Program-made: the position numbers and the translations under genes | The notes under the pieces: generated by a model | Database searches by the model: none | Told to the model about the DNA's origin: nothing | The model's input: the letters and a program-made list of their open reading frames with translations, nothing else | Shown: positions 1 through 64,000 of the stretch, piece by piece | Position numbering within the stretch: the first letter of the stretch is position 1 | Layout: each line of letters begins with the position of its first letter | DNA from: Maribellus sp. YY47 | GTDB lineage: Bacteria > Bacteroidota > Bacteroidia > Bacteroidales > Prolixibacteraceae | DNA length: 64,000 nt | Direction of reading: 5' to 3' | NCBI RefSeq assembly: GCF_023111095.1 | Contig: NZ_JALGYW010000012.1 | Span: 62,001 to 126,000, forward strand

Positions 1-223
<223 letters not shown>

Positions 224-307
224 CTAATCTTCGTCATGGTCGTTTCATAGGTTTAAATTTTTAATTTTTAGGGAATTACCGGGTAATCGGGAGAATTCAT
301 AGGAGAT

Positions 308-1888
308 TTAATTATCATTTATTTGATTAGCCCATTCGGCACCTTCAAAAGTTCTTCTCCATACGAAATATTCATCCAATACTTTTAGAGATTCAATACC
401 CGGCACCGGACCAGAAAAAGGTACAGGACCGGTGAGGTACATAACATTGGGATCCTCTTCGCTATATGGATTCCATTCCGGAACTCCCTCACCATTTGGA
501 TCACCATATTTGGCAAAGTTGGTCCAGTAAGTTCCAATGGCATCCGACAATTTTAAATCAGATTCTGTTGTCCGCTCATCGTTCGGATTCAGGTGCATGA
601 AAACATAAGCTACATCCTGTCCATGAGGAGAACCATAGCCATACAGGGGAGAGTCTTCCGGATAAGCCGGATGTTGATCGAAATAATATAAATAGGCTTT
701 CGACTTGCCCATTTTTGATTGTAAACGTGCCCAGCTCCAGGTTTGCCAACCAAAAGCCGCATCGCGTGAAAGATCGCGCGCCGATTTTGGAACGGCGGTT
801 TCTGTTACAGGATAAGCCTGAAGCAAAGCATCGGCAAATTTGCCATAACGCTCCCGAACAGCATCGGCAAACTCTTTCGGATCTTTGGTGCGCGTAAAAC
901 TTGCTCCTTCATCTGAATTATAACCTACCAGTATCGGTGTATCGTTAAAACTTCCGGCTTCGTACATTTTATACTGATCGTCAGGGATGACATAACCATC
1001 CACAATTGGCCATCCGCCTTCCATCCCCATTCCCATAGGCAGTTTCTCTGCCGGAATTGCCCGTAACTCGTCAATCGATTTTGCACCTGCCCGTTCGGCA
1101 TAAACTACTCCGTCAGCTTCGGCATGCCCGAGTGTTTTCATATTTTCTCCCGGATAAGTTATTCGGCGTGTTGGCCCAAACGAACCACCGCTTTGCGAAA
1201 TAGCCCCATGAATTAAACCTTTTGCCAATGGTGAAGCACATAACATACTCACCGAAATGCCACCTGCCGATTCCCCAAAAATGGTTACTTTCTCTGGATC
1301 GCCGCCAAACGCAGCAATATTGTTTTGAATCCATTTAAGTCCGGCGATCTGATCAAGTAATCCATAATTCCCTGAAACACCATCCGGATTTTCGGCACTT
1401 AATTCGGGATGAGCCAAAAATCCAAGCTGTCCGACGCGGTAGGCAACACTTACCAGTACAACACCTTTTGTGGCCAGTTTTGCACCATCGTAACCCGGTT
1501 CAGAAGTAGCACCAAAGCTAAACCCTCCTCCATAAATCCACACCAGCACCGGTAGTTTTTCATCTTTTGATTTTGCGGGTGTCCAGATGTTCAGGTACAA
1601 GCAATCTTCACTTTTCCCCGAAGGAGGATTTCCCCACTGCATGGGAGCTGGAGCAAACCCGGTGGTTTGTTTTATGCTATCCCACTTCTGAACAGGTTGA
1701 GGCGCTTTCCAACGCAGGTCGCCCACAGGTGGCGCTGCAAAAGGGATTCCTTTAAAAACCAGCAAACTGTCTTCCACTGTTCCCTGAATCATTCCACCTT
1801 CTACTTCTACCAAGGTAGGATCTTTGGGCGAACAAAAAGTCATTGAAAGCAACAAGAGCAAAGTGCTTATATAAGATATTTGTTTCAT
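308..1888 (-). CDS. Type-B carboxylesterase, secreted or lipoprotein
   Basis: A 526-residue carboxylesterase of the para-nitrobenzyl esterase/cholinesterase-like alpha/beta-hydrolase family. The N-terminus is hydrophobic with a Cys at 19, so it could be a lipoprotein, though the lipobox is not canonical. The oxyanion-hole motif YGGGF is near 119-123. The nucleophile elbow GESAGG puts the catalytic Ser at 207, the acid is Glu327 in GYNSDEG, and the His is His422 in SPHGQD, so the triad is intact. It lies 35 bp downstream of a GH43 gene and is probably co-transcribed with it. In this setting it may cleave ester-linked side groups such as acetyl, feruloyl or methyl-glucuronoyl esters. The family call is firm and the substrate is inferred only. 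Confidence 0.9.
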   Translation of the reverse strand: MKQISYISTLLLLLSMTFCSPKDPTLVEVEGGMIQGTVEDSLLVFKGIPFAAPPVGDLRWKAPQPVQKWDSIKQTTGFAPAPMQWGNPPSGKSEDCLYLNIWTPAKSKDEKLPVLVWIYGGGFSFGATSEPGYDGAKLATKGVVLVSVAYRVGQLGFLAHPELSAENPDGVSGNYGLLDQIAGLKWIQNNIAAFGGDPEKVTIFGESAGGISVSMLCASPLAKGLIHGAISQSGGSFGPTRRITYPGENMKTLGHAEADGVVYAERAGAKSIDELRAIPAEKLPMGMGMEGGWPIVDGYVIPDDQYKMYEAGSFNDTPILVGYNSDEGASFTRTKDPKEFADAVRERYGKFADALLQAYPVTETAVPKSARDLSRDAAFGWQTWSWARLQSKMGKSKAYLYYFDQHPAYPEDSPLYGYGSPHGQDVAYVFMHLNPNDERTTESDLKLSDAIGTYWTNFAKYGDPNGEGVPEWNPYSEEDPNVMYLTGPVPFSGPVPGIESLKVLDEYFVWRRTFEGAEWANQINDN

Positions 1889-1923
1889 TTGGTTTAGATT
1901 TGGATTTATAAGAACAGCTTAAA

Positions 1924-3495
1924 TTATTGTTTTTCGGTTAATTGAGCGCCAACGCGGAAGTAATCAAAATCGACAAATCCACCCGGACTTTTGGTGGCAT
2001 AATTAAAAAAGCCAAAACGGTAGCCCATGAAATGTTCCATCAGGGTATATTCCATTTTTAGCGGACTGCCAATTGCCGTCCAGGATTTTCCGTCGAGACT
2101 GTAATAAAAACGGGCCATATCTTTTCGGTCGCGGAAATCGCAGTCGATTTTAAAATATACTTCGTTTTGTGTTAGCGGCAGACTTTCCATTTCAACGGGA
2201 GTATCGGTTTCGTTACTGATCATATAAATAAATTTCTCGCCGCCGGTCATTTTTACGCCTACCTGACCGTACTTTCTTTGCAAGGCACAAAATCCGGCAT
2301 AATCGCCATCTTTCATGTTCGAAGCATCCATTCGGGTATTGGCCGAACTTACCGGGCCAAAAGTTCGCTGAGTAAGGGTGTTTCTTGCATACACAAAACT
2401 CTCGTCAACACGGCCGGTAGTAAGGCGTAAATATCCTTTGCGGTCGCGTACCGACCAAAGCTCATTTACCGGGTTGTGGTTCCACTGCCAAACCAGTGGC
2501 AAATCAGCGTCGTTCTTTTTGCGGGTAAATTCATCGGAATTCACAATTCCCGGAATCAAACCTTTGCTGGCCGGTAAATCCAGCGTATCGGGAACTTTTC
2601 CATCAACACCCAAAACAGGCCATCCATCTTCCCATTTTACAGGTACCAGATACGGAATGCGACCTACCGAACCATAATCGCGAAACAGAAAAGAAAACCA
2701 TCTTCCATCGGGAGTGTCTATCAGTCCGCCCTGTGCAACACCTTTATCCTGCAAGGCCAGGCGACCTTCCCACGGGCCATTAATATTATCGGCCCGGTGA
2801 ATAACCACCGAACGCATGCTGCCACGCGGCCAGGTAATGTTAAAAAGGTAGTATTTTCCTCTTACTTTAAACAATTGCGAGCCTTCTGCTGGCAGCATAA
2901 TATTGTCGCCTGCCGGGGCACTTGCATTTTCAATCAATACTTTTTCGGTTCCTTCCTTAACCCCCGAAAAATCAGGTTCAAGTTCGGCCATCATTAATTT
3001 TCCGGCTCCCCAAATCATATAAATTTTGCCGTCGTCGTCGAAAAACAAGGTATTGTCGTGCAAGCTCGGAGAAAATTCATGTCTTTCCCATTCGCCTTTT
3101 TCAATGTCTTTTGTTGAGAAAACATATGTTTTACCGGTTGTGCTCGAAAAGGTTGACACATAATACCTATTGTTGTGGTAACGGATACAGCTCGCCCACG
3201 ATCCTTTTCCATAGGCACGTTTTTCGTTGTCGAGGTTCATCGGATCAATATCTGCCAGCGTATCATAAGCATAACTCACCATCTCCCAGTTTACCAGGTC
3301 GGTCGATTTCATTATTGGTACTCCCGGACTCATGTGCATGGTGGTGCTACTCATGTAATAGGTATCCCCCACCCTAATCATTGAAAGATCAGGGACATCG
3401 GCATAAATAACAGGATTTGTTGCCTGCTGTGCGAAACTGCTTCCCGCATTAAGCAGAAAAAAAAGAAATATGGCACTTAATCGATAAATATTCAT
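1924..3495 (-). CDS. GH43 beta-xylosidase/arabinofuranosidase-like enzyme
   Basis: A 523-residue glycoside hydrolase family 43 protein with a signal peptide ending near SFAQ. The five-bladed propeller carries the expected catalytic trio. Asp36 in VPDLSMI is the general base, Asp147 in LHDNTLFFDDDG is the pKa modulator, and Glu204 in AEGSQLFK is the general acid. Residues from about 310 form a beta-sandwich of the GH43 C-terminal (GH43_C2/DUF1349-like) type. GH43 enzymes with this layout mostly release xylose or arabinose from arabinoxylan, arabinan or oligosaccharides. It sits between a second GH43 gene (95 bp upstream) and a carboxylesterase, which suggests one transcription unit. The N-terminal sequence resembles GH43 subfamily 12, but the subfamily is not certain. 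Confidence 0.88.
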   Translation of the reverse strand: MNIYRLSAIFLFFLLNAGSSFAQQATNPVIYADVPDLSMIRVGDTYYMSSTTMHMSPGVPIMKSTDLVNWEMVSYAYDTLADIDPMNLDNEKRAYGKGSWASCIRYHNNRYYVSTFSSTTGKTYVFSTKDIEKGEWERHEFSPSLHDNTLFFDDDGKIYMIWGAGKLMMAELEPDFSGVKEGTEKVLIENASAPAGDNIMLPAEGSQLFKVRGKYYLFNITWPRGSMRSVVIHRADNINGPWEGRLALQDKGVAQGGLIDTPDGRWFSFLFRDYGSVGRIPYLVPVKWEDGWPVLGVDGKVPDTLDLPASKGLIPGIVNSDEFTRKKNDADLPLVWQWNHNPVNELWSVRDRKGYLRLTTGRVDESFVYARNTLTQRTFGPVSSANTRMDASNMKDGDYAGFCALQRKYGQVGVKMTGGEKFIYMISNETDTPVEMESLPLTQNEVYFKIDCDFRDRKDMARFYYSLDGKSWTAIGSPLKMEYTLMEHFMGYRFGFFNYATKSPGGFVDFDYFRVGAQLTEKQ

Positions 3496-3590
3496 AGTTG
3501 GGTTATAAAAACGTTTGAATACTTCAGCTTATATAATGTCTTGTTCCATCCTCCTAAAAAATCGAAATGGACAAATAATTAGCTTACTGA

Positions 3591-5375
3591 TTATTCCAAA
3601 ATTGGTTCTGCATCGTTTGCTGACGTTGCATAAAGTCCCAGTAAACAACCGGTAAAACCACCGGCGACATCGGTTGATAAAATATCTCCTGAAACGGTTC
3701 CACCCACGGTTACGAAATCGGTTTCATTAGCTGAATAAGAGAACTCATACTTATCTCCGTTGGCGGCAACCTGTAAACGAATGGGTTTCGAAACATCAAT
3801 TTTTGTACTGCCAACTATTTTGGAATCCATCTCTCTCGACCATCTCTTTTTTTCGTTTCGTTGCAGCAATAAATAGTATTCATTTCCTTTTTTGGTTATT
3901 CCAAAAACATAATTTGAGTTTTCGCTTTGCAAAGCAACAATTCCTGCAAGGTCCTTTTCCGACTGAGGTTGATAATCCATTGTAACAGCGTACGAGAAAC
4001 TGTTGTGCTGTTGCCGGTAAAACAGGGTCGATGTCGGTTTCACTTCTTTTATGTTGGTTTCGAAAGGATTAATTTGCAATCCATTTTTTGTTTGAGCGAT
4101 AAAAGCCTCACGTGGCCCACGCAATCCAATCCAGCTGTAATCCAGTTTCTTTGCTGAAAAATCGTCAGCGAAGGTAAAATTGCCATTGGGCATAAAACCA
4201 TCTTGTCCGGTTTTGTTTTCAACTCCTTTGGGCAATTTCAGTTTGGGTTCCAATGGAATAAGACCATTCTCAAATACCGGAAATTCTCCTGACCAGTCTA
4301 CCGGCAAAATAAAAGTCTCGCGCCCGGTGTTCACCCGCTGTTCTTCGTTTGGCCGAACTGCCAGAAAAACGCCATACCACTTGCCGTTCGGACCCTCAAT
4401 TATATCGGCATGGCCAGCCCAATCCACTTTGTTATCTCTTTCTTTCGCAAAATATCGCTGTGTTAAAATCGGATTGCTTGGCGCCGGAATAAATGGTCCT
4501 TTCGGATTATCACTTTTAAAAATAACTTCGCTGTGCCATCCTCCGGTTCCACCTTCGGCACACATCAAGTAGTATTTTCCATCTTTTTTGTAAAGGTGTG
4601 GTGCCTCAATCCAGATCGGTTTTTTTGATAAATCAACACCTCCGTCTACAATTATTTTGTCGGTTCCTTCAATAACCTGATCTTTCTCTGTATCGTATTC
4701 CCAGATTTTGATGACACGGTGACCATTGTACAGCTCTTTTCCATGATCAGGAGCATCGTTATGAACGATATATGCTTTACCATCGTCATCGAAAAAAATG
4801 GAAGGATCGATACCTCCAAAAGCCAACCTAATGGGATCGCCCCAACCTTTTTTAGGGTCTTTCGTTTTAACGATAATGTTGTTTAAACCGCCGGTAAATG
4901 CAGTGGTAATCATGTAAAAAGTATCATTATTCGGATTGTAAGTAATTCCCGGCGCATAAACGCCTGCACTAATGCCACAGTCGTGGGTATCGAATGTTTC
5001 GGGATTATCGAGCACGCCTCCAAGCGAAGTCCAGTTTACCATATCTGTTGAATGAAAAATCGGAACCCCCGGAAACATAGCAAACGATGAACAAACCAGG
5101 TAATAATCGTCGCCCTTTCGCGTGATTGCCGGATCGGGATAGCACCCTTGTAAGATCGGGTTATAAAACTCATCTGCTTCAAGAGGATAGTTCTTGTAAA
5201 CATTGTCATTACCCTGATAAACAAAATCAGAAAAAACGGGTGCATTTTTTGCCGGAGTTTCCTTTACCTTATTGTTCCCGGCTAAGAGGTTAAAAGCCAA
5301 TACGGTTAATAATATTGAAAGTAATAAAAACCGATAATTCATAATTGATGTCAATTTCTGATGTTGTAAATTCAT
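3591..5375 (-). CDS. GH43 beta-xylosidase-like enzyme
   Basis: A 594-residue GH43 enzyme with catalytic residues at Asp81 (CYPDPAI, base), Asp190 (GGIDPS, pKa modulator) and Glu257 (WIEAPHLYK, acid), so it should be active. Residues beyond about 390 form a C-terminal beta-sandwich of the GH43_C2 type. The open frame starts at 5375, but the ATG at 5342 (residue 12) begins a clean signal peptide (MNYRFLLLSILL, then an Ala-rich cleavage region) and is the more likely start. It is more divergent from the adjacent GH43 than a recent duplicate would be, suggesting a different linkage or position on the same glycan. The CE1-like esterase upstream fits removal of ester side groups before or with GH43 attack. 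Confidence 0.88.
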   Translation of the reverse strand: MNLQHQKLTSIMNYRFLLLSILLTVLAFNLLAGNNKVKETPAKNAPVFSDFVYQGNDNVYKNYPLEADEFYNPILQGCYPDPAITRKGDDYYLVCSSFAMFPGVPIFHSTDMVNWTSLGGVLDNPETFDTHDCGISAGVYAPGITYNPNNDTFYMITTAFTGGLNNIIVKTKDPKKGWGDPIRLAFGGIDPSIFFDDDGKAYIVHNDAPDHGKELYNGHRVIKIWEYDTEKDQVIEGTDKIIVDGGVDLSKKPIWIEAPHLYKKDGKYYLMCAEGGTGGWHSEVIFKSDNPKGPFIPAPSNPILTQRYFAKERDNKVDWAGHADIIEGPNGKWYGVFLAVRPNEEQRVNTGRETFILPVDWSGEFPVFENGLIPLEPKLKLPKGVENKTGQDGFMPNGNFTFADDFSAKKLDYSWIGLRGPREAFIAQTKNGLQINPFETNIKEVKPTSTLFYRQQHNSFSYAVTMDYQPQSEKDLAGIVALQSENSNYVFGITKKGNEYYLLLQRNEKKRWSREMDSKIVGSTKIDVSKPIRLQVAANGDKYEFSYSANETDFVTVGGTVSGDILSTDVAGGFTGCLLGLYATSANDAEPILE

Positions 5376-5528
5376 TTCTATAATATTTTTTTATTTAATT
5401 AAATTTTGAACTCTTCGTTACGCCAGGCTATGGATTTACTCTTTTGCGACGGAGAAAACTAAAACCTTAACCGGCTTCCGAAAATTCGGGAATCCGAATT
5501 TATCCTAAAAACATTACATTTCCGGATT

Positions 5529-6365
<837 letters not shown>

Positions 6366-6915
6366 TCATTTAAGTTTAAATTGATTTGTATAATTCACGG
6401 GGTTGAATTTAGGAAATGAATAAAAACTTCATTGTTATTTTCAGATATTGGATTTTCAAATCTGGATACAGTGTTTAAAGAATCAACAAAAAAGACGAAT
6501 TAATACCTTGCCATAAAGATATATTACCGCAATTGTAGTATTTATAATTGTTCATCTTTGTAGTATTAGACAAGAGGCCTGAATGAATACAACATTTATT
6601 ATTCGCGGAAAACACCAACAAAAATGAAAACTTGGTGTACTCAAATTTCCGATTTTACTTCTTCCGTTATGCATTGAGGGAATGCTTGTATAAAAGACAC
6701 AACCGGGATAATTTTGAGTATTATTTCTTTATTCTGGATTAAATATCCAGGGACTTTCTGACAAAAAAAGAAACCAAAAGCGCCACACAAAAGAATTGGC
6801 GGCGCTTTATTGTCTAATTAACAAACTAAACTATATTGCTACTTCAAACGAATTATAAAAAAGTCTTTCCAAACAAAATAATCAGTTTTTTTAGTAATCA
6901 TATTGTTTTCTCCGG
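6366..6915. other. Intergenic region between susD and the esterase block
   Basis: This 550-bp stretch holds no supported gene. It contains the susCD terminator at 6777-6808. A small perfect inverted repeat (CTGGAT, five bases, ATCCAG) lies at 6734-6750. The promoter of the downstream esterase-GH43 unit should be here, but no clear TAnnTTTG match was found on the minus strand. Confidence 0.5.
6764..6808 (-). terminator. Rho-independent terminator of susCD
   Basis: On the minus strand the arm AAAGCGCC pairs perfectly with GGCGCTTT (6777-6784 with 6801-6808). The hairpin is followed by a T-rich run (GGTTTCTTTTTTT). It lies about 110 bp downstream of the susD stop and separates susCD from the esterase/GH43 block. 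Confidence 0.75.
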
Positions 6916-8673
6916 TTAATTTTGCCAACCTCTGTACAGTCCTTCTCCTGACAGACTGTATCCCTCATTTTGTTCCAGCATGCCTTCGGAAAGGTCAATC
7001 TGACTTTGAGGAATTGGGAAGAAACCTTTTGTTGCATCGTAGCGCGAACTATATCCGTCAGGATGTAAAGCTGAATGTATAGCTGGTGCTCCAAAGTTAT
7101 AAACTGCTACTCCCTCTTGTGATTCCAGGGCAGCTTTGGCGTAACTGTCGCCCCAGCGCCTCATATCATTCCATCTCAGGCCTTCAAATGCCAATTCGTG
7201 CTGTCTTTCTTTCTGAATATTCTCCAGTGAATAGGGAACAGGAGGCAAATCAGCACGCTCTCTTACTTCATTCATGTATGTTGCATCTTCTTTCAGTTCA
7301 GACAACATAAGAAGTACATCGGCAAAACGGATATAGACCAAGTCATCGGTATGAGACAACTGATTGTTGTCAGATGTTCCATACATAATTACACCATAAT
7401 CATTTTTCAATTTACCATCACTCGCTCTGGCAGTAACTCCGTTATATTTTTTACCCCAGTAATTGCTTTCCAAAACAAAGTCCCATTGTCCTCTTTGATA
7501 GCCTAATGGAACAACTTCTTTCTCAATATCCATTACAGAGGCCCAAAGTCTCACATCGTTGGGCTCGTCTTGTTTCCATTGGTCAACCAAAGATGCAGGA
7601 ATAGAGTTGCCTTGTCCCCAGCCACCGGCAAACGGATAGGTGCGTTCTAGATTCTGCAGCCCTCTTAAGGCATAAAATAACATATAGGTATTAGAGTAAC
7701 CTCTGTCAATACCCCAGCCTGCAAAATTCGAGAACTGAAGAACAAAAACAGATTCCGGGTTTCTGGCACCATTGTCACTTGCATAAGTGAGACTCTTACC
7801 TGTTTCAGCCATGTAATCCTGAATGTATCCATAATCACCTATAGACAATGAATTGGTATAAGCCCAAAGTTCATGAAAATCGCCTACTAAATAATGACCG
7901 CTGTTTTTATAGCAATCTTCCAGCCATGAAATAACGTTTTGTTTTGAAACGCTTCCTTCTCCTGGTAATGCAATCTCATTTTTGTTATAGAAACCGGTAT
8001 AAAAAAGGAATATCCGGGCCATTAAGGCTTCTGCTGCCCATTTGGTAATTCTTCCCTGCTGGGTTTGGTCGTAGGATATGCTCGGAAGCATTTCAATGGC
8101 ATTTTTCAGGTCAGAAGCAATTTGTCCGTAAATTTCATCAGCTGAAGCAGCGGGTAAATTCACGTTTTCTGTGGTAATTTTCAGTGGAACTTCATTAAAA
8201 ACCGTATGTAGCTGGTAATAGTACCAGGCGCGCAAAAACATTGCTTCTCCGGTAAACTGAGCCTTTTTTTCAGGGCTAACAACCTCATCTCCGAGTAACG
8301 GCATATTCTCTATGGCAAAGTTGGCTCTGTGTACGCCCTGATACAAAACACTCCAAGAATTTGACAACATTTCATTGTCGGAGAACTGAAACGTTTCATA
8401 CGATTGTGCCTGAATATCATTCATTCCACCACCACCAAGCTTTTCATCGCTTGCAACTTCCCAGATAAAGAATGGGCTTCGGTCAACCTGACTCTGCAAA
8501 TTGTTCATTATAGTGTAAATTCCAGCCATCATTTGTTCAGCATCAGCTGCTGTTTGAGGAAAGTTGGCTGAGGTTTTATCGGTAAGAGGATCGCTGTCCA
8601 GAAAATTTTCACACCCCCATAGCAATAAAACTGCAATCAAATAATATATTATTTTTTTCATAACATTTCTCAT
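6916..8673 (-). CDS. susD: SusD/RagB-family glycan-binding lipoprotein
   Basis: A 585-residue SusD-like outer-membrane lipoprotein that caps the SusC channel and binds oligosaccharides at the cell surface. The likely start is the ATG at 8661 (residue 5, MKKIIYYLI), which gives a short lipoprotein signal with the lipid-attached Cys at residue 21 (LLLWGC). The sequence after it, ENFLDSDPL, is typical of the family's N-terminus. The C-terminal part has the usual ERQHELAFEGLRWNDMRRW segment, the hallmark of the SusD family near its end. The gene starts 10 bp downstream of the susC stop, so the pair is translationally close. Ligand specificity cannot be read from sequence. The neighbouring GH43 and esterase genes suggest a decorated xylan or arabinan fragment. 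Confidence 0.95.
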   Translation of the reverse strand: MRNVMKKIIYYLIAVLLLWGCENFLDSDPLTDKTSANFPQTAADAEQMMAGIYTIMNNLQSQVDRSPFFIWEVASDEKLGGGGMNDIQAQSYETFQFSDNEMLSNSWSVLYQGVHRANFAIENMPLLGDEVVSPEKKAQFTGEAMFLRAWYYYQLHTVFNEVPLKITTENVNLPAASADEIYGQIASDLKNAIEMLPSISYDQTQQGRITKWAAEALMARIFLFYTGFYNKNEIALPGEGSVSKQNVISWLEDCYKNSGHYLVGDFHELWAYTNSLSIGDYGYIQDYMAETGKSLTYASDNGARNPESVFVLQFSNFAGWGIDRGYSNTYMLFYALRGLQNLERTYPFAGGWGQGNSIPASLVDQWKQDEPNDVRLWASVMDIEKEVVPLGYQRGQWDFVLESNYWGKKYNGVTARASDGKLKNDYGVIMYGTSDNNQLSHTDDLVYIRFADVLLMLSELKEDATYMNEVRERADLPPVPYSLENIQKERQHELAFEGLRWNDMRRWGDSYAKAALESQEGVAVYNFGAPAIHSALHPDGYSSRYDATKGFFPIPQSQIDLSEGMLEQNEGYSLSGEGLYRGWQN

Positions 8674-8683
8674 TTAATAGTTT

Positions 8684-11600
8684 TTAAAATTTAAGATTTA
8701 CACCAATCATATATGAACGTGGTGAAGGATAAAAACCTAAATCAATACCTGATACAAATGGCTGATCATCGCCGTAACCTACTTCAGGATCCATGCCTGA
8801 ATAATTGGTAAATGTAAACAGGTTACGCGCGGTAACATATAAACGTGCCTGTCCAAAAGGCACATTCGGCATCAATCTTTTGAAATCATATCCCAGAGTT
8901 ACGTTTTGGATTTTGACAAAGTCTCCGTCTTCAATATAAATTTCCGAGACATTGATTCTGTTCGTAGTATTACCGGCAGTTAGCCGTGGCAGAAGATTGG
9001 AAGTACCTTCACCATGCCACCTTGTTAAAATACGATCGGTGTAATTATGAAATTCGTTGTCGGCAAATGAGCGGTACGATTTTAAAATCTGATGACCGAA
9101 TGCCCCTTTGGCTGTAACAGCGAAATCAAACCCTTTGTATTCAAAGTTGATACCAAATCCTATTCTAAAATCAGGATGGGGATTACCAATCATTGTTTTA
9201 TCATCGGGAGTTACAGTGTTATCACCATTAGTATCTAAGAAAATTACATCACCAGGTTGTGGGTTTTCTTGCAGAAAACCATGTGTCCAGTTATCAATTT
9301 CTGCCTGGTTTTGGAATATTCCGGCTGTTTTGTAACCATAAAAATAACCTACAGGAAATCCGGTTTCAACACGCCACACAGGATCCGTTCCCTGTGAAAT
9401 TATGCTTCCGTTACTTTGTATAAATCCGCTTGCATTACCCAATCGGGTAACTTCATTTTTATTTTTGGCGATGTTAAAATGTGCCCCGTAGCTAAATTCA
9501 CCGATACGATCATTCCATCGCAAAGCAAACTCGACTCCTTTATTCACAATATCTCCACCATTATAATAAGGAGCCTGTGCCCCCAAAATTGCAGGCAACG
9601 GTTGACGAACTAACCAATCTTTTGTTGTTTTTTTGTAATAGTCAGCAACCAGTTGAAGTCGTGAATTCAAGAAATTTGCATCCGCACCAATATTGAACTG
9701 CTCTGAAGTTTCCCAACTAACATCTGGATTAGGTAATATCGATGGATAGCCCCCCAACTGCATCACGTCTCTGTTGCTGCCAAAGCGGTAATTGTTGTCT
9801 TTATCGAATCCAACGAGTGCCAAGTACTGGAATGGGTCGATTTCTGAATTACCGTTTTGTCCCCAACTAACTCTCAACTTCAGAAAATCTACAACACCAT
9901 TATTTTGCAGAAATTCTTCCTCTGTCATTACCCAGCCTGCTGAAACGGATGGAAAGTACCCCCAACGATTTCCTTTTGCAAAATTAGAAGAACCATCAGC
10001 TCTCATTACAAGGGTTAACAAATACTTTTCGGCATAGTCGTAATTAACCCTGCCAAAGAAAGAAGCAAGCTGGCCTCTGCCAAGCGGGCCCCCCGAAATA
10101 CTGGTAACACCAGTAGTTAATCCATCGGTATTGTCCAGATATGCATGATTAAATCCAAGAAATGTTGGATTGGCGTTTGTTGCACTCATATCTGTTCCCA
10201 GGCCCCATTTTTCCAAAGACTGCCCCACAAGAACATCGAAGTTGTGAGCGCCCGAATTAAAACTGTAATTCAAGGTATTTTCAAAAGTCCAGCTGTGTCC
10301 GTTTCCTGAAGACTGCGTGATGCGACCGGGACTTAAGGATACATCTCCTGCAAGATTGTAAGCCGGCTGATAACTGCGATAACTATTCCCGTTATACCGG
10401 TACCCATAGCTGCTTCTGAATATCAAGTCTCTTATCGGCTGAATTTCCAAATATGCATTGCTGTTGATGTTATAATTCCGGGATTCATTCATCCCCCTGT
10501 TCATATGCATCTGCGCAATGGGATTATAGATTCTTGATGATAAACCAGCCAAACCAGAAGCTGCCAAATCATCAGCAGCGTAATATTCTCCCTCATTGTT
10601 ATAAAGTGGAACCAGCGGATTACCTACCAACAAGTTACGCACATCATTCCAATACATTCCGCCAATGGCAATACCACCTCTTTTGCTGTAACTGTAATTG
10701 AAGGTTTGACCTACTTTTACTATATCAAGACCATTTTTCTTGTAAATTGAATGGTCACTGTTTAACCGCACAGTGTACCTTTCGTAGTTAGGTTCAACCG
10801 GCTTACCCAAAACACCTTCCTGAGAAGCATAGGAGAACCCCATTGAAAAAACAGATTGCGCAGAACCACCGCCTATATTTACCGCATGGTTCTGTATTGG
10901 CGCATTTTTATTGTATGCCTCGTCTAACCAGTTGGTACCATTCCACTGCCCACTTTGTATTTTTTGATACAAATCGGGAATTGCACTTGCAAAGTCGATC
11001 GCATCTCTACCGGAAACAGTTCTTTCTTCATTATAAATTTCCATAAATTGCTTCGCATTGAGCGGCTTTTCCATATTCTCTATTTGCTGAACCCCATAAT
11101 AACCGTCATAGCTTACATGTATATCGCCTCTGCGACCCTGTTTTGTAGTAACCAAAATTACACCATTGGCAGCACGTGAACCGTAAATTGCAGCCGAAGC
11201 AGCATCTTTAAGTATGTCGATCGACTCAATGTCGGCAGGACTCAGATTATTTATATCCCCACCTGCAACTCCATCAATTACATATAATGGCTGAGAGTTA
11301 CCAATTGTACCCAGACCACGAATATTTACTTTAAATCCTTCTCCGGGCATACCGGAATTCTGGATAATATTAACCCCAGTTGCCTGGCTTTGGATGGCTT
11401 CAAGCGCTTCACTAGTGCTTTGTTGAATGAGCTCATCGGAACCAACATTAATATTGGCACCTGTGGTTAACTTTTTCTTTTGAACCCCGTAACCAATTGC
11501 AACAACTTCTTCGATACCAATTGCCTCTTCTTTCATGATAACATTAATCGAGCTTTTTCCATCGACCAGGATTTCCTGAGTGCTCATTCCTATAAAGGTA

Positions 11601-11830
11601 AAAACAAGTGTAGCATCATCCGGAATATCTGAAAAAGAGTAACTTCCATCGGCATCTGAAATCGTTCCTTGCGTGGTACCTTTCACAACAATGGTAACAC
11701 CAGGAATTGGATCTCCTTTTTCATTACTTACTGTACCCTGAACCGAGATCGTCTGTCCTAAACTCAGAAGTGACAATAGCATTACAGGCAGCATAAAGAG
11801 CGCAACCTTTACTAACTTGATTTTTTTCAT
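8684..11830 (-). CDS. susC: SusC/RagA-family TonB-dependent outer-membrane transporter
   Basis: A 1048-residue TonB-linked outer-membrane receptor of the SusC type. Its signal peptide ends near SLGQ. A carboxypeptidase-regulatory-like domain (about 28-105) is followed by a TonB-box-like segment (VVAIGYG, 109-115), the plug domain (about 120-230) with YVIDGV and AAIYGSRAANG motifs, and the long beta-barrel ending in an aromatic/hydrophobic strand. There is no N-terminal STN domain, so this receptor is not expected to signal through an anti-sigma factor. Its job is energy-dependent import of oligosaccharides captured by the partner SusD. No sigma factor, hybrid two-component system or SusR-like gene is adjacent, so the regulator must be encoded elsewhere. 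Confidence 0.96.
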   Translation of the reverse strand: MKKIKLVKVALFMLPVMLLSLLSLGQTISVQGTVSNEKGDPIPGVTIVVKGTTQGTISDADGSYSFSDIPDDATLVFTFIGMSTQEILVDGKSSINVIMKEEAIGIEEVVAIGYGVQKKKLTTGANINVGSDELIQQSTSEALEAIQSQATGVNIIQNSGMPGEGFKVNIRGLGTIGNSQPLYVIDGVAGGDINNLSPADIESIDILKDAASAAIYGSRAANGVILVTTKQGRRGDIHVSYDGYYGVQQIENMEKPLNAKQFMEIYNEERTVSGRDAIDFASAIPDLYQKIQSGQWNGTNWLDEAYNKNAPIQNHAVNIGGGSAQSVFSMGFSYASQEGVLGKPVEPNYERYTVRLNSDHSIYKKNGLDIVKVGQTFNYSYSKRGGIAIGGMYWNDVRNLLVGNPLVPLYNNEGEYYAADDLAASGLAGLSSRIYNPIAQMHMNRGMNESRNYNINSNAYLEIQPIRDLIFRSSYGYRYNGNSYRSYQPAYNLAGDVSLSPGRITQSSGNGHSWTFENTLNYSFNSGAHNFDVLVGQSLEKWGLGTDMSATNANPTFLGFNHAYLDNTDGLTTGVTSISGGPLGRGQLASFFGRVNYDYAEKYLLTLVMRADGSSNFAKGNRWGYFPSVSAGWVMTEEEFLQNNGVVDFLKLRVSWGQNGNSEIDPFQYLALVGFDKDNNYRFGSNRDVMQLGGYPSILPNPDVSWETSEQFNIGADANFLNSRLQLVADYYKKTTKDWLVRQPLPAILGAQAPYYNGGDIVNKGVEFALRWNDRIGEFSYGAHFNIAKNKNEVTRLGNASGFIQSNGSIISQGTDPVWRVETGFPVGYFYGYKTAGIFQNQAEIDNWTHGFLQENPQPGDVIFLDTNGDNTVTPDDKTMIGNPHPDFRIGFGINFEYKGFDFAVTAKGAFGHQILKSYRSFADNEFHNYTDRILTRWHGEGTSNLLPRLTAGNTTNRINVSEIYIEDGDFVKIQNVTLGYDFKRLMPNVPFGQARLYVTARNLFTFTNYSGMDPEVGYGDDQPFVSGIDLGFYPSPRSYMIGVNLKF

Positions 11831-12673
11831 AAGTTTTTGTTTTAATTTGATTTAGTAATTTTTTTAGTCACAGGCAGTAATATTTTGGCTTACTGCTTCT
11901 TAACTATTTAAGAACTCGTTTTTAATGAAGTTTACATAAATTATTATATTTTGAGATTATTGATTCATTAGCTGTTTTTCCATTAATCATCCAGTACATC
12001 TTTAACAAAGGGATATATTGTCTAACCTAACCGGATATTCTTAACTTATGCTTACAATATTTATAATCAGAATTAATTATATTCATTTTATCAAGATTCC
12101 ATTTTAACCCTATCAATAAAACGTAATATTTTAATTTTAAGGAAGATATATCAAGCTTGCAGTTTGGGAAATATTTGAAAAAAGAAACGCTTGTCTTAAC
12201 TATTAAGAGACATTTACCTTTGTTCCTTACTTGTTTGGAAGTAATTCTTAAAGGTTGCAAAACAATGCGACCAAAAACTGCAACAATGAATGTAAAAGAA
12301 TTGATTTTACGTTTCATCTTGTTTTAGTTAGGTTTTACTAATTGTTAAAATTACAGACTAAGCTTATGTTGGATATTTAAATTCGGATATTCAATTTCGA
12401 ATAATGGATAAAAATTAAATCACCGCGACTGATATTATTTATTTCATTTTTTTACCAGAATGTGATTAAAAAAACAGTTTTCATAGGGAAAGCAGCGCAA
12501 ATTCGTTAAAGAAAAATCAGTATAAAACGTTTTAACCTGATGAAATTTTAAGAATAAATCCCGGAGACCCAAAAACAGTTTATTGTAAAAACTACAACTT
12601 TTTATAATTTTGATTTTCAGGAGATCATAAACTCCTTGCATTTTTTTTAAACCAACAACCTAAAAGCTGAATT
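11831..12673. other. AT-rich intergenic region upstream of susC
   Basis: An 840-bp AT-rich stretch that must contain the susC promoter and leader. No strict TAnnTTTG element was found on the minus strand. It includes a doubtful 96-codon frame at 12027-12317 (listed separately). The 65-codon minus-strand frame at 12444-12641 has no recognisable features and is not called. Confidence 0.4.
12027..12317 (-). CDS. Doubtful small ORF upstream of susC, possible remnant
   Basis: This 96-codon frame is not recognised with confidence. Its ATG is preceded by an A-rich leader (AACTAAAACAAG) like those ahead of many Bacteroidota genes. The first ~40 residues are basic and hydrophobic (MKRKINSFTF, then VFGRIVLQPLRI), loosely recalling the extended N-termini of STN-type SusC proteins. 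The remainder is low-complexity Lys/Asn/Ile/Leu sequence, typical of chance translation of AT-rich DNA. It could be a leader peptide, a degraded susC start, or noise. It lies 196 bp upstream of susC on the same strand. Confidence 0.2.
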   Translation of the reverse strand: MKRKINSFTFIVAVFGRIVLQPLRITSKQVRNKGKCLLIVKTSVSFFKYFPNCKLDISSLKLKYYVLLIGLKWNLDKMNIINSDYKYCKHKLRISG

Positions 12674-12880
12674 ATGAACAAACGTGCTTTCATTTTTGGT
12701 TTTATCGTATTTCTCACGTCCAACATTCTCAAAGCCCAGGAATTCAAACTTATTTCATCCGGTTATTTTCAAAATCATGGAGTTGAAGTCATGGCTTTCG
12801 ATGATATTTATCCGGAAGGGCACCAGGGAGGCGTATCGCTGATTATGCACGGAAACCGGGTTGCTATCATCTCATTTTAA
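12674..12880 (+). pseudogene. Truncated N-terminus of a secreted glycoside hydrolase-like protein
   Basis: Sixty-eight codons beginning with a good signal peptide (MNKRAFIFGF, cleavage near LKAQ). The mature stretch contains SSGYFQNHGVEVMAFDD and YPEGHQGGVSLI, which matches, from memory, the start of large Bacteroidota glycoside hydrolases annotated as GH9/cellulase-like. Those proteins continue for many hundred residues after GNRVA. Here the frame ends five codons later (TAA at 12878-12880), and nothing in the next 350 bp resumes similarity. The gene is therefore most likely a 5' remnant left by a deletion. A genuine short secreted peptide is the alternative. The family assignment is tentative; the truncation inference depends on it. 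Confidence 0.5.
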
Positions 12881-13232
12881 GCGAAAAAAGTATTAAAACG
12901 TCCCGTTCTGGGCACATCATCATATTCAAACAAAACCTATTTGTCCTTTTTTTCATTAAGATTCTTTTTCTGCTCAAGACTGTGATACAGTTCAAAATAA
13001 TTGTACTTAAATTTTAAGAGATGATTTAGAGGACACTTTTATCTTAATCTCAAAATTTTCTATTTTTAAAACATGATAGTAAAGTTCTTTCTCCTTTGAA
13101 CAAAACGGTGAACCGCTGAAACAACAACAACAACAATGTAAATCATTGATACAAAAAAACTCCGGAATGGTATTAAAATCCTGTCATCCCGACAATTAAG
13201 AATCAATGTCGTAATTTAGTCGCCAAAAGCAA
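12881..13232. other. Intergenic region without recognised features
   Basis: About 350 bp between the truncated glycoside-hydrolase remnant and the convergent GH92 gene. It was searched for coding remnants of the truncated gene in all frames by eye and none was seen. No clear terminator was found. Confidence 0.4.
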
Positions 13233-15524
13233 TTACCGGCTTAACGAGAACGGTCGACAATCTTCGTTGGCTCCCCATTCTTTGTTTGGAGAACTTCCCA
13301 TCTCAAATTCCAGCGTACCTCCTTTCAGCAGGTCAAAATGATTGAGGTAATTTTTCGAATATGTTTCGCCATTAAATTTCACGTCTTGAATGTAAATGTT
13401 TCCTTCAGTTGCTCCCGGAGCTTTTATAACCAGCTCGTTGTTGCCTAAATCAATCGTAATCTGATCGAAATGCGGACCGGAGATTACATATTCAGGGACG
13501 CTAGGACAAACCGGGTAGAATCCCATTGCTGCAAAAACATACCAGGCCGACATTTGTCCGGCATCATCGTTTCCACTTAGTCCTCCTACTCCGGCATCAT
13601 ATTCATCCTTCATGATTTGGGAAACCAGTTGCTGGGTTTTCCAGGGCTGACCGCAATAGTTGTATATAAAAGGAATTTGATGACCGGGTTCATTGCCGTG
13701 CCAGTATTGTCCGCTTGCATGAAACTGATCCAGGTTCTCCGAGAAATTTTGATGACCTCCCATCAGGTTCATCAGTCCGTTAAAATCGTGCGGAACATAC
13801 CAGGAGTATTGCCATGGAGTTCCTTCTGTAATGTACGACATGCGCTGTTCTTTGTCAAAATCGGAGGTAAAACTTCCGTCAGCAAAACGCCCCCGGACAC
13901 AGGCATCATCCTTACTAAAGACATTTTGATAGTTCAATGCACGTTGTAATAATTGCTGCGCATTCACCGTATCCTTTCTTTTCAGTGCCACCTGGCTTAG
14001 TGCAAAATCATCGAAGGCATATTCAAGTGTTCGCGATACTTGTTCTTTTTTATGAAACGACTCTTTTACTTCGTCTTCGAGGGGAACATATCCATATTTA
14101 AGATACGACGACAAGGCCCGCCGGCCTTTACCGTTCTTGTAATCCTCGTAGTTTTCGGGTGTTTCAAAAGCATTTTGAAGAAGATATGCATATTCATCGT
14201 CGGTCAGATCAATCGTATTTTTCAGATAGGCATCGGCGAGTGTCGCAATCACATGATCTCCAATCATTGCAGAAGTGTAACTGTTCCAGCAGGGAAATAT
14301 GGGTAACCAGCCCCCATTCTTTGCTTTGTCCAATAGACTCATCATCATATTGGCATTCTCATCCGGCATAATAAGATTGAATAGCGGATGAGAAGCCCGG
14401 TAAGTATCCCACATCGAGAAATCCACATAATAATCCCTATTTCCTGAATGAAGCACTTTTTCCCCTCCGGCAAAACTTGGGTAGGAACCGTCCGCATCGT
14501 TAAAGGTTCGCGGCGCCAGAAAACTATGATAAAGAGCGGTGTAGAACTTTACTTTATCTGAGTCATTACCTCCCTCTACTTTTATCTTGTTGAGCACTTT
14601 CTCCCAGGTAGCCTTTAAGTCTGTCTCAACTTGCTCAAAACTTCGTTTTGCAACTTCTGCTTCCAGGTTCTTTCGTGCTTCCTCCATACTGGTAAACGAG
14701 GTACCGATCATTACTTCGATGCTTTCGCCTGCTTCTACCTTAAAACTGGCATAAGCGCCAAGGTTAGCCATATCCTGTATGACGGTGTCCCCCTCTAGAA
14801 TATTATCGTCGTGATACACCCCAAAACTGTCGAAATCGCGGCTAAAACGTGCCACAAAATATCCGCTAAATCCGGCCGGTTCTCCCCATTCCTGGTAGAT
14901 ACGATGTACCGGATTATATCCAGCAATTTCGTTCTGATCCTTATTAACCATTGCAAATCCCTGCCCCTCGTCGCTGTTCGGGTCCAAAACAATATGAGCC
15001 GCTCCTCCTTTTTCATAGGTAAAACGAAAAACTCCACAACGTTTACTGGCAGTCATTTCGGTTTGAATGCCGTAATCCGTTAGATGAACCTTATAACGGT
15101 AGGGAGTTGCTATTTCCGAATCATGAGAAAAGTGTGAACCTCTCTTTTCGGGTAAACATATTAATTCACCCGAAACCGGCATAACCGTCATGCTTCCATA
15201 ATCCTGAACACAGGATCCACTTAACCAGTGACTACCTCGAAAACCGTTTATAATCGAATCGGTATAGTAATAGGGAGCAATACATTTGGTCTCTTTTGTT
15301 TTGGTTTGCGGGGTCCAGTTCGTCATTCCAAACGGAACCGTAACATAAGGCACCACCTGGGCATTATTTTCAGTGCCGTGCCCGTGTTTCAAAGCGCTAA
15401 CCGTGGATGCAGGAGCTGTTCCAATCAGCGGATTTATATAATCAACTAAAGCGGTTTCGGGCTCGTTCGTTGAACAGCTTGAAAGAAAAAACACAAGCAA
15501 TACGATTAAGTTACTGGCTTTCAT
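13233..15524 (-). CDS. GH92 alpha-mannosidase lipoprotein
   Basis: A 763-residue glycoside hydrolase family 92 exo-alpha-mannosidase, a calcium-dependent inverting family. The N-terminus is a lipoprotein signal with Cys17 (LSSCS). The mature part opens with VDYINPLIGT and HGHGTENN, typical of the family's N-terminal beta-sandwich. The catalytic domain carries YVDFSMWDTYRASHP (about 366-380), the general-acid segment TEGTPWQYSWYVPHD with Glu567, NEPGHQIPFIYNY (611-622), and GLSGNDDAGQMSAW (648-660), whose Asp residues serve as base. All key motifs are present. It is followed 55 bp upstream on the same strand by the beta-helix gene and both may share a transcript. GH92 enzymes commonly trim alpha-mannosides from glycoproteins or mannans, which is a different substrate from the GH43 block. 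Confidence 0.93.
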   Translation of the reverse strand: MKASNLIVLLVFFLSSCSTNEPETALVDYINPLIGTAPASTVSALKHGHGTENNAQVVPYVTVPFGMTNWTPQTKTKETKCIAPYYYTDSIINGFRGSHWLSGSCVQDYGSMTVMPVSGELICLPEKRGSHFSHDSEIATPYRYKVHLTDYGIQTEMTASKRCGVFRFTYEKGGAAHIVLDPNSDEGQGFAMVNKDQNEIAGYNPVHRIYQEWGEPAGFSGYFVARFSRDFDSFGVYHDDNILEGDTVIQDMANLGAYASFKVEAGESIEVMIGTSFTSMEEARKNLEAEVAKRSFEQVETDLKATWEKVLNKIKVEGGNDSDKVKFYTALYHSFLAPRTFNDADGSYPSFAGGEKVLHSGNRDYYVDFSMWDTYRASHPLFNLIMPDENANMMMSLLDKAKNGGWLPIFPCWNSYTSAMIGDHVIATLADAYLKNTIDLTDDEYAYLLQNAFETPENYEDYKNGKGRRALSSYLKYGYVPLEDEVKESFHKKEQVSRTLEYAFDDFALSQVALKRKDTVNAQQLLQRALNYQNVFSKDDACVRGRFADGSFTSDFDKEQRMSYITEGTPWQYSWYVPHDFNGLMNLMGGHQNFSENLDQFHASGQYWHGNEPGHQIPFIYNYCGQPWKTQQLVSQIMKDEYDAGVGGLSGNDDAGQMSAWYVFAAMGFYPVCPSVPEYVISGPHFDQITIDLGNNELVIKAPGATEGNIYIQDVKFNGETYSKNYLNHFDLLKGGTLEFEMGSSPNKEWGANEDCRPFSLSR

Positions 15525-15579
15525 AGTCTAGGTTTATTGGCTTGAATTTAATATTACTGTTTCAATTTGTACTCCTGAT

Positions 15580-17631
15580 TTACCTGGATTCCTTTATCCA
15601 TTTATTGTTTTTCGGCCCAATTTCGCGAACAGGAATGGGCTGCATTCCGAATTCTTTCATGATTTCTGCGGAACAAAATTCTTCAACCGCTTTCCCGTTT
15701 GAGCTGACCATTCTGCTGTTTTCCCTTACCTGGTTTTCTTCCCCTCGAATAAAAAACGTATTGCCGTCAACCAACAGGTTATTTTTTACGGTGTTTACAT
15801 TGATGCCCGTGCGCATGTTCTTTAGTTCAGGATACCTGATCTGATACAAGGCAGAATTGATGTTCACATCTTCGTAAAGTTTCTTTTTCATAGCCGGTTT
15901 TTCCAGTTCCTGCAACCAACGTTCCTCACTCCATTTTGTAAAACTGACTGCTGCATCACAATTGTAAAACAGGTTGTTTTCAACGAGGTTGTCTTTCCCT
16001 CCGTGAATTTGCACACCGCCAAAATGAAGGGCGCCGCAACGTTCAAAAATATTCCCCGTAATCGTAACCCCTGAAATCATATCGTCGAGGCGCACACCGG
16101 CTGCCCCATGGCGCGTTCCACCTTTTATATCCGACCAGCGGTTGTAACGAATCACCACTCCGCGGTACGACGGATTGTAAAACATATCAATTCCGCCCTG
16201 GTCGTCCGACTCATTTACCACATGGCTGATTTCGTTATACTCAATCACAAAATCGTTCCCCTCCAATCGCATGGCAGAGGAAGAGGAATAAGCGAACCTA
16301 TTGTTATTAATTCTCATTCCGCAGCCTTCGAGGTGTACTGCCGGTTCGTAGGTTCTTTTATACAACGAGAAATGTTCCACCACCGTATGTTCCACAAAAT
16401 GCCTGGCCGGAGCCAAGGTTTTGCGGTCGCCGCCTTTGATATCGATACCGCGGCATCCGAAATTTTGCAACATACAGCCTGAAATACCATGAGCTTCACC
16501 CCCATCAATGTGGATGCCGTCTTTCCCGAAACGTTCAATCCGGCAATCCGACAGCAGGCAGTTTTTCCCTTCGCCGATATAAATTGCACTGCCCCGCCCT
16601 TCCTGAAAAGTCAGTCCTTCGAACCTTACATTCGAGCAGTTTTTCATTTCGACCATAAACGGCGCTGAAAAAACAGAAAGAGTAACGCTCGCCAGATTGG
16701 GATCTGCCCCTTCGGAAGGAAACCAGTACAACAACGCGTCAGTGCGGTCGAGGTACCATTCGCCGGGCTGATCGATTTCACAAAACAGGTTCAGTCCAAA
16801 GTAGCGGAGACTGTCCCGGTAACCGTAGTGGTGATAAGGTTCTCTGAGCTTAAATGTTTTGGAACGCGTATCCATCGTTTCCACTTTCTGAAACTCGTCG
16901 CTCCAGTCCCAATACCAGTAACCACCAAGCCGGATGTCTTTTTCTGAAGCCCAACGATCCTGCCGGTTACCGAGGTATTCAAAAACACCTTCTACCGTTC
17001 CGTGTTTCCCGATGTAGGTGGGTGGCAGGTCCGTCTTCCCTTTTGCGAGCCCGGCATAAACAAAACCGCTGTTCGGCCATCGCGCCAGGGTTTGCATCTG
17101 TCCGTTACAGAAAAGCTCGGGTCGTTTTCCGGTATCGGTAGGATCACCAAAATCGCCAATTCCCGCGGCCCGCAAATCGGCAACATAGATTTTGCCGTGC
17201 GCTTCAGCCGGCAGCGATTTTAGTTTTTCCTCATCCTCCAGCAACTGCCACTCCTTTACTTCACGGCTTCCCGTAAAAACAGGAACTTCCCCGTCCGCAG
17301 CTTTATATACCACGGGAGCATCTTCATATCCGGAATCTTCGGAAGTAAACACGATCGGTTCTTCGAGATGATACATTCCTCCTTTTATATTGACCACAAC
17401 AGCTCTCCCTGGTGTTTTTGTCAACAACAAGCGAATTGAGTCCTTAGCTTTTTCGAGACTTTGAAAAGGCGCGGCTTCGGTCCCCGGGTTTGCATCGTCT
17501 CCGTCTGGTGAAACAAAAAATTTCACGGTTCTCTGAAGAGTAAACGAAAATGAAATTGTCAAAAGCAAGAGACAAACACCGGCATAAATTATACTTTTTC
17601 TATTCATGGCATCCTTTAAGTTTTTAGGCAT
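15580..17631 (-). CDS. Right-handed beta-helix enzyme, GH141-like
   Basis: A 683-residue secreted protein with a right-handed parallel beta-helix. The likely start is the ATG at 17607 (residue 9, MNRKSIIYAG), which begins a signal peptide. The segment FFVSPDGDDANPGTEAAPF with FQSLEKAKD opens the helix as in many carbohydrate-active beta-helix proteins. The middle part (about 330-600) contains successive NNRF, NEIS, YNRWSDI and NLFYNC turns with Asn ladders, and HIDGGEAHG/IDIKGGD motifs. The overall design resembles GH141 (alpha-L-fucosidase/xylanase) and related beta-helix glycosidases. Catalytic residues were not identified, so the family is tentative. It lies directly upstream of GH92 and divergent from a DeoR-type regulator. 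Confidence 0.7.
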   Translation of the reverse strand: MPKNLKDAMNRKSIIYAGVCLLLLTISFSFTLQRTVKFFVSPDGDDANPGTEAAPFQSLEKAKDSIRLLLTKTPGRAVVVNIKGGMYHLEEPIVFTSEDSGYEDAPVVYKAADGEVPVFTGSREVKEWQLLEDEEKLKSLPAEAHGKIYVADLRAAGIGDFGDPTDTGKRPELFCNGQMQTLARWPNSGFVYAGLAKGKTDLPPTYIGKHGTVEGVFEYLGNRQDRWASEKDIRLGGYWYWDWSDEFQKVETMDTRSKTFKLREPYHHYGYRDSLRYFGLNLFCEIDQPGEWYLDRTDALLYWFPSEGADPNLASVTLSVFSAPFMVEMKNCSNVRFEGLTFQEGRGSAIYIGEGKNCLLSDCRIERFGKDGIHIDGGEAHGISGCMLQNFGCRGIDIKGGDRKTLAPARHFVEHTVVEHFSLYKRTYEPAVHLEGCGMRINNNRFAYSSSSAMRLEGNDFVIEYNEISHVVNESDDQGGIDMFYNPSYRGVVIRYNRWSDIKGGTRHGAAGVRLDDMISGVTITGNIFERCGALHFGGVQIHGGKDNLVENNLFYNCDAAVSFTKWSEERWLQELEKPAMKKKLYEDVNINSALYQIRYPELKNMRTGINVNTVKNNLLVDGNTFFIRGEENQVRENSRMVSSNGKAVEEFCSAEIMKEFGMQPIPVREIGPKNNKWIKESR

Positions 17632-18102
17632 GAACCTTTTGGATTGAATTCAAATGCGTTGAAATACATTTTGATCTAAAATTAAGGCTTACTTTTATGG
17701 TTTAAAAATTTTATGTAAAATGATTTTTATAAAAGACAGGTAAGTTTCTGCATTATTCTGCTTTTATGTTAGTGATAACAGCTTCTGTTTGATATTTTCA
17801 GTTCAATCAATTCCGAGATTTAAACAACTGAATATTTCACCCCGCCAAACATCAATAAGCAGTGCGTTATTGGGCTACTATCGATAGCCCGTTTACCGGG
17901 AACATGGTATGACAGGAAGCCTCACAGAAAAGACAATAAACGAAACCGGATTTAGCAGGTGATTCTGCTTATTTTCCGATATGAAATCTCCACTATCTTT
18001 TTCCTTTCCTTATTTAGCATAAAAAGCAGAATCAGGGCAAAATAACTTACTAAAAGAAAGGCTCTGAGGCCTTACTAACTGTGAGAATGCCAATAAAAAG
18101 AT
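17632..18102. other. Divergent regulatory region between beta-helix gene and deoR-type gene
   Basis: About 470 bp without a gene. It contains a perfect 10-bp inverted repeat, GATTCTGCTT at 17961-17970 and AAGCAGAATC at 18024-18033, separated by 53 bp. A small hairpin (GGGCTA, seven bases, TAGCCC) lies near 17872-17890. The long-spaced repeat upstream of a DeoR-family gene could be an operator pair, but this is only inference. Confidence 0.4.
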
Positions 18103-18110
18103 TATATTTG
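18103..18110 (+). promoter_or_regulatory. Bacteroidota -7 promoter element TATATTTG of the deoR-type gene
   Basis: TATATTTG matches the Bacteroidota -7 consensus TAnnTTTG exactly. It lies 22 bp upstream of the ATG at 18132, placing the transcript start near 18117. This argues against translation starting at the upstream in-frame GTG at 18081. No good -33 TTTG was seen. Confidence 0.6.
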
Positions 18111-18131
18111 TACATCAAAACCGCACTAATT

Positions 18132-18914
18132 ATGTTGAGTATTGCTGAAAGACACAAGTACATTTTGGATAAGCTACACAAAAATGGTTTTATCAAAGTA
18201 TCGGATATTGCCCACGAACTGGATGTAACACCCGTTACCGTCAGAAAAGACCTGAAATCGCTGGAAGAAAAAAAGCTTCTGTACCGCACCCACGGCAGTG
18301 CCAGTCCGGTAAATCCACACACCGCTGACATTGATTTACAGGAGAAGGAGAAAATGTCGATTTCGGAGAAAAAGCTTATCGCAAAAGCAGCTTGCAGTCT
18401 TATCGAACCCAACGATTCCATCATTATTGCGTCCGGTTCTACGGCACACACTTTCGCCCAGGAACTTAACCCACAAGACAGCCTGACGGTGGTAAGTGCC
18501 TCTTTAAAAACCTCGATGCTTCTGAACAACAATCCGAATATCGAACTAATACAATTGGGGGGAATTGTTCGCAAAAATTCGTTCTCTGTAGTCGGCGATT
18601 TCGCTTCAAGGCTTTTTGAGGATTTAACTTGTTCGAAACTGTTTTTAGGCGTTGACGGTATTGACATCGAAAACGGAATTACCAATTCCAATATTGAGGA
18701 GTCGGTTCTAAATAAACGCATGATGAAAGCCGCCCTGAGAACCATTATTTTATCCGACTCTTCGAAATTTGGAAGAAGAGGCTTTGGAAAAATCTGTAAC
18801 CTTGATCAGATTGATATGATCATTACCGATTCGGGCATTCCGAAACATATGGCAGATACGATTGAAGAGATGGGAATTGAGTTGATCATTGTAGGAGAAA
18901 ACGGCAGCCGTTAA
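18132..18914 (+). CDS. DeoR/GlpR-family sugar-metabolism regulator
   Basis: A DeoR-type repressor of 260 residues from the ATG at 18132. An in-frame GTG at 18081 would add 17 residues but lies upstream of the promoter element at 18103-18110. The N-terminal winged helix-turn-helix begins LSIAERHKYILDKL and contains VSDIAHELDVTPVTVRKDLKSLEEKKLLYRTHG, the standard DeoR signature. From about residue 75 the DeoRC sensor domain follows, with IIIASGSTAH, LGG and KLFLGVDGID motifs, which binds phosphorylated sugars. It is divergent from the beta-helix/GH92 genes and convergent with the oxidoreductase gene. Likely targets are one of the neighbouring sugar or polyol operons; the glycerol/polyol unit near 31.8 kb is one candidate. 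Confidence 0.9.
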   Translation: MLSIAERHKYILDKLHKNGFIKVSDIAHELDVTPVTVRKDLKSLEEKKLLYRTHGSASPVNPHTADIDLQEKEKMSISEKKLIAKAACSLIEPNDSIIIASGSTAHTFAQELNPQDSLTVVSASLKTSMLLNNNPNIELIQLGGIVRKNSFSVVGDFASRLFEDLTCSKLFLGVDGIDIENGITNSNIEESVLNKRMMKAALRTIILSDSSKFGRRGFGKICNLDQIDMIITDSGIPKHMADTIEEMGIELIIVGENGSR

Positions 18915-18931
18915 TAACCGGGCTACCGTTT
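18899..18931 (+). terminator. Stem-loop overlapping the deoR-type gene stop
   Basis: AAACGG-C-AGCC pairs with GGCT-A-CCGTTT around an 11-base loop, spanning the stop codon at 18912-18914. There is no following T run. It may be a terminator or an mRNA-stabilising hairpin between convergent genes. Confidence 0.35.
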
Positions 18932-19034
18932 CGATTGAAAAATCTGCTAGGCCAACGAAACAGCTCATTTGCCGATGCAACGGACTATCTGTTCAATGAT
19001 CTTGGTCTTAATTATTCATTGTTGTTTATTTCAT

Positions 19035-20402
19035 TCAGGGCCTCAAATACGCTCCTTTCTCAACAAGCTCTTTTCGTAGTTCTTGTACATCAATTGCTGA
19101 AGGTGCCATTCCGTTACGAACGGCCATTTTTGCCGCACGACCGGCAGCTTCACCCATAGCCATACATGGCGCCATTACACGTATAGCCGACATAGCTTCG
19201 TGTGTTGTTGAAATGGTTCGTCCGGCTACCAGCAGATTTTCCACCTTTTCAGGCACCAGCGAACGATAAGGAATATCGTAACAATCGCCACTCCACTCGA
19301 GGGTACAATCACCCCCCACCGGATGATGAATATCCAGTGGATAACTGGCCACCGCCACGGCATCCTCAAATCGGGCACAACTTAAAATATCCTCGCGATT
19401 CATGATGTATTTTCCAATGATACGTCGTGTCTCACGTATACCAAGAAAAGGAGCAGTTCTTGACAAGAATGCATTTTCAAAACCGGGGACATAACCTTTC
19501 AGATATTTGAAAATATCCCTGATCTGCCGCCTTGCTTCCAACTCACCTTTCGTCAGACTAACGGGATCGGTTCCATCCACTCCGTTAACACGCGTCATAT
19601 TAATCCAGACTTCTCCCTTTTCCAAACCGGTAATTACAATTGTCCGGTCGGTGGGAAGATTGAGTCCATCGGCTTTTGCTTTCTGCACCAAGCTGCGCAA
19701 TCCTACAACAATGTACTGGTGGTTTTGACCAAAATATTCGTTTGGAATAAAATCGGTTAAATAGGTCCGTGGCTCTTCTGCAATACAAAAACGCAGTTTA
19801 TCGGTATCCACATTTCCCAGGCTAAACATCAGCGTTGGCGGTTGCATGCCACCCTGCTCGTTCCCTTTTTCACAGGGAACGCCTGCCCGATAAGCCACAT
19901 CGGCATCGCCCGAACAATCGATCACCACTTTTGCCAAAATGGCTTCTCTTCCCTTTTTGCTTTCGATGATGACTCCCTGTATCTTGTTCGCCGCCATAAC
20001 CACGTCTGCAAAGCTGGTGTAAAGCATCACATCCACTCCACTTTCTGCAAGCATTTCAAACGCCACCGCCTTCACTGCCTCGGGTTCAACCAACGTGATA
20101 CCCATGTGCAACGGACAAGGCCGATGCTCGCTTGCAGCGTTTAGTTCTTTCAACCTGTCAATAAACTTTTGCGGAAGACCTTCTATGATTTGATTTCCTT
20201 TTTGCCCCAGAAAACCAAGAATCGGTAACCCGATCGTCATATTTCCCCCCAAGAAACTCCGGCTTTCAATCAGCGTTACCCGTAAACCATCTTCTGCAGC
20301 CGCCAGCGCTGCGATAATACCGGAAGGTCCTCCTCCGACGACCAGCACATCAACTTCAGATCGTACAGGGAGTGATCTTCCCTGTTCCACTATTTCCTGC
20401 AT
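19035..20402 (-). CDS. FAD-dependent oxidoreductase (FAD_oxidored family)
   Basis: A 455-residue flavoprotein with an N-terminal Rossmann dinucleotide-binding motif VVGGGPSGIIAALAAAEDG (GGGPSG at 23-28) and a family-typical ESRSFLGGNMT segment. An internal AKVVIDCSGDADVAYRAG motif and C-terminal LLVAGRTISTTHEAMSAIRVMAPCMAMGEAAG are characteristic of the FAD_oxidored (PF12831) proteins common in Bacteroidota and Planctomycetes glycan clusters. No signal peptide is present, so it is probably cytoplasmic. The reaction is not known for this group; oxidation of a sugar or sugar acid is a reasonable guess given the hexuronate-type transporter two genes upstream. The gene ends convergently with the DeoR-type gene. 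Confidence 0.85.
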   Translation of the reverse strand: MQEIVEQGRSLPVRSEVDVLVVGGGPSGIIAALAAAEDGLRVTLIESRSFLGGNMTIGLPILGFLGQKGNQIIEGLPQKFIDRLKELNAASEHRPCPLHMGITLVEPEAVKAVAFEMLAESGVDVMLYTSFADVVMAANKIQGVIIESKKGREAILAKVVIDCSGDADVAYRAGVPCEKGNEQGGMQPPTLMFSLGNVDTDKLRFCIAEEPRTYLTDFIPNEYFGQNHQYIVVGLRSLVQKAKADGLNLPTDRTIVITGLEKGEVWINMTRVNGVDGTDPVSLTKGELEARRQIRDIFKYLKGYVPGFENAFLSRTAPFLGIRETRRIIGKYIMNREDILSCARFEDAVAVASYPLDIHHPVGGDCTLEWSGDCYDIPYRSLVPEKVENLLVAGRTISTTHEAMSAIRVMAPCMAMGEAAGRAAKMAVRNGMAPSAIDVQELRKELVEKGAYLRP

Positions 20403-20517
20403 TTTATTTACTTTTTTGAGATATTATTTCTATTCAATTTTCTCAACAGTCTAGCTGAAATTCCGTGAAATTCTTTTATTTTTAGAATCATATACAAAGT
20501 TTCTTATGGACTCATGT

Positions 20518-21474
20518 TTACTTTAAAGGCACCACCAATTCGGTTCTGGTCACTCCTGGAGATGAAACAAGAATATTGTCCTTCGTAAAACGGATAAGCC
20601 GCCAGTTTTCCACGTTTCGCACCAGCGCACCTGTCTCCACCTGAATAAGCTTATTATCGCCTGCTGCGGGATATTCGCGATAAGTATTTTGATGCTTGTG
20701 CCCGGAAAGGATCAGCTTGCATGAAGGGTGCCGGGCTAAGACTTCATAAATACCGTTTTCGGCTCCCTCTTCTGCAGCTTCTTCAGTAAGTGGAATGTGC
20801 ATAAAAACAATTTCCACGTCATCGTCCGATTCTTCCAACTCATTTTTCAGCCAATACAGCTGAGCTTTGCTCATATAGGGGATTTCGTTTTTAGGTTTAG
20901 GCTCATACCAGTAAAACGAATTATCCAGAAAAATGAAGCGATAGCTCGTACCATCCACTTCGTAAATTTTACTATAATAGGTTCCGTCTTTGAAACAAGG
21001 TGTATCCTTTATCCATGCTGCACGGGCTTCTCCGGCATCCAACTGATCTACCTTCATCTTATCGTTTTGCCATCGGTAAGAAAACATATCATGATTTCCC
21101 AAGGTCAGCAACAAAGGTTTTTTATAGCTTTTTATGAAACGGGAAAACAATTTAACATGATCGGGCTGCATGTTACCATCGGTCCCTTCAGCATTATAAA
21201 AATCAATCAGATCGCCTGTGGCTACCACTAAATCGCTCTCAGTTTGTTTCGGAACTGTTTTCAAAAATTCATTTAAATTCCCCACCGCTTTTAGGTAGCC
21301 TTTATTCTCGCGATTCTGCTTAATTTCAGGCATGTATTCGTTATCTTTTAAAAGCAGATGCAAATCTGTAATGTGCAACACCGACAGCGTATCGGCCTGC
21401 CCGAAAACATTTACGTTCCATAACAGTCCGAGCAATAGTGTCACTATTTTAAGCTTCGTTCTTAGTTTTCTCAT
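20518..21474 (-). CDS. Secreted calcineurin-like metallophosphoesterase
   Basis: A 318-residue phosphoesterase with a signal peptide (cleavage near VFGQ). The metal-binding motifs are in order: DLH at 37-39, GD at 87-88, GNHD at 126-129, then HIPL in the middle region and GHKH near the C-terminus. This is the complete calcineurin-like dimetal site. It acts on phosphate esters outside the cytoplasm, either nucleotides, phospho-sugars or glycerophosphodiesters. It is 19 bp downstream of the hexuronate-type transporter gene and therefore probably in the same transcript. Confidence 0.88.
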   Translation of the reverse strand: MRKLRTKLKIVTLLLGLLWNVNVFGQADTLSVLHITDLHLLLKDNEYMPEIKQNRENKGYLKAVGNLNEFLKTVPKQTESDLVVATGDLIDFYNAEGTDGNMQPDHVKLFSRFIKSYKKPLLLTLGNHDMFSYRWQNDKMKVDQLDAGEARAAWIKDTPCFKDGTYYSKIYEVDGTSYRFIFLDNSFYWYEPKPKNEIPYMSKAQLYWLKNELEESDDDVEIVFMHIPLTEEAAEEGAENGIYEVLARHPSCKLILSGHKHQNTYREYPAAGDNKLIQVETGALVRNVENWRLIRFTKDNILVSSPGVTRTELVVPLK

Positions 21475-21493
21475 TTTTTCACGTTTTATACGA

Positions 21494-22741
21494 TTAATTT
21501 ATTATCTCTTTTCCCGGTATTTCAGGACGAATCAATTTCCAAAGGAGCAAAACGGTGAGCGGATGGAGTATTGCCATGACCATAAAAATCCACCCGGTTC
21601 CGACACTTTCCATAAACTGACCAATCAGATAATTAAAGATTACGGCTCCGGCCGCACCAAAACCACCGGCAATGCCCAGTACACTGGCGACATTATTTAG
21701 CGGAAACGTTTCGGCAATCAATACACTTTCCGTAAAGATCCAACTTAAAGCAACCGCTGCCAATACACTAAATTTGATAATGGTGACCGCCACTCCCAGA
21801 CTATCGGGAATAAGAATTACAGGAGCCATAAAGGCAATATAACTCAGCATGAGTTTGCGTGACTGTAGAGCCGGCTTTCCTTTTCTTACCATCCAATCGG
21901 ACCAGGCCGAAGAAGCTATCGCGCCCAGACTGGCCACTAAAAACGGAATCCAGCCCACCATGCCCAATTGTGAAAGCGACAAGCCCGATTCCTCCATTAA
22001 AAAGCCGGGAAGCCAGAACAGGATAAAGTACCATACCGGATCGGTAATAAAACGAATCAGCACAATTCCCCACAAACTTTTTCTTCCCCATAGTTGTCCC
22101 CATGAAAAAGAAGGGCCGGCCTCAGTATCCGTGTCAGATGCCACCGTATCGGTTACATACCCTTTGGGAGGCTCACGGTAAAGTAACAACCATACCACGG
22201 CCACAACAATACCAACTACACCTGGAATAATAAAGGCTGCATGCCACGAAAAAGCAAGCACAATTGAGGCAATCAGCGGAGGTGCAATAACCGATCCCAC
22301 CGTTCCTCCGGCAACCGAAATACTGTTGGCAGTTGCGCGCAACTTTCCCGAAAACCATTTCGTAACGACTTTTATTTGCGCCGGATAAGTCGTCGGCTCG
22401 GCCAATCCTAAAACACTTCTGAAAAAAGCGAAAGGAAACAAACTTCTGGCCAATCCACTGCCAATGGAGCTAAACGACCAGGTTACCACCCCCCAGAACA
22501 TAATTTTTCGCGCGCCAAATTTATCGACCAACCACCCTGAAACCGGATACATCAATGCATAACAAACGGTAAAAACATTGATAATTAATGCATAACCATT
22601 ATCATCAAGAGAAAACTCATCTTTCAGAATGGGTTTCAATATGGAAACCACCTGCCGGTCGACATAACTAAAAACCGTGATGATAAAAATAATGGCGACG
22701 ATAAACCAACGCCTTCGATCGGGCACTAAAAATGATGACAT
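21494..22741 (-). CDS. MFS transporter, hexuronate (ExuT-like, ACS family)
   Basis: A 415-residue major facilitator with twelve predicted membrane helices. The first helix region RRRWFIVAIIFIITVFSYVDRQ and the loop GWLVDKFGARK are typical of the anion:cation symporter family, including ExuT and related hexuronate/sugar-acid carriers. A second conserved segment, LRATANSISVAGGTVGSVIAPPL, also matches. It would take up glucuronate, galacturonate or another sugar acid released outside the cell. It is flanked by an SGNH esterase gene (57 bp upstream) and the metallophosphoesterase. No uronate isomerase is in the window, so the catabolic route lies elsewhere. Confidence 0.87.
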   Translation of the reverse strand: MSSFLVPDRRRWFIVAIIFIITVFSYVDRQVVSILKPILKDEFSLDDNGYALIINVFTVCYALMYPVSGWLVDKFGARKIMFWGVVTWSFSSIGSGLARSLFPFAFFRSVLGLAEPTTYPAQIKVVTKWFSGKLRATANSISVAGGTVGSVIAPPLIASIVLAFSWHAAFIIPGVVGIVVAVVWLLLYREPPKGYVTDTVASDTDTEAGPSFSWGQLWGRKSLWGIVLIRFITDPVWYFILFWLPGFLMEESGLSLSQLGMVGWIPFLVASLGAIASSAWSDWMVRKGKPALQSRKLMLSYIAFMAPVILIPDSLGVAVTIIKFSVLAAVALSWIFTESVLIAETFPLNNVASVLGIAGGFGAAGAVIFNYLIGQFMESVGTGWIFMVMAILHPLTVLLLWKLIRPEIPGKEIIN

Positions 22742-22798
22742 AAATTCGTAATGTTTTTATTCGCCGGTCTTTCTTACAGCGAAAATTCCCTGTTGCTG

Positions 22799-23476
22799 TT
22801 ATTCATTCACGTAATCCTTTATCAAATCCACCCACACCAGGTAACCGTCACCCATTAAGTGCAAACCATCGTTGGTATACTTCTCATTCAGTTGAATACC
22901 CGTTTCGTTGGTAAAATGCGGGAACAAATCGATGTAGGTAATTTTTCTTTTAGCCGCTAACTTTTTCAGTTCCTTATTTATTTCGGGAACCTGCTTCTGG
23001 CAGGCAGCGTGTTTCTTATAATTGGTGAAATTATCGTTCACCGGCAGAATACTTTGCAGGTAAATCTTTGTATCCGGACTTTTAGTCTGAAACTCGTCAA
23101 TAATTTTTGCAATATTATCTACAATCGTATCCTGACCGATGCTCCGCGACATATCGTTTATTCCGATCATCAGGAAAAGTTTGGCCGGTTTTCCACTTAC
23201 AATCGGATTGAGCCGATCCAATATGCCTTGTGTGATATCGCCACTGATCCCGCGGTTTTTGATATTCGGATGATCAAAAAGTTCGTTCCACTCGGCGCCA
23301 TCCGTGATACTGTTTCCGAGAAAAACGATGTCGTTGCTGTTCACTCTCAGTTTTTCAAAAAGGCTGGCTCTTCGGTAATAATACACAGAATATTTGTTGT
23401 CTTGAGAAAAGCTCTGTCCTCCAAGAGACAGCAGAAAAATAACGACAAACAGACGTAAAAAATAAGTTTTGTTCAT
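22799..23476 (-). CDS. SGNH/GDSL-family secreted hydrolase
   Basis: A secreted SGNH hydrolase of 225 residues from the ATG at 23476, where a signal peptide begins (MNKTYFLRLF, cleavage near SFSQ). The open frame extends 15 codons further upstream, but that would put charged residues ahead of the signal. Block I is FLGNSITDGAEW (nucleophile Ser), block II GISGD, block III GINDM, and block V NDGLHLMGDGY with the catalytic Asp/His. All four SGNH residues are present. Proteins of this type in glycan clusters usually deacetylate sugars. It is upstream of the hexuronate-type transporter on the same strand. Confidence 0.88.
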   Translation of the reverse strand: MNKTYFLRLFVVIFLLSLGGQSFSQDNKYSVYYYRRASLFEKLRVNSNDIVFLGNSITDGAEWNELFDHPNIKNRGISGDITQGILDRLNPIVSGKPAKLFLMIGINDMSRSIGQDTIVDNIAKIIDEFQTKSPDTKIYLQSILPVNDNFTNYKKHAACQKQVPEINKELKKLAAKRKITYIDLFPHFTNETGIQLNEKYTNDGLHLMGDGYLVWVDLIKDYVNE

Positions 23477-23626
23477 GATTGAAATATTGATTACAGTTTT
23501 ATTTGGTTCCTTAATTTTCAAAAAACAAATTTTCCTTCAACCAAAATGAAGAAACACATACTCCAAAAAATTGGATTTACATAAACACAAAATACCTCTG
23601 CCCTTTCAGTTTTCTGATATGACCTT

Positions 23627-23887
23627 TTAATCGCCAAAAGCCTCCATTTTAAAGCGGTTGTTTTCGGAAACCCGATGTTCCTGCTCAAAAATGGATTCCA
23701 TCTTTTTTACCAGTTCGGGTTGCTCCGATGCGATATCTGTTGTCTCCTGAATATCTTCCTTCAAATTAAAAAGATACACATCAAGCTTTCCTTTGAAAAT
23801 ATTTTTCCGCATTGCTTTCCAATCTCCCCAACGAATAGCTTGTTGTCCGCCGCCCGATGGAAAATCGTAAAAACCTGAATAACGTTT
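23627..23887 (-). pseudogene. Relic of a sulfatase C-terminus
   Basis: An 86-codon open stretch in one frame, closed upstream by a TGA at 23888-23890 and with no in-frame start near its beginning. It reads GGGQQAIRWGDWKAMRKN, then LDVYLFNLKEDIQETTDIA and LVKKMESIFEQEH. This is the characteristic end of arylsulfatases of the S1 family, where a short beta-sheet with GDWKAV and LYDLxxDxxExxNLA motifs ends the protein. The N-terminal catalytic part with the formylglycine site is absent. It is thus a 3' remnant of a lost sulfatase gene. The intact sulfatase at 33359-34810 is a different protein. Confidence 0.75.
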
Positions 23888-24017
23888 TCATTTAGACTAG
23901 CCTTTTTATTGTGTTCAATTTAAACTAAAACATCTCAAACTCTGCAGCACAACTTAACCAACACCAACCTTTTAACAAGCCGATCAGGGTACTAATCCTA
24001 CGCAACAGCTTCTTCTA

Positions 24018-26330
24018 TTATGATTCTTCCAATTTCAAACCGGTATTGTTCTTCACAAAAACCTTGTAGTGAACGGGTGCATCGTAATTGTAAATCAGCT
24101 TGTCTCCTTTCTTTTCCCAGCTCATTTTAAGCAAACCATCGCCCAGCGGCATGGTACCTTGGCACCAGTCGAGATCATTTTCGTTGAACTCAATGTTAAT
24201 CTTCTTATCCACCAAATCAATCTCTTTTGCGCCCAATACATCACGGTAATAGGCATGCGCCACATGCGATGCAAAACCATGATTGAGGCTCGCACGTGTA
24301 TGTATATTTTCCCATAAGGTTCCGGTACGCGCTACCATTGGCTCAAAATATTTCACGGTTTCTTCCACCATTTGCGCAATCTCTCCGTGACGGGAAAGTA
24401 ATTCCAAACGCAGGTAATTCCCAATAAAAGCATTGGCCGGGTAGATTCCTTCAAACAGTTTCTTCGCTGTCCGCTCGGGGCCAAAATCATCAACCAGAAT
24501 CTGCCACAATTCAGGATAGGTTTCAGGCGTTGCCACGTTCATGAAAAAAGCATAATACTGACAGGTTTCCGTCCGGTTATTTTTCTGAAGAACCAGTTTG
24601 CCGTTTTCGCGAACTGCATTATCGATAAAAAACTGACCGTCGTACGCTTGCCCGCGAATTACCTTCCGAATGCTTTCTGCCTTTTCCAGCAGTTCCGGCC
24701 ATTCATACAAATGCGCTGCCGATTCCAACATTGAAGCATACAACATATTGGTTGGATAGTTGACATCCTGAACAAACTGATTCGCCTTCGACCACTCCAC
24801 AAATACCCACTTATCCAGCTTTTCCAGAAGGCCATCTTCGTTTTCGTAAGCTTTAAAAAACTCCAGCAAATCGGCAACCCGTTGCTTCGAAGCAGTCACC
24901 AACTCGTTGTTACCACTTCGTTTTGCATATTCTTCGAGTTCGAGCACATACCACATCGCCCAATTGGGAATGTAGTTACCATTGGCATGATCGGCCGGGT
25001 AACACATCGGCAACATACCGTTGGGCAAAAAGGCAAAGGTATCGGGCAGCAGAAAATTTTCCAGGAAGTTGGTTTCAATCAAGGTATTTCCCGAAAGATT
25101 ATGCGCCACACGTGAGGTGAAATAACTGTCGCACAACCAACCGGCACGTTCGCGGTGCGGGCAATCCATAAAAATATCGACGGCATTCTGCTTAAACGTT
25201 TCTACTGCTGCGGCATAAATGCGATTCATGGCTTCGTTACTGCAGGCAAAACTTGCTTCGGCCACGTCTCCGTTAACATACTGACGAATATAGGGTTGGC
25301 TTACTACTGCATCGCCCGCTTCAATCCGTACTTTAAGGAACTGCAAAGTATAAGGCTCGAACGACTCCAAATCGTAACTCCCCGGCTCCAGTTCATAGGT
25401 AATTTCATTTTTACAGCCCATGCGGTAAGGGTTAAGTTCCCCTGTGTCGTTTAAAATTTCATCCCAATAAAAAACCAATTTCGCGGGTGTTTCAACCACT
25501 ACATGCGCCCCGATAAAACCGGTTGAATTACACTGAAATTTGTAAATGCTGTCGTTTACCTGTTCCTGATATTTTCTAATGGTATAGTCGGGGTATTTTA
25601 CACGCCGCCGGATTAATTTTTTATCCTCCGTTTTTTCCAATGCCAGTGGTTTAAAATAACCAACCGTTGCATCGCTTGTCCATTGGTGATAGTCTGGCGA
25701 TAATTGGTACGCTTCGGCATTGGCACGCTGAAAACTATATTTTGGCATATCCTGCCTGCGTTGTTCCAAAATAGTTCCCTCAAATCCTCCAATTTCGTCT
25801 CCGATTTCGGTGCAGGCGACCACCTTGTTATCCCGGGTAATTTCAGCCTGCAAAAAGGCCGGTTGATTAATCTGATAGTAAGAGTAAACATTGTAGCCCG
25901 CGACCTCGATGGCTACCAGATTATCTCCTTTAACGAGCTTGTCATCCAGCTTGTATTCATCGACGCGATAAGAACCGTGACCCGCCACACAAGGGCCGTG
26001 CCCCAGAAATTCGCCGTTTACAAACACCCTGTAACGTGATGAAGCAGCAAGTTTCAAAACCACATCTTCCGTATTTTTAAGCTTGAAATTTGCTCTGAAA
26101 CTTACGGTCAGGTTCTCTTCGCTCTGCTTCGATTCCTTTACTTCTGTATCGGTCAGCACGAACTCTCCTTCTTCATTTTTCACATTTCGGCTATCGACCC
26201 AAACCGGTTCTGCTTTTTGAAAAAAGGATTGCAGATCCTCTGATTTTTCTTTCTGAACACAACTGAAATTACCAACAGCCAGTATCAGGCTGCTGATTAT
26301 TAGCAGATAGTTTTGTTTCGTTTTCGTCAT
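24018..26330 (-). CDS. GH78-like alpha-L-rhamnosidase lipoprotein
   Basis: A 770-residue lipoprotein (Cys24 in GNFSC) of the bacterial alpha-L-rhamnosidase fold. Residues about 70-240 form the beta-sandwich with the family-typical SRYRVFVNGEFLGHGP segment. The six-hairpin (alpha/alpha)6 domain begins near 360 with NEAMNRIYAAAVETFKQNAVD. It contains DCPHRERAGWLCD at 389-401, matching the GH78 catalytic signature, whose Glu (394) or nearby acids serve catalysis. It lacks the longer N-terminal Fn3-like domain of the second GH78 enzyme in this window. Likely substrates are alpha-rhamnosides of pectin, ulvan or bacterial polysaccharides. Assignment to GH78 itself or a close relative is not certain. 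Confidence 0.8.
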   Translation of the reverse strand: MTKTKQNYLLIISSLILAVGNFSCVQKEKSEDLQSFFQKAEPVWVDSRNVKNEEGEFVLTDTEVKESKQSEENLTVSFRANFKLKNTEDVVLKLAASSRYRVFVNGEFLGHGPCVAGHGSYRVDEYKLDDKLVKGDNLVAIEVAGYNVYSYYQINQPAFLQAEITRDNKVVACTEIGDEIGGFEGTILEQRRQDMPKYSFQRANAEAYQLSPDYHQWTSDATVGYFKPLALEKTEDKKLIRRRVKYPDYTIRKYQEQVNDSIYKFQCNSTGFIGAHVVVETPAKLVFYWDEILNDTGELNPYRMGCKNEITYELEPGSYDLESFEPYTLQFLKVRIEAGDAVVSQPYIRQYVNGDVAEASFACSNEAMNRIYAAAVETFKQNAVDIFMDCPHRERAGWLCDSYFTSRVAHNLSGNTLIETNFLENFLLPDTFAFLPNGMLPMCYPADHANGNYIPNWAMWYVLELEEYAKRSGNNELVTASKQRVADLLEFFKAYENEDGLLEKLDKWVFVEWSKANQFVQDVNYPTNMLYASMLESAAHLYEWPELLEKAESIRKVIRGQAYDGQFFIDNAVRENGKLVLQKNNRTETCQYYAFFMNVATPETYPELWQILVDDFGPERTAKKLFEGIYPANAFIGNYLRLELLSRHGEIAQMVEETVKYFEPMVARTGTLWENIHTRASLNHGFASHVAHAYYRDVLGAKEIDLVDKKINIEFNENDLDWCQGTMPLGDGLLKMSWEKKGDKLIYNYDAPVHYKVFVKNNTGLKLEES

Positions 26331-26492
26331 AGATTTAGTTTTTTCGGTTTAGTATTCAATTCTCTATCAAGTACCGTTAAAATATTCTTTTGTCTTACAT
26401 CTTGTCATGCAATTGCTTAAATTTTTATCCATCCTAAAAAATCCCTCTTCTTTCTCATAACTCCCTAATTTCAGGCAAGCCTCGTATTGCTT
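26331..26492. other. Short intergenic segment upstream of the GH78-like gene
   Basis: AT-rich DNA that should contain the promoter of the GH78-like gene. No TAnnTTTG match was found on the minus strand. Together with the araB-like relic it makes the gene-free interval 26331-26677. Confidence 0.3.
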
Positions 26493-26675
26493 CTAATAAC
26501 GCAGACGAACTTCCTGGTTGGGATAATAACCCCTCAAATGCCCCTGCCCCATTGCATTCCGGGCTTTCTGCAGCCAAGCATAAACTCTTGGCTCAATAGT
26601 AACAAACATTGCAGAACCAATAGCTACAACCTATGCCTTTGCTGCAATGCGAACCGGCAAACCGGTTACTCTCCA
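26493..26675 (-). pseudogene. Decayed C-terminus of an L-ribulokinase (araB) gene
   Basis: Reading the minus strand in one frame gives TGLPVRIAAKA, an in-frame TAG, then AIGSAMF and ARNAMGQGHLRGYYPNQE, ending at a TAG at 26493-26495. This lines up with the end of FGGY-family L-ribulokinases as remembered: a GxPI/VxVxKS segment, ALGAAMFAA, EEAQKAMGQGF and a YxPNPE tail, with the same spacing between SAMF, AMGQG and YPN. The internal stop, a one-residue length difference near it, and absence of the rest of the kinase show decay. It follows directly on the stop of the AraL-like HAD gene (26678). This fits an ancestral arabinose operon. The match was made by eye. Confidence 0.6.
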
Positions 26676-26677
26676 TG

Positions 26678-27550
26678 TTATTCCGCGCAGGAGAAAGCCT
26701 CTTGCAGCAATTCGCCCAATACAGCAATATTATCCACTACTAAATGAGGTCGAGGATCTGCATTTCGAGCATCATCAAGGGTGGCCTCACCTGAGAGTAC
26801 CAGCACCCCTAAAGCATTTGCATTGTGTGCCATTAAAATATCGGTATAGATCCGGTCACCCACCATCGCGACTTCAGAAGCTTCAAGTTGGTGCGCGGTC
26901 AGAATCCCGTCAAGCATCTCAGGCTGCGGTTTTCCCAATACTACCGGCGTTCTTCCTGTTGCTTTTTCCAATGCCGCACAAATGGAACCACAATCTACCA
27001 GCGTAATGGGCTCATCGGTAGGGCAAACATAGTCGGGATTAGTAGCAACATAGGTTTTCCCCTGGTTGATCCACCACGCAGCCCTTGCCAAACGTGCATA
27101 AGTAAGCGACAAGTCGAAAGCCACCACCACAGCATCGGGTTCAATAGCAGGATCGTCGGGAAGGGATTCAAAGCCCGCCCGTTCAAATTCGGTGATCATG
27201 CTTTTTGTCCCGAGAATAAACAGACGCTTTTTATCGGGGTGATTTGATTTCAGGTAAGAAATGGTAGCCTGTGCGGTAGTATATAACTCTTCCCGGGTGG
27301 CTTCAATTCCCATGTTGCGGAGATGCTTCAGGTAATCTTCTGTGCATTTCGATGGATTATTGGTTAAAAAGGAGTAGCCAATCCCCATGTTCTTCAGTTT
27401 TTTCAGGAAGTTTGAAGTAAAGGGAAAAAGAGTACTGCCCTTGTAGATCGTTCCATCCATATCGAGGGCAACATGCTTTATTTTTCCGAGGCGTTCCAAT
27501 ACCGCCTGTTTTGTATCGAACGTAGAAAGATGTATTTTTTCTGTAGTCAT
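26678..27550 (-). CDS. HAD-IIA phosphatase, NagD/AraL-like
   Basis: A 290-residue haloacid-dehalogenase superfamily phosphatase of the NagD/IIA type. The nucleophile motif is HVALDMDGTIYKG with Asp30 and Asp32, motif II is SFLTNNPSK, and motif III/IV includes LGKPQPEML and VGDRIYTDILMA. The cap domain between is of the C2 kind typical of NagD, AraL and glycerol-phosphate phosphatases. It starts 3 bp after the AraM-like gene, so the two are surely co-translated. In Bacillus subtilis the adjacent araL and araM genes encode the same two families. A role in dephosphorylating glycerol phosphate or sugar phosphates is inferred from that pairing. Confidence 0.87.
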   Translation of the reverse strand: MTTEKIHLSTFDTKQAVLERLGKIKHVALDMDGTIYKGSTLFPFTSNFLKKLKNMGIGYSFLTNNPSKCTEDYLKHLRNMGIEATREELYTTAQATISYLKSNHPDKKRLFILGTKSMITEFERAGFESLPDDPAIEPDAVVVAFDLSLTYARLARAAWWINQGKTYVATNPDYVCPTDEPITLVDCGSICAALEKATGRTPVVLGKPQPEMLDGILTAHQLEASEVAMVGDRIYTDILMAHNANALGVLVLSGEATLDDARNADPRPHLVVDNIAVLGELLQEAFSCAE

Positions 27551-27553
27551 TAT

Positions 27554-28870
27554 TTAGCTGAACATTTTATTTAAAAATGGAGAAAGTTGTCCGATGCGCA
27601 AGGCTAAATCCAGCGCAGTAAACCTCGAACGGAGAAATTGTGCACGCACATACGATTCCCTCAAATGCTCCGGAGTGATACCAATTTGCATGGAATCAAC
27701 CGGGGCCCCAACTGCAATTAAACACTGTTCCAGTTCTTTGGATGAAATCAGTTGCTTTTGCAGGTCTTGTTTTAATTTTGGCCAAACTGCCTTTAGTTTC
27801 TCAATATGAGCTTTCATCTCTTCTTTTGAAAGATGCTTGGCCTTTGTTTGATTTACAGCCGTATCCAAATAATCAGTACCACTAAACTTTTCTTCGGCAC
27901 GTTTCTGCATCTCGGGCCATTCGGGCCAGTCATTTACACATGCAGTTACGTCAATTTGGTCAACTGGAAACTCTAACAGATACTCGTAAAGCCGGGTTAC
28001 TGCCAAAGTTGCAATCCCTACCTGAAATCCATGACTCGGCGTTTCTCCATTGTGAACGTGGTGTTCCATATTCCAAAGATGGCTAAACTGATGTTCTGCA
28101 CCTGAGGCTGGCCGGCTTGTTTTCGACCATTGCATGGCAAATCCGCACAACATAAGACCTTCTGTCAAACGAGTAATCGCCTCTACATTTCCCTCACGCG
28201 CTCCTTTGGGATCTGATAATGCTTCTTTTAGTTCATCCTGAACAATTGACCAGGCAGTGGGATCGATGGCTTCCACTCCCAATGCATCGGAAATAATCCA
28301 ATCGGCACCAGCGGTAACTTTTGCAAAAAGATCGGCATAACCGGCTGCAGTCATCTCTGCAGGCGCTTTTCGAATCACTTCGATATCTGCCAATACTACC
28401 TGTGGCGCCGGACAAGAAAACGTTTGTTTTGCGCCTTCGAATGTAATGGATGCACCAAACGCTGTATAACCATCCACCGATGCGGCGGTAGCCACACACA
28501 TATACTGCCGGTTTGTTCTTGAAGCAGCCAGCTTTGTCATATCGTTGAGCGTTCCTGAACCTACGGCAACAGGAATCGCATCGTGTTTTTTCAATGCGTT
28601 TTCCAAAAGCTCAACATTGCCAAACTCGGCATATGGACGTGCTTCGTTATATACAAACGGCTCACCATAAGCCAGGCCTGCATTTTCAAGATATTCCTGA
28701 ACTTTTTTACCCGCAACTTCATAGGTGGTTAAATCACATACCACAACGGCTTTTTTCCCTTCAAACTGAGAGGAAAACAACTGCGGCACACGATCCAGTA
28801 TATCTTGTCCGATTTCGAGTGCGCGTGTATCACTTGCCGAAGCGAGTGCTCTTTCTATACTCGGTTTCAT
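27554..28870 (-). CDS. araM: sn-Glycerol-1-phosphate dehydrogenase (AraM/EgsA-like)
   Basis: A 438-residue member of the iron-containing-alcohol-dehydrogenase superfamily, glycerol-1-phosphate dehydrogenase branch (reaction: DHAP plus NAD(P)H to G1P). The nucleotide-binding loop is GSGTLND at 104-110. It is followed by ATAASVDGYTAFGASITFEG and a PAEMTAAGYADLFAKVTAGADW segment with a metal-binding Asp near 180; further metal-binding His residues are in HQFSHLWNMEHHVHNGETPSHG. The architecture matches Bacillus AraM, including a C-terminal helical extension. It lies between a polyol-type MFS transporter (about 100 bp upstream) and the HAD phosphatase. In this bacterium it may serve arabinose-linked metabolism or use of G1P-containing molecules; archaeal-type lipid synthesis is less likely as no GGGP synthase is here. 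Confidence 0.88.
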   Translation of the reverse strand: MKPSIERALASASDTRALEIGQDILDRVPQLFSSQFEGKKAVVVCDLTTYEVAGKKVQEYLENAGLAYGEPFVYNEARPYAEFGNVELLENALKKHDAIPVAVGSGTLNDMTKLAASRTNRQYMCVATAASVDGYTAFGASITFEGAKQTFSCPAPQVVLADIEVIRKAPAEMTAAGYADLFAKVTAGADWIISDALGVEAIDPTAWSIVQDELKEALSDPKGAREGNVEAITRLTEGLMLCGFAMQWSKTSRPASGAEHQFSHLWNMEHHVHNGETPSHGFQVGIATLAVTRLYEYLLEFPVDQIDVTACVNDWPEWPEMQKRAEEKFSGTDYLDTAVNQTKAKHLSKEEMKAHIEKLKAVWPKLKQDLQKQLISSKELEQCLIAVGAPVDSMQIGITPEHLRESYVRAQFLRSRFTALDLALRIGQLSPFLNKMFS

Positions 28871-28967
28871 TTTTGTCTTTCGTTTTTACTTATCTATCAT
28901 TTATGACGGAAATCCACTTGCTTTGTTCGCCAGCATTTGCATTCCGCCGTTTTGTATTTAACTGTAC

Positions 28968-30203
28968 CTAAACCTTTTTTGCATTGTTGGGTAAGGTGAT
29001 AAATTTAGTCAGAAAAGCACTTAGGAAATACAGTCCGGCCAATAGCCAGATTACGCCTTCGTCGCCGATAAAACGGTGGAACAATGCCACCAAAAGCGGC
29101 CCAACAAAAACGGGTAAACCTGCTCCAAGATTCAGTACAGACATGGCTGCACCCTTATCCTCTTTTACCAGCGAAGGAACAAGAGCTGTCAATGGAACAT
29201 ATCCGGCCAACAGCGCTCCCCACAAAGTTCCGGCAACAAGTACCAGCCAGAAATTCCCCCCTACAAACACCGGAGAATAGAAGAATAGCAGTGTGCTGAT
29301 CCCACAACCTACGCCGCCAAACCACATTACCGTATTTCTCCATCCGATATGGTCGCCTACAAAACCGAAAATGAGATTAAAGATGATGTTTCCGGTAAAA
29401 ATAGTTCCCCATATCTGAAGCCATTGCTGAGTGTCAAATCCATGTTGTGCCATGTACATCGGCAAAAACACAGGAAAAGCAAACTGAGCTGTGGTGTTAA
29501 TCACGCGAACAATTCCCCCCATTAAAACCTTGGGTTCGTCGCGCATAATTGTGATTCCCTTTAGCAAGTCTTTTACCTTCGATTCAGCTCCCTTCCGTTC
29601 GATTTTATAGAATTTATTGATCCACAATGCCAAAAATGCGCCAATTAATGCCCAAAGCACCGAGGTCCAAAGCGTATTAATGTGACCAAACTTTATAATG
29701 GCCCAACTTGAATAGTAAGCACCCAAAACGTTCAATCCTCCGGTGAAAACAAACCAAAACCAACCAACAGCTCTACCCAGTTGTTTTGCAGGCGTACTGT
29801 AGGTAATCCATACGAGGAACGAGTATGCAAACAGCGGATATCCAAATCCCCTCAAAGCGTACATCCCCAACATTACCGGGTAATTTATATTGGGAATACC
29901 CAATCCAACAAATCCTGCAGTACCCATTAAATAAAGAATCAGGCCTGAAAACATTGTTCTGCGAGGTCCAAAAGTTTCGGCAAACACCCCCGAAAACCAC
30001 GCTGATACCGCAATCGTAATTCCGTAAACCGTAAACAATGTAGCTGAAGCTTCGAGGCTTAACCCGCGACCAACCAGGTAAGGACTAAGCCAGCCTTGCT
30101 CAATGCCATCGCCCATCATAAAAATTAACACGCCGAGATAGCCCCACGAAAGATGCTTGGGAAGCCCAATTCTCTCAAAAAAAACAGGTTTGGTTTGATT
30201 CAT
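28968..30203 (-). CDS. MFS polyol permease-like transporter (RbtT/DalT/CsbX type)
   Basis: A 411-residue major facilitator with twelve predicted membrane helices. The opening LPKHLSWGYLGVLIFMMGDGIEQGWLSPYLVGRGLS and the segment LRGFGYPLFAYSFLVWITY are typical of the ribitol/D-arabitol transporter group (RbtT, DalT, CsbX). It starts 21 bp downstream of glpD and is followed by araM, so it should feed the same pathway with a polyol or polyol phosphate. Which polyol is not readable from sequence. No polyol kinase or polyol dehydrogenase other than the two glycerol-phosphate enzymes is adjacent. Confidence 0.85.
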   Translation of the reverse strand: MNQTKPVFFERIGLPKHLSWGYLGVLIFMMGDGIEQGWLSPYLVGRGLSLEASATLFTVYGITIAVSAWFSGVFAETFGPRRTMFSGLILYLMGTAGFVGLGIPNINYPVMLGMYALRGFGYPLFAYSFLVWITYSTPAKQLGRAVGWFWFVFTGGLNVLGAYYSSWAIIKFGHINTLWTSVLWALIGAFLALWINKFYKIERKGAESKVKDLLKGITIMRDEPKVLMGGIVRVINTTAQFAFPVFLPMYMAQHGFDTQQWLQIWGTIFTGNIIFNLIFGFVGDHIGWRNTVMWFGGVGCGISTLLFFYSPVFVGGNFWLVLVAGTLWGALLAGYVPLTALVPSLVKEDKGAAMSVLNLGAGLPVFVGPLLVALFHRFIGDEGVIWLLAGLYFLSAFLTKFITLPNNAKKV

Positions 30204-30224
30204 GTTTTATTGGTTTAGATTTAT

Positions 30225-31790
30225 TTACGAGACAAAATATCCTTTTGCTATTTCATTGAATTCCTGTATTTGTTGTTCTTTCCATTCTTCTGTCTTATTT
30301 AATTCCTCAGCCAAAATAGCAGCCACACGCGGCGCCATTTCTATGGCTGCACGAGCATCGATGAACAAGGCCCGAACACGACGCGCCAACACATCTTCAA
30401 CAGTTTGCGCCATCTCTTCGCGTACGGCCCATACTACATGTGCTTCCTTAAAGGTATAATCAGGATGCAGCAATGCATCATATTTTCCTTCTTTTTTAAT
30501 CAGCTTATTTATTTTTTCGATGTCACTACCGTAAACGTAATCCCATTTCGATTCATCCACGTCCTTCGCATATCCGTGAATTCTCATATCAGCAGTAACA
30601 CATTCTTTAGCAGGAAGTCCGTTTGTTTTAATCGCTTCATTTACAACTTCCTCTGCCATTTCGCGATAAGTAGTCCATTTACCTCCGGTTATGGTAATCA
30701 ATCCCGACTTGGATTTGTACAGCTTGTGACTGCGCGAGATTTCCTTTGTTTTCTGCCCGTCGTTTTTGGTTGGAGCTGCCAGCGGACGAAGTCCTGCAAA
30801 AACCGACAGCACATCGGAACGTTTTGGTTGCTTTGCCAGATATTTACCTGCCTGATCCAAAATAAAATCCACTTCTTCTTCAAGTGCACGTGGCTCCAGT
30901 TCTGCGTGATTCAAGGGAGTATCGGTTGTTCCCAACACCACTTTATCGTGCCATGGCACTCCGAACAACACCCTTCCATCATCGGTTTTAGGAATCATAA
31001 TAGCAGACTTTCCTCCCAAAAACTCTTTATTAACGACCAAATGCACCCCTTGACTCGGCCGAACTTTCTTTTCTCCTTCAGGTGCGTCAAGCCCCATTAG
31101 TTCATCAACAAAAACACCGGTTGCATTAATCACGCTCTTTGCATTAATACGGTATTCGGTTCCGGTTAATGCATCAACTGCATCAACTCCCGCAACCTTA
31201 CCTTTTGCATTCTTGATCAGACCAGTTGCCTTCATGTAGTTAATACAAGTTCCTCCGTTATCGAACGCCGTCTGAACCAAAGAAATGGCCAGTCGGGAAT
31301 CATCAAATTGCCCGTCGTGATAAACCACTCCACCTTTTAGCTTTTCCTTTTTTAACCCGGGTATTTCTTTGATCACACTTTTCGATGTCATCGGAAGCGA
31401 TCTGCCAAGCCCCATTTTTCCGGCCAAAACATCATAACAGGTCAAACCTATGGTGTAAAATGAACGCTCCCACCACTTATAGTTACCGATAATAAATCTC
31501 ATATCTTTTACCAGATGCGGTGCATTCCTGCGCATCCTTCCTCTTTCGCGCAAAGCCTCCACAACCAATCTGACATCTCCCTGTGCAAGATAGCGCACTC
31601 CGCCGTGAACCAGTTTTGTACTTCGACTCGATGTTCCTTTTGAAAAATCGTGCTGTTCAATCAAGATCGTACGATATCCTCTTGAAGCCGCATCCACCGC
31701 GACGCCTAATCCCGTTGCACCACCACCAATAATTACAATATCATAATCTTTCTGACTACTCAGTTCCTCCAATAATTTGTTTCGTTTCAT
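30225..31790 (-). CDS. glpD: Glycerol-3-phosphate dehydrogenase/oxidase
   Basis: A FAD-dependent aerobic-type glycerol-3-phosphate dehydrogenase, about 521 residues from the ATG at 31790 (MKRNKLLEEL); the open frame extends 13 codons upstream to 31829. The FAD-binding motif is VIIGGGATGLGVAVDAASRG, followed by IEQHDFSKGTSSRSTKLVHGGVRYL, which is diagnostic of GlpD. The middle part contains VINATGVFVDELM and GKSAIMIPKTDDGRVLFGVPWHDKVVLGTTD, and the C-terminal DAO_C domain is present. It donates electrons from glycerol-3-phosphate to quinone at the membrane, giving DHAP. It is first in a unit with the polyol transporter, araM and the HAD phosphatase. A promoter element lies at 31873-31880. The substrate could come from the glycerophosphodiesterase encoded upstream. 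Confidence 0.93.
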   Translation of the reverse strand: MKRNKLLEELSSQKDYDIVIIGGGATGLGVAVDAASRGYRTILIEQHDFSKGTSSRSTKLVHGGVRYLAQGDVRLVVEALRERGRMRRNAPHLVKDMRFIIGNYKWWERSFYTIGLTCYDVLAGKMGLGRSLPMTSKSVIKEIPGLKKEKLKGGVVYHDGQFDDSRLAISLVQTAFDNGGTCINYMKATGLIKNAKGKVAGVDAVDALTGTEYRINAKSVINATGVFVDELMGLDAPEGEKKVRPSQGVHLVVNKEFLGGKSAIMIPKTDDGRVLFGVPWHDKVVLGTTDTPLNHAELEPRALEEEVDFILDQAGKYLAKQPKRSDVLSVFAGLRPLAAPTKNDGQKTKEISRSHKLYKSKSGLITITGGKWTTYREMAEEVVNEAIKTNGLPAKECVTADMRIHGYAKDVDESKWDYVYGSDIEKINKLIKKEGKYDALLHPDYTFKEAHVVWAVREEMAQTVEDVLARRVRALFIDARAAIEMAPRVAAILAEELNKTEEWKEQQIQEFNEIAKGYFVS

Positions 31791-31829
31791 TTTTGCATTC
31801 ATTATTCCGGTTATACCACTCCTCATCAT

Positions 31830-32212
31830 CCTTTTCTTATAAAAATAGTTAAAGATGTTTCGTTTTGCATAACAAATATAAATATCGAAACAATAAAACT
31901 ATCGTTTAGTACTCTTTTATTTCGCATTTGTTAATATTTTTCCATCAAAAGCTCTATGAAAACAAAAAAAGAGAAAGCACATAGCCGCCTATTCCAAGTC
32001 GAACAACACCGTCAAACACAAAAATAATTAACGATTATCGACTCGGGTAAATACCACCAGGATCACTGCCAACTTATTCCGCTCTCAAAAGCCACAAATG
32101 AACACTTCAACTAAGAGACAGGATTTACCACCCCATGCAAAACAAAAGCTTGCTCGAAAACCTGAAACCATGGAATCCACTTCACCTCCGTGGCAATCAG
32201 CACAATCAGATG
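31830..32212. other. Intergenic region upstream of glpD
   Basis: About 380 bp without a gene. It holds the glpD promoter element at 31873-31880 and several TTTCG/CGAAA motifs around it (31858-31863, 31886-31890, 31919-31923). Such repeats resemble DeoR-family operators, but the arrangement is irregular. The rest, to the glycerophosphodiesterase stop at 32213, shows nothing supported. Confidence 0.4.
31873..31880 (-). promoter_or_regulatory. Bacteroidota -7 promoter element of glpD operon
   Basis: The minus strand reads TATATTTG, an exact TAnnTTTG match and identical to the deoR-type gene's element. It lies about 80 bp upstream of the glpD start at 31790. TTTCG-type repeats flank it. No strong -33 element was seen. 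Confidence 0.55.
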
Positions 32213-33100
32213 CTACTTTGATTGCAATACAGCCCACACCTCCAGCGGCAGGTCCGACTCGATGATATCAGGATTTGTCAACAGTTCTTTTTGATACTCT
32301 TGCTTGCGGGCGTCTTCATCCTGAAGTTTATCGTGCGTTGGGGCAAACGAAACCATGCAACGAACTCCATGCTCGTGCAGTTTTTTCACCAACTCAGCAT
32401 TATTTTCATCAATGGTTTTTCCCACATAGGCGATAATGTTATGCCAGGGCACTCCGGAACCAACAAAGCTCTCATACTCTTCATTGTTACGAATAAAAAC
32501 CGATTGCATCACACCGGGAAGCTGTTCGTAATAATACTTAGCCTGCTCACCATTGTGCACCGTAACCATCATGTAATCTTCGGCACCCATTTCTTTGATC
32601 AAAGAAACAACCATAGCCGGCGGAACATCTTTTTTATCCAAATTCAGTACTGTTTTTCCTTTTGCCCATACCATAACGTCTTTCAGCATTGGCACATTAA
32701 ACGAAGTAGAATTTCCTTCGTGATCCTTTAGTTTCACGCTATCCAGAAGCTCCTGACAGGTATAGCCATTGAGCTTCCCCGTACCGGTAGTTGTGCGATC
32801 GAGCGTAGCATCGTGATGTACAACGATAACACTGTCTTTTGTCAATCGCGGATCGATTTCGAAGATGACCGGCATATTCCCGGCTACATATTGATAGATT
32901 TCCAGACTATTCTCAGGTAAACCGGGCAAGCGTCCTCCACGGTGACCACTCACAATAATATCTCCGCCTTCCTTATACCTGAAATAATCACTCAATTCAG
33001 GAGTACTGGCTTTTGTTTCTCCTGCAACATTTGTAGGTTTATTTGAAAACTGACACCCCAATAACAACTGAACCAGAGCAAAGGCTATTGCCGTTTTCAT
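32213..33100 (-). CDS. Glycerophosphodiester phosphodiesterase lipoprotein
   Basis: A GDPD-family enzyme of about 295 residues from the ATG at 33100 (MKTAIAFALV). In the longer frame starting at 33121 the signal ends at Cys23 (LLLGC), so it is a lipoprotein. Active-site motifs, numbered on the longer frame, are SGHRGG (His60, Arg61), PENS (Glu70, Asn71), FEIDPRLTKD (Glu88, Asp90) and HHDATLDRTT (His102 or His103), the full GDPD set with its metal ligands. It hydrolyses glycerophosphodiesters to glycerol-3-phosphate and an alcohol outside the cytoplasm. It is encoded upstream of the glpD unit on the same strand but has its own promoter, so a supply of glycerol phosphate to that unit is plausible. 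Confidence 0.88.
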   Translation of the reverse strand: MKTAIAFALVQLLLGCQFSNKPTNVAGETKASTPELSDYFRYKEGGDIIVSGHRGGRLPGLPENSLEIYQYVAGNMPVIFEIDPRLTKDSVIVVHHDATLDRTTTGTGKLNGYTCQELLDSVKLKDHEGNSTSFNVPMLKDVMVWAKGKTVLNLDKKDVPPAMVVSLIKEMGAEDYMMVTVHNGEQAKYYYEQLPGVMQSVFIRNNEEYESFVGSGVPWHNIIAYVGKTIDENNAELVKKLHEHGVRCMVSFAPTHDKLQDEDARKQEYQKELLTNPDIIESDLPLEVWAVLQSK

Positions 33101-33175
33101 CACAATACTTTTCACTTGCATTTTATTGATTTATTAATTTGTATACTTCACCCATTATCCGGATTCAATACAAAA

Positions 33176-33205
33176 CAAAAATAAACAAATAAAAAAGCAG
33201 TGCAA
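33176..33205 (-). promoter_or_regulatory. Promoter of the glycerophosphodiesterase gene
   Basis: The minus strand shows TTG (33205-33203), a 19-bp spacer, then TATTTTTG (33183-33176). This fits the Bacteroidota promoter pattern of a -33 TTTG/TTG element, about 19 bp, and TAnnTTTG. It lies about 75 bp upstream of the ATG at 33100. Confidence 0.55.
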
Positions 33206-33358
33206 CCAGTTTCGAAATACCAATATTTCGATTTGATCACCTTTCAGACAAAAGCACACATTATACTCTATCATTTTACACTCGATACTACATTGCAGCA
33301 TCAGCAACTATGGAGAAATCTTCCCCCATTAGCGTTATGTAAATAATCATCTTTCGTG

Positions 33359-34810
33359 TTACTCCGGAATTTTACCCCACTCGTATCGATGGTTTGCATC
33401 AAATTCCGGATTGGGAACTGGCATTTTCGCCTGTGTGTCCTCTTGCCATTTTCGGAGAATATCTCTCATCTCCTCCAGTTTTTTGGGATAACTAAACTTC
33501 AGATCGGTCATTTCGTTGACATCGTACTTCAGATTAAACAGGTCAAATTCTCCCGACACAAGATTCTGTACAATTTTCCAATCACCTTTTCTGAGTGCCG
33601 ACATTGGTTGTTCGTGGTGAAAAACCGGATAATGCGTAAATATTTCACGCTTCGGATCAAAACGGTTTTCTGTCCATACCGGAACCATCGAAAATCCGTC
33701 AAGCACCTGACCGTTTGGCTTCTCACCATTAGATAATTCTAAAAAGGTAGGATAAAAATCGACACTTGACACCACTGCTTCTGTTGTCGATCCGGCCTTG
33801 ATTTTACCCGGCCAGCGAACAATCAGCGGCACTCTCACTCCCCCTTCATACACAGTGCCCTTCCCCGCCCGGAAAGGCGCATTTGAAGTGGCAATATAAC
33901 ACAACGGGTGGCCTTCGGGGTAAGCATCTTTGCTTTCGCCTCCCAAAAGCGGAATGTTATCAAAACGATTGTCAACGCCACCGTTATCTGAAAGGAAAAT
34001 AAAAATAGTATTGTCTGCCATGTTCAGTTGCTCAATTGTATTCAGAACATCTGCGACGCTGTTATCCACATGTTCGATCATTGATGCATAAACGGCGTTA
34101 CACGGATAATCGGGATCTTTCTTTTTCCTTTGGAACTTTTCGATCAACTCCCTGTCTGCATCGAGTTGTACATGAACATCGTAATGGGAAATAAACAAAA
34201 AGAACGGATCATCCTGATTCTCTTCTATAAATTCAATTCCCATATCGGTCAGTATCTCACTTAACCGCTTTCCCTTTTGCTCCTTATACTCCGGCAAGAA
34301 TTTTGGATGATAAAAGCCACCTCCAACATAGGTGTAAGCTTTGTCGTATCCACGTGAACCGGGCAAATGCTGCTGATCTTCGCCCAGATGCCATTTTCCA
34401 AAATACCCGGTTTTGTATCCGGCTTTTTGCATGGCCTGCCCGAGGGTAAAAACTTCATCGGGCAAATGTTTTGCCTTATTTTGCGGAACAATTACTTTTT
34501 CATAGGGACGCCAATGTCCGGGAATAAAATCAAATATACCTACCCTTGCCGGATACTGCCCCGACTGAATGCTGGCTCTTGTGGGTGAACAAACAGGTGC
34601 AGCATAAGCGTTGGTAAAAACCATTCCTTCGTCGGCAAGCTTTGAAATGGCGGGAGCTTCGTTAAACCGGTTGCCGTAAACCGGTAAATCTCTTCCACCC
34701 AAATCATCGGCCATTATCAACACAATGTTCGGGCGATTCTGTCCTGTTAAAAGTCCGGAAAACAACAACAGCACAACAACATTCAGCAGGTGAATCATTT
34801 TATGTTTCAT
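33359..34810 (-). CDS. Sulfatase, formylglycine-dependent (S1 family)
   Basis: A 483-residue type-I sulfatase with a signal peptide (cleavage near LTGQ). The N-terminal metal-binding motif is LIMADDLGGRD. The active-site motif is CSPTR with Cys74, to be converted to formylglycine by the anaerobic or FGE-type modifying enzyme, which is not encoded here. The segments GKWHLGED, HYDVH and FLSDNGG supply further metal and substrate ligands. The C-terminus has the usual GDWKIV and DLFNLKYDVNEMTDL strand, the same region kept in the relic at 23627-23887. It presumably removes sulfate esters from a marine or host glycan; sulfated fucan, ulvan or mucin-type glycans cannot be told apart. Confidence 0.92.
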   Translation of the reverse strand: MKHKMIHLLNVVVLLLFSGLLTGQNRPNIVLIMADDLGGRDLPVYGNRFNEAPAISKLADEGMVFTNAYAAPVCSPTRASIQSGQYPARVGIFDFIPGHWRPYEKVIVPQNKAKHLPDEVFTLGQAMQKAGYKTGYFGKWHLGEDQQHLPGSRGYDKAYTYVGGGFYHPKFLPEYKEQKGKRLSEILTDMGIEFIEENQDDPFFLFISHYDVHVQLDADRELIEKFQRKKKDPDYPCNAVYASMIEHVDNSVADVLNTIEQLNMADNTIFIFLSDNGGVDNRFDNIPLLGGESKDAYPEGHPLCYIATSNAPFRAGKGTVYEGGVRVPLIVRWPGKIKAGSTTEAVVSSVDFYPTFLELSNGEKPNGQVLDGFSMVPVWTENRFDPKREIFTHYPVFHHEQPMSALRKGDWKIVQNLVSGEFDLFNLKYDVNEMTDLKFSYPKKLEEMRDILRKWQEDTQAKMPVPNPEFDANHRYEWGKIPE

Positions 34811-34977
34811 TTTACCTTATATTAAATCGAATTTATTTCCAGATTTCTGAAGAAGTACTTCCATCAAACGTTGCTTAAAATTATCATAAATCCTCCACGC
34901 TCAATCATGAATTTAATATCTGTAAAACATATTACGACTCTCGCTTTTGAACGACCTTACCTTTGTATTATACACAT

Positions 34978-35009
34978 CAAAAAAAGGAGCCACGCCTCTG
35001 CGTAGCTCC
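34978..35009 (-). terminator. Rho-independent terminator of the DUF5602-like gene
   Basis: On the minus strand GGAGC-T-ACGC, loop AGAG, GCGT-G-GCTCC forms a stem with one mismatch. It is followed by a run of T (plus-strand A run at 34979-34985). It is about 45 bp after the stop of the gene ending at 35055. Confidence 0.75.
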
Positions 35010-35054
35010 AAGCTGTTTAATAATAACTAAAGTTTCTATGAAAAAAATTCTTTA

Positions 35055-35858
35055 TTATTCTGCTTCGTGGTACATTAAGTTAACCAACGAAATAGTGTAT
35101 TGCTTTTTAACCGACGAATAAGAAATTTTATAATCTGTCGGATACCACCCAGCATTCTGATAAGCCTGAGGCTGTGGAATTGGAATGATCTCGTCGGGCA
35201 TTGTCTTCAAATAATCCAAAGTAATCATTGGTTCCCAGAATATAAACTCGCCTCCATACGAGCCCCAAATAAATGTACGCGTAAATGTAGCCCCACTCAA
35301 TTCGGGAGAAGTTAAATCAACCCAGTGTGCTCCCATTCCCGGAACCAAGCCCTCCAGCTCCATATGCATGGGAGGAATATACGCGCTATCGGGAGCGGGA
35401 TCCAAATACGGTGGTGCCATTGGTGGGATATTCATTCTATCTTCATTTGGAATGATATAAAAATGAATATCAAAGTGAGGCAAATCGTAAACCCCAGGTG
35501 GCTCATGCCCCATCGGATTCCAATCAAATAAAACATGTGTATAAAAATGATTTCCCTTACCCTTAGGCAACTCCAGCACATATTGCATCATCTCACTGGG
35601 CAATTTTTCCAGTGCTTTTGCCGACACATTAATCCCGACTTCCAACGGATCGCCAGCTTTATTCTGTGTGACAAAGGCTCTGACCACGCCATTTCCAACA
35701 GGTTCTGTTGAACTGTAAAAAGTGTTCATTGAAGCATTTTTCAGCTCCATAAAGTCATCACCAGCAGAAGATATCATTTCATCTTTTTGGCACGACTGCA
35801 ACCCCCACATGGAAATTATGATCAGTAAAATCCAAATCCTTTTAAATCCTTTTTCCAT
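35055..35858 (-). CDS. DUF5602/TTHB210-like lipoprotein of unknown function
   Basis: A 267-residue lipoprotein (Cys23 in GLQSC) of unknown function. After a short linker the mature protein has a beta-rich domain with the striking segments GNHFYTHVLFDWNPMGHEPPGVYDLPHFDIHFYII and MGAHWVDLTSPELSGATF. They match, from memory, proteins annotated with a DUF5602 (TTHB210-like) domain. The His/Asp-rich central part (HVLFDW, HEPP, HFDIHFY) could bind a metal. It stands alone on the minus strand, with its own terminator and a perfect inverted repeat 30 bp upstream of its start. No function is assigned. Confidence 0.6.
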   Translation of the reverse strand: MEKGFKRIWILLIIISMWGLQSCQKDEMISSAGDDFMELKNASMNTFYSSTEPVGNGVVRAFVTQNKAGDPLEVGINVSAKALEKLPSEMMQYVLELPKGKGNHFYTHVLFDWNPMGHEPPGVYDLPHFDIHFYIIPNEDRMNIPPMAPPYLDPAPDSAYIPPMHMELEGLVPGMGAHWVDLTSPELSGATFTRTFIWGSYGGEFIFWEPMITLDYLKTMPDEIIPIPQPQAYQNAGWYPTDYKISYSSVKKQYTISLVNLMYHEAE

Positions 35859-36187
35859 TACGTTTCACTTTTTGCTGATGAAAAGTTACGACAAAAGATT
35901 GTCGCACAAAAGACCTTTTTATATTTTATTTGATTTAATTTTTAGTGTTTTGATTACGATTTGACAAAAAACATTCTATTTCAACCCGATAGCACAACTT
36001 GCTCTTGAAAATAAAATTGAAGTATGAAACTTCAGCTATAAGATTCCGGGTAATCTCAAAAACATAATGTTCTCAAGTTTTCGCATTGCACCAAAACAAG
36101 CTTCGCTCCGATTGAAAGAAATATGTTATATTGGAACGCTGAAAAGCCAACTACCAGTTCGATTTAATCATACCTAAAACAACTATT
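35859..36187. other. Divergent intergenic region between DUF5602-like gene and GH78 gene
   Basis: About 330 bp that must hold promoters in both directions. It contains the inverted repeat at 35889-35904 (listed separately). A near match to the -7 element, TATATTGG at 36127-36134, lies 53 bp before the GH78 start on the plus strand. Nothing else is supported. Confidence 0.4.
35889..35904. promoter_or_regulatory. Perfect inverted repeat, possible operator
   Basis: CGACAA-AAGA-TTGTCG is a perfect 6-bp inverted repeat with a 4-base centre. It lies 30-45 bp upstream of the DUF5602-like start on the minus strand. The N4-spaced symmetry is like sites for Crp/Fnr-type dimers, but the binding protein is unknown. 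Confidence 0.45.
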
Positions 36188-38992
36188 ATGAACAACAAGC
36201 TTGCCCGAAAAAAACATTTCCATTTTAGTCTTTTTATTACACTTTTTATTTTCCTGTTCACTTCGTGTACTTCTGAAAAAATCAAAATTGAAGACATGAC
36301 CTGTGAATACAACACTCAACCAAAAGGCATCGATGTCCAAAGTCCACGTTTTTCGTGGAAAATTGCGTCTACCGAACGAAGTATTTTACAGGCTTCGTTT
36401 AGAATTATTGTCAGCGAAGAAAAAAATGAAGTCCTCGGAAAGTCGGGAGATTCATGGGATTCCGGTCGTGTGGAATCATCCAACACCATAAATATTACGT
36501 ATGAAGGATCGACCTTGAAAAGCAACCGGGATTATTTTTGGCGTGTTTGTATTCAAACCAAAAACGGAGAAGAAATATGGAGCAAACCTGCTCGTTTTCA
36601 CACCGCATTTTTTTCGGCTTCGGATTGGAAAGCTGATTGGATCACAACTTCCGAGGAAATTATCCATCAAAGTCCTTTCTTCCGGAAAGATTTCGAAATC
36701 GCTAAAAAAGTAAAACAGGCGTTTGCTTATGTTACTGCGGGCGGTTTTTATGAATTCTCGTTAAACGGAGAAAAGGTAGGCGATCATGTTTTGGATCCTT
36801 CCATCACCGATTACCGGAAAAGGATTCTGTATTCAACTTACGACGTTACTGAAAACCTGAAACCGGGAACAAATGTTGCCGGGTTGATATTGGCCAATGG
36901 TGCGTACAATATGCGAAAAGTTGCCGACAGATACAGTTGGGGCGGCGGAAATGTATTTGGTAATCCAAGTTTTATTGCACAACTAAACATCACCTACGAA
37001 GACGGTTCGCAGGAAGTTATTGTTTCTGACCCGACCTGGAAATACGCCAACGGACCGATTACCTTTAATAATCTGTTCGGAGGAGAAGACTACAACGCTC
37101 AACTAGAAATTCCGGGATGGAACACCAAAGATTTCCAGGCAAACAACTGGAAAAATGCAATACTCGCCACAAAACCGGGCGGACAGCTGGTTTCACAATT
37201 AAATCCTCCGGTAAAAGTCACTGAAACACTTGAACCGGTAAAGCAAACCCAACCTTCAGAAGGCGTGTACTTATTCGATCTTGGACAAAACATTGCCGGC
37301 TGGTGGAAAATAGAAGTTAAAGGAAAAGCCGGACAAGTGATTCGCATTCGGGGATCTGAAACGCTCAACAATGAACTTTTTCCTAAAAACCTGGAAGAAG
37401 GCGATAAATACAGCGACAAATTCAGGTTCCACTCGCACGTTTGGACCGACTATACACTAAAAGGAGAGGAATTGGAAACCTATGAACCGCGCTTTTTCTA
37501 TTCCGGATTTCGTTATATCGAAGTGGCCACATCAGATAAAAAAGCATTGGATGAAATAAAAGTTGCCGGACGCGTTGTCCGCTCTTCCATGGAATTGAAT
37601 GGCACTTTTGAATCGTCCGACTTGTTGCTTAACCAAATCCACACGGCAGGATTATGGTCGCAAAAAGGCAACCTGGTTTTCTACCCCACCGACTGTCCGC
37701 ACCGCGAAAAAGGCGCTTATAACGGCGATGGACAAGTGATTGCGGAAACTTCAATTCATAATTTTGAGATGGCCTCACTCTACACCAAATGGGTGAACGA
37801 CATGCGCGACTCGCAGGAAGAGAACGGCCGAATTCCAAATACATCACCTGTTCTTGTCGGCGGAATGGGCGGCGGAGTGGCCTGGGGAAGCGCCTACATT
37901 TTAATTCCCTGGTGGATGAATCACTACTACAACGACAACCGGATACTGGAAGACCACTACCCTGCCATGAAAAGATATACTGACTACCTTAGCACTCTGG
38001 CAAAGACCGATAATAATCCGGACGAACCTTATATTATCAACGACTTTCTGAGCTACTGGTATTCTTTGGGCGAATGGTGTGCTCCCGGACAAAACGATTG
38101 CCCCAATCACCCGGTAGTAAATACGTTCTACTATTATTACAATACCAAAACCATGGCAGAAATCGCCAAATTACTCGGAAAAACTGCCGATGCTGAAAAA
38201 TTTTCGTCACGTTGCGATACGATCAAACAAGCGTTTAACGACAAATTTTTCAATACCGAAACCTATTTGTACGGAACCGATTCAACGTTCCAAACTTACC
38301 AGTTACTGGCGCTGGCGGGAGATATCATTCCGGACGGATACCGCGAAGGAGTGGTAAAAACAGTAGTTGACGACATTAAAAAGCGGGGAAATCATTTAAA
38401 TACGGGAATTATAGGAACTAAATACCTGTGGCCAATTTTGGTACAGGAAGGTTACAGCGACCTTGCCTACAAAGTGGCCACACAAAAAACCTATCCGGGC
38501 TATGGATTCTGGCTCGAAAACAATTCAACAACACTGCTTGAGCACTGGTCAGGCAACGACTCGCATAACCACGAAATGTTTGGTTCGGTAGTCGAGTATT
38601 TTTACAAATACCTGGCTGGCATTCAGTCGCCGGTTGAGGGTCTTACCACAAAAGGGTACAATCACATTCAACTGCAACCTTACACTCCCGATGGACTCGA
38701 CTTTGTTAATGCATCGTTGGAAACCATGAGCGGAAAAATTATTTCAAACTGGGAGAAAAAGGACGATGGTTTTCACTACAAAGTATCGATACCGGGCAAT
38801 ACAACCGCTACTATCGTCTTTCCGGATAAGGTTGACCAGAATGCTACATTGTCAGAAAATCAACAAATTGTGTGGAAAAACAACAAGACTGAAAGCGAAG
38901 TTAAGGGAATAACAAAAATTGAAGCAAATTCCGGACAGCTGGTTATATCTGTTGAATCAGGTGATTACGATTTCCATCTGACCAACCTGTAA
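36188..38992 (+). CDS. GH78 alpha-L-rhamnosidase lipoprotein
   Basis: A 934-residue complete GH78 enzyme. The N-terminus is a lipoprotein signal with Cys27 (LFTSC). Domains in order are an Fn3-like domain (about 32-140, starting EDMTCEYNTQPKGIDVQSPRFSW), the Bac_rhamnosid_N beta-sandwich (about 150-330, with SLNGEKVGDHVLDPSITDY), a second beta domain (about 340-450, with FDLGQNIAGWW), the (alpha/alpha)6 catalytic domain (about 465-810) and a C-terminal beta-sandwich. The catalytic signature DCPHREKGAYNGDGQ spans 502-516 and contains the conserved acidic residues. It removes terminal alpha-L-rhamnose from pectic or similar glycans. It is transcribed alone on the plus strand and followed by the his leader region. 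It is distinct in domain layout from the GH78-like protein at 24018-26330. Confidence 0.94.
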   Translation: MNNKLARKKHFHFSLFITLFIFLFTSCTSEKIKIEDMTCEYNTQPKGIDVQSPRFSWKIASTERSILQASFRIIVSEEKNEVLGKSGDSWDSGRVESSNTINITYEGSTLKSNRDYFWRVCIQTKNGEEIWSKPARFHTAFFSASDWKADWITTSEEIIHQSPFFRKDFEIAKKVKQAFAYVTAGGFYEFSLNGEKVGDHVLDPSITDYRKRILYSTYDVTENLKPGTNVAGLILANGAYNMRKVADRYSWGGGNVFGNPSFIAQLNITYEDGSQEVIVSDPTWKYANGPITFNNLFGGEDYNAQLEIPGWNTKDFQANNWKNAILATKPGGQLVSQLNPPVKVTETLEPVKQTQPSEGVYLFDLGQNIAGWWKIEVKGKAGQVIRIRGSETLNNELFPKNLEEGDKYSDKFRFHSHVWTDYTLKGEELETYEPRFFYSGFRYIEVATSDKKALDEIKVAGRVVRSSMELNGTFESSDLLLNQIHTAGLWSQKGNLVFYPTDCPHREKGAYNGDGQVIAETSIHNFEMASLYTKWVNDMRDSQEENGRIPNTSPVLVGGMGGGVAWGSAYILIPWWMNHYYNDNRILEDHYPAMKRYTDYLSTLAKTDNNPDEPYIINDFLSYWYSLGEWCAPGQNDCPNHPVVNTFYYYYNTKTMAEIAKLLGKTADAEKFSSRCDTIKQAFNDKFFNTETYLYGTDSTFQTYQLLALAGDIIPDGYREGVVKTVVDDIKKRGNHLNTGIIGTKYLWPILVQEGYSDLAYKVATQKTYPGYGFWLENNSTTLLEHWSGNDSHNHEMFGSVVEYFYKYLAGIQSPVEGLTTKGYNHIQLQPYTPDGLDFVNASLETMSGKIISNWEKKDDGFHYKVSIPGNTTATIVFPDKVDQNATLSENQQIVWKNNKTESEVKGITKIEANSGQLVISVESGDYDFHLTNL

Positions 38993-39016
38993 CCCGCCAC
39001 ATGCCGCGAGGTTACA
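38988..39016 (+). terminator. Stem-loop at the end of the GH78 gene
   Basis: TGTAACC (38988-38994, spanning the stop codon) pairs perfectly with GGTTACA (39010-39016). The following sequence is AT-rich but has no clean T run, so this is a weak terminator candidate. Confidence 0.35.
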
Positions 39017-39037
39017 TTAATTTTAAATTAACAGTCT

Positions 39038-39073
39038 TTTGACTTGTTGTGTTAATTTTTATAACTATAATTG
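39038..39073 (+). promoter_or_regulatory. hisLp: Possible promoter of the his operon
   Basis: TATAATTG at 39066-39073 differs from the -7 consensus TAnnTTTG at one position and lies 17 bp before the hisL ATG. TTTG at 39038-39041 could be the -33 element, but the 24-bp spacing is longer than usual. Confidence 0.35.
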
Positions 39074-39089
39074 CAACAAATTAATTAAA

Positions 39090-39152
39090 ATGAATTTCAG
39101 ATTAGGACATCACGGCCATCATGGAAGTATCCAACCAACTGGTAGGCTGTAA
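39090..39152 (+). CDS. hisL: Histidine-operon leader peptide
   Basis: A 20-codon frame, ATG at 39090 and TAA at 39150, lying between the GH78 gene and hisG. It contains four His codons in the block HHGHHG at residues 7-12. It is followed 30 bp later by a strong terminator hairpin (39183-39216), with hisG about 110 bp beyond. This is the standard design of attenuation: when charged His-tRNA is scarce the ribosome stalls at the His codons and an antiterminator forms. CCAACC at 39131-39136, inside the peptide's 3' half, can pair with GGTTGG at 39197-39202 in the terminator loop and arm, which supplies a plausible antiterminator. It is too short for routine gene calling. Confidence 0.85.
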   Translation: MNFRLGHHGHHGSIQPTGRL

Positions 39153-39182
39153 ATGTTTTGTCTGTTCATAACGATAATAGGG

Positions 39183-39216
39183 AAAAGAGGCTTGCCGGTT
39201 GGTAAGCCTCTTTTTT
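39183..39216 (+). terminator. his operon attenuator terminator
   Basis: AAAAGAGGCTTGCC and GGTAAGCCTCTTTT form a 14-bp stem (one G-T pair) around the loop GGTT, followed by a T run. It sits between the hisL leader peptide and hisG, and its loop/arm can alternatively pair with CCAACC at 39131-39136. Confidence 0.88.
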
Positions 39217-39322
39217 GTTTTAAAAAATTAGAAATTTGTAAATATAAAATCCGTCATTTCAAAACAAGGGAGAACAAAACATCAGAACTACTCTCCTACC
39301 GCTAAAAACGACAGCTGCAGAA

Positions 39323-40201
39323 ATGACAAAAAAGTTTAAGATGGAAAACAAGATCAAAATTGCCATTCAGACAAAAGGAAGGCTGAACGAAGATTCGATG
39401 AGCCTGATTAACGAAGCAGGAATTGGTTTAAGTATCGGACGCAGAACGCTGGTTTCGGAAGCTAAAAATTTTCCGATGGATGCGCTTTACCTGCGCGACG
39501 ACGATATTCCGCAAACCGTTGCTGACGGGGTTTCCGACATCGGCATTGTAGGTGAAAACGAAGTAGCCGAAAAAGATGAGAACGTGGTTATTGCCAAACG
39601 TCTCGGATTTAGTAAATGCCGTCTTTCACTGGCCATTCCAAAGTCGCTGGATTACCCGGGTCTGGAATTCTTTAACGGTAAAAAAATCGCCACTTCCTAT
39701 CCCGGAATCTTAAAGAAGTTTTTAAAAGAAAATAACATCAATGCCGATATTCATGTCATCACCGGCTCTGTGGAAATTGCCCCGGGAATTGGACTGGCCG
39801 ATGCCATTTTTGACATTGTAAGTTCGGGATCTACACTGGTGAGCAACCGACTGAAAGAAGTGGAAGTGGTGATGAAATCGGAAGCAGTGCTGATCGCCAA
39901 TCCAAATCTTAGCGCAGAGAAAAAAGAAATACTGGATGAGCTGATTTTCAGAATTGAATCGGTACAACGTGCACAGGGCAAAAAATATATCCTGCTGAAT
40001 GTTCCGAACGAAAAAATACCCGAAATCACCGGTTTATTGCCTGGTATGAAAGCGCCAACCTTGGTTCCGCTGGCAAAAGAAGGATGGAGTTCGATGCATT
40101 CTGTAATTGACGAAAACGATTTCTGGGAAGTGATTGGGAAGTTGAAAAAAGCAGGTGCTGAAGGTATTCTGGTTGTTCCGATCGAGAAAATGATATTTTA
40201 A
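39323..40201 (+). CDS. hisG: ATP phosphoribosyltransferase, long form
   Basis: HisG catalyses the first step of histidine synthesis (ATP plus PRPP to phosphoribosyl-ATP). The 292-residue length and C-terminal ACT-like regulatory domain (from about 215, with PNEKIPEITGLLPGMKAPTLVPL) mark the long, histidine-inhibited form. The catalytic core opens with KIAIQTKGRLNEDS and contains the PRPP-binding region DAIFDIVSSGSTLVSNRL. The frame starts at 39323, but the ATG at 39341 (residue 7, MENKIKIAIQ) fits the family's usual N-terminus equally well and may be the true start. It is the first structural gene after the attenuator. Confidence 0.95.
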   Translation: MTKKFKMENKIKIAIQTKGRLNEDSMSLINEAGIGLSIGRRTLVSEAKNFPMDALYLRDDDIPQTVADGVSDIGIVGENEVAEKDENVVIAKRLGFSKCRLSLAIPKSLDYPGLEFFNGKKIATSYPGILKKFLKENNINADIHVITGSVEIAPGIGLADAIFDIVSSGSTLVSNRLKEVEVVMKSEAVLIANPNLSAEKKEILDELIFRIESVQRAQGKKYILLNVPNEKIPEITGLLPGMKAPTLVPLAKEGWSSMHSVIDENDFWEVIGKLKKAGAEGILVVPIEKMIF

Positions 40202-40321
40202 AAAGCGTAATGAAACGAGCGGTTCTATGCAAATGGAAAAACAACCGGCAAATACAATCCGTCGGTTGATCAAAATGCTCGTTCCATTTGATACTTTTTT
40301 ATAAAAGACAATTTCAATAAG

Positions 40322-41605
40322 ATGAAAACGTACATCAATCCGCCTGAAAATACCTGGCAGGAGATACTAAAAAGACCGCTGTTCGACGTTTCCGACTTAT
40401 ACGGAAAAGTACAGGCGATTTTGACTGAAATACGACAGAAGGGAGATCAGGCGCTTCGAGAATTTACAGCCAAATTCGACGGCGCTGAAATTGATCGGTT
40501 CGAAGTTTCAGCGGAAGAAACATACGCAGCCGACGACCTTATTAGTGACAACTTAAAAGCAGCGATCGATATTGCAGCGAATAATATCAAAATATTTCAC
40601 GCTGCCCAAAAACCGGAAATCAGAAAAATTGAAACCGTTCCCGGAGTAACCTGCTGGCAAAAAGCAGTGGCGATCGAAAAAGTAGGTTTGTACATTCCGG
40701 GGGGAACCGCACCACTCTTCAGCACAGTGCTGATGCTGGCCATTCCTGCGCAGATTGCAGGTTGCAAAGAGATTGTACTTTGTTCGCCTCCCAACAAGGA
40801 AGGAAAAATTCACCCGGCTATTTTATATGCTGCAAAAGTGGCTGGAGTAACGCAGATTTACAAACTTGGCGGTGTTCAGGCGATCGGCGCCATGGCTTAC
40901 GGTACTCAAACCGTACCCAAAGTGGATAAAATATTTGGACCGGGAAACCAGTTTGTAATGGCGGCCAAACAATTGGTAAGCATGAACGACGTTTCGATCG
41001 ATATGCCGGCCGGTCCGTCGGAAGTATTGGTGGTAGCCGACGAAAGTTCCAATCCGGCATTTGTAGCATCCGATTTGCTATCGCAGGCAGAACATGGTGC
41101 CGATAGCCAGGTAATTTTGGTGGCCGATCAGCCTTCAACCATCGAAAAAATAAAAGCGGAAGTGGAAGCACAAGTTGCCGTTCTGCCGAGAAAAGAGCTG
41201 GCCGAAAAAGCGCTTTCGCACAGCGTTCTGATTGCCATTGACAATCCGCAACAACGCATTGCCCTGATCAATGAATATGCACCGGAGCACCTGATCATCA
41301 GCACCAAAAACTACATCGAAATTTCGGAACAAGTGATCAATGCCGGTTCTGTTTTTCTGGGTGAACTCACTCCCGAAAGTGCGGGCGATTATGCATCTGG
41401 CACCAATCACACGCTACCGACCAATGGCTGGGCACGGTCGTACAGTGGAGTTAACCTGGACAGTTTTCTGAAAAAAATTACCTTCCAGGAAATTACAAAG
41501 GAAGGACTTAAAAAGATCGGTCTGGCAATTGAACTGATGGCAGAAGCAGAGCAACTTGAAGCCCACAAAAACGCAGTAACTCTTAGATTGAGAAAGATAG
41601 AATAA
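40322..41605 (+). CDS. hisD: Histidinol dehydrogenase
   Basis: A 427-residue zinc enzyme that oxidises histidinol to histidine in two NAD-dependent steps, the last of the pathway. Conserved segments include YIPGGTAPLFST, KIFGPGNQFVMAAKQLV, DMPAGPSEVLVVAD and SDLLSQAEHGADSQ, whose Gln and His bind zinc. The segments NEYAPEHLII and GDYASGTNHTLPT also match. All catalytic motifs are intact and the length is normal. A 120-bp gap separates it from hisG, longer than usual within this operon, but no terminator was found there. Confidence 0.96.
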   Translation: MKTYINPPENTWQEILKRPLFDVSDLYGKVQAILTEIRQKGDQALREFTAKFDGAEIDRFEVSAEETYAADDLISDNLKAAIDIAANNIKIFHAAQKPEIRKIETVPGVTCWQKAVAIEKVGLYIPGGTAPLFSTVLMLAIPAQIAGCKEIVLCSPPNKEGKIHPAILYAAKVAGVTQIYKLGGVQAIGAMAYGTQTVPKVDKIFGPGNQFVMAAKQLVSMNDVSIDMPAGPSEVLVVADESSNPAFVASDLLSQAEHGADSQVILVADQPSTIEKIKAEVEAQVAVLPRKELAEKALSHSVLIAIDNPQQRIALINEYAPEHLIISTKNYIEISEQVINAGSVFLGELTPESAGDYASGTNHTLPTNGWARSYSGVNLDSFLKKITFQEITKEGLKKIGLAIELMAEAEQLEAHKNAVTLRLRKIE

Positions 41606-41626
41606 GATTGAAGGAAATAAAACAAC

Positions 41627-42661
41627 ATGGAACTAAATAAACTTCTACGCAAAAATATTTTAACCCTGAAACCCTATTCTTCGGCGCGTGACGAATACAC
41701 CGGCGAGGCAATGGTTTTTCTCGATGCCAACGAAAATCCGTTTAACGAGCCTTACAACCGCTATCCGGATCCGCTCCAACGTGCAGTGAAAGAAAAGATT
41801 TCGAAGCTGAAAAACATCGACTCTTCGCATATTTTCCTGGGAAATGGCAGCGATGAACCAATTGATTTGCTCATCCGCGCTTTTTGTGAGCCCGAAGTTG
41901 ACAACGTTGTTTCGATCGATCCGACTTACGGTATGTACCAGGTAGCTGCAGAAATTTCGAATGTGGCGCTTAAAAAAGTTCCGTTGACAGCAGAATATGA
42001 ACTGAATGTCGAGGCGCTTCTGGCTGCATGCGATTCAAATACAAAGTTGATTTTTCTGTGCTCGCCCAATAACCCAACAGGCAACTCTTTGGACAAGGAG
42101 AGCATTGTAAAAGTGCTGAAATCGTTTAACGGCCTGGTTGTTCTGGATGAAGCTTACATCGATTTTGCACCGGGGAAAACACTGCTTAACGAACTGGCTG
42201 GTTATCCAAATCTCGTTATTCTTCAAACCTTTTCAAAAGCCTGGGGAATGGCAGGAATCAGACTGGGGATGGCCTTTGCATCGGTGGAAATCATTTCAGT
42301 TTTAAATAAGATCAAATATCCCTACAACCTGAATATCCTGACACAGCAAAAAGCGATGGAATTGCTGGAACAAAACGAGCAGGTGGAAGAGTGGGTAAAA
42401 TTACTGATCGACGAACGCGAGAAAATGGCGGAAAAACTAAAAGCCTTGTCTTTTGTTGTAAGAGTGTTTCCTTCCGACGCCAATTTTTTGCTGGTGAAAA
42501 TGAACGATGCACGCGGAATCTACCAATACCTGGTTGAAGAAGGTATTATTGTCCGCGACCGCTCAAAAGTGTTTTTGTGCGACGACAGTCTCCGGATTAC
42601 CATCGGTTCGAAAGAGGAAAATAAAATAGTAAGAAAAGCATTAAAAAATCTGATATCGTAA
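41627..42661 (+). CDS. hisC: Histidinol-phosphate aminotransferase
   Basis: A 344-residue PLP-dependent fold-type I aminotransferase that converts imidazole-acetol phosphate to histidinol phosphate. Family marks are [17 protein letters not shown] near the start, [41 protein letters not shown], and the PLP-lysine segment [14 protein letters not shown]. It starts 21 bp after hisD and ends 1 bp before the hisB start, so translation is coupled. Confidence 0.96.
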
Positions 42662-42662
42662 A

Positions 42663-43784
42663 ATGAAGAAAGTATTATTCATTGACCGCGACGGAACGCT
42701 GAATTTTGAAACCGCGGACGAACAAATCGATGCATTTGAAAAGCTGGAGTTTCTGCCCAGGGTTTTCAGAAATATGTATAATATTCGTAAAAACCTGGAC
42801 TATGAACTGGTAATGGTCACCAATCAGGATGGGTTGGGAACTGATTCTTTTCCGGAAGATACGTTTTGGCCGGTTCAGAATTTCATTTTGAAGGCTTTTG
42901 AAAACGAAGGTGTCACCTTCGACGATATCTGCATCGACCGTAGTTTCCCGGAAGATAAACTGCCAACCCGCAAACCGGGAACGGCAATGCTCACCAAGTA
43001 CATGAACGGTGATTACGATCTGGGCAACAGCTTTGTAATCGGCGACCGTTTAACCGATGTACAACTGGCCAAAAACCTGGGCGCCAAAGCCATCTTTATC
43101 AATAACGGCGATTTATCCGAAGAGCTGGAAGCAAAAGGACTGGCCGACACTTGTGCCCTGGTTTCTGACGATTGGGATGATATTTATGCCTGTGTGGCTT
43201 CACCACAAAGAACGGCAACCGTCATTCGAAACACCAGGGAAACAGCGATTCTTGTGGAGTTAAACATGGATGGCTCAGGCGTTTGCGACATTTCTACAGG
43301 ATTGGGTTTTTTCGACCACATGCTGCACCAAATCGGACGTCACTCGGGTGTTGATCTGAAAATTCAGGTAAAAGGAGATTTGGAAGTGGACGAGCACCAC
43401 ACCATCGAAGATACAGGATTGGCACTTGGGGAAGCATTCAAAAAAGCGGTAGGCAATAAACTCGGAATGGAACGCTACGGCTTCTGCCTGCCGATGGACG
43501 ATTGCCTGGCAATGGCTGCCATCGATTTTGGAGGTCGGCCTTGGTTGATTTGGGAAGCTGACTTCAAACGCGAAAAAGTAGGCGACATGCCCACCGAGAT
43601 GTTTATGCATTTTTTCAAATCGTTTTCCGATGCAGCTGCCTGCAATCTGAATATAAAAGCCGAAGGCGACAACGAACATCACAAGATTGAAGCAATTTTT
43701 AAAGTTGTTGCCAAAGCCATAAAAATGGCTATCCGCCGCGATGTTTTCAACTTTGAACTGCCATCGACCAAAGGAAAGCTTTAA
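42663..43784 (+). CDS. hisB: Bifunctional histidinol-phosphatase/imidazoleglycerol-phosphate dehydratase
   Basis: A 373-residue fusion. The N-terminal half (about 1-165) is a HAD phosphatase with nucleophile motif [11 protein letters not shown], a VTNQDGLGT segment, and motif III/IV around KPGTAML and [17 protein letters not shown]. The C-terminal half (about 180-373) is the dehydratase with two metal-binding HHxxED-type sites: [23 protein letters not shown] and [14 protein letters not shown]. It catalyses the sixth and eighth steps of histidine synthesis. It follows hisC with a 1-bp gap. The fused form, best known from enteric bacteria, is also common in Bacteroidota. Confidence 0.95.
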
Positions 43785-43893
43785 GCCCCTCCTAGCCTCC
43801 CCATTGGGGAGGAATATCGAAGAATGGAAATAGATTTATAATATAAATACCGTACCTCCTCGGAAATGTCCCCCTTTGGGGGAGTAAGGGGGC
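43785..43893. repeat. Imperfect large inverted repeat (REP/MITE-like)
   Basis: The interval starts GCCCCTCCTAGCCTCCCC and ends in the near complement GGGGGAGTAAGGGGGC. Each end also folds on itself: CCTCCCC-ATT-GGGGAGG at the left and TCCCCC-TTT-GGGGGA at the right. The GC-rich ends contrast with an AT-rich centre. This element fills the whole gap between hisB and purU. Similar CCTCC/GGAGG palindromes recur between genes in many Bacteroidota genomes. The origin and the mobility are unknown. Confidence 0.65.
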
Positions 43894-43899
43894 TATATA

Positions 43900-44784
43900 A
43901 TGAAGACTATAAAGCCGCTACGCGAGAAAAAAAACACAGCGATACTTTTAATACACTGCCCTGACAAACAAGGCATTTTGGCAACTGTAACTGAATTTCT
44001 GAATAAGAACAAAGGGAACATTATTTACCTTGACCAGCACGTTGACAGACAGGAAAAAATCTTTTACATGCGGGTGGAATGGGAACTCGAAAATTTTGCG
44101 ATCCCACAGGATAAAATCGGTGAATATTTTGATACGCTGATTGGCGCTCCGCTGCAAATGCACTGGCGGATTTACTTCTCCGATACCGTTCCGAGAATGG
44201 CGCTTTTTGTGTCGAAAATGCCGCATTGCTTATTCGATATACTGGGGCGTTACACTGCCGGTGAGTGGGACGTAGATATTCCGATGATCATTAGCAACCA
44301 CGAAACCTTAAAACCCGTGGCTGAACGTTTTGGGATACCGTTTTACTACTTCCCCATCAACAAAGAAAACAAAGCGGAACAGGAAGCTGCAGAGGTGGAA
44401 CTACTACGAAAACACAAAATCGATTTTGTGGTGCTGGCTCGTTACATGCAGGTGCTTTCTGAAGATTTTGTCAGGCAATTCCCCAATAAAATCATCAACA
44501 TTCACCATTCGTTTTTACCGGCGTTTGCGGGTGCAAAACCCTATCATGCAGCACACCAGCGCGGCGTAAAAATTATCGGGGCAACCAGCCATTATGTAAC
44601 TTCGGAACTAGATGCCGGACCGATCATTGAACAGGACGTTACACGCTGCAGCCATGTGGATACCGTTGAAAAGCTGATTCGAAAAGGACGAGATTTGGAA
44701 AAAATTGTACTTTCGCAGGCGGTTTATAAACACTTACAGCGGAAGATTCTCGTTTTTAAAAATCGTACCGTAGTGTTTAATTAA
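43900..44784 (+). CDS. purU: Formyltetrahydrofolate deformylase
   Basis: A 294-residue PurU, which hydrolyses 10-formyl-tetrahydrofolate to formate and THF. The N-terminal ACT-type domain starts LLIHCPDKQGILATVTEFL, as in known PurU proteins. The C-terminal formyltransferase domain contains NIHHSFLPAFAGAKPYHAAHQRG and the LDAGPIIEQD segment, giving the Asn-His-Asp catalytic set. It lies between hisB and a thioredoxin-like gene within the his operon, where it is not usually found. Histidine synthesis releases AICAR, which needs 10-formyl-THF to re-enter purines, so a folate link is plausible but speculative. Confidence 0.93.
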   Translation: MKTIKPLREKKNTAILLIHCPDKQGILATVTEFLNKNKGNIIYLDQHVDRQEKIFYMRVEWELENFAIPQDKIGEYFDTLIGAPLQMHWRIYFSDTVPRMALFVSKMPHCLFDILGRYTAGEWDVDIPMIISNHETLKPVAERFGIPFYYFPINKENKAEQEAAEVELLRKHKIDFVVLARYMQVLSEDFVRQFPNKIINIHHSFLPAFAGAKPYHAAHQRGVKIIGATSHYVTSELDAGPIIEQDVTRCSHVDTVEKLIRKGRDLEKIVLSQAVYKHLQRKILVFKNRTVVFN

Positions 44785-44791
44785 AAATAAC

Positions 44792-45343
44792 GTGATGAAG
44801 AAACTACTTGCTATTACATTGTTGGTGCTTGGGGGAACGTTTGCCAATGCGCAGATTTCAAAACTTCCCAACAAGGAAATTCCGGAAGATTACGGCTACA
44901 TCGTTAAACTGGGCCAACAAGTGCCCGATGTAACTATGGAACTTACCGATGGAAAAAAAATTACAACTTCCGATTTAAAGGGAAAGGTCGTCATGCTTCA
45001 GTTCACGGCAAGTTGGTGCAGCGTTTGCCGCAAGGAAATGCCACACATCGAAAGTCAGATCTGGCAAAAACACAAGGATAATAAAGACTTTGTACTGGTT
45101 GGCGTTGATATGAATGAGCCAATTGATAAGGTCAAAAAATTTAAGGAAGACATAAAAGTAACGTATCCGCTGGCGCTTGATCCCGGAGGAAAAATATTCT
45201 ACACTTTTGCGGCAGAAGGTGCCGGTGTTACCCGGAATGTTATCATCGACAAAACAGGTAAAATCGTTTACATGACACGCCTGTACAAAGAAGATGAATT
45301 CCGGGAGATGGTGGATGTGATCGACTATCTTCTAAAACAGTAA
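44792..45343 (+). CDS. Secreted thioredoxin-like protein (TlpA/peroxiredoxin-like)
   Basis: A 183-residue exported thioredoxin-fold protein with a signal peptide (cleavage near ANAQ). The active-site motif is WCSVC in LQFTASWCSVCRKEMPHIES, followed by LVGVDMNEP and a cis-Pro-type VTRNVIIDKTGKIVYMTR segment. The fold and length fit the TlpA/AhpC-TSA-like group that reduces disulfides in the periplasm, including apocytochrome c cysteines. It starts 7 bp after purU. Its presence in the his operon is unexplained. A supporting role in cytochrome maturation would suit the multiheme cluster 3 kb downstream, but that is only an inference. Confidence 0.88.
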   Translation: MMKKLLAITLLVLGGTFANAQISKLPNKEIPEDYGYIVKLGQQVPDVTMELTDGKKITTSDLKGKVVMLQFTASWCSVCRKEMPHIESQIWQKHKDNKDFVLVGVDMNEPIDKVKKFKEDIKVTYPLALDPGGKIFYTFAAEGAGVTRNVIIDKTGKIVYMTRLYKEDEFREMVDVIDYLLKQ

Positions 45344-45380
45344 ACGCGAAAGTAAAATAACGACGACAAGGCGCAGGAAG

Positions 45381-45400
45381 ATTCCTGCTTACGCAGGAAT
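45381..45400. repeat. Short palindromic repeat ATTCCTGC-TTAC-GCAGGAAT
   Basis: A perfect 8-bp inverted repeat with a 4-base loop, preceded by a partial extra copy (GCAGGAA at 45373-45379). It lies between the thioredoxin-like gene and hisH. Comparable palindromes with a CCTGC/GCAGG core are scattered between genes in many bacteria. It overlaps the doubtful upstream start of hisH. Confidence 0.6.
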
Positions 45401-45425
45401 GAAAACTGGAATTAACCATTTGAAA

Positions 45426-46025
45426 ATGAACATTGTCATTATAAAATACAATGCCGGGAATATCGAATCGGTCAATAATGCATTGAACCGACTCGGGGTC
45501 AGTGCTGAAATTACGGCCGATCCCGAAAAAATTAGAAAAGCGGATAAAGTTATCTTTCCCGGAGTTGGCGAAGCAAGTACAACCATGGCTTATCTTCGCG
45601 AGCACAAACTCGACGAACTTATTGTTTCACTGAAACAGCCCGTGCTGGGCATTTGTCTGGGACTCCAGCTAATGTGTTCACATTCCGAAGAAAACAATAC
45701 CGATTGTCTGGGGATATTCGAAGAAAAAGTGAAGCGCTTTATTCCGAAACCCGGAGGAGAATACATTACCAAGGTGCCACACATGGGCTGGAATGCAATC
45801 GGCGAGCTGAAAAGCGATATTTTTACAGATGTGAATGAGAATGAATATGTTTACTTTGTGCACTCCTATTATGCCGAAAAAAGTGAACATACCATTGCCA
45901 CCTGCAATTATATCCAACCGTTTAGTGCCGCGTTACAGAAAGATAATTTCTATGCAACCCAGTTTCACCCTGAAAAAAGCGGTACCATCGGAGCAAAGAT
46001 TTTAGAGAATTTTTTGAAAATTTAG
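45426..46025 (+). CDS. hisH: Imidazole glycerol phosphate synthase, glutaminase subunit
   Basis: A 199-residue class-I glutamine amidotransferase from the ATG at 45426 (MNIVIIKYNAGN). The nine codons upstream belong to a palindromic repeat and are not part of the conserved protein. The nucleophile Cys is in GICLGLQLM, and the His-Glu pair is in FHPEKSG. HisH supplies ammonia to HisF, which is not encoded in this window. The usual following genes hisA, hisF and hisIE are absent, and argB follows 14 bp later. Confidence 0.95.
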   Translation: MNIVIIKYNAGNIESVNNALNRLGVSAEITADPEKIRKADKVIFPGVGEASTTMAYLREHKLDELIVSLKQPVLGICLGLQLMCSHSEENNTDCLGIFEEKVKRFIPKPGGEYITKVPHMGWNAIGELKSDIFTDVNENEYVYFVHSYYAEKSEHTIATCNYIQPFSAALQKDNFYATQFHPEKSGTIGAKILENFLKI

Positions 46026-46039
46026 TCGTAAATTGAAGT

Positions 46040-46807
46040 ATGGACAGGTTAACAATTATAAAAGTCGGCGGAAAAGTCGTTGAAGAACCCGAATCGTTAA
46101 ATGCGCTGCTCGATCAGTTTCAACGGATATCAGGAAACAAATTACTGGTTCACGGAGGAGGACGAACCGCTACTGTGATTGCGGAAAAACTCGGCATCGA
46201 AACCCAAATGGTGGAAGGAAGAAGAATCACCGATGCCCAAACACTGGAAGTTGTTACCATGGTTTATGGTGGCCTGGTAAACAAACGTATTGTTGCCGGG
46301 TTGCAATCCCGTGGAATGAATGCGGTTGGCCTGACCGGCGCCGATTTCAACCTGATAAAAGCCCATAAGCGCCCCGTGAAAGACATCGACTATGGTTTTG
46401 TGGGCGATGTAGACGATGTAAACGTCTCTGAACTGCGTTTGCTGATCAACGAAAATGTAGTTCCGGTAGTAGCACCGTTAACCCACGATGCCAAGGGACA
46501 ACTGCTAAATACCAACGCCGACACCATTGCTTCGGAATTAGCCACCGAACTCTCGAATTACTTCAAAGTATACCTGTTTTTCTGTTTCGAAAAAAGAGGT
46601 GTTCTGCTAAATCCGGAAGATGACAACAGTGTAATTTACGACCTGAACCTCGAAAAGTTTAACGAATACAAAGCCGAAGGAATTATCAGTGCAGGAATGA
46701 TTCCAAAACTTGAGAATAGCTTCAGGGCAAAAATGAAAGGAGTGCAGGAAATTCTGATCACAAATCCGGAAAATATTATTACCGGCAGAGGAACGCGGAT
46801 CGTTTGA
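46040..46807 (+). CDS. argB: Acetylglutamate kinase (N-acyl-glutamate kinase)
   Basis: A 255-residue amino-acid kinase of the ArgB type, second enzyme of arginine synthesis. The phosphate-binding motif is IKVGGKVVEEP, then LLVHGGGRTATVIAEKLG, LTGADFNLIKA and a NTNADTIASELATELS segment; the C-terminus ends in a VQEILITNPENI region. In Bacteroidota this enzyme often acts on N-succinyl- rather than N-acetyl-glutamate; sequence alone does not settle it. It takes the place normally held by hisA after hisH. No other arginine gene is adjacent. It is the last gene of the his transcription unit. Confidence 0.93.
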   Translation: MDRLTIIKVGGKVVEEPESLNALLDQFQRISGNKLLVHGGGRTATVIAEKLGIETQMVEGRRITDAQTLEVVTMVYGGLVNKRIVAGLQSRGMNAVGLTGADFNLIKAHKRPVKDIDYGFVGDVDDVNVSELRLLINENVVPVVAPLTHDAKGQLLNTNADTIASELATELSNYFKVYLFFCFEKRGVLLNPEDDNSVIYDLNLEKFNEYKAEGIISAGMIPKLENSFRAKMKGVQEILITNPENIITGRGTRIV

Positions 46808-47152
46808 TATTTTTCCGCAGGAAAAGATTTTATCCGTCTCCCCAAATGTGCAAAACCACCGCGATAAATTGCACCTTTTGCTTTCTTTGAAAACAAAAGG
46901 TATAAAGGTAAAATACTGCATACATAGGAGGCGCTCCCCTGTATGTGACATAAGTCACAAAACACTATATTTCAGATAATTCACCTTCCGCTGCCACTTA
47001 TTCAGATCATTTGTTTAATACAATTTTATTCTGCAAACCATTTTTGAATATCCGTCAGAAATTAGTAAGTTAAACTCCTGAAACCAGTAATTGTTATTTA
47101 GCATATAACTAAACGGCAGGAACTATAATAACCTTATATACAACATACTATC
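46808..47152. other. Intergenic region upstream of the Fnr-like gene
   Basis: About 345 bp without a gene. It contains a hairpin ACCTTTTG/CAAAAGGT near 46877-46905, a second imperfect stem CATACA/TGTATG at 46918-46946, and the Crp-type palindrome at 46944-46959. No clear promoter element was found for the regulator. Confidence 0.4.
46944..46959. promoter_or_regulatory. Crp-type palindrome TGTGA-N6-TCACA
   Basis: TGTGA-CATAAG-TCACA matches the classical Crp-family consensus perfectly. It is about 195 bp upstream of the Crp/Fnr-type regulator start and 140 bp after argB. It could bind a second Crp-family protein or the regulator itself. The distance to the gene is large, so its role is uncertain. 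Confidence 0.5.
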
Positions 47153-47884
47153 ATGGCAAAAACTATTGAAAACTCATGTACCAATTGTACAAAGCTTGAA
47201 AATGGTTGCTGTAAAACGTGTATCGAAGACCATAAAAACAATATATTCGCTCCTCTTACCAACAAGGAAATTGAATTCCTGATCGACGATAAAAAGCAAA
47301 TTATTTACAAAACCGGAGAGACAATTGTGAAGCAAAACACATCATCTACCTATGTGGTTTGTGTGCGCGAGGGGTTAGCAAAACTATACGTTGAAAGTGA
47401 TAACGGAAAGAATGTTATTGTGCGTCTTGCCAAAAAAGGAGACTTCATTACCGGGGGAGGTTTATTTAATGGCAGTGTACAGCATTTTAGCATTACGGCA
47501 CTAACTTCGGTTCGGTGCTGTCTGATCGACTCTGCCAAACTTACCACCCTGTTTTCCGAAAATAATTCATTCGCAGTAGGTTTACTTCGCTACCATACCA
47601 AACAAAATAATTACCTGTTAAATAAACTGGTTAATCACACCCAAAAATACATGCCGGGCAGGGTAGCTGACACCCTGCTTTACCTAAAAAATGAAATCTT
47701 TGCTGAGAAAACCTACCAGGTTCCTTTAACCCGACAAGAACTGGCCGAAATGTCGAATATGACCAAAGAAAGCTTTGTTAGGATTTTACACCAGTTTAAA
47801 GACTCGAATTTAATCGCGGTTGATGGCAATACCATCGAAATTCTAAACGAAAGTTCACTGGTCGCTATCAGCAAGAACGGATAA
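47153..47884 (+). CDS. Crp/Fnr-family regulator with N-terminal Cys cluster
   Basis: A 243-residue transcription regulator with a cyclic-nucleotide-binding-like sensor domain (about 30-150) and a C-terminal winged HTH, where LTRQELAEMSNMTKESFVRILHQFKDSNLI is the recognition region. The N-terminus has Cys at 9, 12, 19, 20 and 23, and a further pair at 122-123 in RCCLID. Escherichia coli FNR uses three N-terminal cysteines and Cys122 to hold an oxygen-sensitive [4Fe-4S] cluster, so this protein could sense oxygen the same way. A perfect FNR box lies immediately after its stop codon and ahead of the cytochrome cluster. It is the obvious candidate regulator of that cluster. The exact cluster ligands are inferred. 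Confidence 0.88.
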   Translation: MAKTIENSCTNCTKLENGCCKTCIEDHKNNIFAPLTNKEIEFLIDDKKQIIYKTGETIVKQNTSSTYVVCVREGLAKLYVESDNGKNVIVRLAKKGDFITGGGLFNGSVQHFSITALTSVRCCLIDSAKLTTLFSENNSFAVGLLRYHTKQNNYLLNKLVNHTQKYMPGRVADTLLYLKNEIFAEKTYQVPLTRQELAEMSNMTKESFVRILHQFKDSNLIAVDGNTIEILNESSLVAISKNG

Positions 47885-47898
47885 TTGATATATATCAA
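47885..47898 (+). promoter_or_regulatory. Perfect FNR box ahead of the multiheme cluster
   Basis: TTGAT-ATAT-ATCAA is an exact match to the FNR consensus TTGAT-N4-ATCAA. It begins one base after the stop codon of the Fnr-like gene and lies 112-148 bp upstream of the first cytochrome start. A plausible AT-rich -7 region (TATTCTTTT) begins near 47927, which would put the box near -46, a class-II activator position. Confidence 0.75.
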
Positions 47899-47996
47899 CA
47901 TTTTTATTGGCAATAATCAACTAGCCTATTCTTTTATATCATATCACCCCCATCCTTTTGTAAACGCCTGCTTGTTACTTTTATCCCAAATTAGTT

Positions 47997-49091
47997 ATGA
48001 GTAAATTTATCAATTACCTAATCTATTACGTTATGAAATACAGATCACTTTTAAAATTATTTTTCCTGGGTTTTTGTTGTACAGTATTAGCAACATCTTG
48101 TACAAAAGAAGGGCCTATGGGACCAGCCGGTGCTGACGGAGCTGATGGCTCTGATGGTACTAATGGAGTTGACGGTAACGTTACTTGTTTGGTGTGCCAC
48201 TCGGGAACCAACATGGATCAAAAACAGGCAGAATTCGCTATGTCAGCGCACAGTGTAGGTGCCATTGCTGTTGACTATGCCGGTGGGCAGGCACGATGTG
48301 CACCTTGCCATTCGCACGAACAATTTGTACAAACGATGACATTGGGAAGTGTTGCCGGAGACATTACAAATCCAAGTGCATGGGAATGTAGCACTTGCCA
48401 CGGAATCCACAAGTCGTTTGAAGGAAAAGATTATGCACTGCGCACAACCGCTCCGGTTGTTTCAAAAGCTGTTAGCAGCATTACAATGGATCTTGGGGGT
48501 CACAGCAACCTTTGCGCCACTTGCCACCAAACTCGTACTGCAGAACCGAATACTGCCAGCCCGGGTGAAACTTTCCGCATTTCAAATACACACTATGGTC
48601 CTCACCACGGACCTCAAGGCAACGTAGTTGCAGGTGTTGGATTTGCTGAAATCGCAGGAGATGTTCCATATCCAGCAGTTGGAAGCAATAAACACCTGGA
48701 ACAAGCATCGTGCACCGGATGTCATATGGCTGAATTTGGAAACAAACAAGGCGGTCACTCATTCATTCCCAGCGTTGCTGCTTGTAACGAATGTCACGAT
48801 GCCGACCTGGACGATTACAACTACGGTGGTGTTCGTACCGAAGTAGAAGGACTGCTTGAAGAATTGAGAGATGAATTAATTGCTCTTAATGTTGTATTCT
48901 GGGATGATGCAGCCGGAGCCTACGAACCAGTAGTAGGAACTCATCCAATGGTACTTGCACAGTCTTATTTTAACTGGATTGGTTTGGAAGAAGATCGCAG
49001 TCTTGGTGCACACAATCCTAAGTATGTAAAAGCTCTGTTGCTAAATACCATCCAAGCCGTTCAAGAATACGCAGCCGCAAATTCGAACTAA
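47997..49091 (+). CDS. Six-heme c-type cytochrome lipoprotein with collagen-like linker
   Basis: A 364-residue multiheme cytochrome with six CXXCH sites: CLVCH, CAPCH, CSTCH, CATCH, CTGCH and CNECH. The signal is of lipoprotein type (VLATSC). Translation may start at 47997 or, better for the signal peptide, at the ATG at 48033 (MKYRSLLKLF). Directly after the lipid-attached Cys comes a run of Gly-X-Y triplets (GPMGPAGADGADGSDG and on, seven triplets), a collagen-like spacer that would hold the heme domain away from the membrane. The C-terminal ~100 residues have no heme sites but a VEGLLEELRDELIALN helix. Probable position is the outer membrane, facing outward as in terminal cytochromes of electron conduits. 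A surface-exposed reductase or electron-transfer protein is the inference. Confidence 0.85.
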   Translation: MSKFINYLIYYVMKYRSLLKLFFLGFCCTVLATSCTKEGPMGPAGADGADGSDGTNGVDGNVTCLVCHSGTNMDQKQAEFAMSAHSVGAIAVDYAGGQARCAPCHSHEQFVQTMTLGSVAGDITNPSAWECSTCHGIHKSFEGKDYALRTTAPVVSKAVSSITMDLGGHSNLCATCHQTRTAEPNTASPGETFRISNTHYGPHHGPQGNVVAGVGFAEIAGDVPYPAVGSNKHLEQASCTGCHMAEFGNKQGGHSFIPSVAACNECHDADLDDYNYGGVRTEVEGLLEELRDELIALNVVFWDDAAGAYEPVVGTHPMVLAQSYFNWIGLEEDRSLGAHNPKYVKALLLNTIQAVQEYAAANSN

Positions 49092-49106
49092 TAATAATAC
49101 GAGCAG

Positions 49107-49138
49107 AAAAAGACTTCTGTACAGAAGTCTTTTTTTTC
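49107..49138 (+). terminator. Rho-independent terminator after the six-heme cytochrome
   Basis: AAAAAGACTTCTG and CAGAAGTCTTTTT form a perfect 13-bp stem around TA and run into a T tract. It lies 15 bp after the stop at 49091 and 17 bp before the next gene's start, so it may attenuate expression of the downstream genes relative to the first. Confidence 0.8.
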
Positions 49139-49154
49139 ACGAAACATAATAATT

Positions 49155-49529
49155 ATGAAAACACTAAAAATTATAATATCAACAATAGCATTGGCATTGG
49201 TTTTTGGTGGTTGCGCATATAATTTCATCGTTCCTGAGCCAACAGTAAATCCGGATGACCCGAATGCTGCTGAGGTTTCTTTTTCGGCTGAAATTGTACC
49301 GATTTTCGCATCCAAATGTACGGGTTGTCACACCACTGGGAAACAACTTCCGGATCTGACATCCGACAATGCTTTTTCTTCACTCAATAGTTCCCGGTAT
49401 GTTAATAAAAGTACGCCAGCATCGAGCTTGATTTATACCAAAGCAACGGGTAATCATTCTGCAACTTTCACAAGTGCCGAGGCGGCAAAAGTATTGCTGT
49501 GGATCAACCAGGGAGCAAAGAATAATTAA
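49155..49529 (+). CDS. Monoheme cytochrome c lipoprotein
   Basis: A 124-residue small lipoprotein (LVFGGC) with one heme site, CTGCH, in IVPIFASKCTGCHTTGKQLPDL. The fold looks like the single-heme class often named planctomycete-type cytochrome c (PF07635-like), with an ending TSAEAAKVLLWINQGAKNN in which a distal helix and possibly a Met/His ligand would complete the site. It may shuttle electrons near the membrane. It sits between the six-heme lipoprotein (terminator in between) and a beta-barrel gene 15 bp downstream. Confidence 0.82.
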   Translation: MKTLKIIISTIALALVFGGCAYNFIVPEPTVNPDDPNAAEVSFSAEIVPIFASKCTGCHTTGKQLPDLTSDNAFSSLNSSRYVNKSTPASSLIYTKATGNHSATFTSAEAAKVLLWINQGAKNN

Positions 49530-49544
49530 AAATTTAATCTGAGA

Positions 49545-50456
49545 ATGATGAAAAAATACATATTGACTCTCCTTATTTCAGGATTAATAATTCCCAGCCT
49601 TTTTGCCCAGGAAGAGAAAGAGCCGGATACACCGGTCAGCAATCCGTTTGAAAGCGGAATACTGATCGATGCACAAACTACGGTCATCCCTGATGCAAAG
49701 ACCCTGGAATTTATTATCCAGCATAAATTTGGTTCGATAGAAAACGGATCGTCTGATCTGTGGGGGATTTACGGTTCTTCCAACATTAGAGTAGGATTGA
49801 ACTACGTTCCCGTTAAAAATTTTCAGATCGGCGCCGGTATTACCAAACGGAAAATGATGACCGACCTGAATGCGAAATGGACCATCTTAAAGCAAACCGA
49901 AAGAAGCACAGTTCCTGTTTCAGTAGCACTTTACGGATCAATCGGAATTGACGGCCGTTCATTTGACCAACTAGGCGGTCTTGGATACACTGTTGATTCA
50001 AAAGCAAACGATACTCCATTGCAATCTTTTGGATTTACTGACCGTTTGTCGTATTACTCACAGTTAATCATTGGTCGTAAAGTTACCAACGCACTTTCAG
50101 TGCAAGTGGGTACCAGCTTCACGCATTACAACACGGTTGACTGGACTGATGATCACGATGTAATTGGATTACATGCCAACGCTCGTCTGAAATTCTCTCC
50201 ACAGGGATCAATCATTGTTACCTACGATCATCCGCTGAAAGTTAAAGACATATCAGAACAGTATACCTGGGATCATATGGCAGAACCGAACCTTGCCTTT
50301 GGTGTTGAGTTTTTTACATTTACTCACGCTTTCCAAATGTTTGTAGGATCGGCTGACGGTATTCTTCCGATGGAACTGATGATGAACAATGGTAATCCAA
50401 TAAAAGGTAAAACTTTTGCCATTGGCTTTACAATCACCAGATTGTGGATGTTCTAA
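49545..50456 (+). CDS. DUF5777-like outer-membrane beta-barrel protein
   Basis: A 303-residue exported protein with signal peptide (cleavage near LFAQ) and the alternating polar/hydrophobic strands of an outer-membrane beta-barrel. Segments LEFIIQHKFGSIENG, NIRVGLNYVPVKNFQIGAGI and QGSIIVTYDHPL match, from memory, proteins annotated with DUF5777. It ends with an aromatic strand (TITRLWMF), as expected for Bam-dependent barrel insertion. Its place between cytochrome genes suggests it is the porin part of an electron conduit, similar in concept to MtrB/PioB, but it is much smaller (those have about 26-28 strands). An estimate of 12-14 strands is only rough. Confidence 0.7.
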   Translation: MMKKYILTLLISGLIIPSLFAQEEKEPDTPVSNPFESGILIDAQTTVIPDAKTLEFIIQHKFGSIENGSSDLWGIYGSSNIRVGLNYVPVKNFQIGAGITKRKMMTDLNAKWTILKQTERSTVPVSVALYGSIGIDGRSFDQLGGLGYTVDSKANDTPLQSFGFTDRLSYYSQLIIGRKVTNALSVQVGTSFTHYNTVDWTDDHDVIGLHANARLKFSPQGSIIVTYDHPLKVKDISEQYTWDHMAEPNLAFGVEFFTFTHAFQMFVGSADGILPMELMMNNGNPIKGKTFAIGFTITRLWMF

Positions 50457-50488
50457 CATAGCACTAACCATGCAATTGGTTGTTAAAG

Positions 50489-50524
50489 ATGGTAATATCG
50501 CACAAAACGGTATTACCATTTTTT
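50489..50524 (+). terminator. Rho-independent terminator after the beta-barrel gene
   Basis: ATGGTAATA (50489-50497) and TATTACCAT (50511-50519) form a perfect 9-bp stem, followed by six or more T. It ends the transcript of the first three genes of the cytochrome region. Confidence 0.8.
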
Positions 50525-50588
50525 AATAAAAACGAACCGTTTTTTTAGCACAAAAAGATAAACACAACGATTTAAAATATACAGACCC

Positions 50589-51530
50589 ATGAAAGTCTTC
50601 CTGTCAATTCTCTTGTTTCTCAGCTGTTTCACGTTTGCTACGAGAACGATGGCTCAGTATTATGACGATCCGAAGAATCACGATTGTTTGAAATGCCATT
50701 CCCAGCAAACCTATTCATTTCATAACGACATGATGGACACTGAGCAGAAACGTCTCATGAATCCATATTTAATTATCGACACCATTCAGTTACGCAACGG
50801 CGTTCACCATAATTTCGATTGTACAGATTGCCATTCGTATGAATATACCACTTATCCGCACACGGCAACCTTAAAACTCGAACCGCTTTCAACATGTCTC
50901 GACTGTCATGGCGGCGATGAATCCTATGCAAAATATGAGTTCGAAAAAGTGCAGGAAGAATTTCAAAAGAGTATTCACTATAAGGTTTACGGAGATAATT
51001 TCACTTGCGCAAAATGTCATAACCAACATTATTATGCTCCTGCAGCACGTAACAGCAGCAGTGTTGTTGAGATTGTTGAATACAGTAACAAGATGTGCCT
51101 GTCGTGCCATAACGATATGAAAAGATTCAGCCTGGTTTCGGGTGAAACAAAACCAACGGTCGTTGCTATTCACGACTGGCTGCCTAACCAGGAATTACAT
51201 TTCCAACACGTACGCTGTATCGAATGTCATACCGTAGTAGTAGACAGCTTGATGGTATCTCACAATATTCTTTCAAAAGAAAATGCACTTCGTCGTTGTG
51301 CCGAATGCCACTCGGCGAACTCCATGTTGAAAGCGTCCTTGTACAAATATCAAAACTTGCAGGAAAGAGCTGAAGACGGATCCGTCCTCGGAATGCTTTC
51401 GAACGAAAATTATGTAATCGGGTCACACCAGATTCCGGCATTAAAAATATTAAGCTTAATCATCTTTTTTGCAGCATTAGCAGGAATTATCATCCACCTG
51501 ACGTTTAGAATTATCATCAAAAAGAAATAA
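50589..51530 (+). CDS. Seven-heme cytochrome c with C-terminal membrane anchor
   Basis: A 313-residue periplasmic cytochrome with a signal peptide (cleavage near TMAQ) and seven CXXCH sites: CLKCH, CTDCH, CLDCH, CAKCH, CLSCH, CIECH and CAECH. A C-terminal membrane helix (about 286-308, ALKILSLIIFFAALAGIIIHL) followed by KKK anchors it in the inner membrane with the heme domain outside. The partner cytochrome b gene begins 2 bp after its stop, which strongly implies a two-subunit quinol-oxidising or quinone-reducing complex. The heme pattern fits the cytochrome c3/c7 or octaheme-like groups but no catalytic family was recognised. Confidence 0.85.
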   Translation: MKVFLSILLFLSCFTFATRTMAQYYDDPKNHDCLKCHSQQTYSFHNDMMDTEQKRLMNPYLIIDTIQLRNGVHHNFDCTDCHSYEYTTYPHTATLKLEPLSTCLDCHGGDESYAKYEFEKVQEEFQKSIHYKVYGDNFTCAKCHNQHYYAPAARNSSSVVEIVEYSNKMCLSCHNDMKRFSLVSGETKPTVVAIHDWLPNQELHFQHVRCIECHTVVVDSLMVSHNILSKENALRRCAECHSANSMLKASLYKYQNLQERAEDGSVLGMLSNENYVIGSHQIPALKILSLIIFFAALAGIIIHLTFRIIIKKK

Positions 51531-51532
51531 CA

Positions 51533-52159
51533 ATGAGCTCAGAAAACAAAATATATTTCTACCCACTTTGGTTACGTATTTGGCATGGAATAAATGCGCT
51601 GGGAATTATCCTCCTCATCATTACCGGAATCAGTATGAATTCGGGTTTCGAAAAGTCATTTATCAGTTTTAAACTCATTATTACGGTGCACAATTATGCC
51701 GGAGTGATTGTTACGTTGAACTACCTGGTGTACTTATTTGGGAACCTCTTTACCAGCAACAAAAAGTTCTATATCGTTAAGCCCAAAAACTTCCTGAAGC
51801 GCCCTATGAAGCAAGCTTATTACTACGCCTGGGGAATGTTTCACGGAATGCAGGCCCCCTACCCGCTTTCTGAAAAAAGAAAATTCAACCCCTTGCAGAA
51901 ATACACGTACATCGCAGTAATGTACCTTGTTGTTCCGATGGTTATCGTTTCGGGGATTGGATTGATGTTTCCGGAGCTGATATTCAATAAAATATACAAC
52001 ATAAGTGGTGTACTTATTACAGCAGTAACCCACTCTGCCATGGGCTTCTTTATTTCGATCTTCCTGCTTATTCACCTATACATTGCATCGATTGGAAAAT
52101 CGCCGGTGGATAACTTCAGAAGCATCATTAACGGATGGCATCACATTACGAAAAAATAG
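51533..52159 (+). CDS. Membrane cytochrome b (formate dehydrogenase gamma/b561-like)
   Basis: A 208-residue integral membrane protein with four predicted helices and His residues in the expected places: RIWHGINALG in helix 1, TVHNYAGVIV in helix 2, AVTHSAMG in the third block, and LLIHLYIAS in the fourth. This is the di-heme cytochrome b pattern of formate dehydrogenase gamma and thiosulfate reductase b subunits (Ni/Fe hydrogenase b-type family). It would move electrons between the quinone pool and the seven-heme subunit encoded 2 bp upstream. There is no associated molybdoenzyme gene nearby. Confidence 0.82.
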   Translation: MSSENKIYFYPLWLRIWHGINALGIILLIITGISMNSGFEKSFISFKLIITVHNYAGVIVTLNYLVYLFGNLFTSNKKFYIVKPKNFLKRPMKQAYYYAWGMFHGMQAPYPLSEKRKFNPLQKYTYIAVMYLVVPMVIVSGIGLMFPELIFNKIYNISGVLITAVTHSAMGFFISIFLLIHLYIASIGKSPVDNFRSIINGWHHITKK

Positions 52160-52295
52160 TTGATACAAAATATTAGCTAAAAGTCAGGATTACAATTATA
52201 TAAATACTTCAGAAGCAGAGACGATTAAGACATAGCGATTACATACTGTTTTCCGCTGAGAACCAGAACTTAGGTTAAACCAGAAACTAATTATT

Positions 52296-55145
52296 ATGCG
52301 GAGGAGAAGTATTTGTTTTGATTTATCGGAGAAGTTGGCTTCAATAACATTGACCAGCTCTCCGCATCGTTTTCTAAAACTGAAGAGGAAATTAAGTGCC
52401 CTATCAACGGTACTACTCTTTTCGGCGGCTGTTTTTGCGCAGTCGAATGAAGATTGTGCCATGTGTCACGACGATCCTTCCTTAACTGCTATTCGCAAAG
52501 GAAGAGAAGTTTCAAGATATATTCCGGGAGACATACTGGCCAACTCGGTCCACAGTTATCTCGAATGTATCTCGTGTCACACCGATGCAGCTGTCGAAGA
52601 TTTTCCTCACCCCGACACCCTGCAGCCGGTGAATTGCGGCGAATGTCACGACGATGCCATGTCCAATTTTCTGGATGGCATACACGGGCAGGCTTTCCTC
52701 CGAAACGACAGAAATGCCCCCAATTGTTCGGAATGCCACGGCACCCATCAGATTATTCCCGCCAGCAATCCCAAGTCGCCAACCTATAAAATGAATATTC
52801 CCGTGCTTTGCGGTAAATGTCACCGCGAAGGAGCCCCGGTTGCCAGGGCTTACAACATCTCAGAACGCAATATCCTCGAAAACTACAGTCAGGGTATTCA
52901 CGGGCGGGGACTATTCAATGCCGGATTGATTGTTACAGCCACCTGTAACGACTGCCATGGAAATCATTTGATACTTCCTCACACCAATAGCCGGTCAAGT
53001 ATTTCGCAGAAGAATATTGCGTCAACCTGTATGAAATGCCATGCCCGGATCGAGGATGTTCATACAAAAATCATTAACCGGGAATTGTGGGAAAAAAAGC
53101 CGGGAGCAATTCCTGCCTGTACCGATTGCCACCCTCCGCATAAAGTGGAAATGCAGAACCTGGTAGAGAACATTTCGGACCGGACCTGCCTGAAATGCCA
53201 TGAACGCCCCGACATTCAGATGACGGTTAATAACCAGCAGGTATCATTACATGTCGATGTAAATGAACTTACCGTTTCGGCCCACAATAATATCACTTGT
53301 GTAAAATGCCACTCCGACGTAACCGCTACCTTGTCGCGCCCCTGCGAAACAGCTGGCAAGGTCGACTGCTCCAACTGTCATGCTGAAGAAGCCGAAATTT
53401 ACTTCGACAGCGGCCATGGAACCGCTTATGTTTCGAAACACGAAAATGCGCCCTATTGTACCACTTGCCACGGAACGCATTTGGTAAAAAAGAACGACGA
53501 TGAAACTTCGCCGGTATTTCGTTCGTCTATTCCAAAACTTTGCGGCGACTGTCATAAAAACAACGGCAAAGCGCTGGACGGAACCGATTTAAAAGAAAGG
53601 GATGCTTTTGCCGATTATTCAACGAGTGTACACGGTCGCAGCCTTGAAGAAAAAGGGCTTTTATCGGTCGCCGTTTGCACCGATTGCCACACTACGCATT
53701 TTATGTTGAAAGAAAACGACGAGCGTTCGTCGGTCAATCCGGCCAACCTGGCCAAAACCTGTGGAAAATGCCACAAAGGGATCTACGACGAATATATTGC
53801 CAGTGAACACGGCCATCAGAACAATACCGGCGAGTTAAAGTTCCCGACCTGCGAAACCTGCCACACGGCGCATCATATTTCGGAAGTTCACCAGGACAAA
53901 TTTATGTCTGAAATCACCGACCAGTGTGGACAATGTCACAAAGATTTAGCTGAAACTTACCTGGAAACTTATCACGGAAAGGTACATCAATTGGGATACT
54001 TGCAAGCTGCGCGTTGTTCCGACTGTCATGGCGCCCACAACATCTACCCGATGGACAATCCGAAATCCACTATAAATCCGAGAAACATTGTTGCCACCTG
54101 CCAGAAATGCCATACGGATGCCAACATGAAGTTTACCGGTTATCTCACGCACGCCACGCATTACGACCGAAGTAAGTTCCCATGGTTATATTACACCTTC
54201 TGGGCCATGACTGCCTTGTTGCTGAGTGTTTTTGCCTTCTTTGGCTTACATACCTTACTGTGGCTGCCTCGCTCGCTGGGAACACTTATCAAACGCGAAA
54301 GTCATCCCAAACCGGTGGGGAAGCAATGGTATATCCGGCGGTTTTCAAAAAAGAACAGGATCACCCATATTTTTGTGATTTGCAGCTTTATTCTTCTGGC
54401 CCTTACCGGAATGATACTGAAGTTTGCCTATATGCCCTGGGCTAAATTTTTGTCAGGGTTGATTGGCGGCGCGCATGTTGCCGGATCGATCCACCGCTTT
54501 GCAGCCATCATTACGTTCGGCTATTTTATTTTCCACGTAGTGTCGTTACTTAAAATCAAATATCAAAAGGGAATAAAAGTAAGTAAGTTTATATTCAGCA
54601 GTAATTCACTGATGTTTAACCGAAAAGACATCAAGGACTTTTGGGCATCAATCAAATGGTTCACCGGGGTTGGTCCCCGTCCAAACTACGGACGCTGGAC
54701 TTATTGGGAAAAGTTCGACTATTTTGCTGTTTTCTGGGGAGTAATGGTAATCGGATCGACGGGGTTAATGCTTTGGTTCCCCGAAATCTTTACGCGGATA
54801 CTTCCGGGTTGGCTGATCAACGTTGCTCAGATCATTCACAGCGATGAAGCTTTGCTAGCCGTTGGCTTTATTTTCTCGATTCATTTCTTTAATACCCATC
54901 TTCGTCCGGAGTCATTCCCGATGGACACTGTAATCTTTACCGGTTATGTTCCGGCAGAAGAGTACAAGGCTGACAGACCGCATGAATACGAACAATTGGA
55001 GAAATCGGGTAAGCTGAAAGATGTGCTGGTGGAAAAAGAATTTTCTCCGCAAAAGATGCTTTGGATCAAAATTTTTGGCTTTGTTGCGCTTTTTACCGGT
55101 GTGGTTTTGATTGGATTGATCATTTATTCCCTGATTTTTCATTAA
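52296..55145 (+). CDS. 19-heme cytochrome c fused to a cytochrome b-like membrane domain
   Basis: A 949-residue protein. Residues up to about 610 hold nineteen CXXCH sites, from CAMCH near the N-terminus to CQKCH before the first membrane helix. Many occur in repeated CxxCHGTH / CxKCH modules about 30-50 residues long, which suggests internal duplication. The C-terminal third has about six membrane helices: near 635-660, 690-710, 735-755, 805-825, 850-870 and 925-949. These include His-bearing segments NRITHIFVIC, IHRFAAIITFGYFIFHV and IIHSDEALLAVGFIFSIHFFNTH, a cytochrome b561-like di-heme pattern. The start at 52296 gives an unusually long n-region before the hydrophobic LSALSTVLLFSAAVFAQ, so a later non-ATG start is possible. 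Electron transfer from quinol through b hemes to a long periplasmic heme chain is the inferred role. Confidence 0.85.
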   Translation: MRRRSICFDLSEKLASITLTSSPHRFLKLKRKLSALSTVLLFSAAVFAQSNEDCAMCHDDPSLTAIRKGREVSRYIPGDILANSVHSYLECISCHTDAAVEDFPHPDTLQPVNCGECHDDAMSNFLDGIHGQAFLRNDRNAPNCSECHGTHQIIPASNPKSPTYKMNIPVLCGKCHREGAPVARAYNISERNILENYSQGIHGRGLFNAGLIVTATCNDCHGNHLILPHTNSRSSISQKNIASTCMKCHARIEDVHTKIINRELWEKKPGAIPACTDCHPPHKVEMQNLVENISDRTCLKCHERPDIQMTVNNQQVSLHVDVNELTVSAHNNITCVKCHSDVTATLSRPCETAGKVDCSNCHAEEAEIYFDSGHGTAYVSKHENAPYCTTCHGTHLVKKNDDETSPVFRSSIPKLCGDCHKNNGKALDGTDLKERDAFADYSTSVHGRSLEEKGLLSVAVCTDCHTTHFMLKENDERSSVNPANLAKTCGKCHKGIYDEYIASEHGHQNNTGELKFPTCETCHTAHHISEVHQDKFMSEITDQCGQCHKDLAETYLETYHGKVHQLGYLQAARCSDCHGAHNIYPMDNPKSTINPRNIVATCQKCHTDANMKFTGYLTHATHYDRSKFPWLYYTFWAMTALLLSVFAFFGLHTLLWLPRSLGTLIKRESHPKPVGKQWYIRRFSKKNRITHIFVICSFILLALTGMILKFAYMPWAKFLSGLIGGAHVAGSIHRFAAIITFGYFIFHVVSLLKIKYQKGIKVSKFIFSSNSLMFNRKDIKDFWASIKWFTGVGPRPNYGRWTYWEKFDYFAVFWGVMVIGSTGLMLWFPEIFTRILPGWLINVAQIIHSDEALLAVGFIFSIHFFNTHLRPESFPMDTVIFTGYVPAEEYKADRPHEYEQLEKSGKLKDVLVEKEFSPQKMLWIKIFGFVALFTGVVLIGLIIYSLIFH

Positions 55146-55396
55146 AAAACGACTTTTGAAAAATGTGATTTGTGACTTATAAAAAATAAGAAACGAAATT
55201 GATTAAAATACAGTATTAACAACATTAGCATGAGTTATTGACGACAAAACAAAGGCAACATTTACTAACATAATTTCACAATATTTTCCGGTATATAGAA
55301 GTCTTTTAAATTATTGCGGAGTATTGAAAGTTTAGTTGAATTTCGCCAAATTGCGTCGACAAAATACATTGCTAAGCTCATTAAAACTAAAGGATT

Positions 55397-56899
55397 ATGA
55401 AACTACCATCATCGATCAAGAACTGGATTTCAATAGCGGGGGCTTTGCTGGCTGTTTTCAACCTGGCTTCCATCCTTTCCTTAATGATCCTGAATTATTT
55501 CTTCGGATTTGGGGGCTCTTACATTGGGCTGTTTATATACATTGTCCTCCCGGGATTTATGATCACCGGGCTAATTATGATCCCAATCGGGATGCGTATT
55601 TACAAACGAAGAGCAAGAAAAGCCGAGAAAGAAGGGAAACAGGTAAACTGGCCCATTATCGACTTTAACAACATTGCCACCCGAAATGCGTCCATCATAT
55701 TTATTGTGGGGACTGTTTTCCTGCTTATTATTTCTTCCATTGGAAGTTACGAAGCATTTCACTTAACCGAGTCGGTTGAATTTTGCGGAAAACTGTGTCA
55801 CCAGGTAATGGAACCGGAATACACCACGTATCACGGCTCGTCGCACGAAAGAGTAGCCTGTGTAGAATGCCACGTTGGTTCGGGAGCCAGCTGGTACGTG
55901 AAAAGTAAGCTTTCGGGCTTGTACCAGGTATATTCGGTGATGGCCAAAAAATATCCGCAGCCAATTCCAACACCTATTGCCAACTTACGTCCTGCACAGG
56001 AAACCTGCGAACAATGTCACTGGCCCGAAAAATTTTATGACCGGAAACTGCGAATGAAACATTCGTTTCTTACCGACGAAGAGAATACCGAAGAAATCAT
56101 TCACCTTCAGGTAAAAACAAGTACCCGTGAAACAGCCAATGGACTTGAAAAAGGAATTCACCAGCATATCAGTCCCGACGTAAAAATTGAATACAAAGCA
56201 GTGGACGAGAAAAGGCAAGTCATTCCGTGGGTGAAATATACCAATACAAAAACCGGAGAAGTAAAGATTTACACCGACAGCGATAACTACTTGTCAGAAG
56301 CCCAGCTGGATTCACTGGAAACCAGGACAATGGATTGTCTGGATTGCCACAACCGTCCGTCGCACAATTACAATGCTCCTCAGAATTTCATCGACAAATC
56401 GATGGCCGAAGGGAAAATATCCACAGAACTTCCGGCCATTAAAATGGCTGCGATGCTGGCTTTGTACCAGGACTATCCAACCAAAGACAGCGCTTTCTTC
56501 GCCATAAAAACTCAGGTTAACGAGTGGTTCGATTCGAGCTACCCGGAAATAGCAGAATCTAAAAAAGAAGAAATTGCGAAGGCGATTCAGGAAATTCAGA
56601 ATGGCTATGCCAACAACATATTTCCGTATATGAAAGCCAGTTGGAAAGAATACCCCAACAACATTGGCCATATGGAATCAGACGGATGCTACCGTTGTCA
56701 CAACAATCGTCATACGGCCGACAGCGGCGAAGTTATTTCAAAGGATTGTAACCTGTGTCATAATATTGTTGCTCAAGGCACTGCCGATACGTTGACTTAT
56801 GCCAATTCGCAAAATCCGTTGACATTTGAACATCCCGTTGATATTGGTGATGTTTGGCAGGAAGAACTTTGCTCCTCTTGTCATTCTGCACTATATTAG
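55397..56899 (+). CDS. NapC/NirT-like multiheme cytochrome, membrane anchored
   Basis: A 500-residue membrane-anchored cytochrome. Three predicted helices come first (about 9-35, 43-66 and 94-115), more than the single anchor of classical NapC/NrfH. Heme sites follow: an unusual CX3CH (CGKLCH) at the start of the periplasmic part, then CVECH, CEQCH, CLDCH, CYRCH, CNLCH and CSSCH. The order FCGKLCHQVMEPEY and YHGSSHERVACVECHVGSG is typical of NapC/NirT quinol dehydrogenases, whose first heme is often atypically bound. The middle part (about 230-330) is heme-free. It would take electrons from menaquinol and deliver them to periplasmic partners. It is followed 90 bp later by a tetraheme cytochrome. 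Confidence 0.85.
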   Translation: MKLPSSIKNWISIAGALLAVFNLASILSLMILNYFFGFGGSYIGLFIYIVLPGFMITGLIMIPIGMRIYKRRARKAEKEGKQVNWPIIDFNNIATRNASIIFIVGTVFLLIISSIGSYEAFHLTESVEFCGKLCHQVMEPEYTTYHGSSHERVACVECHVGSGASWYVKSKLSGLYQVYSVMAKKYPQPIPTPIANLRPAQETCEQCHWPEKFYDRKLRMKHSFLTDEENTEEIIHLQVKTSTRETANGLEKGIHQHISPDVKIEYKAVDEKRQVIPWVKYTNTKTGEVKIYTDSDNYLSEAQLDSLETRTMDCLDCHNRPSHNYNAPQNFIDKSMAEGKISTELPAIKMAAMLALYQDYPTKDSAFFAIKTQVNEWFDSSYPEIAESKKEEIAKAIQEIQNGYANNIFPYMKASWKEYPNNIGHMESDGCYRCHNNRHTADSGEVISKDCNLCHNIVAQGTADTLTYANSQNPLTFEHPVDIGDVWQEELCSSCHSALY

Positions 56900-56989
56900 T
56901 AATGAATATAAATAAGCTAAAACAGCCATTCATAAAACCAAATGGCATGTGATTTGAAATATTGAGTTAATCATTTAAATAGTAATGTT

Positions 56990-57493
56990 ATGGTAAAAAA
57001 ATTATTGTTATTGATGGGACTGGCCCTTTTTATCAGTTCTGTTTCATTTGCTCAGACGTACAAATACATCGGCGCCGCAAAGTGCAAGATGTGTCACAAC
57101 AAACCTGAGAAAGGCGAACAATTCAACCAATGGGCAGCAAGTAAGCACGCCAACGCCATGAAATCGCTGAAAGGTGACGAAGCTAATGATCCAACCTGTT
57201 TGAAATGTCATTCAACCGCAGGAAGCGTAGACAAATCGTTATTAGCAGGTCTTACCGTTCAGGATGGTGTTTCTTGCGAATCGTGCCATGGCCCAGGTAG
57301 CATGTATAAAACGGCTGCCATAATGAAAAACAAAGAGATGGCGCTTTCCAAAGGTATGACCGAGCCTAACGAAGCTACCTGCAAGGCTTGTCATCTTGGT
57401 GAAAAACCAGCAGGTCACGTGGCAGCTAAAAAACCTTGGAATTACGCTGAATTTGTAAAAGTTATTGCTCACGACGATCCAACAACCAAATAA
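56990..57493 (+). CDS. Tetraheme cytochrome c (c554-like)
   Basis: A 167-residue periplasmic protein with a signal peptide (cleavage near SFAQ) and four heme sites: CKMCH, CLKCH, CESCH and CKACH. The spacing, with KYIGAAKCKMCH at the start, QFNQWAASKHANAM after the first heme and SCESCHGPGS in the middle, matches the cytochrome c554 family (PF13435). Members carry electrons between membrane and periplasmic or outer-membrane cytochromes. Its gene is followed by a strong terminator, so it ends the cytochrome transcript before ccsBA. Confidence 0.87.
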   Translation: MVKKLLLLMGLALFISSVSFAQTYKYIGAAKCKMCHNKPEKGEQFNQWAASKHANAMKSLKGDEANDPTCLKCHSTAGSVDKSLLAGLTVQDGVSCESCHGPGSMYKTAAIMKNKEMALSKGMTEPNEATCKACHLGEKPAGHVAAKKPWNYAEFVKVIAHDDPTTK

Positions 57494-57517
57494 AGGTTTG
57501 TTTTAACTTTATTCTTG

Positions 57518-57554
57518 AAAATTCCTTTGTTTTCCGGAACAAAGGAATTTTTTT
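57518..57554 (+). terminator. Rho-independent terminator after the tetraheme cytochrome
   Basis: AAAATTCCTTTGTT (57518-57531) and AACAAAGGAATTTT (57538-57551) form a perfect 14-bp stem around TTCCGG, then a T run. It is 25 bp after the tetraheme cytochrome stop. Confidence 0.85.
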
Positions 57555-57648
57555 AATACCTGCTCACCAAACCAATTGTAGAATGAAATGGCTTGAATAA
57601 AATGCTTTTAACTATATTCAGCTCCTCTAATAAATCCAAAATATTATC

Positions 57649-60600
57649 ATGAAAAAGTTTCTTTCATTTATCTTTTCAATGTTTTTTACCGGAATACTTC
57701 TGGTCATTTTTGCTATCGGCATAGCTTATGCTACGTTTATTGAAAACGACTACGGAACAATAACCGCAAAAATACTCATCTACAATTCCACCTGGTTTGA
57801 AATCCTGCTGACAATTCTCAGTATAAACCTGATTGGCAGCGTTTTTAAATACAAATTGGTGAGCCGAAAAAAATGGACTGTGCTACTTTTTCATCTTTCA
57901 TTTATTGTTATTCTGATCGGGGCAGCCATTACCCGTTACTATGGTTTTGAAGGTTCGATGCACATCCGCGAAGGAGAATCATCCGACTTTATTGTTTCAG
58001 AAGCCAACTATGTAACCATTAAGGCAACATCGGGCAATGAAACAGTTGAGACCGAGAAAGAAATTAAATTTTCACCCTATACCGCTAATGCATTTTCGGA
58101 AAACATCGAAATCGGAGGACAAACCATTCATGTTAAAAATGAGATTTTTATGCCTTCTGCCGCTGAGAATCTGGTGGTAGATCCCAACGGTCAGCCCATT
58201 GTTTCCCTGATCGCAATTTATAACGGATCCCGCACTGATTTTAGCTTGCACCAAGGCGATGTAAAATACTTTGGCCCGACTGCCATCGGTTTTGAAGCAA
58301 ACTCAAAAGTCGACCTTCAACTTAAAATGGTAGACGGAAACATGCTTTTGACTTCATCCGATTCGTTGCTGGCCTCCGAAATGAGTGCAACATCACCTGA
58401 GCTTATTCCTGCCGACTCAGCGATAGCCATCAATAACCAAAAGGTATACACGTTCAAAGACCTGAATTTTGCAATGAAACAGTTTTTACAAAAAGGAAAA
58501 ACGCAATTGGTTTATCAGCAGGCACAACGTGGAATGCCCACAAAAGACGCGATGAAAGTAACCATCACTTCGGGACAAGAAAGCAAAGAACTTGTGGTAT
58601 ACGGACAAAACGGAACGGTGGGAGACTTTTATACAACACAGATCAACGGAACTGAAGTATCCATTTCATACGGATCAAAGATCATTCAACTCCCCTTCTC
58701 TATTTATTTGAAAGATTTTCAATTGGAACGTTATCCCGGATCCAACAGTCCGTCATCGTACGCCAGTGAAGTCGTACTGAAAGACGGAAGCTTTGAAATG
58801 CCCTACCGCATTTTCATGAACAATATTCTGAAACACAAAGGATTCCGCTTTTTCCAGTCGTCGTACGATACCGATGAAGAAGGTACCATCCTTTCGGTAA
58901 ACAGCGATAAAGCCGGAACATCGGTAACTTATTTCGGATACCTGATTATGGCCATTGGCATGCTGCTTACCCTTTTCAACAAAAACAGCCGCTTTAAAAG
59001 CCTGTTAAAAGCCTCGGCAAAACTCAGAGCCGAGCGCAAAAAATTGATGGTTACATTGATTGTCGGAATGCTACTTTCTGTCTCAGCGCATTCTCAAACG
59101 GCTACTACCAACATGAACAAAGACCATGTGAAAGCCTTTGACGAATTGTTGGTGCAAAGCCGCAAAGGACGTGTAGAACCGGTTTCGACCATTGCCTCTG
59201 AAATTTTAAGGAAAGTAGCCAAGAAAACCAGTTGGGAAGGATTGACGCCAACTGAAGTTTTTCTGGATATGCAGGCCAATCCCGAAAAATGGAAAAACAT
59301 TCCAATCATTAAAGTAGCCAATCCTGAGCTTCGGAAAATGCTGGGTGAACAAGGTAAATATGCCAGCTTTAATTCCATCGTGGCTCCCCGCGAAATGGGC
59401 GGCTACAAACTGAACACGATGGTTCAGGAAGCTTATGCGAAAAAGAGCAATCAACGAAACAAACTCGACAAGGAAGTAATGAACGTTGATGAACGCGTAA
59501 ACATTCTGATGCGTGTTTTTAACCAGGATTTTCTGAATGTTTTCCCGATTCCCGGCGACGACAACCACAAATGGGTATCGGTAAACGAAACTAGCGAAAT
59601 GACCGCCGAACAAGCTGCATTTGCCAAACAGACCATCGATAGCTACTTCGGTTCGGTTGTTAGTAACGATTGGGCAACGGCCAGCCAGCTGCTCAGCAAT
59701 CTGAAAACCTACCAGGAAAAGTACGGGGCCAAAATTTCTCCGTCGTCAACCAAGGTTAAACTGGAAGTGCTGTACAACAAGCTCAACATATTTGGAAAGC
59801 TGTCAAAGATATTCATGTTTACGGGTCTTATCCTTCTGGTTTTACAGCTGATTACCCTGTTTAATCCGAAGATTCAGATCAAATGGCTGAAAAACCTGGC
59901 CTTGATTTTCATTTTCATATTATTTGTGGCAGAATCGGCCGGTCTTGGCATTCGCTGGTACATTTCGGAACATGCCCCCTGGAGCAACGGTTACGAATCG
60001 ATGGTGTTTATTAGTTGGGCAACTTGTTTGGGCGGACTTATTTTTGCCAAACGATCAGAGATCACGCTTTCGCTGACTTCGGTTCTGGCTGGTTTAACGC
60101 TGATGGTAGCCGGAATGAGCTGGATGAGTCCGGAGATTACGAACCTGGTTCCCGTGTTGCAATCATACTGGCTGATCGTTCATGTGGCCATTATCACTGC
60201 CAGCTACGGATTTCTGGGCATCAGCGCACTACTCGGGTTCCTTAACCTGATCCTGATGATCTTTAAGAATAAAAACAATGCACAACGCATCAATCTTACC
60301 ATTCGTGAACTGGTTAATATCATTCAGATTGCCCTCATCATTGGTGTTCTGATGCTGACGGTAGGTTCGTTTTTGGGAGGTGTTTGGGCCAACGAAAGCT
60401 GGGGCCGTTACTGGGGTTGGGATCCCAAAGAAACCTGGGCGCTGGTAACCGTAATCGTTTACACGTTTATAACACACATGCACCGTATTCCGGGTATGAG
60501 AGGTAATTTTGCGATGAGTACTGCCGCTGTGCTTGGCATCAGCTCAGTTTTGATGACTTATTTTGGTGTGAACTACTATTTGTCAGGACTGCATTCGTAT

Positions 60601-60729
60601 GCACAAGGCGAACCCGCCCCTATTCCATCGGGAGTCTACATTGCAATTGTAGTGGTTGTCATCGTGGTAGTTGCGGCCTATATGGCGGAAAAAGCAAAGC
60701 CGACACCTGCTGAAGAGCTGGAAGAATAA
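57649..60729 (+). CDS. ccsBA: Cytochrome c biogenesis protein CcsBA (ResB-CcsA fusion)
   Basis: A 1026-residue fused system-II heme ligation protein. The ResB/CcsB-like part covers about 1-470, starting with SFIFSMFFTGILLVIFAIGIAYATFIEN and a large periplasmic domain. The middle (about 480-715) is a soluble segment. The CcsA part (about 720-1010) has the heme-binding WWD motif in WGRYWGWDPKETWALVT, flanked by His-bearing segments (SEHAPWSNGYESMVFISW before, FITHMHRIPGMRG after). It brings heme to the outside and ligates it to CXXCH cysteines. Its position next to genes with 44 heme sites is what one expects of a dedicated maturation machine. The fused arrangement is usual in Bacteroidota and epsilon-proteobacteria. 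Confidence 0.93.
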   Translation: MKKFLSFIFSMFFTGILLVIFAIGIAYATFIENDYGTITAKILIYNSTWFEILLTILSINLIGSVFKYKLVSRKKWTVLLFHLSFIVILIGAAITRYYGFEGSMHIREGESSDFIVSEANYVTIKATSGNETVETEKEIKFSPYTANAFSENIEIGGQTIHVKNEIFMPSAAENLVVDPNGQPIVSLIAIYNGSRTDFSLHQGDVKYFGPTAIGFEANSKVDLQLKMVDGNMLLTSSDSLLASEMSATSPELIPADSAIAINNQKVYTFKDLNFAMKQFLQKGKTQLVYQQAQRGMPTKDAMKVTITSGQESKELVVYGQNGTVGDFYTTQINGTEVSISYGSKIIQLPFSIYLKDFQLERYPGSNSPSSYASEVVLKDGSFEMPYRIFMNNILKHKGFRFFQSSYDTDEEGTILSVNSDKAGTSVTYFGYLIMAIGMLLTLFNKNSRFKSLLKASAKLRAERKKLMVTLIVGMLLSVSAHSQTATTNMNKDHVKAFDELLVQSRKGRVEPVSTIASEILRKVAKKTSWEGLTPTEVFLDMQANPEKWKNIPIIKVANPELRKMLGEQGKYASFNSIVAPREMGGYKLNTMVQEAYAKKSNQRNKLDKEVMNVDERVNILMRVFNQDFLNVFPIPGDDNHKWVSVNETSEMTAEQAAFAKQTIDSYFGSVVSNDWATASQLLSNLKTYQEKYGAKISPSSTKVKLEVLYNKLNIFGKLSKIFMFTGLILLVLQLITLFNPKIQIKWLKNLALIFIFILFVAESAGLGIRWYISEHAPWSNGYESMVFISWATCLGGLIFAKRSEITLSLTSVLAGLTLMVAGMSWMSPEITNLVPVLQSYWLIVHVAIITASYGFLGISALLGFLNLILMIFKNKNNAQRINLTIRELVNIIQIALIIGVLMLTVGSFLGGVWANESWGRYWGWDPKETWALVTVIVYTFITHMHRIPGMRGNFAMSTAAVLGISSVLMTYFGVNYYLSGLHSYAQGEPAPIPSGVYIAIVVVVIVVVAAYMAEKAKPTPAEELEE

Positions 60730-60750
60730 AATATAGGATTTCATATAAGG

Positions 60751-60791
60751 AAGACCACTCTGATCTTGTATTGGGGTGGTCTTATTTTTTT
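60751..60791 (+). terminator. Terminator between ccsBA and the convergent T9SS gene
   Basis: AAGACCAC (60751-60758) pairs perfectly with GTGGTCTT (60776-60783), and the plus strand continues ATTTTTTTA. The hairpin overlaps the stop codon of the convergent gene at 60782-60784 and could serve both directions. Confidence 0.7.
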
Positions 60792-62266
60792 ATCAGTTTT
60801 CCCGAATAAACCGTTTCGTTGTCGTGCCGTACTTCCAGGATATAAAATCCTGAAGTCAACCGGGAAACATCCATCGTTAAGCGGCTTGTGATTTGAGTTT
60901 GGTGAACAACTCTTCCAGCCAAATCATACAACACACAAGAAGCCACATCCTGAAAACCGGTTTCGATGTTCAAAAAATCAGAAACAGGATTTGGATAAAC
61001 GCGCACAGTTGAAGTCTCAATATCATTCGTTCCGGTAGGCCAATCGGTGGAAAAATAATAGGCAGTCAATCCGGCATCGGTCCATGCATTATTTTGTAGA
61101 ATCGACTTTTCAATGCGTTCACATACAATACTGTCGATTACTACCATCGGCACAAAAGCATCCAGAAAATCGGCATGCAGCACCTCATCGATCGTATAAA
61201 AATGATTCGTCAGATAAAGCGCCTTTCTTTTGTCCAACCACTGCCCGTTCCAATCCTGACTAACCACCGTTTGAAGCTCTCCTCCACTTACAGTATGATC
61301 GTAAACCAACCTGGTATCCTCCAACCATCCATCAGAATCGTATTCCCAATTATAGTATGTTTCACTTTTCAATTGACCATTTTCATCGTAACTATTTTCC
61401 TGCTTACGATCTTCAACAAACTGTCCTTCCTGCCAGCCTTTCACAAACTCGGTGATGATTACCAACCGGTTGGAATCGTTGTAATCGTAGGTGAGGTAAT
61501 ATTTCCGGGTTGAAATACCGTCGTAATCTTCATAATCGTAACCGGTTTCCTGAACCACATTTCCTAGAGTATCACGCGTATATTCAATGTAAAAATAGGT
61601 GGCCCACCTATCGTCGAAAGGATCACGTTTCTGTGAATAAACATGGGTAAGCTGCCCGATAGAATCATAGGTGTACTTTGTCCGGTCCAGTTCTTCCCAT
61701 GTTTCAATCTCATCAATCTTTTGGCGTCTTTGAGTATACCGAAGAAGCTCGTTTTCATAAATGTATTGCGTTTGAATATATCGCTTGTAATTTCCAACTA
61801 CATATTCCTGGTATTCGGTCGAATCCAATCGTCCGTTCGTTCCAAAAAAATAGTAGTTCGCCTGCTCGGTCTTCCAACGCCAGTTTTCGGTATTCCAACT
61901 GTAATAACGAAGTATCATTTCACTCCCGTCAGCGTTAGCGTCGAAACGCATTTTTTCGGTATTTTCTACTGTTTGTGTTTCATCCTGCCAGTCTGATACC
62001 ACAATACTATCCAGCTTTAAATATTCCGACGCGCTTTTTAGAAATGTTTTGGGAGACACCGTCAAATTATTAAGCAATCCGGTAAGCTCTTGCGGTCTTT
62101 CCAAGCGTAAAAAATCACGTTGCAATTGATTTTTACCCGGGAAAGTATCGATTTCCAAAACATGCGAATGCTCGGGAACAGGAAGTGTTCTGACCGAATC
62201 AAGCTGCGCCCGGCCTTCAAATGCCAAGCCCAAAACAAGTAAAAAAAAGATATATCGAAACTTCAT
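60782..62266 (-). CDS. Secreted protein with T9SS type A sorting domain
   Basis: About 494 residues from the ATG at 62266 (MKFRYIFFLL), where a signal peptide ends near GRAQ; the frame extends 33 codons upstream but without a signal-like start. The middle part (about 130-370) has repeated YDSIGQLTHVYSQ / NSYDENGQLKSETY units, like YD or MORN-type beta-strand repeats. The last ~80 residues (VRVYPNPVSDFLNIE onwards, ending FYILEVRHDNETVYSGKLIKK) are the type A C-terminal signal of the Por/type IX secretion system. The protein is therefore exported to the cell surface or medium. Function is unknown. It is convergent with ccsBA and divergent from the molybdenum-cofactor genes. Confidence 0.85.
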   Translation of the reverse strand: MKFRYIFFLLVLGLAFEGRAQLDSVRTLPVPEHSHVLEIDTFPGKNQLQRDFLRLERPQELTGLLNNLTVSPKTFLKSASEYLKLDSIVVSDWQDETQTVENTEKMRFDANADGSEMILRYYSWNTENWRWKTEQANYYFFGTNGRLDSTEYQEYVVGNYKRYIQTQYIYENELLRYTQRRQKIDEIETWEELDRTKYTYDSIGQLTHVYSQKRDPFDDRWATYFYIEYTRDTLGNVVQETGYDYEDYDGISTRKYYLTYDYNDSNRLVIITEFVKGWQEGQFVEDRKQENSYDENGQLKSETYYNWEYDSDGWLEDTRLVYDHTVSGGELQTVVSQDWNGQWLDKRKALYLTNHFYTIDEVLHADFLDAFVPMVVIDSIVCERIEKSILQNNAWTDAGLTAYYFSTDWPTGTNDIETSTVRVYPNPVSDFLNIETGFQDVASCVLYDLAGRVVHQTQITSRLTMDVSRLTSGFYILEVRHDNETVYSGKLIKK

Positions 62267-62448
62267 ATTCTTCCAAATCAAATTGAATTCAAATATAGCT
62301 ATTTGCCATTCTATTTCTTTACTTATGAAAGGACCGAATTTTCTCTTCAAGCCTATATGGTTCATTGATAATCAAATTGTCAGGAATAATCAAGTATATG
62401 TTTCTCTGCACACCGGCCACGACATATCTAATTATCTATATTCTTTAT

Positions 62449-62456
62449 TATATTTG
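62449..62456 (+). promoter_or_regulatory. Bacteroidota -7 promoter element ahead of the Moco-type leader
   Basis: TATATTTG is an exact TAnnTTTG match, the same octamer as at the deoR-type and glpD promoters. The transcript would start near 62463, just before the structured leader begins at about 62466. No convincing -33 element was seen. Confidence 0.6.
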
Positions 62457-62465
62457 CAGCACAAT

Positions 62466-62610
62466 TGATCTCCGAGCCTTTGCGCCTAAAACAAAGTCAT
62501 GGCGTCTGGGCCGATGGGATGTCCCGGAAACAGGTCATCCTCCCGCATTCCCCGGAATTGGGAATAAATTGGAAAGGAGACGAGTCTTTTACACATCTGC
62601 TGTTGTGTAA
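62466..62610 (+). ncRNA. Probable molybdenum-cofactor (Moco) riboswitch leader
   Basis: A structured leader between a promoter at 62449-62456 and the mobB-like gene. Visible pairings are TCTCC (62469-62473) with GGAGA (62576-62580) as the closing stem; GCGCC with GGCGT next to it; GGATG-T-CC with GG-T-CATCC around a GAAA tetraloop (62517-62540); and ATTCCC with GGGAAT (62547-62565). The layout of closing stem, several helices and a GNRA-capped arm, the CTCCGAGCC start and the AAGGAGACGAG end, resemble the Moco RNA motif (RF01055) as remembered. A further hairpin (TTACACA/TGTGTAA, 62589-62610) may be the expression platform. The gene context, molybdopterin biosynthesis, supports the call. Confirmation needs a covariance search. 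Confidence 0.6.
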
Positions 62611-62659
62611 CTCTTTGCTTTCCACAATATTTTTAAGTTAATTTGGTAAAAAGGAGCGA

Positions 62660-63211
62660 ATGATCATTTCCTCTGTCGATAATAAAATTGCATTGCCCAA
62701 CCTGCTGCTGATTGCAGGCAACGGACGTAACGTAGGAAAAACCTTTCTTACCTGCAGTATTATCAACCAGCTTTCGAAGCAAACAACCGTGTGTGGACTA
62801 AAAATTACGCCACATTTTCACTTGCACAACAAGGAAGATATTCTTTTCAAAAACAACGATATTGTTATTCTTGAAGAAAAACATCACACGCAAAAAGACA
62901 GTTCACTGATGCTTCAGGCCGGCGCCCAACGTGTTCTTTTTGTAATGACAAAAAAGGATGCACTGGGTGAATCGCTGACACACCTTTTACCTTTTTTACC
63001 CGACGACGCCATTGTTTGTGAATCGGGCGGATTACATAAATACGTGAAACCGGGACTTTTTCTCTTTGTGAATTTGGAAGACAGGGAAATTCAAAAGAAG
63101 CATTTATTGGACTACAAACCGGTTTTCGTTCACAACACGGGAAAAAATTTTGATCTCGATATAAACAGAATAGAATTTTCAGACCACGAGTTTAAGCTAA
63201 AACATGAATAA
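62660..63211 (+). CDS. MobB-like P-loop NTPase of molybdenum-cofactor synthesis
   Basis: A 183-residue protein with a Walker A motif GNGRNVGKT (20-28) at the start of a SIMIBI-type NTPase fold, as in MobB, which binds GTP and helps convert molybdopterin to the guanine dinucleotide form. A KKDALGESLTHLLPFLP segment and ESGGLHK (about 120-126) follow. The length and position in front of moeA support the MobB family, but residues of the C-terminal half are weakly conserved. Translation starts at the ATG at 62660, preceded by a strong AAGGAG at 62651-62656, unusual in this window. Its stop overlaps the moeA start by 8 bp. Confidence 0.75.
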   Translation: MIISSVDNKIALPNLLLIAGNGRNVGKTFLTCSIINQLSKQTTVCGLKITPHFHLHNKEDILFKNNDIVILEEKHHTQKDSSLMLQAGAQRVLFVMTKKDALGESLTHLLPFLPDDAIVCESGGLHKYVKPGLFLFVNLEDREIQKKHLLDYKPVFVHNTGKNFDLDINRIEFSDHEFKLKHE

Positions 63212-64000
63212 GTTTGACGAAATACTATCAACAATAAAACAACTTCCAAAAGTATTCGAGACCGAAGAAATTGCTTTGGAAGATGCTTACAACAGGGTGT
63301 TGCGCGAAGATGTGCGGGCAGATATGAATATGCCGCCCTTTCACAAATCGGCAATGGATGGCTATGCCTGTCATATCGATGATATTGCTAATGAACTGGA
63401 AGTACTGGAAGTAATCCAGGCAGGAATGATGCCAACCCAACAAGTAGGTCGTAATCAATGCTCAAAAATTATGACAGGCGCTGCTGTTCCCGATGGTTGC
63501 GATTGTGTTTTTAAAGTGGAAGATTCGGAAGCAATCAATGAAAAAACGGTTCGCTGCATCAATCCACGAACAGCCCGAAACATTTGTTACATTGGGGAAA
63601 ACTACCGCCAGGGAGACATTTTGATAAAAGAAGGAACAATGGTAAGTGTTCCGCAAATGGCGGTGTTGGCCGGGGCAGGATATGCAAAAGTAAAAGTTTC
63701 GGTGCGCCCGAAAATAACAGTGATTGCTACAGGTAGCGAACTGGTGAAACCTGAAGAAAAGCCACAACCGGGTCAGATCAGAAACAGCAATTCGAGCCAG
63801 GTGATCACACAACTTCGAAAAATGAACCTCGAAGTGGTGCAGAACCTCCAGCTGAAAGACGATTATGAACTACTAACGCAAACGTTCAACGAAGCACTGG
63901 GAAACTCTGACATCGTAATATTTACAGGTGGTGCTTCAGTGGGCGATTTCGATTTTATTCCTGAAATTTTAAAGGAACAGGGATTCAAAATATTTTGGGA
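63204..64000 (+). CDS. moeA: Molybdopterin molybdenumtransferase, partial
   Basis: The first 265 codons of moeA; the gene runs off the right edge. The ATG at 63204 lies inside the end of the mobB-like gene (8-bp overlap), so translation is coupled. The N-terminal segment ALEDAYNRVLREDVRADMNMPPFHKSAMDGYAC is diagnostic for MoeA, followed by IMTGAAVPDGCDCVFKVED, and the MPT-binding domain with IATGSELVKPEEKPQPGQIRNSNS. A GGASVGDFDF segment near the cut matches the family's GGVSVG motif. MoeA inserts molybdenum into adenylylated molybdopterin. The cofactor would serve molybdoenzymes elsewhere in the genome, as none is in this window. Confidence 0.95.
   Translation, partial: MNKFDEILSTIKQLPKVFETEEIALEDAYNRVLREDVRADMNMPPFHKSAMDGYACHIDDIANELEVLEVIQAGMMPTQQVGRNQCSKIMTGAAVPDGCDCVFKVEDSEAINEKTVRCINPRTARNICYIGENYRQGDILIKEGTMVSVPQMAVLAGAGYAKVKVSVRPKITVIATGSELVKPEEKPQPGQIRNSNSSQVITQLRKMNLEVVQNLQLKDDYELLTQTFNEALGNSDIVIFTGGASVGDFDFIPEILKEQGFKIFW

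Follow-up and report, generated by a model that had tools for sequence, protein, structure and literature searches.

A compact, conserved multiheme locus as a candidate for outer-membrane electron crossing without Mtr-type parts in Bacteroidota

Analysis of a 64,000-nucleotide stretch of the Maribellus sp. YY47 genome (hereafter the window) identified a compact, conserved and probably oxygen-regulated multiheme locus that is a candidate for outer-membrane electron crossing in the Bacteroidota without Mtr-type parts. We read this locus, with little more than even confidence, as an anaerobic, FNR-type-regulated chain exporting electrons from quinol to the cell surface, in which a monoheme lipoprotein (C) and a DUF5777 beta-barrel (D) would constitute a non-canonical outer-membrane crossing. 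The locus includes nine consecutively lettered plus-strand genes (B-J, 47997-60729), one more than counted in an earlier sequence-only reading of the same DNA, and a Crp/Fnr gene (A, from 47153) and FNR-type box that belong to it as well, giving ten neighbouring genes:

A, 47153-47884, plus strand: Crp/Fnr regulator, 243 aa, with N-terminal cysteines (PF00027, 5.3e-15; PF13545, 1.1e-14)
Box, 47885-47898, plus strand: FNR-type box TTGATATATATCAA between A and B, matching TTGAYNNNNRTCAA
B, 47997-49091, plus strand: hexaheme lipoprotein (6 CXXCH) with collagen-like linker, NrfA/OcwA superfamily, proposed surface cytochrome
C, 49155-49529, plus strand: monoheme lipoprotein (one CXXCH; lipobox identified by eye in the alignment)
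D, 49545-50456, plus strand: DUF5777 outer-membrane beta-barrel (PF19089, 1.1e-67)
E, 50589-51530, plus strand: heptaheme cytochrome (7 CXXCH) with C-terminal membrane helix (hydrophobic maximum at 284)
F, 51533-52159, plus strand: b561-type membrane cytochrome b (PF01292, 2.5e-23)
G, 52296-55145, plus strand: 19-heme cytochrome (19 CXXCH) fused to a six-helix cytochrome b (PF01292, 3.5e-7), 949 aa; optional part
H, 55397-56899, plus strand: ImcH-type 7-heme quinol dehydrogenase (CX3CH at 130 and 6 CXXCH; PF03264, 3.2e-10), 500 aa; optional part
I, 56990-57493, plus strand: c554-type tetraheme periplasmic cytochrome (4 CXXCH; PF13435, 3.4e-12)
J, 57649-60729, plus strand: CcsBA (ResB+ResC) cytochrome c synthase (PF01578, 4.4e-39; PF05140, 6.1e-22)

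A recount of the heme motifs returned the same total as previously given for the plus-strand cluster, 43 CXXCH (B 6, C 1, E 7, G 19, H 6 and I 4) and the single CX3CH of the locus in H. Shuffled versions of the same proteins (300 shuffles each) contain on average at most 0.12 CXXCH, and this richness is therefore not due to chance. Elsewhere in the window, only two other open frames of more than 60 codons contain the motif, once each, one overlapping J in another reading frame and the other located on the minus strand (46636-46971). The parts named in the sequence-only reading could all be matched to families: its small beta-barrel is D, a true DUF5777 member, its two cytochrome b-type components are F and the C-terminal part of G, its NapC-like quinol dehydrogenase is H, and its CcsBA heme ligase is J, which is the second CcsBA copy in the genome (the other lies on contig C20).

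Synteny in relatives had been set beforehand as one of the tests on which that reading could fail, and the ten genes are found in the same order, A-B-C-D-E-F-G-H-I-J, in Draconibacterium, Mangrovibacterium and further Bacteroidota. The E-F pair lies alongside B-C-D in 12 of 12 named loci and in all 11 genus loci, and C immediately precedes D in loci showing both. Some natural variants lack G, and one genome lacks both G and H, which defines A-B-C-D-E-F-I-J as the core; two loci (L196 and L200) contain B-C-D alone, without E-F, G, H and I. In a same-genus genome without D, B and C are present only as fragments; the stretch from G to I-J-H there contains, besides other genes, a 14-heme cytochrome, a 9-heme cytochrome and a 649-aa secreted protein for which a barrel nature could not be demonstrated. 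Within one genus that includes cultured members, the genomes form a natural deletion series, comprising the full set, sets missing G, one genome missing both G and H, and a decayed B-C-D close to other multiheme genes, so that each part is open to separate study.

In the export chain that we favour, the heptaheme/b561 pair E-F would oxidise menaquinol at the inner membrane, and G (CbcL type) and H (ImcH type) would act as extra quinol oxidases in genomes that have them. Electrons would then flow to the periplasmic tetraheme I and on to an outer-membrane assembly of C, D and B, where B, on the cell surface, would reduce an extracellular acceptor, possibly Fe(III), Mn(IV), humics/flavins or a partner. 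J would serve as dedicated heme ligase and A as regulator. The quinol side looks recognisable from metal-respiring bacteria, and the small barrel and one-heme protein at the outer membrane look undescribed: no description of this outer-membrane part was found in the literature searched. None of the literature matches listed mentions Draconibacterium by name or reports extracellular electron transfer for this genus.

Control by oxygen is probable, since a Crp/Fnr regulator and an FNR-type box upstream of B adjoin each other in the locus. The motif TTGAYNNNNRTCAA (FNR-type consensus TTGAT-N4-ATCAA) has a single match in the window, where 0.52 are expected and 40 of 100 shuffles contain at least one. 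In two sets of other loci, the same motif occurs upstream of B at a distance of up to 250 bp (8 of 11 loci in one set and 11 of 11 in the genus set), against a background of 0.0063 per 250 bp. A is present in 10 of the 12 named loci having B-C-D, and its cysteines are conserved among 12 aligned members (Cys20 in 12, Cys23 and Cys123 in 11 each, Cys12 in 8 and Cys9 in 7), a pattern compatible with an oxygen-sensing Fe-S cluster. The regulator gene and the box, which adjoin the cluster upstream, had been left out of the sequence-only reading.

Profile searches against the PDB (profile A2) revealed OcwA as the closest solved relative of B (6i5b, 1.6e-12), followed by NrfA (1oah, 1.6e-10), and a fold search with B returned weak NrfA/ONR matches (best E 0.027). 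Homology runs from the last hemes to the end of the helical C-terminal domain, placing B in the NrfA/OcwA superfamily. A set of 53 longer relatives, 44 of them with 9 hemes, is linked to B by profile-profile comparison (probability 100% over 275 columns), and 52 of the 53 carry a T9SS sorting tail. These tails make it probable that members of this cytochrome family are sent across the outer membrane in the phylum, and point to OcwA-like nonaheme cytochromes with T9SS tails as a widespread set of likely surface cytochromes there.

Lipoproteins can also face the periplasm, and in the main rival explanation B does so. The locus would then encode a respiratory reductase whose acceptor is small and soluble, with B as an enzyme anchored in the outer membrane, D as a narrow solute porin admitting the substrate, C aiding electron delivery, and E-F, G and H feeding electrons from quinol; we regard this as possible, if on the unlikely side. 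The superfamily of B holds nitrite, hydroxylamine and sulfite enzymes, the small porins NanC, KdgM and OmpG are among the nearest solved folds to D, and FNR-type control suits soluble anaerobic acceptors equally. The catalytic region of NrfA 6v0a is nevertheless not conserved in the alignment with B, and the quinol-side families are those of extracellular electron transfer; the T9SS tails on the long homologues of B likewise argue against a soluble acceptor. The genome, moreover, has its own NrfA elsewhere (L160; PF02335, 1.9e-180), adjoining a 4-heme NrfH-like gene, which together with the separate CcsBA indicates that the locus is not the nitrite system of the host. A CXXCK catalytic heme is typical of most NrfA (PMC6703420); all six heme sites of B are CXXCH, and its identification as an NrfA nitrite reductase was rejected. 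OcwA itself, a cell-surface terminal reductase, slowly reduces nitrite and also acts on hydroxylamine (PMC6703420). Six non-motif histidines of B (85, 138, 203, 233, 254 and 339), five of them invariant and one nearly so among 12 close relatives, could suffice for bis-His ligation of every heme, but this argument is weak because OcwA has enough histidines and still retains open hemes (PMC6703420).

The AlphaFold2 model of D contains 12 strands at moderate confidence (mean pLDDT 72.5, 17 sequences). By sequence, D has no PDB relative at E 1, and the solved folds nearest to the model are FapF, NanC, KdgM and OmpG, not MtrB; an MtrB/PioB model yielded no match in the host genome. MtrB-type barrels have 26 strands in MtrCAB and Cyc2 has 16 (PMC8406198), and a survey of porin-cytochrome systems required at least 14 (PMC7399161). 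An MtrB/OmbB-type porin-cytochrome complex was rejected on the strand number and nearest folds of D, and a Cyc2 identity on the 12 strands and on C and D being separate proteins. Because the predicted barrel is too narrow, a heme chain is not expected inside D, and we only infer the outer-membrane crossing step and the acceptor. The earlier interpretation of the locus as a porin-cytochrome conduit is supported as an electron path with a candidate part for each layer, and not supported as a classical porin-cytochrome build, given the 12-strand model of D and the lack of an MtrB/PioB match.

The DUF5777 family, which we did not find named in the literature searched, is present in 217 of 247 genomes sampled from the class. 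In 30 loci drawn from its best matches, a C-like protein accompanies the barrel in 28 and a YceI-like protein in 24, and none of the frames in the ~1.5-kb flanks contains more than two CXXCH, suggesting that the C-D pair has some wider role. These pairs, and the narrowness of a 12-strand barrel for a heme wire, would fit an envelope accessory (e.g. an assembly or lipid-related barrel) that merely resides in the operon, with electrons stopping in the periplasm or crossing otherwise. We consider this unlikely, as the D proteins of multiheme clusters form their own clade apart from 30 family members (support 1.0, no mixing), and the presence of B and D is concordant in 35 of 37 genus genomes. Short B homologues of other classes, furthermore, have other modules in the same place. 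Using profiles built partly from the same loci that they classify, an outer-membrane module was found at most three genes from B in 16 of 17 sampled short-B loci (L197 being the sole exception), consisting of a fused monoheme-barrel in 7, a barrel with a 12-14-heme cytochrome in 7 and C-D in 2, never mixed; the window is a third C-D locus beyond those two. The alternative-module proteins had no match among Pfam or NCBIfam barrel families, the fused monoheme-barrel shows no profile similarity to D, and it lacks the AXPXFAR[QK][TY] motif of Cyc2, a monoheme cytochrome fused to a 16-strand porin (PMC8406198). We tentatively suggest that C and the DUF5777 barrel might represent a new and minimal type of electron crossing at the outer membrane, made of two genes and no heme-filled wide porin, whose multiheme-cluster form would serve anaerobic export to surface B and whose YceI-linked form would handle outer-membrane electron traffic. 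This would be a first hypothesis for DUF5777; if it is true, many species that are not regarded as electroactive would have such electron traffic, the YceI-linked form being common in the class.

On the quinol side, all 16 relatives of E have 7 CXXCH, and F, which matches the PhsC-type model NF011582 (4.2e-44, under the model cut-off), keeps His 18, 53, 167 and 181 in 16 of 16. G shows six hydrophobic maxima and, after residue 610, nine histidines invariant in 30 of 30, in agreement with the published CbcL/MtrH/MtoC architecture of 3-23 CX2CH followed mostly by six helices with conserved His in 416-1034 aa (PMC6295460). H has three N-terminal hydrophobic maxima (13, 43 and 98) and agrees in length, helices and motifs with the published description of ImcH: 495-519 aa in the Geobacter group, three N-terminal helices with a CX3CH beside them, and six CX2CH (PMC6295460). 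Among 35 relatives of H of at least 450 aa, 33 have the CX3CH and 31 the six CXXCH; the match of H to the NrfH model (7.9e-14) is under the model cut-off. A single protein in L193 combines a b561 domain and an ImcH-like part, and L194 and L201 contain ORFs of about the length and heme count of this fusion. Operation of the same chain inwards, with E-F and G as quinone reductases and Fe(II), metallic iron or a partner cell as the electron source, is improbable: Fe(III) reducers and Fe(II) oxidisers alike have CbcL/MtrH/MtoC homologues (PMC6295460), reverse operation of CbcBA has been proposed for syntrophic sulfate reducers (PMC10553843) and the part list of C and D resembles Cyc2, an iron oxidase, but ImcH homologues have so far been implicated only in quinol oxidation (PMC6295460), and the FNR-type box points to anoxic respiration, though compatible with uptake.

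Compared with Geobacter sulfurreducens, H thus carries the signature of ImcH, and G joins a multiheme c part to a six-helix b part as CbcL does. The E-F pair (7 CXXCH and PF01292) resembles CbcBA in architecture only, as a multiheme c and cytochrome b pair. The locus differs from Geobacter in that a single cluster unites these counterparts with an outer-membrane part, some relatives that retain the other genes lack G and H, and G has 19 c-hemes versus 9 in CbcL (PMC9129911). The features common to B and OcwA of Thermincola potens (PDB 6I5B) are the DxSxGxHN region, the helical C-terminal domain and the last two heme sites, but B, a lipoprotein of a Gram-negative host, has 6 hemes instead of 9 and carries a collagen-like linker; its nonaheme T9SS relatives match OcwA better (1.7e-33) than B does. 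As in NrfHA operons with CcsBA, a NapC/NrfH-type subunit, an NrfA-superfamily cytochrome and CcsBA share one cluster, which here lacks CXXCK, whereas the host NrfA lies elsewhere beside its 4-heme NrfH-like gene. As in MtrCAB/OmbB systems, an outer-membrane barrel gene sits beside cytochrome genes, and elsewhere B homologues adjoin a ~425-aa barrel-like protein and a 12-14-heme cytochrome; the present locus, in contrast, has neither a wide barrel nor a cytochrome to fill one. With Cyc2, finally, C-D shares the combination of one heme and one outer-membrane barrel as a minimal crossing, with C and D encoded by separate genes and 12 strands predicted in D versus 16.

The studied locus is a run of ten neighbouring plus-strand genes, designated A to J, with A encoding a regulator and B-J a multiheme and electron-transfer set. 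The sequence-only reading had described eight genes carrying 43 CXXCH motifs and one CX3CH motif. A motif count on the locus proteins reproduced these motif numbers exactly, and the plus-strand run of heme-bearing genes was recovered, whereas the gene number had to be revised to nine, six of which carry hemes.

Genes of the locus with their Pfam/NCBIfam assignments (B-J span 47997-60729)
A, 47153-47884, plus strand: Crp/Fnr regulator
B, plus strand: multiheme c-type cytochrome
C, plus strand: monoheme cytochrome, weak match
D, 49545-50456, plus strand: DUF5777 barrel
E, plus strand: multiheme c-type cytochrome with C-terminal helix
F, plus strand: cytochrome b561
G, plus strand: multiheme c-type cytochrome with cytochrome b
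H, plus strand: NapC/NirT
I, plus strand: cytochrome c554
J, plus strand: CcsBA

The reading best supported by our analysis, to which we give slightly better than an even chance, is an FNR-controlled export of electrons from quinol to the cell surface, with optional CbcL-/ImcH-type inputs and a non-canonical outer-membrane module. A search with protein G matched at least 592 stretches, 586 of these encoding a relative, and the best 80 loci were analysed; their record titles span many phyla, none of them Desulfobacterota by title. Within these best 80 of at least 592 matches, B, C and D occur together in 12 loci and E and F in 16. C is always accompanied by D, and D is found without C in three loci, at or near the start of the contig in L028 and L032 and away from it in L038. 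The 12 B-C-D loci, some of whose contig pieces end early, all contain E, F and G, with I present in 11, H and A in 10 each and J in 8. The compact locus proposed earlier holds together in relatives: the order A-B-C-D-E-F-G-H-I-J is complete in five, namely Draconibacterium aestuarii (L025), D. sediminis (L053), Mangrovibacterium lignilyticum (L064) and two MAGs (L027, L030), and the cluster is rearranged in L035 and L057.

Among 37 genomes of the window's genus, G is present in 22 (once as a remnant), B in 29, D in 29 and H in 27. The presence of B and D is concordant in 35 of these genomes, the discordant ones being G035 (79% complete), with D and no B, and G027, with a B fragment and no D. 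The cluster persists without G in seven genus genomes that have both B and H (L260-L266); in one of them (L265) a longer ORF with nine hemes and a weak match to I stands where I would be, and D is followed by an additional small ORF. G is reduced to a 181-aa remnant in L267, and both G and H are missing from one genome (L268), where one TAA is flagged inside the B match; G028 (75% complete), likewise without G and H, was left out of the locus comparison. Because G, or G together with H, is missing in genus relatives, A-B-C-D-E-F-I-J can be taken as the core, which has 18 c-type hemes if counted from the window, and the large G and the ImcH-like H appear to be quinol oxidases added to it. Separately, G is divided in L273 (G034:C1:46000-64000) between two separate open frames of 658 and 320 aa, which encode its 19-heme part and its cytochrome b part, through either a split gene or a frameshift.

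At the syntenic site of G027 (L275:10421-11374), A is followed by a B piece (residues 78-246) running into a C piece (residues 17-94), with D absent and E, F and G intact; the outer-membrane module is decayed in place. The interval between G and the genes I, J and H includes cytochromes with 11, 4 and 14 hemes, a lipoprotein with nine, a secreted protein of 649 aa and two-component regulators, and it looks as if one outer-membrane module was lost and another gained. The 649-aa protein is at most a candidate barrel, and a PDB search with it gave no useful match. Its beta-alternation gave 25 peaks, where shuffled versions averaged 20.5 and reached at most 25, in a test that is weak, since D itself reached 15 against a shuffle mean of 9.8 and maximum of 16.

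The sequence TTGATATATATCAA, at 47885-47898 directly behind A, is the sole match in the 64-kb window to TTGAYNNNNRTCAA, which we take to be the FNR consensus; with 0.52 matches expected, the single match is not significant. In the 250 bp upstream of B, the motif is also present in 8 of 11 named loci (missing from L026, L029 and L057) and in 11 of 11 genus loci, the background rate in the DNA of the named loci being 0.0063 per 250 bp. Aligned members of A conserve Cys20 in 12 of 12 cases, and Cys23 and Cys123 in 11 of 12 each. The recurrent box and these cysteines support a putative control by anoxia.

At its N-terminus the hexaheme protein B has a lipobox and a collagen-like linker, both kept in relatives. 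A profile of 12 B proteins matched OcwA (6i5b, 1.6e-12) and NrfA (1oah, 1.6e-10) in the PDB, with an alignment that takes in the last two hemes as well as the C-terminal helices. OcwA is a nonaheme terminal reductase at the cell surface with an NrfA-like helical bundle (6I5B; parts of PMC6703420). Since the structure model of B is poor at residues 31-154 and all Foldseek matches lie above E 0.02, the superfamily claim rests on the sequence profile. Nrf-type nitrite reduction as the main reading was ruled out, because B lacks the CXXCK motif that most NrfA have and a real NrfA is encoded elsewhere in the genome.

A profile search revealed B relatives in 67 of 394 genomes of the phylum, the window's own included. 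The analysis covered 67 regions, two from G651 and one from every other of the 66 further genomes, some of which carry additional copies beyond these regions. Short B-like proteins number 20 (17 loci) and long ones 53 (49 loci), the ORF in L257 being assigned to I and not to B. The long relatives (L208-L256, L258 and L259, e.g. L208:8523-10535) are nonaheme in 44 of 53 cases, match OcwA at 1.7e-33, carry the T9SS tail PF18962 in 52 of 53 cases and align with B at 100% probability. These OcwA-like proteins form a widespread set of surface cytochromes in Bacteroidota, probably exported by T9SS, and the OcwA match, the T9SS tails and the alignment with B together indicate that across the phylum B's family probably locates to the cell surface; B itself is lipid-anchored, on a putative surface side.

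Short B-like proteins have one of three alternative modules within three genes, L197 being the one locus with none.

Outer-membrane modules beside short B (17 loci)
Module 1, 7 loci: protein of ~400-430 aa, barrel-like behind a single N-terminal CXXCH
Module 2, 7 loci: ~425-aa barrel-like protein and a 12-14-heme cytochrome
Module 3, 2 loci, with the window as a third: C-D

The modules are never mixed in one locus and are absent from all 49 long-B loci, the profiles for modules 1 and 2 having been derived from some of the same loci. Two fused proteins and one ~425-aa protein matched no Pfam or NCBIfam family, so that the label "barrel" in modules 1 and 2 is based on protein length, a signal peptide and aromatic residues at the C-terminal end. 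C-D is present in all three sampled short-B genomes of the window's class, the window included, and modules 1 and 2 in genomes labelled with the same phylum only. The fused proteins of L193 (9537-10733), L195, L199, L201 and L206 show Y-S-[IL]-L-Q followed by CXXCH, and adjoin B-like cytochromes and a Rieske-type protein. In L196 an EB_dh protein separates B from C, a 4Fe-4S protein and an NrfD protein come after B-C-D, and none of E, F, G, H and I is adjacent, an arrangement suggesting that B-C-D can couple to an alternative quinol module.

The candidate porin-cytochrome conduit put forward in the sequence-only reading is not supported at D, whose model has 12 strands and finds its nearest folds in FapF, NanC, KdgM and OmpG. 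As modelled, this barrel is too narrow for a heme wire, and on grounds of strand count and fold D was rejected as part of a classical porin-cytochrome complex. The MtrB/PioB model PF11854 gave no match in the window's genome, in a search lacking a positive control, as 0 of 14 control genomes passed the cut-off. Kinship of D to the fused barrel beside B in other classes was rejected, the profile comparison giving only a signal-peptide match. Histidines H60, H194 and H261 are invariant in 47 of 47, then 49 of 49, aligned DUF5777 sequences (the window's D, L025-L064, L105-L134, L196 and L200); a heme or metal site formed by them within the barrel was discarded, because strand alternation read by eye places all three facing the membrane.

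Electron passage at D is the weakest step of the conduit reading. C might dock at the D barrel, as the Cyc2 heme domain is thought to do (parts of PMC8406198); alternatively, D might admit a soluble acceptor or shuttle. A reductase for a small soluble acceptor is a less likely rival. DUF5777 is common across the class (217 of 247 genomes), and 30 loci from its best-scoring matches contain a C-like protein in 28 cases and a YceI-like protein in 24. The D proteins of multiheme clusters (n=19, four without B on the contig piece) split from those 30 with support 1.0, and thus form a specialised branch. An accessory role for C-D, which overlaps the other readings, appears unlikely. Electron uptake is quite improbable.

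The window's genome contains a second large multiheme cluster (L157, G000:C16:51000-70000, at 6657-12216) with 20-heme and 13-heme cytochromes, adjoining a ferredoxin/FAD oxidoreductase and a protein of 559 aa that matches no Pfam family. Elsewhere (L158:6959-8488, G000:C43), a NapC/NirT quinol dehydrogenase domain is fused to a sulfatase-modifying-factor (FGE) domain, with an A-like gene a few genes off.

Among the papers listed by the literature searches, none bore on this system, no paper was found on DUF5777, and PMC11475568 gave no match to Bacteroidota terms; a description of the outer-membrane module or of the combination was likewise not seen among the papers listed. The fused monoheme-barrel proteins share the architecture of Cyc2 but lack the Cyc2 motif (parts of PMC8406198). 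According to parts of PMC6295460, ImcH homologues in the Geobacter group are 495-519 aa long and combine three N-terminal helices with an adjoining CX3CH and six CX2CH, CbcL/MtrH/MtoC homologues have 3-23 CX2CH, mostly six helices and conserved histidines, and the Bacteroidetes tally is five CbcL-type homologues and one ImcH homologue. By description, H fits the ImcH group and G the CbcL/MtrH/MtoC group. CX3CH is present in 33 of 35 H relatives of at least 450 aa, the exceptions (L039, L059) having 17 CXXCH. A 737-aa protein in L193 (13348-15558) fuses a b561 domain (PF01292) in front of an ImcH-like NapC/NirT part (PF03264), and L201 and L194 contain ORFs similar to it in length and number of hemes; the fusion suggests that F and H may function together. 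E and F resemble, in architecture, CbcBA, a third Geobacter system (parts of PMC12307469, PMC9129911 and PMC10553843). The quinol-side parts of the locus belong to known families.
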